A DNA stretch of 64,000 nucleotides from positions 26,989,001-27,053,000 of the forward strand of contig OY727099.1 in NCBI GenBank assembly GCA_963402885.1. The letters run 5' to 3'. Position numbers and translations under genes: made by a program. Position 1 is the stretch's first letter. Every line of letters begins with the position of its first letter. The stretch comes from Antedon bifida. Its lineage: Eukaryota; Echinodermata; Crinoidea; Comatulida; Antedonidae. Shown here piece by piece: positions 1 through 64,000 of this stretch. The notes beneath the pieces are model-generated. The model was given only the letters and a program-made list of their open reading frames with translations, searched no databases and had not been told where the DNA came from.

Positions 1-281
1 AATACATTTTGAAATTGGAATCATGTATAAAAAGGAATCAATCAATAAATTAAATTAATAGTTACTGTATGATCAAATTTTCAGTGTATATATTAAGAAA
101 AAAAAAAGTATATATATATATTCAATTGCATTCTTAGAATATATATATATTGAACTTAAAAGTGACCATATGATATACAGGAGTCAAGCAACATACCTTT
201 TAAGAGTTATTCTTCTTTCATTCAATAAGTGTAAAATGTACTGTAAACAACTGTTATCCTAAAGTTCCTCAATTTATTCAG
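1..281 (+). other. Intron of MMS22L (upstream part)
   Basis: AT-rich sequence with TATATA runs near 108-150. It ends in a splice acceptor (AG at 280-281) in front of the first visible MMS22L exon. I see no coding signal in it. Confidence 0.6.
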
Positions 282-3200
282 ATATCAAGAAGGAGCTACA
301 AGAATTCATCACCTTTCTCCTGTTCCTGTTTGCAAGAATTTGTTGTACTACTTATTCAGTTTCTTGATCAACGGCATGACAAGTTTGAAACAGATGTGAG
401 TACCGATATGCTACAAAATAATAAACAGTTAAATACATAAAATCAAAAATTGTAATGTATTTATACATTACAATTTGTCTTGCTTTTTCAGGCTTTTTGG
501 GTCGTGCTTCATAAAGCGTTCAAGAAAAAAGTATCGTTGGAGGAAAAAGGTTTTTATCATTATCTTACCTTTTGAAAAACAAACGTCAACATTTAACAGT
601 ACTAGTAATTGTTCCTTTCTACAAAATGTACACTTGTGTAAAGTATAAGCTGAAATTATTGGGGTATCCTCTTTGTCCAACCTGCCAACGTATAATCATG
701 TTGTTGTCATTATTTTACCTTCTTTCAGGCAATGTAGAGTTGTATTGGTGGCTTCTTATGCATATTGCACCACTTTACAATCAAAATGGTGGAGTGATAA
801 AAGATAAAGTAAGTAATCTCTATTTTTACTTACCAATTTAGTGAATACGGTTCTAGTGTTCTATAACATAACTGACTTCATTCATATGAATAAATAAACC
901 AATCACTTTTTTACTTTGACAAGTTTGTTTGCTTTTTTATCACATATAGAGTGATATACAAAGTAACTGGACTGTGGTAGGTGAACTTCTTAAGTTGATG
1001 TTTTCTCAGGTAAGTAAAGTTCCTCAGTTTCCTCACCGTCATGTTGGTTTCTAAAGCTTTATGACATATGGTAGTGCTATGACATCATCATGTCCATATG
1101 CATATATTTTTTTGTTACATAAACATTGATAGTGTAGACAGAGCTTTATAATGCACAGTGTAGATAACAATAATTTGTGTTTTTCTTAGGAGCTGAGCTT
1201 TGATGAGGAAAGTATTCGTGTACAGTTACAATGCTGTCTCTCCCTCTGTCATGTTTGGCAACCAGACACTAAGATATTAGCCACTCTATGGCAATACAGT
1301 CACAAGAGAATGGTAAGATAAAACACTAAGATATTAGCCACTCTATGGCAATACAGTCACAAGAGAATGGTAAGATAAAACACTAAGATATTAGCCACTC
1401 TATGGCAATACAGCCACAAGAGAATGGTAAGATAAAATTGTGTTAATCATGACTCAAACCTAACAAACAAAAGCTGTAATGAATTCTGGTGTAAATTTGT
1501 ATTCTTTAAATTTCAGAATCAATCTTTACTAAAGACTGAACGTTCCCTAGATGGCTTAGCATCTCTAAGGTAAGCTACACTTTATTTCAAAATATTTGTG
1601 TCATATGAGGCAATGCATGGAGGACATTTCTGCGAGAATATACTGTACCTACTTACTTACTGTCTGTACTTAGATAAACATATTATCTTTGGACCAACTT
1701 AAATAACATTTTTGTACATTTTTATTCTAGTAAATCAGCAATAGGATGGTTTGACCAATGTAAACAAAGAGCAACTGACCACACAGCAAGGTAAGTATTT
1801 ATTTGTAGTTTATTAGATTTATATGAAAGAAAATCAAGTTTCTGTGGTATACTTATTGTGCACAGTCAATGCTCTTTTTATCATTTTTTATCAGACTAAA
1901 TGTCTGGTTTTATTCTTTTATTTTTCTATTACTTTTGCACTATTCAAATTCAAGTTACTTAATTTAGTGTATGTTAATAAAATATTAAGGTCAGGTCGTC
2001 AGGTACTAAGTTTATCTTTCTCTTTTTAGCCAAGACTCTGAAAACAGTTTTCATCTTTTTTTGCGAATCATTGCTGCTCAATTTGGGAAATTGGAGGGAG
2101 CAGACAAATTACAAGGATGGCGGCAAATTAAAGGAAGGCAAGTAAAATTGGAAATTTATTTTAAATTTGAGGCATTAACGAAGAAAAAAATCTTGTTATT
2201 TCTATGGAAAAGTGCGTAAATATGTTTTGTAACCTTCTTTAAAAATAATCTTTTTTTAGGTTGTACTCAAAGTTTCACAGTCGTAGCATGCAAGAACTGA
2301 ATAGCAATGGATTAAGTCACTTCATAAGTCTGTTTCTTATTCTAGCACAGAAAGTAGATCTTACAGATGTGGTAAGTACAACTTAAATTAATACTATATT
2401 ATTTTATAATAACTTACAATATACACTAGAATGAAAACTGCCGTTCTTGAATGCCTATCATAAAGCCATTGTTTGTTGGTACGGTTTGATCATTCTTCTA
2501 ATTTTTATCAAACTTATAAATTAATAGAAATATTAGTTAAGTCTGGTTTTTTTTTCAATTTATGTGTGTGATATATAAAAAATAAAATTTGCATCTAAAA
2601 TGAAACAAACTTGTTTTATATTTTTCAGAGTCATAAAATGGTAGATTTACTTGATATGCTGTTAATGGATTCATCCTTATCTCGTAGCAAGCAACAGATC
2701 ATATACAAAGGTAAAGCTCTGTCTAACTTTGTGACAAATAAATGTGATGTGCCTATATATCGACATAATGATGTCATATCACTACCATATTTAAGCATAT
2801 CACTACCATATTTGGGCACATCACACTTTTTTTTGTCAAATTATATCAAATAACCAGAGCTTGATTCTGACCAATGTGCATGTTTCTCTAATTCCTCTGA
2901 GTTTGCTTTGGTTGCCAGTGATGCAAAGTTTAATAAAACTAATGTGTACTGTATTCTGTTGTAGGTCTGTTTACATTGTGTCTTGTGCTTCAAGAAAGGC
3001 AGGTGGATATGTCATTTGTTGCCGACAAACTTTCATCAGGTTTTGATACAATTTGCAGGTAAAATACTAATTTAAAAAAAAAAAAGATTTTTACCACACT
3101 ATCAACTATTAATGGTTGACTAAGATTAAGCAGTAAAAGAAAACCTATTCTAACTCAAGTTCAAATTTATTGTCAAATGAATTGTAGGTTAAAAAAAAAA

Positions 3201-6200
3201 ATAGTGAAACGCAAATACATACAAAAAACAATGTATATAAAAACAGTAAAATGTTAAAACAGTAAAAAATGTTAAAAAATGAAATTGATAAATAGCACTT
3301 ACAATTGCATGGTGTCAAACCTATTTTGGGAACTGTCTATTTTTTCCTTTTTTTTTTATATAATTTTAATGTTCATTTGAAATTTATGTTTTTCATTCAA
3401 CAGTGAACTGTCACAGACAGATATGGACATTGGTGAACGGCACCAAATATGGACACTTATAACATTGTATACTGATTCTACTCAAGATGTGTTTGATAAC
3501 AGTAGTGACAATCTGTCCCTATCAGAAGAAAAACTTATAGGTGTGTATCATATATCTTGGTATCTTGTTTAAACTTTACATTTCCCTCCTGGTAAGCTAG
3601 TTATTTTAGCCATGACTTTTGAAAATGTACTCATATTATTTCCATTTTAATTGGCAAAATAAATTGAATCTGAATCTGACTTCAGTTCTTAAGTTCGTAT
3701 TTTCATGTTGTTACACATATTACATGAAGCAATAGGACCTACAAAAATATTTGTTTCTGTTCCCTTGCCTCTCCTAAATATTTCCATTTTTTGTTTACAG
3801 GATCAGGTTTCAAACATCTTTTACCAGCTTGCAATGAATCTGAAATACGAGTCATGCTTCAGTTCATATTAAACCTCATGGCATGTCAAAGGTCAGCATT
3901 TAAAGTTTTGTAAAAAAAAATGAATTGATATGGAATCATAGAATATAAGCAACATAATCATTGTGGCCTTACAATTGCTGTCTGATTAAAAATCTCTTAT
4001 AACTAAAAAGGGAATTGCGATACAGTTTGTCTGAATATGAATTTTAGTGTATAATCATTTTTTATTCTTATACCTACAGAAGTGTGTATAAGAGAATGTA
4101 TCGATCAGAAGGCAAGCATGTACCAAAGGCAAAAATTAAAGGTACAGGTAATGTTGTTGGCATCAAGGCATGGTACAATGTTTCCAAATACTTAAAGGGT
4201 AGATATTAATGCTGATACATTGTACATACTACAGTAACAAAGACAGGCCATTTTGATGCTTCATACATTGAATAGAATATTTATTCATTACTACTTTACT
4301 ACTTAACACTATTACTTTTTTTTTCAGATTTAATTCAAAGATTATGGAATAACTTTTACTCTTTTGTGAAATCAAGTTCATCAAATTCTAAACCAAATTG
4401 TTTGCTTGCTGATGTTGCTGCTAGTTTTACTATGCTGGCTTCAGACATGTAAGTGACATGATGATGTCATATCGCTACCATATTTGGGCACATCACATTT
4501 TTTTGTCAAACTAGTTTGATAGTGTAGCCAGAGCTTAAAAACTCAGTCCAATTATTATTTTTTGTTTGTTTTACAGGGAAGATAATTTGACCGAACCACA
4601 AGAAAAAATGTTGGATATTTTCCATTATTTTGGTGTAGCTGACACAAGCGTACATTTCAGGTTTGTGCTGTTTATTCCAATGTTTTAATTGCAGTTTGGA
4701 ATTGCATTGACCCCTATAACTTATTTGATTCAAATTTATAATATTATTTTACTAAGCAATATTGAATTTAGAAAGTGTACATTGAAATATCATGTATAAT
4801 ACCACCAAAATTACGAGTGAGAATCAATATCATGAGGCATTTAATGAAAATGCAGACTGTCTTAAAATTACACGACATGTTTTGAGAATTCTGTTCTTTA
4901 TTAATTAAATGCCTTGATATTGATTCTCACATTGAAATACATATAAATATATTGTTTCTTCTTTTCAGTATTTCATTACGCTATCTTTGCCACCTTCTAC
5001 CAAACACTGCCCTCATGCAAAAAGTGGAAAAACACTACGGAGAAGCCTACCAACCCACCCTCATTCATGCTTGGGTCAGGTGTTCAATATTGACCAATCA
5101 AAATGCAGATGAACTACAGGAGTTTACCAGACTTATTTACAAGCTTCCAGCAATGACTACCATATTAGGAAACAATGTAAGTCTTCTTCTTTTAATAACT
5201 TTACTTGTTGCAGACTAGTGAGATGGCTAATTTGAATATGCCATTAATGCAAAGGCTAAAATAAATGATTGCATCACAGTAGCCAGGGAAATGTGAAGTT
5301 ACATGTTAAACTCATGAGCCGTTAAAGCGTGTTAATCCAATTTAATTGCTATTGTTCTCTATTGTTTTGTTTATTCTTAGTTTATTCACAAAACAATAAA
5401 GTACCTCCCATTACTGAATATGCTGCCACCAACCTAAATAGGCCTACTGGGAAGTCTATAAACTATAATGTATATTCATTAGTATATAATTTACAACATA
5501 GTAACATAAACATTATTTAATTGAAATGTGTATTTAAATACAGACACAGTTACCAAATACCAATGAGCCGGAATTCAGCCAGTTTGTAAGATGTCTTGGA
5601 CAACGTTTTGCTTCTGCAAAGGTTAGTAAGAATGCAAACTTAAAGGACAACTTGACCGAGGACCATATTTTAAGGTTACTTAATGAGTCCAGATAAGCAA
5701 AAGAAACAATAAAAAATCAACATTTATAATTGTTTACGATTTATTTACAAAGTGTGTTTACTAGAAATGTTCGCGATTTGCCAGAAAACTCATGACGTAA
5801 ATTTTGCGATGCACCTGTGACGTTACAGCAATTTACGGGAGCGCGTATGGCGATATCCTTAATCTCACAATGGTTCTGAAATCATATGTACATCCCTAAT
5901 ACGTTGTTAAAATATGGTCCTCGGTCAAGTTGTCCTTTAAGTATCTCACAATTCCTTTAGGTTTAATCTGTAGCTTAATCATTGTATTAGTTTCTTACTT
6001 TTAAAGATTAAATTTTATTTTCAGAACTTGCAAGAAAAGATTCAGTTCCGGAAGGATACGCTGCACCTATTTGGTGATCTTGTTAAACTGATCCAGTTTT
6101 CATTGAAGAAGTCAAGCGCAGCTGAAGCAGAACTGAAATGGCTTTACAGAGCAATTGGTTTTATTGTGAGAGATTGTGCTCCGGTGTTGTATGTCCAGGT

Positions 6201-8624
6201 AAAGTTAATAAAAGAAAAGACCATTGTGGTCTACAATCAGTGTTAAAGTCTCTCATTTTCTCATTCTCATGTTCCTTTGTGTGTTAGATCTTGTACAATT
6301 ATATCAAACAAAATATAAATTGTGCTCGTTTTTTATTTTTAGAGCAAGCCTCACCAATCACAATTACCAGGTCTAATCAGTGAACTACTGCTACCACCTC
6401 TTATCTTCAACCCTAACAAGACACTACCAACTAACATGCTAAGTGCAATCAGAGACACACTTAACTTGGTGAGTTGTCTGTTGGTCTAAAATGAAGCAGT
6501 TATAACAAATACATTTGTCTACAAAGGTGAAATTTAGTTGTGCTACAATAGGTTAAAATACTTTAAATGAAGTTACTTTCTTTTTCTAAGTTCCTTGAAG
6601 GATTGTCAACGCTAGACTTCCACAAAGACGGGTTCATTCGACAGAAGATGCAGGAAATTGTACAACAATATTTTGTCAGATTTGCAATTGTAAGTACAAG
6701 TGCAAAGTTCCTGTTGTCTTGTAGAACAGTATGCTTATCTGTGTTCCTTTTTACTTTATTGCTTATTTATATAAAAAGCTATTGAACAAGAATATTCATA
6801 TTTTGATATATTTTATGTTTTAGAAATCATCTGTGATGCCAAACAGTAACAGTGTAACTGCCAATCATCCACTGTTGGTGAGTATATGGAGAGCTTTGAG
6901 AATTATCTGTTCATAGAAATCATAGAATGCAGTTAACTAATATAATATATTTTTGATATATTTACTTTTATTTGATAGGTCGCTCTATATCCATCTCAAC
7001 GACACAATCCAACACCACAAATGAGGTTGGTTTACAGACAGTAATTATCTTTACAAACTAAATTATAAATTTAGCTGATATAAATTACTTTAAAAAAATT
7101 GCAAAAGGTTTGGCGTGATTCCGAAATGTATAATATTCAAATATAAATAATAATTAAATATCATCATAATATAACTTTATTATACATTTAATTATTTTTT
7201 TTTAAACTACAGAAAACTAAGGCAGTTTGTAATTGAAGTGCTAAGATCCAGATTTATTGTGTTAAAAGGCCAGCAAGCACCAAGCCAGGCAGCCAATGCA
7301 CTTCAATTTGTTCATGAACTATTTACTAGGACTAGTGTAGCAAATGAAACAGCAAAGTAAGACATTGAAATTAGTATGATACAAACATTTTACATTATAT
7401 ATAGTCATAACCATTTCAATTCAAGGGAACAACGTATACTTGCTTCATACTAGTTGGTTAGTTAACAAGCTAAATGCTTATATGACCCTTCCTTTTCTTT
7501 CTATGCAACAAAACTATAATTGCTGTATAGATGTTTGGGTACGAACAATCTTTGCTTGTATTAAAGATAACTGTAATAACAATATTTGAGTTTCCGTGTT
7601 ATAAATGATGTGAAAAAGTAGAGTAGTTGTGACCTGTGAAAGGTAATCTTGCATGCAAGGATGTGATTTGATGTACCTTATTGGTCTACACATTATTTCT
7701 CTATGATCTATCATAGAATTATGGTCAGCAGCTCATACAAAATTGTGAAAAACAGAAATACCAATTATTATTGCCATTTCTGATTACAATATCAAATTCT
7801 CATTGAATTGAATATTTCAAAACACAACTGTTTATTATATAGTAATAATGTGTATGTTTTTGTACAGAAATGCAGCAGCACTTTTAGACACCATTTTGAA
7901 TTATTTGTTGATGTGTGATAATGGTGGACTAAAACGACAGGCATCTCAGATTTTAGTGATTATGATGCAGGCTTGCAAGACCAGTGCAGATGAAAATATT
8001 AAGTAAGTAACCGTGCTTAAATACCAGTAAGAAACGTTACTTAATGGTCAGTAAGGGAGGGAGATAAAAAAATATATATTTTTGGATTTTATATTTCGTT
8101 ATTCCTTATCCCCCTAATTCCAAAAACAAATTATTTTCTTTTTTTATAGCAAAGATATATCGTCCATCTTGCAAAAATTTGTAGATCGCAATCTTCAAGT
8201 TCATCAGTCTAGTACGTTTCAAGTGCTCGAAAGTGTTGCTGCCCTCTATCCTCTCCCGCTGTACGACATGATTCCATACTTAAATGAACGACTTGCAAAA
8301 TGTGAGATGAAGAGAGGTGCTGGCACCGATAACAGAATCAGGTAAAAATATTATGTAATGTAATGATAAATTTTATAAATAACTAACTTTCATAAAATTT
8401 TGAAATGTATGTCTAAGAACTAAACCTGCTTGATGTGAATTCCCATACACTATTTTAATAACAAACTATGACATCCCAGAAAGTTGTATAGTTACAGTAA
8501 TATGAAATTAATTTTTTTTTTCTTTTTCAGGAGGACATACAAGTCATTGTTAGGTCATCTGGGGTCACGTGGACAAGTTGTAATCCAACAAATTGAACAA
8601 GGCAGAGAGGTTTTAGAATACTAA
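282..8624 (+). CDS. MMS22L: MMS22-like DNA repair protein, C-terminal ~931 residues (5' end outside window)
   Basis: MMS22L works with TONSL in the nucleus to load RAD51 and protect stalled replication forks. I read 27 coding exons: 282-395, 492-549, 729-808, 950-1009, 1190-1312, 1517-1569, 1731-1790, 2030-2137, 2260-2371, 2629-2710, 2965-3058, 3404-3540, 3801-3891, 4080-4147, 4328-4448, 4577-4660, 4969-5176, 5544-5621, 6025-6198, 6343-6468, 6591-6689, 6824-6877, 6979-7025, 7213-7356, 7868-8002, 8150-8341, 8531-8624. They join in one open frame (2796 nt) ending in TAA at 8622. Recognisable segments are SPFSCSCLQEF near the start, IKGRLYSKFHSRSMQEL, GLSHFISLFLILA and a C-terminal YKSLLGHLG block, which match remembered vertebrate MMS22L in the same order. 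The vertebrate protein is about 1240 residues, so roughly the first quarter lies upstream. The intron after 2137 uses a GC donor. The donors at 549 and 4147 are the least certain. The family call is strong; single boundaries are by eye. Confidence 0.88.
1062..1149. mobile_element. Partial copy of a short palindromic MITE
   Basis: Right-hand part of a MITE found seven times in this window. The copy keeps the GACATCATCATGTCC centre and the terminal GATAGTGTAGACAGAGCTTT, but lacks the left terminal repeat. It lies in an MMS22L intron. Confidence 0.6.
1267..1435 (+). repeat. 57-bp tandem repeat made of an exon end plus its splice donor (3 copies)
   Basis: The unit starts CACTAAGATATTAGCC at 1267, 1324 and 1381, so the period is 57 bp. 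Each unit contains the last 46 bases of the MMS22L exon that ends at 1312, the GGTAAGA donor and a few intron bases. Copies differ by very few bases (CAGTCAC versus CAGCCAC in the third). Reading past the first donor gives GTA AGA TAA, a stop, so only the first copy can be coding. Confidence 0.9.
2713..2862. mobile_element. Palindromic MITE copy directly after a splice donor
   Basis: About 150 bp with terminal inverted repeats AAAGCTCTGTCTA... and ...CCAGAGCTT, and the ATGATGTCATATCACTACC core shared with the other copies. It begins about two bases after the exon end at 2710, so the GTAAAG donor overlaps the left tip of the element. Confidence 0.7.
4455..4540. mobile_element. Partial palindromic MITE copy after a splice donor
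   Basis: Right half of the same MITE family: ATGATGATGTCATATCG core, GGGCACATCAC, and the end GATAGTGTAGCCAGAGCTT. It starts within a few bases of the donor at 4449. Confidence 0.6.
4817..4932. repeat. Imperfect inverted repeat in MMS22L intron
   Basis: The arm GAGAATCAATATCATGAGGC followed by ATTTAAT (about 4819-4845) is the reverse complement, with one or two mismatches, of ATTAAATGCCTTGATATTGA followed by TTCTC (about 4907-4930). The spacer is about 60 bp. It is probably a small MITE relic. Confidence 0.65.
5639..5942. mobile_element. MITE of ~300 bp with ~33-bp terminal inverted repeats
   Basis: The left end TTAAAGGACAACTTGACCGA runs on through GGACCATATTTTAA (from about 5640). The right end, at about 5907-5941, is its exact reverse complement, ending in GTTGTCCTTTAA. 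The interior (about 230 bp) has no coding frame. It sits in an MMS22L intron. No superfamily is assigned; the ends suggest a TTAA or TA target site. Confidence 0.75.
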
Positions 8625-8932
8625 CCCATAACCAGGCCATAATACTGTATGTATATTACTAAATCATGTATAATAGCAATTACAATAACTTTATTAAATA
8701 TATCAAACTGAATAAGATGTCATTTTTTCTTTATTTTATGTCTTGCAATATATTAATCAGAATGTAGGCTTGTCCCATGTATAGGTATGACACGCTATGT
8801 GTGCCAAATTGATTATTTGAAACCTAGGCTAATCAGTATGGAATACAGTATAGTAAACATAGAATTTGAGCTGGTATTTCAGTTGGCAAGAGCTGGAGCA
8901 TCATGGGTAGTTCATGTGTTCTTATTATTCTA
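8625..8932. other. Convergent intergenic region with poly(A) signals for both genes
   Basis: This 308-bp gap separates the stop of MMS22L (+) from the stop of CLYBL (-). An ATTAAA at about 8692 could serve MMS22L. A TTTATT at about 8730, which is AATAAA on the minus strand, could serve CLYBL. The two 3' UTRs may therefore abut or overlap. No coding exon is seen here. Confidence 0.5.
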
Positions 8933-11900
8933 TCACCTTTTCACATTATCGTTGGTCTTTACAAGACTTAGGATGTTCTTAGCTTGTAGTACCAATGGCA
9001 TGTCTATCATACTGCCACGGAAGGTCATTGCACCCTAAAAAAAACAAACATTTTCATACATTGCTTGATTGTCCCGATTAATACTCTCCCAATATCGGAA
9101 GCTATCCAAAAACTTTTCTTGAGGTCCAAAAGGTCCCAAATTCATTTTTACCATTAAAAAGACATCCTTAATACCAGAATTTCCAGAAAACCAGACATAT
9201 TAGGCCAGCCCAAGGGTGTTCAGTATTGGTAGAGTTTCCCCAAACCTCGGACATGACAAAAACTTTACCTTTCCTGACTGTTGGTGAGTCTCAAATTCTT
9301 TGACGAGTTCTTGAGCCCATTCAACTTTTTCATCGGATGGACTGAATGCTCGTTGAACCACGTCCACCTGATTGGGGTGAATGACCTGCTTACCAGTAAA
9401 CCCCATAGTCGCTCCTTCTAGTGATTGTGTCTCAAGAGACTTGAGATCTGTATTGTATTTTTATAAACAGGCTTGAAATATTATTATCATTATATCTGAC
9501 AAATGGTGCTTGTGTGTTGGCAGCAATTAAGCTGACCTTATTTTCTGATCTATTACAACATCAAGAAAATGTCATGTCTATTATGGGCATTTTTTTGTCA
9601 CATAAAGTTTGATAGTGTAGACAGAGATTTACAGCAATTTTGCTTTGGATTACTTTACTAAGTATGTAGGGCATGCCAGCCTACATGTGAACGCATCCTT
9701 AGAACATCCCACTCCCTAACTTACCACGGAAGTTAATGTGAACCAAATCAATTGCTTGCAATCCAAATGCTTTTGCTGTTGTAACAACTTTTTGTCGTGC
9801 ATACAACAATTCATTGGCTCCTTCTGTTCTACTTGCACCTGTACAAGAAAACTAATAAGTAATGTATATGTCTCTGAACTATTTTAAATGGTTATACAGT
9901 ATAATAGTAAATGGAAAAAGTGACAACTAACTATATACATCTGTAAATAAGAATCTTAAAATAACACTTGCCGATGTCAGCACAAAAATCATCTGATCCA
10001 AAAACCACCCCTTCAAGCTGAAATGGAAGAGTCTTAGAAAGTTCCATGCCTTCTTGTAGAATGTCCTTTAAGTTTATAAGACCAATAGCACTCTCAGTGA
10101 ATATGACAAGCTTTGCTTTATAATTTGGGCAATTCTTGGTCCTCAAAACATCTACAAAGATTTCAGAAAACTGAAAAACAAAATTAAGTCAAATATTCTC
10201 AGAAGTAGTTTTAAACACTGCTCAATAAATGAATGGTATTATACAAAAATTACAAAACACACAACAATTTTTGTAGGTACATGTAAAAATCAAAAATATC
10301 AGAAAAAAAAATTATCTTCTCACCAAATGTAGATCATTCTGAGTGTTAACTTTTGGAAGCATTAAGGTTTTTGGTAAATTATGAGCTTTGTAAATTATAT
10401 TCAAGTCATCCGATACTATCCCAGAATCCATAGCATTTATCCTTACGGCCAAGTCGCCTACACCCGGCGTTGATAAAGAGTCAAGTGATGCTCTGATGTT
10501 TTCTCTTGCTACATCCTGCACAAAAAAAACTTCTTGAACGATGATACTGTTTTTTAACAATATATTATTTTTATTATTATTAATAAATATTATTAATATT
10601 AGGATATTTACAGATTTATTAGAGTTTACAGTTTAAAAATTTAAATTAATACAGTAGGCCTAGTAATAGTCCAAGAGCATTAGGGTTTGACCCGGAAATT
10701 TCTGGTAACAAGCTAATTTTTTCAGGAAAGGTCGAGAACTATGATTGGAACATCATACTAAAAGTCCTGAAAAATCCTCCTTGTGCTCTCCGAGAAATCC
10801 AAGATGGCGTCCAAAATGGCTGCCATTTTAAATTGGTCTATAACTTTGTAACCGCTTGTCGTAGAGTATCGATTTTGGTATCAAATAGTTCACAATATAT
10901 ACATTCCTATTTGCTCTAACAGAAAAGTTTGTCAAAAAATGGCCGCTACTACAGTTTCTGGCAGTTTGACCTTTGACCTGGTCTTATCATATCTCGGTAA
11001 TGGCTTGTCATAGAGAATTAAGATTAGGCCCAAATTGTTCAGAACGTGCATATTTTTATTTGGTGTAATGAAATATTTTATCCCAAAATGACCGGAAGTG
11101 AGGTTATTGACCTCTTATTGACCTATTCATATCTCTTTACTGTATCTCAAGAAATATTTGTCGTAGAGCATTACTTTTGGTGTCATATTGTTTGGAACAT
11201 ATACATTTCTATTTAGTCTAATACAACAGTTTGCCCTTAAATGCTCGGAAGTAAATTAATTTATTGAAAACTTAAAAAATCAAAGAGCTACATATAATAG
11301 GCAGACGATATGAATACTGTAGAAAAAATCTAAATCAAAGTTTTAACTCTGCCTTAAAACATGTTTTGGGCATAGCACATCATCAGGTAAAGTTACAAAA
11401 AGAAAATATAAAGTCAATAACTTACAAAGAACAACTGTCATTGGCTAATCAAAGTTGGTTAAGTAAACAAAAAAATGGGTTATTCATTTTATTGGGTAGT
11501 TGAAGAGTGTTTTGTTATTTTCAACAATAACCTTGAGGGTAAATTTTACTGTAAGGGTATGAACTATACAAGAAAAAACCAAAATAATCATTTATTTAAC
11601 TTCGATAGAACAAAGAATATCATGGCACACGTTAATTGAAATTCTCATACTAGTTATGGTTGAAAAGTTATTGCTACAAAATGTCACCTATATGTAGATG
11701 TCATGAATACATTTTAAATGCGTTATTCGTCTGTAACTCGCATTACAGTACATACGCGAATTAGTGCTTTTGTTTAAATCACGTCGTTATTTTTATTATT
11801 TATTATAGAAATTATGATAATTATTTTTGGTCAGAAAAGTAGAAATTTTATGTAATTTAGAAAATGTATAGACTTTATGATACTTTGAGTGTGAGAATGA

Positions 11901-14153
11901 AATGTTCAGGTCATATACATTTCGCATGGAAATGCTCAATTGGCAGGGAACACTATGTACATGGCATATATTATACTCCGGATTGTCAAAAACTTAATGT
12001 TAAAGACCATTTTATTTGTAAAAATAATGCATTTTGAAACATGAAACCAGGTCATTCCTCCTTGTTTTAAAAGAGAATGCACTATTGAATGTTCTCTAAC
12101 GTCATAACGTCATAACTTTTGGGCAAACATGCAACACCCATACAGATGAACATGATGATAATGATGTGAAAGAAGCAACAAACACCAAGATGTTGAACAT
12201 GCAACATCAGAGGATGAATGACTGTAACAGAATGCTGCTGATCAATGTTGAAGTGATTTAAAGACCCTTATTTTGCATATTTTCAATATTTAATAAATCA
12301 TATATAGGGCATATGGCGATACTTTTTTCATCTTTAAACAGTTAAATATGTAACTGGGGGACTAGCTCAAATGGTAGAGCTCTCACTTAGCATGTGAGAG
12401 GTACCGGGATCATTGCCCGGGTATTCCAATCTATTTTTCATAGATTTCAGCAAGGACCAACTAAAATCTGAATCTGGAAAAGAAAGTCTATGCATGCCGA
12501 GTAAAGAGCGTTTGACGTGAAATACCTAGGGTATATTCTCTTTTTATCATAAATAAGCCATACAACGAACATTTAAAGCAAGGAATGTTTCAAAATGCAT
12601 TATTTTTACAAAGTCAACAAGGCCATATACATGGCTGTAGTCGCGTGCGTAAATTTGAGTTATTGTTTACTGACCGACCAACTGACCGAAATTGCTGAAA
12701 ATGTTTAAAAATGTTCACATTTTTAAAAACATTTCCTCCAAGTATTAAATAATATCCAGTGTCAAAATAACGAAAAAATATGAATATAAGTTAGTGTTTA
12801 CCAACTGACCGACTAACCGAAATTGCTGAAAATGTAAAAAAATTTGTAAAAACATTTATATTTGCCTCCAAGTATTAATATGCAGTGTCAAAATAACGAA
12901 AAAATATGAATATGAGTTAGTGTTTACCGACTGACATAGTGAGCAATAGAGTCGCGTTTGCACGCAACTCAAAATTGCATATAAATGGTCGGATATGTAC
13001 TGTGTACATAGGTATTTGCCAATTGTCTTTTGTTTACTAAACCAACTTTGATTAGCCACTGACAGTTATTCTTTGTAATTTATTGACTTTCTATTTTCTT
13101 TTTGTAACAATTCACTTTACCTGATGATGTGCTATGCCCAAAATATGTTTTAAGGCAGAGTTAAAACTTTGATTTAGATTTTTCTACAGTATTCATATCC
13201 TCTGCCTATGTAGCTCTTTGATTTTTAAAGTTTTCAATAAATTAACTTACTTCCGAGCATTTGAGGGCAAACTGTTGTATTAGACTAAATAGAAATGTAT
13301 ATGTTCCAAACAATATGACACCAAAAGTAATGCTCTACGACAAATATTTCTTGAGATACGGTAAAGAGATATGAATAGGTCAATGAGAGGTCAATAACCT
13401 CACTTCCGGTCATTTTGGGATAAAATATTTCATTACACCAAATAAAAATATGCATGTTCTGAACAATTTGGGCCTAATCTTAATTCTCTATGACAAGCCA
13501 TTACCGAGATATGATAAGACCAGGTCAAAGGTCAAACTGCCAGAAACTGTAGTAGCGGCCATTTTTTGACAAACTTTTCTGTTAGAGCAAATAGGAATGT
13601 ATATATTGTGAACTATTTGATACCAAAATCGATACTCTACGACAAGCGGTTACAAAGTTATAGACCAATTTAAAATAGCATCCATTTTGGACGCCATCTT
13701 GGATTTCTCGGAGAGCACAAGGAGGATTTTTCAGGACTTTTAGTATGATGTTCCAATCATAGTTCTCGACCTTTCCTGAAAAAATTAGCTTGTTACCAGA
13801 AATTTCCGGGTCTGCCTATACTTATGAACTAATGCTCTTGGACTATAAGGCAAAATAGAATAGACGAAAAAAACCTTTCTGTTAATCGCCACTCCATCTT
13901 CACAATCCATCACAGCACAATCTACTGCTAGGCCCTCTAACTTTCCTAACTTCTTTTGTTCACTCCCGGGAACATACATCACGGCCCGCCGAGGTGTGAA
14001 AACCGATTGCCTTCTGATTGACGAGGCAGGGCCTAGCAGTTGAACGTGTATATCTGAAGAGTTAATTCTAGACCTAACCCATCTTTTACATGAAAGTAAT
14101 CTATAATGTTTAACATATGAGTGAGCAATGTGTTTGGCTAAAGGAAAACTCAT
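8933..14153 (-). CDS. CLYBL: Citramalyl-CoA lyase, mitochondrial (CLYBL), complete, 354 aa
   Basis: CLYBL cleaves citramalyl-CoA to acetyl-CoA and pyruvate in the mitochondrial breakdown of itaconate. Six exons in minus-strand order: 14153-13875, 10515-10324, 10170-9972, 9838-9725, 9447-9269, 9034-8933. They total 1065 nt with consistent phases. Motifs of the CitE/HpcH aldolase family are present: RRAVMYVPGS, DCAVMDCEDGVA, AVRINAMDSG, TLMLPKV, FGSDDF, YARQKVVTTAKAFGLQAID, GATMGFTGKQVIHPNQ, and the C-terminal GSMIDMPL, which keeps the aspartate equivalent to human Asp320. The N-terminus (MSFPLAKHIAHSYVKHY) is basic with no acidic residue in its first ~35 positions, as expected for a mitochondrial presequence. 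ATG at 14153 is chosen as the first methionine in frame. The intron after 9972 has a GC donor. The first intron (3.4 kb) carries a foldback element. Human CLYBL is 340 residues. Confidence 0.93.
9566..9633. mobile_element. Partial palindromic MITE copy in CLYBL intron
   Basis: End fragment of the MITE family: ATGGGCATTTTTTTGTCAC, then AAAGTTTGATAGTGTAGACA, then GAGATTTA. The left half is missing. Confidence 0.55.
12005..12620. repeat. Nested inverted-repeat unit inside the foldback element
   Basis: The 26-base arm that includes GTAAAAATAATGCATTTTGA (about 12016-12040) has an exact reverse-complement partner at about 12588-12614. The enclosed ~550 bp includes the tRNA-like sequence. This looks like a smaller element, or an inner layer of the same one, nested in the large foldback. 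Confidence 0.65.
12356..12428 (+). ncRNA. Degenerate tRNA-Ala(AGC)-like sequence (pseudogene or SINE head)
   Basis: It is 73 bases long. It has a D arm TAGCTCAAATGGTAGAGC, an anticodon stem-loop CTCAC-TTAGCAT-GTGAG (perfect 5-bp stem, anticodon AGC) and a T stem CCGGG/CCCGG. The acceptor stem GGGGGAC/GTATTCC pairs poorly and the T loop is ATCATTG instead of a TTCRANY type, so box B is degraded (about three mismatches). Box A is nearly intact. It resembles a decayed tRNA-Ala or a tRNA-derived SINE more than a working gene. Confidence 0.6.
12665..12937. repeat. ~129-bp tandem duplication in the foldback element
   Basis: GTTTACTGACCGACC (12665), GTTTACCAACTGACCG (12794) and GTTTACCGACTGAC (12923) start about 2.1 copies of a unit. 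The unit also contains CCGAAATTGCTGAAAATG, CCTCCAAGTATTAA and CAGTGTCAAAATAACG. Confidence 0.75.
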
Positions 14154-14270
14154 AATTCGCAAATAAATTAGTTCTTATTTTCGTTATGAACTTTTCGAAA
14201 CGTACACCGGCGGCGTACGTAAAGTTTGTTTACCTTTGGCGCCCTCTACAGTAATTACAAATAAACCAAA
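14154..14270. promoter_or_regulatory. Shared head-to-head promoter region of CLYBL and HSCB
   Basis: Only 117 bp separate the CLYBL ATG (minus strand) from the HSCB ATG (plus strand). The region has a small CpG-rich patch (CGTACACCGGCGGCGTACGT, about 14200-14219), unusual in this AT-rich window. Both products are mitochondrial. Transcription start sites cannot be placed from sequence alone. Confidence 0.65.
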
Positions 14271-15215
14271 ATGGCAGCGCCCATGGCAATGTTTCGAATC
14301 CAAAGTTCTAAATTTGTGTTACGGCAGTGTTTTGTGAAGTTTAAATGTATATTACCAAAACCAAATAATGTACATGTTATTGAAGTAAATAAAATATGTA
14401 ATTTTAGGGCCTTTTCAAGCTTACGTAACTATAAATACCGTGTCAGAATGTTAGATGGTTCGCCAGGCCCAGAAACTTTTCTGAAGACTGGCGATCCAGT
14501 TGCAACTAAGGTGATATCGTCCGCTCGTTTTGGGAGTGGTATGTGTAAGGTTATTGGGCCTAAGCATGTCGTTGGATACGATACATACAGTCTAATTCGC
14601 TTTTGTCATACTTCGTCAGTATGTTGGAATTGTTCAGCCTCAAATTCACAACCTGAAATTGGCATAAATTTTTTTTGTGAATCTTGCAAAATGATTCAAC
14701 CCTGTCAAGAAAATATTGACTATTTTCAAAGAATGAGTTTAACAAAATCATTTGAAATAGATACAAAGGAACTTACACAAACATTCCGAAATTTTCAACG
14801 CTTACTTCATCCAGATAAGTTCAGTCAGAAGTCTCCTAAGGAACAAGAATTCTCAGCTGGTCAGTCCTCTGCTGTCAACAAAGCATATTCAACTTTATTA
14901 AAACCTTTAAATAGAGGATTGTATCTATTGGAACTTCTAGGCCATCCAATTGAAGAAGGCGACTCAATGGTCGATAAAGTATTTCTTATGGATATGATGG
15001 AGTTAAATGAAGAGTTATCTGATACAACCAACCTAGAAATTGTGAAGAAAATCGGCGAAGAAAATGAATTGAATATTAAAGAGTTAATGATACAACTTGC
15101 AGAGCTATTTAGGAATGACCAGTTGAAAGAAGCGAGAGATGTCTTAGCAAAACTAAAATATTACACAAACATTGACGACAAAGTGAAAGAAAAACTTGGT
15201 ACATCAACAGTTTAA
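14271..15215 (+). CDS. HSCB: Iron-sulfur cluster co-chaperone HscB (mitochondrial J-protein), 314 aa, single exon
   Basis: HSCB delivers the scaffold ISCU to the mitochondrial Hsp70 during iron-sulfur cluster transfer. The open frame has no intron. The N-terminal zinc site has the two CxxC pairs of animal HSCB: CWNC (Cys118, Cys121) and CESC (Cys136, Cys139). The J domain follows (about 151-215), with the HPD triad at 180-182 in LLHPDKF. The helical C-terminal domain has RGLYLLELLG, DMMELNEEL and AKLKYYTNID. The first 37 residues have no acidic residue and are rich in Arg/Lys, fitting a transit peptide. Residues about 40-115 are extra compared with the ~235-residue human protein and I recognise nothing in them. 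The first ATG has a good context (CAAAATGG). An AATAAA lies at 15219, just after the stop. Confidence 0.95.
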   Translation: MAAPMAMFRIQSSKFVLRQCFVKFKCILPKPNNVHVIEVNKICNFRAFSSLRNYKYRVRMLDGSPGPETFLKTGDPVATKVISSARFGSGMCKVIGPKHVVGYDTYSLIRFCHTSSVCWNCSASNSQPEIGINFFCESCKMIQPCQENIDYFQRMSLTKSFEIDTKELTQTFRNFQRLLHPDKFSQKSPKEQEFSAGQSSAVNKAYSTLLKPLNRGLYLLELLGHPIEEGDSMVDKVFLMDMMELNEELSDTTNLEIVKKIGEENELNIKELMIQLAELFRNDQLKEARDVLAKLKYYTNIDDKVKEKLGTSTV

Positions 15216-15899
15216 TCAAATAAAGATTTATAAATCAACAATTAAACTTGTTATATTATGATATATTTTGCATATTTGTTATTGATGTATTGCAGTAATA
15301 TATGAGAATTGAGAACACATCAGATATTAGATTTAAATTAATATAATTCGGTTTGTAAGCAGTTATTAGTTTATAAAGTCACTAAAGTTTATAAAAAAAA
15401 CTTATTGCAATAATTCTTTTGTTTTAAATATTGTGTATTTGCAGTTATCATCATATTTAATTCTTGTTCCATTCATAAAATGTGATGTACGGTTGCGGGA
15501 GGGAAGATATACAGGGAGCAGCTATGAATGGTTCATGCGTCCTGAAAAATAATGCTGAAAAAATTTGGCTCTGATCTATTTTTTACACAGCTCAAATTCT
15601 ACCCTCTAGCCTATGACTCTCTGAAATAAAAAATATATAAAAAATTAATTAATTACTGAAGAAATATTTGTTTCTCTGGGCTCAACAAGAGAACTAAAAA
15701 TCAAAGTTATACAAATCATTTTGCACACAAGAAAAAAAAAATTAATTTACATGCGCCCTCTATCTATATTTGTCGCCATCTTTTACAAAATCACACACGG
15801 AAGAAAAGTCGACGACGTACGATCGCTGACTACTCGCATTGCACGTCACGTCGTACGGCGGGGAAGGATCGCGTAGAGTGGGGCGTGAACTTTTGTAGA
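15216..15899 (+). promoter_or_regulatory. HSCB-WASF intergenic region with putative WASF core promoter
   Basis: The first 500 bp are AT-rich with no gene. From about 15770 the composition shifts. There is a CGCCATCTTTT word (YY1-like), a CACGGAAGAA word (ETS-like) and a CpG-rich stretch containing GTCGACGACGTACGATCG and CACGTCACGTCGTACGGCG (about 15810-15860). This is the likely promoter of the downstream gene. The transcription start is not determined. Confidence 0.45.
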
Positions 15900-15965
15900 G
15901 TCCGGCCTGTCATAAGAGTTTGCGACATTCTGTGTTGTTTCTTGATAAATTCACTTCGTAATGTG
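15900..15965 (+). other. Putative non-coding first exon of WASF
   Basis: It ends in a strong donor (AATGTG|GTAAGTAATT, exon end 15965) just downstream of the CpG-rich promoter-like stretch. Its 3' partner would be the acceptor at 20964-20965. The 5' limit is a guess. No other exon-like sequence was seen in between. Confidence 0.4.
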
Positions 15966-16084
15966 GTAAGTAATTTTGTGTTTGGAGACTACTACTTTTT
16001 GTGATTTAAAGGGTTACTTTACATAACATTATTATATACAGCTACTGAGCAAGTTATAACCGAGAAGGGAGGACAACTCCGTCT

Positions 16085-16215
16085 GAAGCTAGGCCTAGCC
16101 TAGCTAGCTAGTGGCCTATATAGGCCTATAGGATCCCAGAGTAGCTAGGCTAGCTTTACTACTAACTAGGCCTACTACTCTACCTTACGCCTAGAGAGGC
16201 CTAGTGTACCATCAG
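16085..16215. repeat. TAGGCCTA-rich simple sequence
   Basis: Dense CTAGGCCTAGCC, TAGCTAGCTAG and TATAGGCCTATA words in the first WASF intron. The TAGGCCTA word recurs elsewhere in the window (for example 16475, 39904, 45176, 63623). Confidence 0.6.
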
Positions 16216-16254
16216 TTAGTTAGTGTAGGAGGCCTGGGCAGCCAGACTACAAAC

Positions 16255-16291
16255 AATACAACAAGCAAGGTTCAACCTTGCTTGTTGTATT
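16255..16291. repeat. Perfect 37-bp palindrome
   Basis: Two 18-base arms (AATACAACAAGCAAGGTT and its exact reverse complement) are separated by a single base. It would form a tight hairpin or cruciform. Confidence 0.9.
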
Positions 16292-18498
16292 GACGAGAAT
16301 GAATCCGGGAACATGTAATACAGTATAACTGTATATATATTGTGCAAGTTTAACGCTGATTATTTAATATTATTAATTACCTAGGCTTAATTTGTTTATT
16401 AGAAGCCTAGGCTACTATCCTAGAGGCCTATATAATAAATTAATATAAATATAAAATGTTAAATAATTTGAATGTATTATTATAGGCCTATCTATTAATA
16501 TTAATTAATTGTTCTCAGCGGCAATGATCAGGACCATGAACGATCGGATGCAGTTTTTTAAGGCATCCTTAATCTACACCTGATCCCTAACTCTTTTTCG
16601 ATTAATGTTTATCGTCCACAGTATTGCTGGATAACAAAGTTCTTATTTCCTAAATTTACTTTTTCTTTCAAAGCTTGTAGACCTAGGCCACAAAAAAGGC
16701 CTCCTTTTCCAATCTCTCCAATCAACTTAGCTATCGTTAAAATATGGAGCAAATTAATTTGAATGTCTACAAAAAATAATTTTTTTTCACTGTCAGTTTT
16801 GATTTAAAACAAACATTGTTGTTGCTTTTTGTTGTGTATTATAACCTTGATATCTTCTGTTGGACTTGAGATAACAATAGCTTTGATGCAAACAAAGACG
16901 TGTGACCTTAAATCCAAACTATAGTATTCTATTGAACTTCCATCTTGCTTCAATAAAAGCTATATTCTGCAATCTTTTTTTTAACAGCCTGAGTTACTTT
17001 TACATAAGTTACTCACCAGTATCCACATTGGCATCTTGTTAAAAGCATGGCTAGTTTTTTTACATTAATTGAGAGAGAGAGAAGGGTCATATAAGCTATA
17101 AGCTTCAAACCAACCCAACATTATTGTATTATTAAGCAAGTCTAATAACCAAGTATAAAACAACGCAGTATATAATTTTTTTTATTTTTTAACTAACACA
17201 AATCTAACATCAGTATTTCAGTTTGTACTTTTTGTGTTTATATTGTATGTTAGTTAAGTCAGACTAGACACGCCTTCCTCCACTAGTCATCCCTTTTTAG
17301 AGTGCAACTTCCAAATAAATTGTATGTATATCACTAGTTCAATATTATAAAGTTATAACAATACCATAAAACTCTCTTCCTAATGTTTGTTTTCAGTACT
17401 GTACTGTTAGCCTACACAACTATAAATAAAAAGAGTCCATATACTGTACAAAAGATTTGAATTTAAATAACCATACTTATATAAAAAGAGGCCAAACAAC
17501 AAGTCAAAATATGTTTTGGCAAAACTAATTGTTTACTTTGCATGATTTATATTTTCATGCCTTTTATGAAATAGAAATGGGAAGTAAAAGTTCTAATAGT
17601 TGTAAAACAAGAGCATTTCAAACAATTATATCCTTGATTCTTTATTGTTGTTTATAAACTGAGCCAGAAGTAGAAAAGGAAATGAAGTCAGGCCTTATAT
17701 CCTGTAAAAGCTGAAGGTGGAGCCTTACTAGATTCCCCAATGGCACTGCAAGTAGGCTTCACTAGTGTGTCAGCTTAACTATTTCATTTAGTTGATAGTA
17801 TTTCCACATGGACCAAATTATTCAGATAATGTAGTTTGTAGTCTGGTCAAATAAGCTACAGAAGTATTCAAAATATTAAATTCAATTATGTAATAAGCTT
17901 TTGGCAATCTTGTTATTTTTTGTCGAAGCTCTGTTGAAATTTGTTCCCTCGTCACGTTTGTCTTGCGTTTCTGAACTCACCTTTTTATTGCTGTGATAGC
18001 GCTCTAAGACCGGCACTAACAGCTTTATAGTTATGCGGATATTTATATTGAATCAATATTATATTTGGACACTGTAAATAACTGCAAAATGGCCTATTAA
18101 AAGTGTGATTGTATTAATCTTCATTTTTCGTTTTTGGGAAACCCAGATTATCATACTCTACTGTATAATATTTCTTCAGTTGATCATTTGCGCTAATAAC
18201 AAGTTGGTGAACCCTGAATCATTAACATAATGTAATAATAATATAATTAGATAAATCATTGATGTATAAAATGAACACTTCTGGCTGACTGGCTGGCTCA
18301 GAGTCATCAGCGAAAATATTGAAAATCAGATCAATGAAGTCAACAAAATGTGCCATGATTTCCTCAATGATAAGTGAGTTCCTGCATATGTTTGAATCTA
18401 AAGTGTTTAGAATATGTCCCAGAAAATTGTGTGAATGTATAAAATTCTTATAGGATTTGAGAATGTATTATACAGTAGGAAGAATTAGTTGGAAGAAA

Positions 18499-18668
18499 CA
18501 AAGCTCTGTCTACACTATCAAACTTTGTGACAAAAAAAGTGAGATGTGCCCATAATGGACATGATGATGTCATATCACTACTACAGTATATTTAAGCATA
18601 TCACTACCATATTTGCACACATCACACTTTTTTTGTCAAACTAGTTTAATAGTGTAGACCGAGATTAA
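18499..18668. mobile_element. Full palindromic MITE copy
   Basis: The left terminal repeat CTCTGTCTACACTATCAAAC is mirrored on the right by GTTTAATAGTGTAGACCGAG. The core contains ATGATGTCATATCACTAC. About 165 bp. It is the best preserved copy of the family in the window. Confidence 0.8.
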
Positions 18669-20965
18669 CAGAAATAGTGTTAATGATATGTTCTCTAACC
18701 TCCCCACTCCCCCACCCTGTTCTTCTCATGTTCTGTAGGTCCTACTATTATTTAATAGTATGGATTTCATGTGTCAAAGACAAGTTGTACAGAATATATT
18801 CAGATAAATCTGTGCCTGTTTCTATAGTTGTCACATTTTTCAAATTGTTTAAAATGTATCGTATTGATTTTCTTAATGCAGTATAGTTTCCAAGAAGTTA
18901 AAAAAAAACAGTAGAAATATTTTTGTTAAAATTAATAAGTGAAAAGTAGCATGTTGAAATTACAAATATAGTTTTAGTTTGCGATTTGAGCAGTAGATGA
19001 ATTACATCCCTCAAGACATATCTCAGACTATCGGTCTTCTTCGTATTCAACCGTAATCAAATATTATATTTTGTCTTGCATTATTATACGTGAAGGTATT
19101 GATTGGCAAAGCTTACAAATTCTTGTCGTTTATTACCAGGTCATTGCACATGCTCAGTGTTGTTTGTTACCAGGTCATTACACATGCTCAGTGGCTAGTG
19201 CTATAAATGACATGTTTGATTGAAATAAAATTTGTTTTTATCGATTTATGTTGCTTTACATTCCTACAGGAAAAGCCTGTAAAATCTCTGTCATTTTACA
19301 GTCTGTAATAAATTAGTAATAATTAAACTAGATTATTCAAAATGTCTACCTATATAATGCATTAATTCAAACCAATTTTTGTTGGGATTTAAATTAGAAT
19401 ATATATTTATTAAATATACCTGTACTACTTTTACTAATTCCTACAGTATTCAAACAATATCTATGAATTTGTTTAAAGCTAAAATTGTTTAAGACCGGAA
19501 TCTTTTGGGTTTTTAAAATTCGTAATCAAGCTCGGTTCTTTTTAGTGTTTAACACAAACTAAAGTACCCATTTCAAACAGAGATAACAGGCTTTAAATCA
19601 TCCATAGCCCACATTAATCATTAGACCCGTGTTAGCAGGTTATCTGTAGAGGACTTGCAGGGAATTTGGAGGAATAAGTTGCAATGATTGTGAATCATCT
19701 GTCGCATCACTGCTGTGTTAACCACAGGACACATGTAAACTGATCTAAGATTCTAGGATTCTAGTTCTTTCACCAATTTTAAGTTACAAGTGTTCACCTT
19801 ACTGCGTGCCCTGCAGGATACACAATAAAGCTACATTCCTAAGACAAGTATACCTCAACAACCAATCTAAACATAATTCATGCATTGAAAACATACATAA
19901 AGGAATAACCAAGAATGGTTGACTGAATTGAAGACCAACAAGTTTTTTAGTTTTATACCCATGTTAAATAGTACAAAAGTAATTTGAGTGAATCTCATAT
20001 CAAAGGTGTCTGCTACCAGTAACATTGCAATGATTGTCACATTACAGTAAGTCAGCTCGTACCTGTAGGAAAAGTTGCAGTAATTTCTTTCTGTACTGTA
20101 AACTGTATTCAAGGTGGTTGGCTCATTTGTGATCAGTTCATGTTCTGCTCCAATAAACGGCTATAAATCATTTTAATTTATTTATTCAGAAAGATAATAA
20201 ATATAGTGAAAATTATTTTTTAAAACTTTTTTCAAGATTGCAAAGAACCATTCTCAGTTTCTGTGTAGCAATTTTTTAAGATCAATTCACACTGAAAACA
20301 GCATCAAAATGTATCTAAGTTAAACTACCAAAACCGGTTTTGGGGAAAACTGTTCAGGCAATAAAATGTAATTTGAATTATGAGAGTGTGGCATTGCAGC
20401 GTTACAGCATAGCCAACAACAATTGCTGCATTTGATGCTTGTTCCATTGACTGAACTTAAATAAACGATTGATTCTATTGTGGAATCAATCATAGATTTG
20501 ATGGATTGAGTAGTAATTGTGTCAATATTATACTTCCTGGTTTGAGTTTGAAGTAAAATGGTGGTAATCTGGTATTAGCTGGTCCCTGTCACTTAATATG
20601 AAGTGGTTCTAATAAATGAAGGCCAGTGGTTGAGTAGAAAAAAAACTATTTCTTTTGGTATTTTTGTCATTAGATTTGTATTTGTAATGCATTTTAACAC
20701 CGTCTCAAAGCAAATGGGTTTGTTTTTATTTTATCAACATTTTCTTGTCAGAAAACAGGACAAATTTCAAATATCCAAGTGTTGAAATGATCAGTATCAC
20801 ATGGTGCATAGCCTCATTGAAAGGAATCATCTTATTTATTAAGTCTTTATTTAAGCATGACTTACATAGTGATGTACTGCTTTATTGGGGAGAAATCTGT
20901 AATCAGGAATGTCTACTGGTCGAACATTGACAAAAAATTGGTTTTTTTTTTTGTTTTTTTTTCAG

Positions 20966-20995
20966 ATGTGATTGTAAATTAATTTTTTATTGAAC
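20966..20995 (+). promoter_or_regulatory. 5' UTR segment of WASF exon 2 with start-stop uORF
   Basis: The exon starts right after the acceptor at 20964-20965 with ATGTGA, a minimal start-stop upstream frame. It lies 30 bases before the WASF ATG. If the proposed first exon (ending ...ATGTG) is joined, a second ATGTGA is created across the junction. Confidence 0.45.
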
Positions 20996-23900
20996 ATGCC
21001 GCTTATAAAACGACACGTAGAGCCAGTACACCTTAGTCGAGGCACAATCGACAAGGGAATTAGGAACGAACTTGAATGTGTGACTAACAGTACATTAGCT
21101 GGTGTCATACGCCAGCTAAGTAACCTCAGTAAACATGCCGAGGATATATTTGGCGACCTCTATCAAGAGGCAAACTCGGTTTTTGTCCGAGCCAATGTTC
21201 TTCAAGACAGGATAGATAAACTGTCGGTGAAGGTAACTAAGTTAGACGCAACACAGGATCCAGGTAAGTGCAATAATTTTATTTTTTTTTTCGTGCGGTA
21301 AAATTAGAAAGAAGTTTCAATTATAAACTTTCTGGAAAACACAACAAAAAAATAAAACACTGAAAACAAATTTTTTTAATTCAAAACCAGATGTTTTTAT
21401 AAAATTTTGTTTGGTTTCATGTTACTATTTAATATGTTATTGGGTGATTTTTAAACCGTGTCGTTATAAAATAAACGCTATACTTCCTACAGCGTCACAT
21501 AACATTACAGGAAGAATTTAAACTCACTGAGTAGCAAGGAATTGGTCCCTTCTGATAAGGTGTTAGCGACACTAACACCACAGACATATTCTATGGCAAT
21601 ATTTGCTTTGCTTAGTAAATAGTCATTTGCAAAAGTTTAAATTGTCAAACATTTTTTGTTCCAATTCAATAGGACTAAAAATGTTTAAGAAGATTATTTC
21701 TTTGTGGCTATAAAGCTTTGTGTACACTATCAAAGTAGTGTGATGTGCCCAAATATGGTAGTGATAAGCCCAAATATGGTAGAGATATGACATCATCTTG
21801 TCCATATATGGGCACATCACAATTTTTTGTTGCATAAAGTTTCATAGTGTAGACAGAGCTTAGCTAATAATGAATAGAAACAAAATTAAAGATTCATTAT
21901 AATTGGTCATATTTTTTACTCTAGACCACCAAACTTGTGGTAATGGCTTGGATTAGTCCAAGAAGCAGTATTACACCAACATTAGCAAAGCTAATTTATA
22001 GTTTACAGTATTCAAATAATCATGATTATTATAGATATGCAATTCATATTATTTTTATTTAAATAATATTAAGGTGTATTAATCTAGCACATATAATAAT
22101 TAATCATAAAAATCTGTCATTCGCACATTATTACTTTTTATTTTATACTAAATAATGCACATTTTTTAATAGTAATGAAAGATAATTATTTGGCATACAA
22201 GAGTGCTTGTCTTGAATTTTGTAATTCCAGTCAAATACTAGACAAACATTTCTTGGAAGCATTTATACTTTATATTTTGCTTTTATTCTCAGCTGTAGAT
22301 AGAAAAGATAATAAAGTTTCACCACTACATTTGCATATTCGTTAAAGCAAACTTCACTGGCCATTACACTATTATTTTGTCGTATGCAGCAATCATTTGG
22401 ACCAGCAAATTTCTCCAAACATTTTATTTGAAATTATGTTGAAAAGTGTCTGATAACTCTTGAATGTTTGTGATGTTATCTGTCTTGTTATTTGCATTTG
22501 ATATCCCAAAACATTGCTATCAATTCAATTTTATCAAATTATACAATTTGTGGCCTGAAGAAATTCAATCATGAGACCAACACTGGTTCAATTAATATGC
22601 AAATGATTCAATTAATATGCAAATATTATGCAATTAATATGCAAATGTAGGGTGATAACTATGCTAATTATTTTATTTTTTTCAATTAACCTGTGTTTTG
22701 TCTGCCATGGTAATAAGCAGTCGACGTACATTTTTATTTTTTTTGGCAATTTTTCAGTTTTATTACAAGATATTCATTTGCGTAAAGCTTACAAAAGCTC
22801 CACGCTCATGGACCAACAAGTAGTTGCGGGTCACACTATGCCCTCAACAATGAGGGAGCTATATATGCTATGCGATAAACCACCGAAGCTGAACTTACTC
22901 ACCCCTTACAGGTAATGGTTTAGTCTAAAACGGACGCAAATCAAAGGTTGTGTAACAACACGTCTCTACCAATCAAAGACTAGTCACAAGGCCTAACATG
23001 GTGCACTATACACTGGCGTAACATGGTGCTCTTAGATAGTATACACGCTTTAGAAAAAAAACAATCATTTATATTTTTTAGTTTTATAATCTATAACTTC
23101 ATCACAATACTACTATATGCATGCTGTAGAAATAACAAGACCCTTTTTGATTGCATAAATGACACTATGACTATAAAGCAACAGAACATTACAATCATCT
23201 GTACCATTCAGTGTTGTAATATGCCTTTCAATATGATCTTAGTTGGACGGAGTTTGGTAGCTACTGTATCTCACCCCGGATTGGCTTGTAGGCATGTGCA
23301 GTAATCATAAGAATATGTTGCTTTGTGGTCATTTTGTCAAGTTATCAAAAATCATTATTTCATGTTTACAAACAAACATAATATCAACACATCTATACAC
23401 ACTTTTTTTTATTCAAAATTGCAGTAACAATATCAAGTATATTATCTTGTCAAAAGTTAGTCTATGTAATTTTTTACCTGTACCCCTTTCACGTTGCATA
23501 GCAAAACTGATGAATGATTTTACACTCCAGAATTTTGGAAGGCGATGTGAGAATAGTTCTACGCAAGTGCATTAGATAGAATCAGCAAAAGTCAAAACTA
23601 TGTGGCAAAATAAACAGTAGAAAATAGCGCTGTAGAAATGAAAACAACCCATCATTGACTCTGATACAGTAATAGATTATTGATACAGTAATAGATTATT
23701 GATACAGTAATACAATAGATTTGTAACATCTGTCAATTATACCTCTGAATTGAAAGTCTTTAAATGTAACCAAATCATCATCATCATTGTACAATATTTA
23801 ATGTGACACAGAAATATTCATAAAGTTGGGTTACTCTTATCGTGGCAAGAGTACCCTCTCCGTTTCTGGTTTTCTCGAATAAAAACTTGTGAGGAGTGTT

Positions 23901-26900
23901 TTGCTACAGAAATTAAAAAGAACTGTGAATTTGTGGGCACTGTAGTTCTCACACCTACAGTACAGTATGTTTATGTGGAACCCAAAATGAGGTCTACTGT
24001 ACATTCTATTCTCCTCAGGGTCAGAATATTGTCTGAGTTTAAACATACTGTAGCTGAAATCAGTTTAAAACTTACTGTATGTGTTTATTCTAGACATACA
24101 GTATAATACAGTAATACATTATACAGTAATATATTATACAGTAATATATTATACAGTAATATATTATACAGTAATATATTATACAGTAATATATTATACA
24201 GTAATATATTATACAGTAATACATTATACAGTAATATATTATACAGAATACTCACTGATATATGTAAAGCACAGAGGCATAACTAGTTAAATTCTTTAAA
24301 CATTGTTAACTGTATTTATAGCTGCCTTTACCAATCCAGACATGAAGCACAATTTATGCCTGAAACATGTTCATAATTACCCTACAAAAAAAATCTTAAG
24401 TTTCCATCAGTTTAGATGAATAAAATTCTTTTTTTCTCGGGCTACTTGTTAGTCGTAAATTTGAAGTTGACGATAAAGTAAGTTGCGTTTATTAAACATG
24501 CAATCACGTTGATAATCATCAGTGACAGTATCTGTGGCTAGCAGTTGAAATTAATTTTCATGTTTTTAAAATTGATTAATATCAGATTCATAGAAATTCC
24601 CAAGCCTTTCTTTTTATAATTAATTTTGGAACATGCTCTCTGTTTTTGCAATTGATTACTATCTATTTATAGAAATATAAGTTAGTTACACAGCCTCTTG
24701 CATATTATACTGTACTGCATAAAGTACATACAATTAAATATAATGCTTATTACTGTGCACACAGTCTTACCTCTTATTCTGTGGATTCTATTTGGAGAGC
24801 CTCTCGACAGATATTTTATTTATAACTTTTAGGTGATCCTGCCTCATTGATTTACTTTTGTACTCTTTTTATGTCTTACTTTGTATTGCATTTGAAATTT
24901 GGCGAAATAAACATATGATATGATACAGAGTAACTGTTATTGTCCAAATAAACTGGAAATTACTCACTTACTGTATAAATAAAAATGTAGAATAACAATA
25001 TAAAATGACAACACTGTCTTCTTCCTTCCTTTCCCCCCACTCCTTCTCTTTTCCCCTTTTCCCTCATCCCCTTCTCCCACCTCTCCACCGATTTAAACTC
25101 GTTGGTCTTATTGTCCTAGTTTCCAATCAGTTCTCAATTCCAGTTTTATTAGGAACGATAAAAATATATGTTAACGATGCTAAGTATTGTAATTACAGTG
25201 CATTAGATCATAACAGTAGATTCTGTTTTATAAATCAAAATTGTCAGGCATTGAATAAAATGTGTTTTGTAATAATGCATCATTACATAAATCATTATTA
25301 CTTAATTAGCTTCCTTTCTGAATTTATTGTATAAAATATATTTTATTATTTAAAATATTGTTCTCTGTTCGGTTTTTTTTATTTAGGTCACCTTTTTACT
25401 TTAAACTGTACACATTTTTAAAAAAAGAAAAATAATTTAGGCATATGCAACAAAAATGTGGTATCATACAAATAATAAACAATGACAATAATAATGTAGT
25501 ATAGTGTGTTTTCATAAATTGTTTCGGTTTAGGTTTAAATTAACAAAATCTTATGAGAATATTCTGAATTTTATACAAAACTTAGTTTTGAATTTAAACT
25601 TAAAGGTCATGTCATTCTATATTCTGGAACATTAATAATAATAGTTAGTATGCACAGTATATTTAATGTTCATATGAATGTAGTGAAAGCAGTAATAATG
25701 ATTAAAGTTTAATGTTAATTGAAGATAATTCATAATTTCTTTCATTTATTTAATTTTTCCAAAAGGCAATTTACAATACAATCTTCTACAATCTTTCATT
25801 ACTACACAAGTTGTATTCAGTATAATAGTAATGATCTAAGTCATAATACATTTGGAATCTTAAAATAGATTCATGGTTGACAATGTTACTTTATTTTTTT
25901 AATTCTTTTTATTTTATTCTTTCACATCCAGTGTATAGACCAATTACAGGATGAAAATATAAATATAAAAACACACAAAAAAATAACCAAGAAAATCTTA
26001 ATAGTTAATCAATCTATACATTATTCATAAATAATAATCAAACATTTATAATCTCTGATTGAAATCTACCAAAAAAAGTCTTTAATTCAAAATAATTTTA
26101 ATCGTCATGAGTTATTTTATGTTTAATAGTAATTTATTCATTGTACAAGTTATCTACATCGCTTAAGTTGTCCTAGTTGGATGTTCATCTATTAATGTTA
26201 ACCCCTTATGAAACCAAATAAAGATCACATTGAATTTGGTTTATACACTTGGGATGCTGCCTGCTTAACTCAAGCAATTTGTATATTAATATAATACAAA
26301 TCTCATGCTTTAAGCAAATGTCCTGACTTGAGCAATTTAAATATACATGTATTATGCGTTTTCAATTTTACATTTTATTTTAGTACAAATAATGAATTTA
26401 TTGTAACGTATAATATTTATAGCAATATTTGTAATTGTTGTGGTTGGTTGTCTAAACCACACTGCCTGTATTGCTGATAATATTATGTTTATGATAGCTA
26501 CTGTACATTACAGTAATCAAGTGTTTATTTGCGTAGACATTGAGTGTAGTATTTAAGTATGAACTAATTATTTTAAAGAACACAAAAATAGAATTTGTAC
26601 TATACTCAGTGGTGGTATACAGCATCATTACCTTACCTTTACCTTTGTAATTTAAAGTAACATAATCATTTTTAGATAATTGGGTCAATTGACGATATTA
26701 GATTAACAGGCCTAAAATCATTAACACCATAGCCTAAAATGAACATGTATATTGTTAAGGTTCAAGGTACTCTGTCCATTAATTTGATTTGTAGTCATTC
26801 TGACTCCTGCTGCAGTTGTATTTAATGTATTCAAATCTATATCATATTGTTAGTGTTGTAATTATGTATGTTTGCTGTTGGCCCTGGTAAGGTTTACCAA

Positions 26901-29900
26901 ATCAATAATTTTAAATTCTCACAAATTCAAAGCACACAGTATTAAAATGACAATCCTCTCATTCATGATTTAAATATAATAATAATATCCTGGATTTATA
27001 TAGCGCCTAATGTTGTGAACATTATTACCCCAGTCATAATATAAATGTACAGTACACTACAGTATATTTTGTGTGTATTTAAAAGAGAAAAGAAACTAGT
27101 TTATTTCCATTGATCTATAGTTGCACTACAGTCTCTTTCAAACTACACTGTATATAGTCAGCTAAAACAAACAAATGTTTTTTATCATAATAAAATACTA
27201 GATCACCATTTAATGAGGGAGTATATTTATTGTGACTAGATAAACATTATAAAAAGAATATTATTATATATTTTATTCTTTAACTTCCTGTAGTGTATTG
27301 ATCAAACATTGTACAGTAGTAAGATAAGTGTGTATTTAGTATATTTTATTTTAAATGTTGGATTGTTCGATTATTACAATACAGTACACATTCATTATTG
27401 ACCAATTTGAATGTAATACTAATAGTTTGTGCGGAAGAATACGATAATATTTTTTTTACAAGCATTTATCTAGGACAGAAAAAATACCCTCCCCCTTGCT
27501 CCTCCTGATCCATGGAGATGTCAAATGTAAGCTTTACCTAGATAAACAAATGGTATCTTCAATGACTATTAAGTACATACTATACACCTCGATCCCCTCC
27601 TCTCTTTTTAATCTATAGAGGCATTACTGTATTCTTTATTACATCCTCTTCCTGATCTATACAGACTTTCCATTTTGTCTGAATCATGATTGTATTTCTA
27701 TGTTTCTAGTTTTTTCCCCCAGTAAGTACAGTATAATGATGATGAAATCTTGATGTTATAAGCCTACTAGATCTTATCAGAACAAATAAGATTACGTCTA
27801 AGAGAGGCTTATCACATCAATCATGTCTACAAATCAAAAGTCCATTTGCACAGGAAATAAAGATTTTGTAAATATGTTATTTTGCATCAACAATCAAGTT
27901 TGGGAAACAACGTTGTCTTTGACGTCATCGCTGTTAAATCCAGGTCGTGCCTCATCATTAGTTTCGTTTATTCATTTAATTTATATAAATGTCTGTTTTC
28001 TTTTGGAATAATCAGCGTTAAGTTTTATTACTGCAATATATGAATCCACCCACGTACAGTAGCAATTGGAAAAAAAATGCTATGATTAAAATAATTGACA
28101 ATATAAGGTGTTTCTCTAAGTAGAATTACTGAAATCAGATCTACATTCTGCATTAACTCAACAACCCACATCAACATGTTATAATGTAACATCCACATCA
28201 GTATATTGTAAAGACATAAGTAGAATATTAAATTCTTGTGCGTTATATTATAACAATAAGAGATCATGACTTCAATGTTTAACTGCTGTGACTGAGTTAA
28301 ATCCCATGCTCAAGTCTAATACCACCCAATAATCTATGCTAAAAATGGGACACAAGACATGAATGAAATTTGATTATTACCGGTATTATCACACCTCCTA
28401 ATTTTTACCAAATGTTGTACCCAGACTCCCCCCCCCCCCCTCCCCCCAAGACTATACTCGTTTATTTACAGTACAGTAAACATGTGTAATCTAAAGCTTT
28501 CGATAAATAAAAGAGGATGATCACACAAAAGGGAACAAAGTTATTGGCCATAGTATTACATATAAATAATAATACCAAAAAAGTTTTCCCCCGGTGAGGA
28601 ATTATACATACATTAGTTATGCATTACTATTATTAGTATTTAATGGTATTAAGGAATTGGCTTTAATCATGATAAGAAAGTACTGTGATTGATATCTACG
28701 TTCAAAGTCCATTGACAGTTTTGTATTATACTGACCCAAAAGAAGAGTGTCAGTATTTTGTATTGGTCAGTAAATAAATATCAGACTTATTATTATCATG
28801 ATCATGTTATCACAATCATAGTACAGACAGTGACACATACTGTAACACAACAACTTAAAAACAAACAAAAATATGGTCAGCTTAAAATATACTACAATTT
28901 ATAATTTTTTTAATTCGCTTCTTTGCATATTAATACTGTTTTTCTTTAATTATCCGTTGTATACAGTTTTGATTGGAAGAGATGTATGTTAATGTTGTTA
29001 CATTATCTTTGATATACTATGTTGTATGTTGTCTTTAATGTTGTCAATGTTGTTTAGTGTCCTTACAAGATATACTGGCATATGCTCCGTTTCAAAGTAA
29101 AGTGATTTTAGACCAAGAAATGTTATCGAAAGAGAAGCGTCCGACCGCCGTTCACGACACTTACACTGTTAAGTGTGAACCACCTCCACTCTTACACATT
29201 CTCACTCCATACAGGTAATGTATTCATTTGCTTCCATGTTGGGTTTAGTGGTAAGTTTGTTAGAGTATGGTTGAATGTCTCCTTTGGGACACCTCAAAGA
29301 GGACACTTCCCCATGACATGAACGAGGGCAACAAATGTATTACACTACAGCCAACCCCTATTCAGAGGACACTTCTATTAAGGGGACGCTTTGTTTGGTC
29401 CTAAAGGTGTCCCCTTAATAGGGGTTCTACTGTATATGTTTTAGTGTTATGCCCCCTCGAATAAATGGCCTACTGAACAATAAACCACTCCAGGGCATTT
29501 ATTTAAAGTAAGTCGTTCAACTTAAATATATTTTAACCTTGTGAAGCGATTGGAATTCTCGGGAATTTCAATTTGAATATTATTTAACATAACGTCATGG
29601 ATTATTATTAACATAAGTCATCATATATCATCTGGTAATCATGTATGTAAATAAATGCGTTCAATTGGGCTGATTATCAATAGTGATTTGTATTATATAC
29701 TTTATCATATATAACCATATTTAATATTACCATATTTGCCAAAATTAAACAATAAATTGATATAAATTTAACATCATATTGAGCAAAATTTATTGGAAAG
29801 ATAAATGCTGTTAAATTGTTACCTATTATGTGTTCTATTTTCTCTTTCAAGGATTTTTAAATTTTACCATTTATTTAAATGTCATCAGCTTTGGGCTAAA

Positions 29901-32900
29901 TTATGAAGGAAACACAAATCAATCAATGTCATTATAACCTATTCTGTGACAAATTAAAATTGTCACGAATCAAGTACAAACAAATTACAAGAAAAGCACT
30001 AAAAAAATCACAGTTAATATATAACTGACACTTTAGATCATTATGAACATATAACAGTATGAGCTGTTTAAAATATCCGTATCCAGTAATTTGTTTAGGT
30101 GAAGTTGGATAATTCAGTAGACTGAGTATAAGCTGTCTCCTTGTTTCAACAGAATCACCTTATCCTTAATTTGTTTAGGTAAAAGTTGTATTAAATATGG
30201 AATAGCATTATAATTACAATATGACACTGTATACAATTTATTAGGCGATAATTTTTTGGCACACATGGCGTGTCATAGCTATACCTGAGTATGACTGTGC
30301 CTAGGGTCTGTATGATCAGAAAACCTATGTTCTAAGCAGAAATTCGGCTTATATTCATAAAATAAAAACAATTTGGCACACATGGCGTGTCATACCCATG
30401 ATGCTGTTCCTACGGTCTGAAAGCAGAACCTCATTTTTTAAATGACTAAACTAATATTTTTTTGTACTTTTGTTTCTGTGTTATTTTAATTTCATCAAAG
30501 TTTTCAATTTGTATTAATTTAGATTTGAAAATGTTGTATGCCATGTGTGTTTGCACAGTCATGCATTATTTATCCAAACCCATTTATAAAGGATTGATAA
30601 TGCTAATAGCCGTAGTAGATCAATTCACGTCAAGAATGGTGACGTTTAAAAATGAGTAGTCTCTGATGTACAGAACCCTCGGGAGAGACATTGTTATAAA
30701 TTGGAACACACTCTCAGAATCATCAACACTTGAATGCATGTTGTTGTTACATACAATGCCAGAATTTGTTTGTTCTGATAGAAAAATTGTTCCTTTTAAT
30801 AACCAAATTCTTTTTTGGGAGTTATTATATTATTATTACATTATTGTTGAGCATTGGTTTTACACCAAAAATGGTCCATTATTTAAACGATGAAATTGTC
30901 TTTCTTTTTGATAAAATATGAACAAATTGACAATGTTTTCTTGACCATTTAAAAAACCGATAAAAAGAAAAATTAAAAAACTCCCAATTTAAATAAAATA
31001 TCTAAATTAGGATTTGATATTTATTTAAGATCGAACTTGGATGATAATGGAACATTAACAGTAAATAACATTGGTAGACAAAACAAATTCCCAGTTATAA
31101 ATAAAGGTTAGGATCAAAATTAAAATGGTTGAGTATTGCCAACCCTCTGATGTTGGCTAATTATTTGACTGCATAATTTACAGCTCATAAGTTTAATGGT
31201 AGTCCATGACTTTTTCAACTTCTAAGCCACAATGCTCATTAAATTTTCATAATTATTATTCTAAAAAATGTAATAAAAATAATAAATTATACAATGGCAC
31301 TTAAAGTTTAGTGGTTTTCTTATAATCAGAAAATTCAGTCTTTCTCAGGTTAAGATCTGAATGGGCCGCGAACTTAAAATGTCTTTAACAACTAGAATTT
31401 AATTCGTCACTTTGACGAATTATAGGTGATCATTTTTATCATTTTACTGAAATTAATTTTTTTTTAAACATGCACGTACGTTAACATACGATCGGAAAAT
31501 GTTGATGTATGCCATCCTATTATATGCTTATAGTGCTGAGTTGTGCCTATATGCCATATACAATATGTACAGTATATACTGTATATCTATATACAGTGTA
31601 GCATAGGTGAAATTACGGGACACATGTTCTAATTTTTTGGCATGATGACGTTATCAAACTAAACTTTAAGATAACAATTTCGAAAGATAATTAATTGAGC
31701 AAAAAAATATAAGATTTGGAAAAAAATTTGGCACGTAGAAGCGCTGTGCGCGCTCTTTGAATTGTGTATAACTTTGACGAAAAATATGAAAAAACTACTT
31801 TTTCACTTCAACTGGCCATATGTTAACGTCACAACATCCGATAGGCTTAATTTTTATATGAATTAATATCTACATTTTATCAGCTTTCATAATAAATTAT
31901 AATCATCAAGGTAACCTTCAATTCTGAAGAGCTGTAAGATATTCAAATTTACTGCGAAGGTGAAATTACACGGCCTACGTTATTTAAGTTTTTACGCGTG
32001 ATGACGTCATTAAAATGAAGGTAGTGTCAACTCATGATAAAGATAATTAATTAAGCAAGCACATACTGAAAGTTGTGTGAAATTCGAGCACACATAACCA
32101 AGATGCGCTCTGTTGAATGTGATAATCTACACAAAAAGATAACAAATCCTAATTTTTAAATTCAAGTGGCCATTTGATGACGTCAAAACATTTTGTACGT
32201 AAAATGTGTACATGAATTCATATCTACAACTCAATGGCTTCCAGAATAAGTTAAAAAAATCGGGGGTCATCTTGCATTCTGAAGAATTATTTTCATTTTA
32301 AAAAAGACTTATTTTTTACCATTTTCAGAACTTTTGTAAAATAAATGTGCGCATTTTGTCATTTTTAACGTGCTCGTATAGCGTTATTTTAAGTCGGAAC
32401 TGACTCAAATTTGGTGAATGTACTAAGGATGGTGAGTAGAATGAGATTTGTAAAAAAAATTCATATTTTTTACGCTTTTTAAGTATCGCGCGCGCAAAAA
32501 CGCATTTTTGCGCAGTAATTTTTTGAAACACGCAAATGGCCTAATTCATGCTCTAAATTGATCAAAACTTAATTTTGAGCGTTTTAAATTTTTAACGCGC
32601 GATATCACGCGCATGAACCTACGTGCGCGTGCGTTTTTATTTGCTAATATTTTTACCCTTGATCTGAAGTTTACGTGTAGTGAATTTCATTAATATGTGA
32701 TAATGAATTATGGAGATATGATTGATAATGTGATTTCGCAAAATGGCGTATAAATGTCGTCACGGATGAGTGATCACGCTGGAAAGCTTATTAGGATTAA
32801 GTTGTATTATTTGAAAGATATTCTGAAATTTTTGTAATCATTGACATTAAACTTTTTGAGATAATTGTTACACAAAATAGTGTACAGAAACAATAAAAAG

Positions 32901-35900
32901 AAAAAAAATAATAAAAAAAAAAATAATAACTAGAATTTAATTCGTCACTTTGACGAATTATAGGTGATCATTTTTATCATTTTACTGAAATTAATTTTTT
33001 TTAAACATGCACGTACGTTAACATACGATCGGAAAATGTTGATGTATGCCATCCTATTATATGCTTATAGTGCTGAGTTGTGCCTATATGCCATATACAA
33101 TATGTACAGTATATACTGTATATCTATATACAGTGTAGCATAGGTGAAATTACGGGACACACATGTTCTAATTTTTTGGCATGATGACGTTATCAAACTA
33201 AACTTTAAGATGACAATTTCGAAAGATAATTAATTGAGCAAAAAAATATAAGATTTTGAAAAAAATTTGGCACGTAGAAGCGCTGTGCGCGCTCTTTGAA
33301 TTGTGTATAACTTTGACAAAAAATATGAAAAAACTACTTTTTCACTTCAACTGGCCATATGTTAACGTCACAACATCCGATAGGCTTAATTTTTATATGA
33401 ATTAATATCTACATTTCATCAGCTTTCATAATAAATTATAATCATCAAGGTAACCTTCAATTCTGAAGAGCTGTAAGATATTCAAATTTACTGCGAAGGT
33501 GAAATTACACGGCCTACGTTATTCAAGTTTTTACGCGTGATGACGTCATTAAAATAAAAATAGTGTCAACTCATGATAAAGATAATTAATTAAGCAAGCA
33601 CATACTGAAATTTGTGCGAAATTCGAGCACACATAACCAAGATGCGCTCTGTTGAATGTGATAATCTACACAAAAAGATAACAAATCCTAATTTTTAAAT
33701 TCAAGTGGCCATTTGATGACGTCAAAACATTTTGTACGTAAAATGTGTACATGAATTCATATCTACAACTCAATGGCTTCCAGAATAAGTTAAAAAAATC
33801 GGGGGTCATCTTGCATTCTGAAGAATTATTTTCATTTTAAAAAAGACCTATTTTTCACCATTTTCAGAACTTTTGTAAAATTAATGTGCGCATTTTGTCA
33901 TTTTTAACGTGCTCGTATAGCGTTATTTTAAGTCGGAACTGACTCAAATTTGGTGAATGTACTAAGGATGGTGAGTAGAATGAGATTTGTAAAAAAAAAT
34001 CATATTTTTTACGCTTTTTAAGTATCGCGCGCGCAAAAACGCATTTTTGCGCAGTAATTTTTTGAAACATGCAAATGGCCTAATTCATGCTCTAAATTGA
34101 TCAAAACTTAATTTTGAGCGTTTTAAATTTTTAACGCGCGATTTCACGCGCATGACCCTACGTGCGCGTGCGTTTTTATTTGCTAATATTTTTACCCTTG
34201 ATCTGAAGTTTACGTGTAGTGAATTTCATTAATATGTGATAATGAATTATGGAGATATGATTGATAATGTGATTTCGCAAAATGGCGTATAAATGTCGTC
34301 ACGGATGAGTGATCACGCTGGAAAGCTTATTAGGATTAAGTTATATTATTTGAAAGATATTCTGAAATTTTGGTAATCATTGACATTAAACTTTTTGAGA
34401 TAATTGTTACACAAAATAGTGTACAGAAACAATAAAAAGAAAAAAAATAATAAAGATTTTATACAATAACAATAGGTGATCATTTAGAATTCTAAATGAT
34501 CACCTAATAAAGATTTTATACAATAACAATAGGTGATCATTTTATTCTAAATGATCACCTAATTATAATGTATTTCTTTCTTCCAATGAAGATAACAATT
34601 AAATGGAAATATATTTACGTACGTTTTTTTTTTTGTAAAAACAAAGATAGGAAGTTGTACTATGTTTAATGTTTCTCTTACAGGGAAGATGGCAAAGAAG
34701 GGTTAGAATTCTACACCAAACCAAGGTACTTCTTTGAATTATGGTGCGAAGAACAGAAAAAGAACATTTCTGTACTCAAACAAGAGCGTAGGCATCGACG
34801 AAAGGTTAGACACCAGTTGTGTTACATATAATAAATAATTAAAATAAGTAGTTTGTACTTGTTCTTATAATCTTTATAACAGAAGGTTTTAAAAAAACAT
34901 GAAACAATTAATTTGTGATCCAAATTATCAGACTTGGTCTGTCTTTATATAAATGTTAACCAATAGGATGGAAGTTGCTTCAATGTAGTTTGTAGACCAA
35001 TAGTTTACTTTTATTTATAACAATTTTGTTGTTGTTGCTTTGAAAATTCTTAGCATAAGAAACCAGAAAAGGGAACATTATCCCATCAGCCAAGAAAAGC
35101 AAAATCAAGGATGGACCAATGGGTGCGGTTGAAAGATGGAGCGGATCTTGTGCAAGACCAAAAACCCCAGATTGAACATCACAGAGCGCCACCAGAAGAA
35201 AACAATACAACACATAACCAGCTTGATGTACCAGAAGTTGACCAGCAGTACACCGGCGGTATGTACCAAGACCAAGAGGACCGAATGAGCAGACAGGAAA
35301 ATCGTAGATCTGCACCGCACCGACCGGCAGCTGCACCACCACCACCGCCGCCGCAACCAATGGGTAACGGAGCACTACCAATAAATACTGGATACCAGAA
35401 TGACTACAATTTACAACATGTACCATCACCACCTAAATACCCAGATGCACCGGCGTACCAACCACAGATGACCGACCAGGATTACAGACAAGATATAGAC
35501 TATGACGAGCATAGTGACAATCTGCAGCATATCCCAATAGCGCCACCGCCACCCATGCAGGGATATCCAGAACCAGCATATATTCCTGCACCTCCACCAC
35601 CACCAGATGTTGGTTTTGTACCTCCTCCACCTCCTGTACCGCAAGGTCCTCCTGTACCGACGATGATGACGTCTTCTCCAGCTAGAGTAGCGCCACCACC
35701 ACCGAAGGAACCAGAGGAAAATCCCAGGAGTGACCTACTTACTGCTATCAGAACAGGTACTGATCATTTTGCTACATTTTGAAAACATGCACAATGATTA
35801 GCCATGCTGTATAACTCTATTCAGTTACTGAAGTAACTCTATTCAGTTACTGAAGTAATTCTCTTCAGTTTGTTCAGTCTTATTCCAGGACTTTGATATT

Positions 35901-36335
35901 TAGTCTTTGATTTTCCATTTATTTTTACTGAAAACATGGAACACACACAAACCAATTGTAACTTCAACATCTGGCAAGTTTCTTAAACTCAGTATAACCC
36001 CTCTGACACTCCTATTAAGGAACACCTCACTAAGAGACACCATCCTGTAATAAAATCATTTTGTTTTTATTTATTTAAAATGTATTACTGAACTACTGTA
36101 AGTGAACCAAATTGGTATTAAACCTGTTATGTATATCATTTGTAAATGTACTATTAATTGTTTTTCAGGTATAAAGCTACGTGAAGTAGATCGTACCCAG
36201 GCTAAGAAGCAGGGGTCTGATAGCACTCCAAACTCAGTAGCAGCCATCTTGGCTAGACGTCTAGCTGTTGAACTTAGTGATTCTGAAGACGATAGTAATA
36301 CAAGTTCAGACTGGGAGGATGATGATTGGACATAG
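20996..36335 (+). CDS. WASF: WAVE/WASF family actin regulator, complete, 470-471 aa
   Basis: WAVE proteins activate Arp2/3 at the leading edge as part of the Sra1-Nap1-Abi-HSPC300 complex downstream of Rac. Coding exons: 20996-21263, then 22758-22911 (3a) or 29058-29214 (3b), then 34684-34804, 35054-35756, 36169-36335. The WAVE homology domain is clear (MPLIKRHVEPVHL, RNELECVTNSTLAGVIRQLS, HAEDIFGDLY, LTPYRED, GLEFYTKPRYFFELW), followed by a basic segment (KQERRHRRKHKKPEKG) and a long proline-rich linker in exon 5. The C-terminal VCA module is complete: WH2 (RSDLLTAIRTG, from about residue 405), central (VAAILARRLAVEL) and acidic tail ending SDWEDDDWT. The start ATG is the first in frame in its exon and matches WAVE N-termini. 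Vertebrate WASF1-3 are about 500-560 residues. The gene appears to be the single-copy ancestor-like form rather than a specific vertebrate paralogue. Confidence 0.95.
21713..21862. mobile_element. Full palindromic MITE copy
   Basis: Terminal repeats AAAGCTTTGTGTACACTATC and ATAGTGTAGACAGAGCTTA; inner AAATATGGTAGTGAT/AGATATGACATCATC block as in the other copies. About 150 bp, in WASF intron 2. Confidence 0.75.
22588..22646. repeat. Three tandem ATTAATATGCAAAT repeats
   Basis: CAATTAATATGCAAAT occurs at about 22589, 22609 and 22631. Each holds ATGCAAAT, the classical POU-factor octamer, next to a TAAT core. The cluster lies 112 bp upstream of alternative exon 3a. Confidence 0.7.
22758..22911 (+). 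CDS. WASF: WASF alternative exon 3a
   Basis: 154 nt, entering in phase 1 (one base carried from exon 2) and leaving with AG to be joined to G of exon 4. It encodes LLQDIHLRKAYKSST...ELYMLCDKPPKLNLLTPYR. It has good splice signals (TTTTTCAG acceptor, CAG|GTAATG donor). It corresponds to the vertebrate LQDITMRKAF...LTPYR segment and is the more conserved of the two alternatives. Confidence 0.92.
24095..24247. repeat. 15-bp tandem repeat (TATACAGTAATATAT)
   Basis: About ten head-to-tail copies with occasional ACATT for ATATT. The unit is 15 bases, so it yields a repetitive open frame that is not evidence of a gene. Confidence 0.9.
25016..25088. repeat. Polypyrimidine tract
   Basis: Nearly uninterrupted C/T run (CTTCTTCCTTCCTTTCCCCC and similar) of about 70 bases on the plus strand in a WASF intron. 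Confidence 0.8.
28427..28446. repeat. Poly-C run
   Basis: Twenty bases of C broken by a single T, in otherwise AT-rich intron DNA. Confidence 0.9.
29058..29214 (+). CDS. WASF: WASF alternative exon 3b (homologue of exon 3a)
   Basis: 157 nt with the same phases as exon 3a (in phase 1, out with AG). It encodes SLQDILAYAPFQSKVILDQE...DTYTVKCEPPPLLHILTPYR. Shared with 3a: LQDI near the start, a serine after it, DQ(E/Q), a conserved tyrosine, a C..PP.L block and LTPYR at the end. The flanks are also alike (acceptor ...GTTTAG, donor CAG|GTAATG). Joining 3a to 3b would shift the frame and reach TAA within 3b, so only one can be used per transcript. Confidence 0.88.
29340..29437. repeat. Dispersed palindromic repeat (AGGGGAC/GTCCCCT type)
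   Basis: CTATTAAGGGGACGCTTTG is followed by AAAGGTGTCCCCTTAATAGG, forming an imperfect hairpin. A related degenerate copy lies near 35985-36055 (CCTATTAAGGAACACCTCAC). Such words are common in marine invertebrate genomes. Confidence 0.6.
31390..32932 (-). mobile_element. Helentron-like non-autonomous element, copy 1 of a tandem pair
   Basis: About 1.54 kb. Read on the minus strand, its 3' end is AAATGATCACCT, then the hairpin AATTCGTC-AAAGT-GACGAATT, then AAATTCTAG followed by TT. This order (right inverted repeat, hairpin, CTAG terminus at TT) is that of Helitron2/helentron elements. The right end of this copy runs directly into copy 2 without the terminal hairpin. No Rep-helicase frame is present. 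Confidence 0.65.
32933..34563 (-). mobile_element. Helentron-like non-autonomous element, copy 2 with doubled 5' terminus
   Basis: Nearly identical to copy 1 over 1.5 kb, with few substitutions. Its right side (5' end on the minus strand) carries AGGTGATCATTT...AAATGATCACCT, the inverted partner of the internal AAATGATCACCT near its left end. That terminal segment (AATAAAGATTTTATAC ... ATGATCACCT) is present twice, at about 34450-34506 and 34507-34563. The outer flank reads AATT, consistent with insertion between two T residues. Confidence 0.65.
34805..35053 (+). other. Short WASF intron
   Basis: Donor AAAG|GTTAGA and acceptor TTCTTAG| flank AT-rich sequence. Nothing else is seen. Confidence 0.7.
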
Positions 36336-39107
36336 AGGTTTGTTCACACTAGTAAAAATAATAATACATTATAGGGTTATGATTATACAGATTAAAAGTC
36401 TGTTCACACTGTGATTAGGATAATGATACAAGTCTGCTCATACTGATTGGGATGATTGTACAGGTTCAAATTAAAGGTCTATTTACACTGGGATGATGAT
36501 ATAGATTGAAATTAAAGATCTGTTCAGACTGATTGGGATTGATACAGATTTTGAATTAGATGTAGAATTTGTTACTAAACCCATATTCAAGTAAGTGTAC
36601 AAAATGACTAGAATTCATTTTTCAGGTAGAAGAAAGAAATTTATATCCACACTTTAAATGTTATTTTTATACCCAAGTTTTATATCATATTTACCATAGG
36701 TGAATAAGTATTAGAGAGAATTAAGCTTACTACTTAGAATGGTTAAGTTAGTATTCTTAGTTAAGGTCTGTTTACACATGGTGAAAAAATCAGAAACATA
36801 TACATAGCAACAACATGTTAAATAAAGAAATACAATATTTTTAATATTTTGTCAGTGACAGATCCATAATTTTGAAATAGGGGCCCAAAGTGGTAAAAAT
36901 GATGTCCTATCTTTTGCATTATATTTCTTAAAATTCACCCTATGTTTGTTATATCCGGTTGGTGGAGACAGAGAAAAAACAAACCTAAGCTACGTAAATA
37001 CTGCATAATTTAATAAAAAATAAAATAATGTATATAAACTAATTTGTTGGGTGCTGTTGATTATTAATTTTTAAATTCATTTAAAAAGATGATTATGAAG
37101 CTGGTTGACTAACTCTACCTGGTTAAGTTAAGACTAAAATGTACGCACTTAGTGTTTTGGGTAAAAGCAATTTTGTGATGACTCCTATAGTAAAAGATTA
37201 TTTGATAAATAAATAATGGAATTAAATTATGTATTTTTGTTAAATGTAAATTTTATTATTAAAATATACTTAATTTAACACGGTTTAGACAAACAATAGA
37301 ATGATATATATTTTTAAGTGTGATTGCTTTTTTTGATATAAATTTTTTTTTATGTGTGAAATTGTGTGTAATATCACCAAATTTGGTAGAATTCTATATA
37401 GAGGGCAGTATAGTAGAATGTTTGGAAATATGTATTCATTAAGGCTGGTTCCTACTGAGCATTTACATGCGAGTTCACACGTCAAAGTGCAAAGCTTGAA
37501 AAAGTTGTGAAGCAAATTCATGCGCAGAGCTTTCGCAAGTTTCAAATTCACCGCATTGAAGTTGAAAATCGACCGATGCCTACACGTCGCATCTCATGAT
37601 ATTGAAGTTTGTCACATCAAGATTACGATTTGATGCGTGTTGCTTTGAATGTAAATTGTTCAGTGTGAACTGGCCTTTAGATCTGAAATGATTGACCACA
37701 TTTTAGAGGTTAATATGAGATTCTATAACTCATTATGTACATCTACAGACATTTTATTTAACTTTTATTTTGGATTGTTCTCAAGTTGTATAATATTGTA
37801 ATATAAATAACTTGGCTTGATGTATACAGTTAAAGACCAAAGTGTTATATAATAATACAGATTGGTCTTCATGATTAAGACCATACTTAAGACCATACTT
37901 AAATTGTTTCATGGACCAAGTGTAAAAATTGTTTACTCTAAAATTTACCCGTTTAAAATGTCACATCCCCAATAACTAAGCACTTTATTAAGTCATTGTT
38001 TAGTCTTAAGTCATTGCTTAGTCTTAAGCCATTGCTTATGTCTTAAGTCATTAATTGGTCTTAAGTCATTGATTGGTCTTAAGTCATTGCTTAATTTTAA
38101 GTCATTGCTTAGTCTTAAGTCATTAATTGGTCTTAAGTCATTGATTAGTCTTAGGTCATTGATTGGTCTTAAGTCATTGCTTAGTCTTAAGTCAATTAAT
38201 TGGTCTTAAGTCATTAATTGGTCTTAAGTCATTAATTGGTCTTAAGTCATTGCTTAGTCTTAAGTCATTGATTGGTCTTAAGTCATTGCTTAGTCTTAAG
38301 TCATTGCTTTGTCTTAAGTCATTGATTGGTCTTAAGTCATTGATTGGTCTTAAGTCATTACTTGTCACAGCCTTAAACACATCTTGAGGTGGGTGTAAAA
38401 CATACAACCAACACTGATGAGTTGACTGCAGGCAAACGCATGCTTTCTAAGTCTTGTATGAGGTTAGGTAGTAATGTGCCATCAGAAAATCCTGAAACTA
38501 TGACAGCATTTGAACCTAAAACACTACACTTGTATCTCTGAGAATGTTTAGTTCTTGCGAATGCAATATTACTATGATGATATCATAGTTTTTCCATGTA
38601 TACAGTATTTTCAACTGGACTAAATGTTCTGGGTTACAATATTACACATTCATTAGTAGTATGGCATTGTATTCACACACCTGAGCTTTACACTCTGTCA
38701 CCATTATATAAAGTTTTATAAAACTAACTTAAAAACAAATGTCCTTCATTAGAAAGTTAAACATTATTAGCGTCATAAAGTAATTATACCTTATATTTAT
38801 AAATTACTAATATTAACAAGTTTAAACAAGATTTATATAAAAATGTAGACCTCCAATTTGTACCTATGTTAAGGTTGAGAGTTTGTTCTTTAATAAGTAA
38901 ATAATAATAATACTTTCTGATGAAATGCGGTGGAAATTCCATATTGTATGAGTATTTCAGTACACAAAATAAGTGGGGAAACCCATCCCTGCCATCCTTT
39001 CATAAGAATTTTTTTAAATGGAGGAACAGGACTTGGGGTAGATGGTAATAGTCTTGATGCCTCCAGTAAAGGATCTTTCATAATTTTTGTCATGCGCAGA
39101 ATCACAT
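36336..39107 (+). other. WASF 3' UTR and downstream intergenic DNA
   Basis: Just after the stop (36345-36560) are three or four loose copies of a GATTAAAGGTCTGTTCACACTG-like word. Candidate AATAAA signals lie near 36819 and 37207. An 18-bp minisatellite follows at 37995-38365. No coding exon was found up to the satellite. Confidence 0.5.
37995..38365. repeat. 18-bp minisatellite (TTAAGTCATTGATTGGTC type)
   Basis: About twenty copies, alternating between GATTGGTC, GCTTAGTC and TAATTGGTC versions. Because 18 is a multiple of three it is open in frames on both strands (a GLKSLI-type repeat on plus), which explains the apparent short proteins here. Confidence 0.9.
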
Positions 39108-39394
39108 AATGACCAAATTTTGACCCTTTTATTTTTAGATTTAACTGGTTACTATGGCTCTGTAAGATGATAACGCATATATGGCACTATTTTCGCCTAA
39201 TAATTGAATTTTAAAAAGTGGCTATTTTGGCCATTTTTCGAAAAAAATCCCTGAACTATAGTACAGGGAAATTTTCAAAAAATGACCAAATTTCGACCTT
39301 TTTATTTTTCGACTGGTTACTATGGCTCTATTAAGATTATGATAACACAATATATGCGCATATAATAGTATGGCCATATTTGGACCTTTTTATT
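39108..39394. repeat. Left edge of satellite: divergent monomers
   Basis: Monomers of the edge subtype. They carry GGTTACTATGGCTCT, GATGATAACGC, CACTATTTTCGCCTAATAAT and AAAAAGTGGCTATTTTGG instead of the core TATACGTC, GCATAATAACAG and AAAGTGCGTATTTTGG. Confidence 0.8.
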
Positions 39395-42300
39395 TTTTGA
39401 CATAAATGGTTACTGTACGTCTATAAGATGCTTATAACGCAATATATGCACATATATAGTAATAATATTGCAAAATAACCGTATTTTAAAAAGTGCGTAT
39501 TTTGGCCATTTTTCGAAAAAATCCATGTACTATAGTACAGGGATTTTTTCCAAAAATGGCCATATTTCGACCTTTTTATTTTTTGACATAAATGGTTACT
39601 ATACGTCTATAAGATGCTTATAACACAATATATGCACATATATAGCAATAATATTGCATAATAACAGTATTTAAAAAAGTGCGTATTTTGGCCATTTTTC
39701 GAAAAAATCCCTTACTATAGTACAGGGATTTTTTCCAAAAATGGCCATATTTCGACCTTTTTATTTTTTGACATAAATGGTTACTATACGTCTATAAGAT
39801 GCTTATAACGCAATATATGCACATATATAGCAATATTATTGCATAATAACAGCATTTTAAAAAGTTCGTATTTTGGTCATTTTTCGAAAAAAATCCCTTA
39901 CTAGGCCTATAGTACAGGGATTTTTTCCAAAAATGGCCATATTTCGACCTTTTTATTTTTTGACATAAGTGGTTACTATACGTCTATAAGATGCTTATAA
40001 CGCAATATATGCACATATATAGCGATAATATTGCATAATAACAGTATTTAAAAAAGTGCATATTTTGGCCATTTTTCGAAAAAAATACCTTACTATAGTA
40101 CAGGGATTTTTTTCAAAAATGGCCATATTTCGACCTTTTTATTTTTTGACAAAGATGGTTACTATACGTCTATAAGATGCGAATAACACAATATATGCAC
40201 ATATATAGCAATATTATTGCATAATAACAGTATTTTAAAAAGTGCGTATTTTGGCCATTTTTCGAAAAAATCCCTTTTTCCAAAAATGGCCATATTTCGA
40301 CCTTTTTATTTTTTGACATAAATGGTTACTATACGTCTATAAGATGCTTATAACACAATATATGCACATATATGGCAATAATATTGCATAATAACAGTAT
40401 TTTAAAAAGTGCGTATTTTGGCCATTTTTCGAAAAAATACCTTACTATAGTACAGGGATTTTTTCCAAAAATGGCCATATTTCGACCTTTTTATTTTTTG
40501 ACATAAATGGTTACTATACGTCTATAAGATGCTTATAATGCAATATATGCACATATATAGCAATAATATTGCATAATAACAGTATTTTAAAAAGTACGTA
40601 TTTTGGCCATTTTTCGAAAAAATCCCTTACTATAGTACGGGGATTTTTTCCAAAAATGGCCATATTTCGACCTTTTTATTTTTTGACATAAATGGTTACT
40701 ATACGTCTATAAGATGCTTATAACACAATATATGCACATATATAGCAATAATATTGCATAATAACAGTATTTAAAAAAGTGCGTATTTTGGCCATTTTTG
40801 GAAAAAATCCCTTACTATAGTACAGGGATTTTTTCCAAAAATGGCCATATTTCGACCTTTTTATTTTTTGACATAAATGGTTACTATACGTCTATAAGAT
40901 GCTTATAACGCAATATATGCACATATATAGCAATAATATTGGATAATAACAGTATTTAAAAAAGTGCGTATTTTGGCCATTTTTGGAAAAAATCCCTTAC
41001 TATAGTACAGGGATTTTTTCAAAAAATGGCCATATTTCGACCTTTTTATTTTTTGACATAAATGGTTACTATACGTCTATAAGATGCTTATAACGCAATA
41101 TATGCACATATATAGCAATAATATTGCATAATAACAGTATTTTAAAAAGTGCGTATTTTGGCCATTTTCGAAAAAAAATCCCTTACTATAGTACAGGGAT
41201 TTTTTCCAAAAACGGCCATATTTCGACCTTTTTATTTTTTGACATAAATGGTTACTATACGTCTATAAGATGCTTATAACGCAATATATGCACATATATA
41301 GCAATAATATTGGATAATAACAGTATTTAAAAAAGTGCGTATTTTGGCCATTTTTCGAAAAAATCCCTTACTATAGTACAGGGATTTTTTTCCAAAAATG
41401 GCCATATTTCGACCTTTTTATTTTTTGACATAAATGGTTACTATACGTCTATAAGATGCTTATAACGCAATATATGCACATATATAGCAATAATATTGCA
41501 TAATTACAGTATTTTAAAAAGTGCGTATTTTGGCCATTTTTAAAAAAAATCCCTTACAAGGATTTTTTCCAAAAATGGCCATATTTCGACCTTTTTATTT
41601 TTTGACATAAATGGTTACTGTACGTCTATAAGATGCTTATAACGCAATATATGCACATATATAATAATAATATTGCAAAATAACCGTATTTTAAAAAGTG
41701 CGTATTTTGGCCATTTTTCGAAAAAATCCATGTACTATAGTACAGGGATTTTTTCCAAAAATGGCCATATTTCGACCTTTTTATTTTTTGACATAAATGG
41801 TTACTATACGTCTATAAGATGCTTATAACGCAATATATGCACATATATAGCACTAATATTGCATAATAACAGTATTTAAAAAGTACGTATTTTGGCCATT
41901 TTTCGAAAAAATGGCCATATTTCGACCTTTTTATTTTTTGACATAAATGGTTACTATACGTCTATAAGATGCTTATAACACAATATATGCACATATATAG
42001 CAATAATATTGCATAATAACAGTATTTTAAAAAGTGCGTATTTTGGCCATTTTTCGAAAAAATCCCTTACTATAGTACAGGGATTTTTTCAAAAAATGGC
42101 CATATTTCGACCTTTTTGTTTTTTGACATAAATGGTTACTATACGTCTATAAGATGCTTATAACGCAATATATGCACATATATAGCAATAATATTGCATA
42201 ATAACAGTATTTTAAAAAGTGCGTATTTTGGCCATTTTTCGAAAAAATCCATGTACTATAATAGTACAGGGATTTTTTTCCAAAAATGGCCATATTTCGA

Positions 42301-45300
42301 CCTTTTTATTTTTTGACATAAATGGTTACTATACGTCTATAAGATGCTTATAACGCAATATATGCACATATATAGCAATAATATTGCATAATAACAGTAT
42401 TTTAAAAAGTACGTATTTTGGCCATTTTTGGAAAAAATCCCTTACTATAGTACAGGGATTTTTTCCAAAAATGGCCATATTTCGACCTTTTTATTTGTTG
42501 ACATAAATGGTTACTGTACGTCTATAAGATGCTTATAACGCAATATATGCACATATATAGTAATAATATTGCAAAATAACCGTATTTTAAAAAGTGCGTA
42601 TTTTGGCCATTTTTCGAAAAAATCCATGTACTATAGTACAGGGATTTTTTCAAAAAATGGCCATATTTCGACCTTTTTATTTTTTGACATAAATGGTTAC
42701 TATACGTCTATAAGATGCTTATAACGCAATATATGCACATATATAGCAATAATATTGCATAATAACAGTATTTAAAAAAGTGCGTATTTTGGCCATTTTT
42801 CGAAAAAATCCCTTACTATAGTACAGGGATTTTTTCCAAAAATGGCCACATTTCGACCTTTTTATTTTTTGACATAAATGGTTACTATACGTCTATAAGA
42901 TGCTTATAACGCAATATATGCACATATATAGCAATAATATTGCATAATAACAGTATTTTAAAAAGTACGCATTTTGGCCATTTTTGGAAAAAATCCCTTA
43001 CTATAGTACAGGGATTTTTTCCAAAAATGGCCATATTTCGACCTTTTTATTTTTTGACATAAATGGTTACTATACGTCTATAAGATGCTTATAGCGCAAT
43101 ATATGCACATATATAGCAATATTATTGCATAATAACAGCATTTTAAAAAGTTCGAATTTTTGTCATTTTTCGAAAAAAATCCCTTACTATAGTACAGGGA
43201 TTTTTTCCAAAAATTGCCATATTTCGACCTTTTTATTTTTTGACATAAATGGTTACTATACGTCTATAAGATGCTTATAACGCAATATATGCACATATAT
43301 AGCAATAATATTGCATAATAACATTATTTAAAAAAGGGCGTATTTTGGCCATTTTTCGAAAAAATACCTTACTATAGTACAGGGATTTTTTTCAAAAATG
43401 GCCATATTTCGACCTTTTTATTTTTTGACAAAGATGGTTACTATACGTCTATAAGATGCTTATAACTCAATATATGCACATATATAGCAATAATATTGTA
43501 TAATAACAGTATTTTAAAAAGTGCGTATTTTGGCCATTTTTCGAAAAAATCCATGTAATATAGTACAGGGATTTTTTTCCAAAAATGGCCATATTTCGAC
43601 CTTTTTATTTTTTGACATAAATGGTTACTATACGTCTATAAGATGCTTATAACGCAATATATGCACATATATAGCAATAATATTGCATAATAACAGTATT
43701 TTAAAAAGTACGTATTTTGGCCATTTTTGAAAAAAATCCCTTACTATAGTACAGGGATTTTTTCCAAAAATGGCCATATTTCGACCTTTTTATTTTTTGA
43801 CATAAATGGTTAATATACGTCTATAAGATGCTTATAACGCAATATATGCACATATATAGCAATATTATTGCATAATAACAGCATTTTAAAAAGTTCGTAT
43901 TTTGGTCATTTTTCGAAAAAAATCCCTTACTATAGTACAGGGATTTTTTCCAAAAATGGCCATATTTCGACCTTTTTATTTTTTGACATAAGTGGTTACT
44001 ATACGTCTATAAGATGCTTATAACGCAATATATGCACATATATAGCAATAATATTGCATAATAACAGTATTTTAAAAAGTACGTATTTTGGCCATTTTTG
44101 GAAAAAATCCCTTACTATAGTACAGGGATTTTTTCCAAAAATGGCCATATTTCGACCTTTTTATTTTTTGACATAAATGGTTACTGTACGTCTATAAGAT
44201 GCTTATAACGCAATATATGCACATATATAGTAATAATATTGCACAATAACCGTATTTTAAAAAGTGCGTATTTTGGCCATTTTTCGAAAAAATCCATGTA
44301 CTATATAGTACAGGGATTTTTTCCAAAAATGGCCATATTTCGACCTTTTTATTTTTTGACATAAATGGTTACTATACGAATAAGATGCTTATAACGCAAT
44401 ATATGCACATATATAGCAATAATATTGCATAATAACAGTATTTAAAAAAGTGCGTATTTTGGCCATTTTTCGAAAATATCCCTTACTATAGTACAGGGAT
44501 TTTTTCCAAAAATCGCCACATTTCGACCTTTTAATTTTTTGACATAAATGGTTACTATACGTCTATAAGATGCTTATAACGCAATATATGCACATATATA
44601 GTAATAATATTGCAAAATAACCGTATTTAAAAAAGTGCGTATTTTGGCCATATTTCGACCTTTTTATTTTTTGACATAAATGGTTAATATACGTCTATAA
44701 GATGCTTATAACGCAATATATGCACATATATAGCAATATTATTGCATAATAACAGCATTTTAAAAAGTTCGTATTTTGGTCATTTTTCGAAAAAAATCCC
44801 TTACTATAGTACAGGGATTTTTTCCAAAAATGGCCATATTTCGACCTTTTTATTTTTTGACATAAGTGGTTACTATACGTCTATAAGATGCTTATAACGC
44901 AATATATGCACATATATATCAATAATATTGCATAATAACAGTATTTTAAAAAGTACGTATTTTGGCCATTTTTGGAAAAAATCCCTTACTATAGTACAGG
45001 GATTTTTTCCAAAAATGGCCATATTTCGACCTTTTTATTTTTTGACATAAATGGTTACTGTACGTCTATAAGATGCTTATAACGCAATATATGCACATAT
45101 ATAGTAATAATATTGCACAATAACCGTATTTTAAAAAGTGCGTATTTTGGCCATTTTTCGAAAAAATCCATGTACTAGGCCTATAGTACAGGGATTTTTT
45201 CCAAAAATGGCCATATTTCGACCTTTTTATTTTTTGACATAAATGGTTACTATACGTCTATAAGATGCTTATAACGCAATATATGCACATATATAGCAAT

Positions 45301-48300
45301 AATATTGCATAATAACAGTATTTAAAAAAGTGCGTATTTTGGCCATTTTTCGAAAAAATCCCTTACTATAGTACAGGTATTTTTTCCAAAAATGGCCACA
45401 TTTCGACCTTTTTATTTTTTGACATAAATGGTTACTATACGTCTATAAGATGCTTATAACGCAATATATGCACATATATAGTAATAATATTGCAAAATAA
45501 CCGTATTTTAAAAAGTGCGTATTTTGGCCATTTTTCGAAAAAATCCATGTACTATAGTACAGGGATTTTTTCCAAAAATGGCCATATTTCGACCTTTTTA
45601 TTTTTTGACATAAATGGTTACTATACGTCTATAAGATGCTTTTAACACAATATATGCACATATATAGCAATAATATTGGATAATAACAGTATTTAAAAAA
45701 GTGCGTATTTTGGCCATTTTTGGAAAAAATCCCTTACTATAGTACAGGGATTTTTTCCAAAAATGGCCATATTTCGACCTTTTTATTTTTTGACATAAAT
45801 GGTTACTATACGTCTATAAGATGCTTATAACGCAATATATGCACATATATAGCAATATTATTGCATAATAACAGTATTTAAAAAAGTGCGTATTTTGGCA
45901 ATTTTTCGAAAAAAATCCCTTACTATAGTACAGGGATATTTTCCAAAAATGGCCATATTTCGACCTTTTTGTTTTTTGACATAAATGGTTACTATACGTC
46001 TATAAGATGCTTATAACGCAATATATGCACATATATAGCAATAACATTGCATAATAACAGTATTTTAAAAAGTACGTATTTTGGCCATTTTTGGAAAAAA
46101 TCCCTTACTATTATAGTACAGGGATTTTTTCCAAAAATGGCCATATTTCGACCTTTTTATTTTTTGACATAAATGGTTACTATACGTCTATAAGATGCTT
46201 ATAACGCAATATATGCACATATATAGCAATAATATTGGATAATAACAGTATTTTAAAAAGTGCGTATTTTGGCCATTTTTCGAAAAATTCCCTTACTATA
46301 GTACAGGGATTTTTTCCAAAAATGGCCATATTTCGACCTTTTTATTTTTTGACATAAATGGTTACTATACGTCTATAAGATGCTTATAACGCAATATATG
46401 CACATATATAGCAATAATATTGGATAATAACAGTATTTTAAAAAGTGCGTATTTTGGCCATTTTTCGAAAAATTCCCTTACTATAGTACAGGGATTTTTT
46501 CCAAAAATGGCCATATTTCGACCTTTTTATTTTTTGACATAAATGGTTACTATACGTCTATAAGATGCTTATAACGCAATATATGCACATATATAGCAAT
46601 AATATTGCATAATTACAGTATTTTAAAAAGTGCGTATTTTGGCCATTTTTCGAAAAAATCCCTTAGTATAGTACAGGGATTTTTTCCAAAAATGGCCATA
46701 TTTCGACCTTTTTATTTTTTGACATAAATGGTTACTATACGTCTATAAGATGCTTATAACGCAGTATATGCACATATATGGCAATAATATTGCATAATAA
46801 CAGTATTTTAAAAAGTGCGTATTTTGGCCATTTTAAAAAAAAATCCCTTACTATAGTACAGTGATTTTTTCCAAAAATGGCCATATTTCGACCTTTTTAT
46901 TTTTTGACATAAATGGTTACTATACGTCTATAAGATGCTTATAACGCAATATATGCACATATATAGCAATAATATTGGATAATAACAGTATTTAAAAAAG
47001 TGCGTATTTTGGTCATTTTTCGAAAAAATCCCTTACTATAGTATAGGGAATTTTTCCAAAAATGGCCATATTTCGACCTTTTTATTTTTTGACATAAATG
47101 GTTACTATACGTCTATAAGATGCTTATAACGCAATATATGCACATATATAGCAATAATATTGCATAATAACAGTATTTTAAAAAGTGCGTATTTTGGCCA
47201 TTTTTCGAAAAAAATCCCTTACTATTATAGTACAGGGATTTTTTCAAAAATGGCCATATTTCGACCTTTTTGTTTTTTGACATAAATGGTTACTATACGT
47301 CTATAAGAGTACAGGGATTTTTTCAAAAATGGCCATATTTCGACCTTTTTGTTTTTTGACATAAATGGTTACTATACGTCTATAAGATGCTTATAACGCA
47401 ATATATGCACATATATAGCAATAATATTGCATAATAACAGTATTTTAAAAAGTACGTATTTTGGCCATTTTTGGAAAAAATCCCTTACTATAGTACAGGG
47501 ATTTTTTCCAAAAATGGCCATATTTCGACCTTTTTATTTTTTGACATAAATGGTTACTATACGTCTATAAGATGCTTATAACGCAATATATGCACATATA
47601 TAGCAATAATATTGGATAATAACAGTATTTTAAAAAGTGCGTATTTTGGCCATTTTTCGAAAAATTCCCTTACTATAGTACAGGGATTTTTTCCAAAAAT
47701 GGCCATATTTCGACCTTTTTATTTTTTGACATAAATGGTTACTATACGTCTATAAGATGCTTATAACGCAATATATGCACATATATAGCAATAATATTGC
47801 ATAATTACAGTATTTTAAAAAGTGCGTATTTTGGCCATTTTTCGAAAAAATCCCTTAGTATAGTACAGGGATTTTTTCCAAAAATGGCCATATTTCGACC
47901 TTTTTATTTTTTGACATAAATGGTTACTATACGTCTATAATATGCTTATAACGCAATATATGCACATATATAGCAATAATATTGCATAATAACAGTATTT
48001 TAAAAAGTGCGTATTTTGGCCATTTAAAAAAAAAATCCCTTACTATAGTACAAGGATTTTTTCCAAAAATGGCCATATTTCGACCTTTTTATTTTTTGAC
48101 ATAAATGGTTACTATACGTCTATAATATGCTTATAACGCAATATATGCACATATATAGCAATAATATTGCATAATAACAGTATTTTAAAAAGTGCGTATT
48201 TTGGCCATTTAAAAAAAAAATCCCTTACTATAGTAGAAGGATTTTTTCCAAAAATGGCCATATTTCGACCTTTTTATTTTTTGACATAAATGGTTACTAT

Positions 48301-51125
48301 ACGTCTATAAGATGCTTATAACGCAATATATGCACATATATAGCAATAATATTGCATAATAACAGTATTTTAAAAAGTGCGTATTTTGGCCATTTTTCGA
48401 AAAAATCCATGTACTATAGTACATGGAATTTTTCCAAAAATGGCCATATTTCGACCTTTTTATTTTTTGACATAAATGGTTACTGTACGTCTATAAGATG
48501 CTTATAACGCAATATATGCACATATATAGCAATAATATTGCATAATAACAGTATTTTAAAAAGTGCGTATTTTGGCCATTTTTCGAAAAAAATCCCTTAC
48601 TATAGTACAGGGATTTTTCCAAAAATGGCCATATTTCGACCTTTTTATTTTTTGACATAAATGGTTACTATACGTCTATAAGATGCTTATAACGCAATAT
48701 ATGCACATATATAGCAATAATATTGCATAATAACAGTATTTTAAAAAGTGCGTATTTTGGCCATTTTTCGAAAAAAATCCCTTACTATATATAGTACAGG
48801 GATTTTTTCAAAAATGGCCATATTTCGACCTTTTTGTTTTTTGACATAAATGGTTACTATACGTCTATAAGATGCTTATAACGCAATATATGCACATATA
48901 TAGCAATAATATTGCATAATAACAGTATTTTAAAAAGTACGTATTTTGGCCATTTTTGGAAAAAATCCCTTACTATAGTACAGGGATTTTTTCCAAAAAT
49001 GGCCATATTTCGACCTTTTTATTTTTTGACATAAATGGTTACTATACGTCTATAATATGCTTATAACGCAATATATGCACATATATAGCAATAATATTGC
49101 ATAATAACAGTATTTTAAAAAGTGCGTATTTTGGCCATTTTAAAAAAAAATCCCTTACTATAGTACAAGGATTTTTTCCAAAAATGGCCATATTTCGACC
49201 TTTTTATTTTTTGACATAAATGGTTACTATACGTCTATAAGATGCTTATAACGCAATATATGCACATATATAGCAATAATATTGCATAATAACAGTATTT
49301 TAAAAAGTGCGTATTTTGGCCATTTTTCGAAAAAATCCATGTACTATAGTACATGGAATTTTTCCAAAAATGGCCATATTTCGACCTTTTTATTTTTTGA
49401 CATAAATGGTTACTGTACGTCTATAAGATGCTTATAACGCAATATATGCACATATATAGTAATATTATTGTATAATAACAGTATTTTAAAAAGTGCGTAT
49501 TTTGGCCATTTTTCGAAAAAATCCCTTAGTATAGTACAGGGATTTTTTTCCAAAAATGGCCATATTTTGACCTTTTTATTTTTTGACATAAATGGTTACT
49601 ATACGTCTATAAGATGCTTATAACGCAATATATGCACATATATAGCAATAATATTGCATAATAACAGTATTTTAAAAAGTGCGTATTTTGGCCATTTTTC
49701 GAAAAAATCCATGTACTATAGTACATGGAATTTTTCCAAAAATGGCCATATTTCGACCTTTTTATTTTTTGACATAAATGGTTACTGTACGTCTATAAGA
49801 TGCTTATAACGCAATATATGCACATATATAGCAATAATATTGCATAATAACAGTATTTTAAAAAGTGCGTATTTTGGCCATTTTTCGAAAAAAATCCCTT
49901 ACTATAGTACAGTGATTTTTCCAAAAATGGCCATATTTCGACCTTTTTATTTTTTGACATAAATGGTTACTATACGTCTATAAGATGCTTATAACGCAAT
50001 ATATGCACATATATAGCAATAATATTGCATAATAACAGTATTTTAAAAAGTGCGTATTTTGGCCATTTTTCGAAAAAAATCCCTTACTATATATAGTACA
50101 GGGATTTTTTCAAAAATGGCCATATTTCGACCTTTTTGTTTTTTGACATAAATGGTTACTATACGTCTATAAGATGCTTATAACGCAATATATGCACATA
50201 TATAGCAATAATATTGCATAATAACAGTATTTTAAAAAGTACGTATTTTGGCCATTTTTGGAAAAAATCCCTTACTATAGTACAGGGATTTTTTCAAAAA
50301 ATGGCCATATTTCGACCTTTTTATTTTTTGACATAAATGGTTACTATACGTCTATAATATGCTTATAACGCAATATATGCACATATATAGCAATAATATT
50401 GCATAATAACAGTATTTTAAAAAGTGCGTATTTTGGCCATTTTTAAAAAAAATCCCTTACTATAGTACAAGGATTTTTTCCAAAAATGGCCATATTTCGA
50501 CCTTTTTATTTTTTGACATAAATGGTTACTATACGTCTATAAGATGCTTATAACGCAATATATGCACATATATAGCAATAATATTGCATAATAACAGTAT
50601 TTTAAAAAGTGCGTATTTTGGCCATTTTTCGAAAAAATCCATGTACTATAGTACATGGAATTTTTCCAAAAATGGCCATATTTCGACCTTTTTATTTTTT
50701 GACATAAATGGTTACTGTACGTCTATAAGATGCTTATAACGCAATATATGCACATATATAGTAATATTATTGTATAATAACAGTATTTTAAAAAGTGCGT
50801 ATTTTGGCCATTTTTCGAAAAAATCCCTTAGTATAGTACAGGGATTTTTTTCCAAAAATGGCCATATTTTGACCTTTTTATTTTTTGACATAAATGGTTA
50901 CTATACGTCTATAAGATGCTTATAACGCAATATATGCACATATATAGCAATAATATTGCATAATAACTGTATTTTAAAAAGGGCGTATTTTGGCCATTTT
51001 TCGAAAAAATCCCTTACTATAATAGTACAGGGATTTTTTCAAAAAATGGCCATATTTCGACCTTTTTATTTTTTGACATAAATGGTTACTATACGTCTAT
51101 AAGATGCTTATAACGCAATATATGC
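39395..51125. repeat. 185-bp satellite array, about 63 monomers
   Basis: The period is 185 bp (GGTTACTATACGTC starts at 40324, 40509 and 40694). The monomer order is GGTTACTATACGTCTATAAG, ATGCTTATAACGC, ATATATGCACATATATAG, CAATAATATTGC, AACAGTATTTT, GTGCGTATTTTGGCC, then a long near-perfect palindrome (GGCCATTTTTCGAAAAAATC ... GATTTTTTCCAAAAATGGCC) centred on ACTATAGT, then CATATTTCGACC and TTTTTGACATAAAT. Monomers are highly similar, with a few recurrent variants. The array is intergenic, between the convergent ends of WASF and malic enzyme. Copy number is the array length divided by the period. Confidence 0.95.
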
Positions 51126-52080
51126 AACTATAGGCCTAGTATAGGGATTTTTTCAAAAAATGGCCATATTTCAACCTTTTTATTTTTTGATATAACTGGT
51201 TACTATAGCATGATTGACATGCGCAGAACCCATTATTCGACTCTGCGCATATCTAATATGCTATAGTAACCATTTATGTCAAAAAATTATTTTCGACCAT
51301 TTTATTTTTTGACATAACTGGTTACTATAGCATAAGTGACATGCGCAGAACCCATTATTCGACTCTGCGCATGTTTATTATGCGATAGTAACCATTTAGG
51401 TCTAAAAATAAAAGGATCGAAAATTGGCCATTTTTCGAAAATTTTCCTGTACAGGGATTTTTTCCAAAAATTTCCTTGTACAGAGATTTTTTCCAAAAAT
51501 GACCTATTTATTTTTCGCTATAACTGGTTACTATAGCATAATTAACATGCGCAGAACCCATTATTCGACTCTGCGCATGTCTATTATGCTATAGTAACCA
51601 TTTATGTCTAAAAATAATTTTCGACCATTTTATTTTTTTACATAACTGGTTACTACAGCATAACTGACATGCGCAGAACCCATTATTCGACTCTGCGCAT
51701 GTTTATTATGCGATAGTAACCATTTATGTCTAAAAATAAAACGGTCAATAATTGGCCATTTTTCAAAAATTTCCCTGTACTATAGTACAGGAATTTTTTC
51801 CGAAAATGGCCATATTTTGACCTTTTTATTTTTCGATATAACTGGTTACTATAGCATAATTGACATGCGCAGAACCCATTATTCGACTCTGCGCATGTTT
51901 ATTTTGCTATAGTAACCCTTTATGTCTAAAAATAACTTTCGACCATTTTATTTTTTTACATAACTGGTTACCATAGCATAATTGACATGCGCAGAACCCA
52001 TTATTCGACTCTGCGCATGTTTAATATGCTATAGTAACCATTCATGTCTAAAAATAATTTTCGACCATTTTATTTTTTGA
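51126..52080. repeat. Satellite right flank: array of inverted GGTTACTATAGCATAA hairpins
   Basis: About six copies of a hairpin of the form TGGTTACTATAGCATAA ... GACATGCGCAGAA ... TCTGCGCATG ... TTATGCTATAGTAACCA, at about 51190, 51319, 51527, 51645, 51845 and 51965. They are joined by pieces of the satellite monomer (TTTTCGACCATTTTATTTTT). Confidence 0.85.
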
Positions 52081-52540
52081 CATAGCATAATAAGATGATG
52101 ATAACACAATACATGCGCGTATATGGCACTATTTTCGCATAATTATTGAATTTTAAAAAGTGGCTATTTTGGCCATTTTTCGAAAAAAATTCCTGTACTA
52201 TTAGTACAGGGAAATTTTCGAAAAATGGCCAAATTTCGATCTTTTTATTTATCGATTTAACTGGTTACTATGGCTCTATAAGATGATGATATATGCGCAT
52301 ATATTGCACTATTTTCTCCTAATAATTGAATTTTAAAAAGTGGCTATTTTGGACATTTTTCGAAAAAAATCTGTACTATAGTACAGGGAAATTTTCGAAA
52401 AATGGCCAAATTTCGATCTTTTTATTTTTCGATTTAACTGGTTACTATGGCTCTATAAGATGATGATATATGCGCATATATTGCACTATTTTCGCCTAAT
52501 AATTGAATTTTAAAAAGTGGCTATTTTGGCCATTTTTCCA
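52081..52540. repeat. Right edge of satellite: divergent monomers matching the left edge
   Basis: Two to three monomers with GGTTACTATGGCTCTATAAG, GATGATGATATATGCGC, CACTATTTTC(G/T)CCTAATAAT and AAAAAGTGGCTATTTTGG, the same subtype as at 39108-39394. Confidence 0.85.
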
Positions 52541-53212
52541 CAAAAAAAATAGACAGTAGTTAACGAGTAAAAACATTTACTGTAGTATTTGTTTTTAGCG
52601 ATTATCTTCTTTAATAATTATTTTGTTAACAATTATTTTGTTACTATGTTTTAATGATCATCATTGTGTTCCAATAATTTGAATAGTTTTCTACTACTTT
52701 TTAAACTCATTCAAATTCTTGGTTAAATTCAGTACATTTTGTGAATGGGATTATGAATATCTTGTGCGGCGTAACGGTGCTATGCAATCTTTCGCTTTAT
52801 TGGTCTTAATTATGCCAAGTACAATGAATTCCTTTTAAACGGGCAAATAAAATGTCTTGAATCTTGACTCCCTAACCCCTCAGGACATTTGATTCTCGGT
52901 CCTGGCACCACCAATTATTAATATTGGTCTACTACTCACACTCAACTAGCTAAAAGGGAAAAATTTATTTTTACATAACTTTCCATAATAAACATACCAT
53001 TATAAAACAAGAATGTCAACATTGAATTTTGTAATTCATGAATAAAAATGTATGAATATTAAGGTCAAAAGATCAAAAGGTCAAAAGGACCAGAATACAA
53101 ATTTGATAATGTGTATATTGGTTATTTCTCTCAATTAAACCTTAAAACATAATGTTTACCGTATCTGCACTCTGATAATGAATGGATCATATATTGGTAC
53201 TTACAAACTTGT
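52541..53212. other. Intergenic DNA and malic enzyme 3' UTR
   Basis: AT-rich sequence between the satellite and the malic enzyme stop. A TTTATT (AATAAA on minus) near 52967 is a possible poly(A) signal. No gene is seen. Confidence 0.45.
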
Positions 53213-63836
<10,624 letters not shown>

Positions 63837-64000
63837 TATGAATTTATTTTATTCGATCTTTGTGAGTAGTTTTCTAGGCCGAAGATGTTGAAAATATAAC
63901 CGGCGAAAAACTCAACACACACGGCGAGATCAGCTGATATGCAAGTGATTACCGCAGGTTATATTGCTCAATTCGGATATTTGTAATACCGTATTTCAAA
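63837..64000 (-). promoter_or_regulatory. Malic enzyme upstream region
   Basis: 5' UTR and probable proximal promoter of malic enzyme, running off the window. It is somewhat richer in CpG (ACCGGCGAAAAAC, ACACGGCGAGATCAGCTGAT) than its surroundings. No start site can be assigned. Confidence 0.35.

Follow-up and report, generated by a model that had tools for sequence, protein, structure and literature searches.

Among the closest described systems to the locus reported here is Aplysia californica WASP, where exons 11A and 11B are homologous and mutually exclusive and lie in a region linked to autoinhibition (PMC3298513). A survey covering over 400 eukaryotes describes the WASP family as free of alternative splicing except for this one Aplysia pair (PMC3298513). 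More generally, published searches for mutually exclusive exons look for homologous sequences that are alike in length, splice sites, and reading frame (PMC3228551). WAVE turns on the branching of actin, and a further point of comparison is WAVE1 (WASF1) in the WAVE regulatory complex (3P8C, 7USC; PMC9481577). The structural literature reports that the helix bundle anchors WAVE within the complex (PMC5614565), that the meander segment runs against Sra1 (PMC9481577, PMC5614565), and that helix α2, P131-L134, and Y151 have roles in the complex (PMC9481577, PMC5614565); swapping WAVE1 residues 131-136 for a linker is reported to lead to autoactivation (PMC9481577).

The window, by which we mean the whole 64-kb stretch of DNA analysed, contains one complete WAVE/WASF gene on the + strand, and all window features given below lie on that strand. 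The mitochondrial code suggests that the source animal is an echinoderm and probably a crinoid. Exon 2 (20966..21263) carries 30 nt of 5' UTR and the ATG at 20996; it encodes WAVE residues 1-89, which belong to the helix bundle, and aligns without gaps with WAVE1 starting at residue 1. Residues 90-140 (WAVE1 numbering) are encoded twice: by exon 3a (22758..22911, 154 nt), the canonical version, and by exon 3b (29058..29214, 157 nt), a diverged alternative. The initial annotation had located both exons to the nucleotide. Constitutive exon 4 (34684..34804) holds the Y151-equivalent residue, exon 5 (35054..35756) encodes the proline-rich region and the start of a candidate WH2, and exon 6 (36169..36335) encodes the rest of this candidate WH2 and the central and acidic regions, ending in DWEDDDWT before the stop. 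Read through 3a, the protein aligns gap-free with WAVE1 residues 1-179 (E 1e-63), covering the helix bundle and meander; the proline-rich stretch, with its PPPPP runs, and the acidic, Trp-bearing C-terminus DWEDDDWT can be read directly in the protein. The candidate WH2 scored 15.5 bits in Pfam, below the cut-off of 23.1, and the motif LLTAIRTGIKLREV is visible in the translation.

Exons 3a and 3b probably form a mutually exclusive pair within a functional WAVE gene; its use in mRNA, its exclusivity, and its effect are what we infer from the sequence. Both exons have AG/GT flanks, both end in TACAG followed by gtaatg, and their entry and exit phases are identical with GT-AG sites throughout. 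Each length is 1 mod 3, and the difference amounts to whole codons—3b has one codon more, a Lys preceding Cys at 128. The split codon opened by the last base of exon 2 is completed as GTT by 3a and GTG by 3b, while the AG that ends either exon becomes AGG (Arg) with exon 4. The mRNAs with 3a only and 3b only are open for 470 and 471 residues, respectively, and both proteins end in DWEDDDWT. Joining 3a to 3b reaches a TAA within 3b, at CDS nt 463-465 (29098..29100), 114 nt upstream of the following junction and a predicted trigger of nonsense-mediated decay; skipping both gives a stop at CDS nt 291, 98 nt upstream of the following junction. The earlier claims that phases and splice sites match, that each exon joins exons 2 and 4 correctly, and that joining the two breaks the frame are thus borne out.

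Productive mRNA would carry exactly one of the two exons between exons 2 and 4; including both or neither is expected to cause a frameshift, an early stop, and nonsense-mediated decay. Such decay would enforce the choice of exactly one exon whatever mechanism picks it. Steric exclusion of splicing was rejected because the 6.1 kb between 3a and 3b makes it unavailable, and U2/U12 incompatibility was rejected by eye, the pair having ordinary GT-AG sites. The pair resembles the mutually exclusive exons covered in PMC3228551 in similar length, phase, homology, and fixed neighbours, but comes in only two versions, with exclusivity argued from the frame.

The homology between 3a and 3b, also claimed in the initial annotation, is confirmed. 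Both contain the motif LQDI..DQ..Y..C..PP.L..LTPYR, the last codon being completed at the exon 4 junction, and both match WAVE1 92-140 (E 6.2e-12 for 3a and 1e-5 for 3b). When each exon was compared by phmmer with the 2154 window ORFs of at least 20 residues, the partner exon was recovered at E 3.4e-7 and 1.2e-6, and a profile built without 3b recovered 3b at 1.8e-14, with the next-best window ORF at 0.65. The 3a-3b similarity score was reached by none of 2000 shuffles. Collinear similarity of the flanks stops about 6-8 nt beyond the exon ends, which indicates that the duplication is old. Identity by codon position is 22/49 at first, 34/49 at second, and 14/49 at third positions, the last at chance level; conserved second positions together with third positions at chance point to an old duplication under protein-level selection. 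The 17 residues common to 3a and 3b are all found in WAVE1 as well, and a neutral drift model left the exon stop-free in 192 of 5000 runs and produced the observed 17 amino-acid identities in none. Judged at the sequence level, these comparisons show 3b to be held under protein-level constraint.

This constraint bears on the best-surviving rival, which is nevertheless unlikely: 3b could be a poison exon added to the 3a mRNA, with decay setting the WAVE level and a 3b-only protein not made. The distance of 114 nt from the TAA of the joined exons to the following junction suits such a role, but a poison exon would need no conserved protein, and 3b keeps second codon positions and WAVE-specific residues; its length and phase also fit replacement of 3a. 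Very improbable is the view that an old duplication left 3b as a copy of exon 3 that is defunct or on its way out. It agrees with the lower score of 3b against WAVE1 and with an acceptor that looks weaker—15 pyrimidines in the 23-nt tract compared with 18 in 3a. This purine-richer acceptor suggests that 3b may be rarely used. Against decay, 3b is stop-free with both splice sites intact, third positions are saturated while second positions are conserved, and the neutral drift model fell short of the amino-acid identity in all 5000 runs. Identity with WAVE1 is 23/49 for 3b, 26/49 for 3a, 51/89 for exon 2, and 19/39 for exon 4, so 3b shows hardly more decay than the other parts of the gene. Slightly less credible still is a transcript that starts at an inner promoter between 3a and 3b and contains 3b other than as the exclusive partner of 3a. 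The 6.1-kb intron separating the two exons speaks for it; the normal 3b acceptor, the in-frame join to exon 2, and the loss of the helix bundle reported to anchor WAVE within the complex (PMC5614565) speak against it.

If 3a and 3b are indeed mutually exclusive, the exchanged segment is the first half of the WAVE meander, comprising helix α2, Y125, and the tyrosine-lock wall P131-L134; residues 131-136 of WAVE1 fall entirely within it. Both exons retain P131, P132, L134, and Y125, the last of which presumably has a role through phosphorylation. At position 133, 3a has K and 3b has L, both differing from WAVE1, and R98-K99-A100 of α2 is replaced by Y-A-P in 3b. The swap would exchange α2 (the holder of the WCA W/V helix), Y125, α3, and the lock wall at P131-L134, while exon 4 would leave Y151 and the 'stem' unchanged between isoforms. 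The resulting complexes may grip WCA differently, and a different hold on WCA would mean different Rac thresholds. We predict that 3b yields the looser, more readily activated complex, although the alteration of position 133 in both exons makes the sign of any functional effect a guess. The initial annotation had placed the segment in the WAVE homology domain, winding over Sra1: the contact with Sra1 agrees with the published structures (PMC9481577, PMC5614565), but the wording needs a correction, since the segment lies in the meander, which follows directly on the N-terminal helix bundle.

The window gene and WAVE1 share the meander, Y125, and Y151 (PMC9481577), but residues 90-140 come in two versions here, whereas PMC3298513 reports WAVE genes to lack alternative exons. 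Within the coverage of that survey, the pair thus looks new for WAVE, in agreement with the initial annotation, which knew of no comparable WAVE exon pair. The Aplysia exons 11A and 11B belong to WASP, alter the C domain together with a portion of the second WH2, and are known from cDNA/EST searches (PMC3298513); 3a and 3b belong to WAVE, encode the meander, and come from sequence only. If the reading is correct, residues 90-140 would be the sole difference between two natural WAVE isoforms, both with the same Y151 'key'. Evolution would then have supplied a test of the tyrosine-lock model for Rac activation, and of the contribution of α2 and position 133 to the WCA hold. A lineage could also be seen to diversify WAVE control via splicing, besides gene copies.

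More tentatively, an ancient exon duplication, at about the base of the animal's lineage or older, may have produced two exchangeable meander halves, with splicing, perhaps guided by RNA pairings that compete near the two exons, setting a cell-specific Rac threshold of the WAVE complex; we hold this fuller scenario to be possible but rather doubtful. The case for competing RNA structure is weak, with three candidates, none proven. The first, an unproven pairing, joins 22940..22977 (28-66 nt downstream of 3a) to the complementary 28968..29013 (45-90 nt upstream of 3b). Six flank pairs were tested, and the complement score of this best pairing, 33, was attained in 4 of 3000 Markov pairs and equalled or exceeded in 129 of 3000 random pairs of real 200-mers from the window; the stretch 22915-22990 has no further copy in the genome. 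The second is a weak candidate consisting of three ATTAATATGCAAAT copies upstream of 3a (22591..22646), a pairing arm or POU-like site, and TTTGCATATTAAT upstream of 3b (28922..28934), an exact complement to 13 bases of the repeat. For the three ATTAATATGCAAA copies 5' of 3a and their exact complement 5' of 3b, null pairs did as well in 1 of 400 cases with 200-nt flanks, a size picked after the match had been seen, and in 6 of 150 with 500-nt flanks; scored as an alignment, the figure was 57/3000. The 14-mer upstream of 3a occurs 108 times in the genome compared with 18 for its reversed control, an excess suggesting that it may be a transcription-factor site. The third candidate, 21710-21861 with 22916-23053, would loop out 3a and gave -74.1, whereas 60 shuffles averaged -40.3 and went no lower than -55.7. 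In all four flanks, however, the best of 126 real tiles lay below the lowest of 60 shuffles, so the looping test is not specific. The window contains no Rfam family at threshold.

Among the same 2154 window ORFs no third copy of exon 3 was found, either by phmmer (the next hit had E 1.8 with 3a as query and 6.9 with 3b) or by profile (next best 1.6 for a four-row profile and 0.65 for the 3b-free one). Across the genome, 3b matches only 3a, and 3a matches only 3b and a third sequence (on C11, E 3.1) that contains stops and was rejected as noise. Exon 3b has no match among viral contigs, which says nothing about animals. Also rejected was the idea that 3b belongs to a second WAVE gene next to this one, since the other WAVE gene is 3 Mb distant and has the opposite orientation. 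Exon 4 is present once in the window WAVE gene and once in the second, with no extra copy nearby; the second gene has a single exon 3 of 154 nt, in the same phase as 3a and 3b.

The window holds a complete WAVE/WASF gene on the plus strand: exon 2 (20966-21263, with the ATG at 20996), two homologous versions of coding exon 3, namely 3a (22758-22911) and 3b (29058-29214), exon 4 (34684-34804), which runs from R141 onward and includes Y151, exon 5 (35054-35756), and exon 6 (36169-36335). Over residues 1-179 the 3a form gives a gap-free alignment with WAVE1 (3p8c chain D; E 1e-63), so WAVE1 numbering applies directly to the window protein. The protein also displays proline runs, an acidic tail (DWEDDDWT), and a WH2-like motif that scores 15.5 bits with Pfam WH2, under the 23.1 cut-off.

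As first noted in the initial annotation, 3a and 3b have identical entry phases and identical exit phases, and their splice sites are alike—the donor is TACAG/gtaatg in both. Their lengths are 154 nt (3a) and 157 nt (3b), each 1 mod 3. Either exon does join exons 2 and 4 in frame, so that the reading frame stays open over its full 470 or 471 residues, and the frame stop predicted on joining 3a to 3b is found at CDS nt 465, 114 nt ahead of the 3b-4 junction. Skipping both exons leads to a stop at nt 291, 98 nt ahead of the 4-5 junction; with stops on both of these paths, the reading frame alone permits exactly one exon. Nonsense-mediated decay usually follows a 50-55 nt rule, by which the double-inclusion and double-skip mRNAs would both be targets.

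The proposed homology of the two exons holds up in reciprocal searches of 2154 window ORFs (3.4e-7 and 1.2e-6). Against 177,635 solved-structure sequences, 3a matches WAVE1 92-140 at 6.2e-12 and 3b does so at 1e-5; a profile built without 3b, from WAVE1, 3a, and a second WAVE gene of this genome, matches 3b at 1.8e-14, the next window ORF standing at 0.65. A search of the entire genome with 3a returns 3a, 3b (E 0.003), and a single further match, on contig C11, that contains stops and was set aside as noise; 3b finds solely itself and 3a (E 0.003). Because this search is loose and did not pick up exon 3 of the second WAVE gene, which is more diverged, distant exon-3 copies may still exist.

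Identity between 3a and 3b is 22/49, 34/49, and 14/49 at first, second, and third codon positions, and the third-position agreement equals the expectation from base frequencies (~0.285). In simulations that let 3a drift until its DNA identity fell to the value seen, 192 of 5000 runs were stop-free and none of the 5000 reached 17 amino-acid identities (best 16); of 19549 intronic 150-mers drawn at random, 688 had no stop in a given frame. Identity to WAVE1 is 26/49 for 3a, 23/49 for 3b, 51/89 for exon 2, and 19/39 for the portion of exon 4 that was compared. The two exons are identical to each other at just 17 of 49 residues, all 17 of which also occur in WAVE1; none of the 49 compared sites has 3a and 3b agreeing with each other but differing from WAVE1. 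Nine WAVE1-matching sites are private to 3a and six to 3b, and with private matches on both sides neither of the two is a degraded derivative of the other; by this comparison, each retains its own part of a WAVE1-like ancestor. Collinear similarity of the flanks ends ~6-8 nt beyond the exon boundaries. The 49 sites, with one outgroup, point to an exon duplication that dates from the early history of this animal's lineage or from before it.

The earlier statement that no such exon pair is known in vertebrate WASF1-3 or insect SCAR agrees with a survey of more than 400 eukaryotes, the available text of which gives the WASP family no alternative splice forms except Aplysia WASP exons 11A/11B (PMC3298513). 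The survey drew on cDNA/EST data, and by its account the Strongylocentrotus assembly of that time ranked among the worst (PMC3298513); an echinoderm pair could therefore have escaped it. In our search for literature on WAVE/WASF/SCAR isoforms and echinoderms, which extended to few subscription journals, none of the titles listed is on such a pair. The Aplysia case concerns alternative exons in WASP (PMC3298513), whereas 3a and 3b are a pair in WAVE; judged from sequence, the latter looks like an exon pair of known type that is new for WAVE.

The placement of the segment against Sra1 agrees with WAVE-complex structures, in which the meander—the WAVE stretch just after the N-terminal helix bundle, with the swapped residues 90-140 as its first half—runs over Sra1 (PMC9481577, PMC5614565). 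In the available text of these reports, helix α2 keeps the WCA's W/V helix in place; WAVE1 P131-L134 form part of the pocket locking Y151; Rac1 in the A site releases this tyrosine lock; and replacing WAVE1 131-136 (PPPLNI) with a flexible linker increases Rac1 binding and autoactivates the complex (PMC9481577, PMC5614565). Since exon 3 encodes residues 90-140, the entire 131-136 stretch lies inside the swapped exon, its counterpart being PPKLNL in 3a and PPLLHI in 3b. R98-K99-A100 is retained in 3a and is Y-A-P in 3b, which also has an extra Lys before C128. With Y151 in exon 4, the swap would thus exchange α2, Y125, and the lock wall, and the key stays constant. The 3b isoform is predicted to have a weaker hold on the WCA, although the opposite sign is possible. 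For the partner Sra1/CYFIP, all 12 PF05994 matches fall at one locus on contig C10, and among these 12, some neighbours of which overlap in profile positions, there is no clear doubled exon; the profile leaves out the N-terminal part of CYFIP.

As for what could set the exon choice, steric exclusion is argued against by the 6.1 kb between 3a and 3b, and a U2/U12 conflict by ordinary GT-AG sites. Pyrimidines occupy 18 of the 23 bases before the acceptor AG of 3a and 15 of those before 3b; because its acceptor has more of them, 3a is probably the default exon and 3b the regulated one. Among six flank pairs scored, the best two complementarities both use the stretch upstream of 3b, which scores 33 with the stretch downstream of 3a and 28 with that upstream of 3a. 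This layout would suit competing RNA pairings, but is only a lead, as 129 of 3000 real window pairs also attain 33. The candidate pre-mRNA pairing stretches around the two exons are 22940-22977 with 28968-29013, and 22591-22646 with 28922-28934. The 14-mer ATTAATATGCAAAT of these complementary stretches is over-represented in the genome (108 copies vs 18 for its reversed control). Additionally, 21710-21861 and 22916-23053, on either side of 3a, show long imperfect complementarity in a test that is non-specific; this candidate pairing could hide exon 3a.

The second WAVE gene (L010:7200-9240, minus strand; contig C12 at about 23985200-23987240) is compact and diverged, with five coding exons in one joined open frame. 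Its exon 3 is single, 154 nt long, and of the same phase as in the window gene; its protein is proline-poor and carries a WH2-like stretch as well as an acidic tail. This exon 3 is identical to 3b at 15/49 sites, to WAVE1 at 14/49, and to 3a at 10/49—too little to decide on descent from a 3b-like form. Searching the genome with exon 4 returned the window gene, the second WAVE gene, and two weak matches on C12 (L032 and L033, near 13031600 and 13036740, 5 kb apart), with E values of 0.31 and 0.74, matching at 44% and 48% over 25 and 23 residues; one contains a TAG. A third N-terminal match, at C12 17734437-17734691, seems to be part of an NHS-like gene (L013:8392-8733 and L015:3849-4142, minus strand) on the same chromosome as the second WAVE gene: its N-terminal exon has 48% likeness to WAVE exon 2, and farther downstream (~24 kb), an ORF in the same orientation has a Pfam NHS match at 5.9e-6 (25 bits vs a cut-off of 27). 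The fourth N-terminal match, on C13, is weak (E 0.18).

Elsewhere in the window lie an HSCB-like co-chaperone in a single uninterrupted ORF (14265-15212, plus strand; HSCB_C above cut-off, DnaJ below), a citrate-lyase-like C-C bond lyase piece (9203-14174, minus strand; match below cut-off), a malic enzyme piece (57117-57485, minus strand), and a piece of the MMS22L C-terminus (5974-6243, plus strand). A 185-nt unit is repeated in tandem at 39370-40000 (at least 3.4 copies, 94% alike), and the intron that separates 3b from exon 4 has repeat segments spaced by ~1.54 kb (31386-33532), the longest 98-99% alike and hence recent.

The mitochondrial contig (C27, read as L005) comprises 15,844 bases, and its features mark the animal as an echinoderm, probably a crinoid. 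Its COX1 has six in-frame TGA codons and, among several codes tried at judgeable conserved positions, fits best with AAA as Asn, AGA/AGG as Ser, and ATA as Ile, at positions that we take to be known Asn, Ser, and Ile sites; on this reading, the code is that of echinoderms and flatworms. The COX1 protein, in our judgement, resembles echinoderm COX1, and COX2, on the same strand, begins ~10 bases past the COX1 stop. Over a 4.3-kb stretch the COX1 strand is 46% T and 26% A, close to the 44.9% T and 24.0% A given for a crinoid mitogenome in the available text of PMC10478607.
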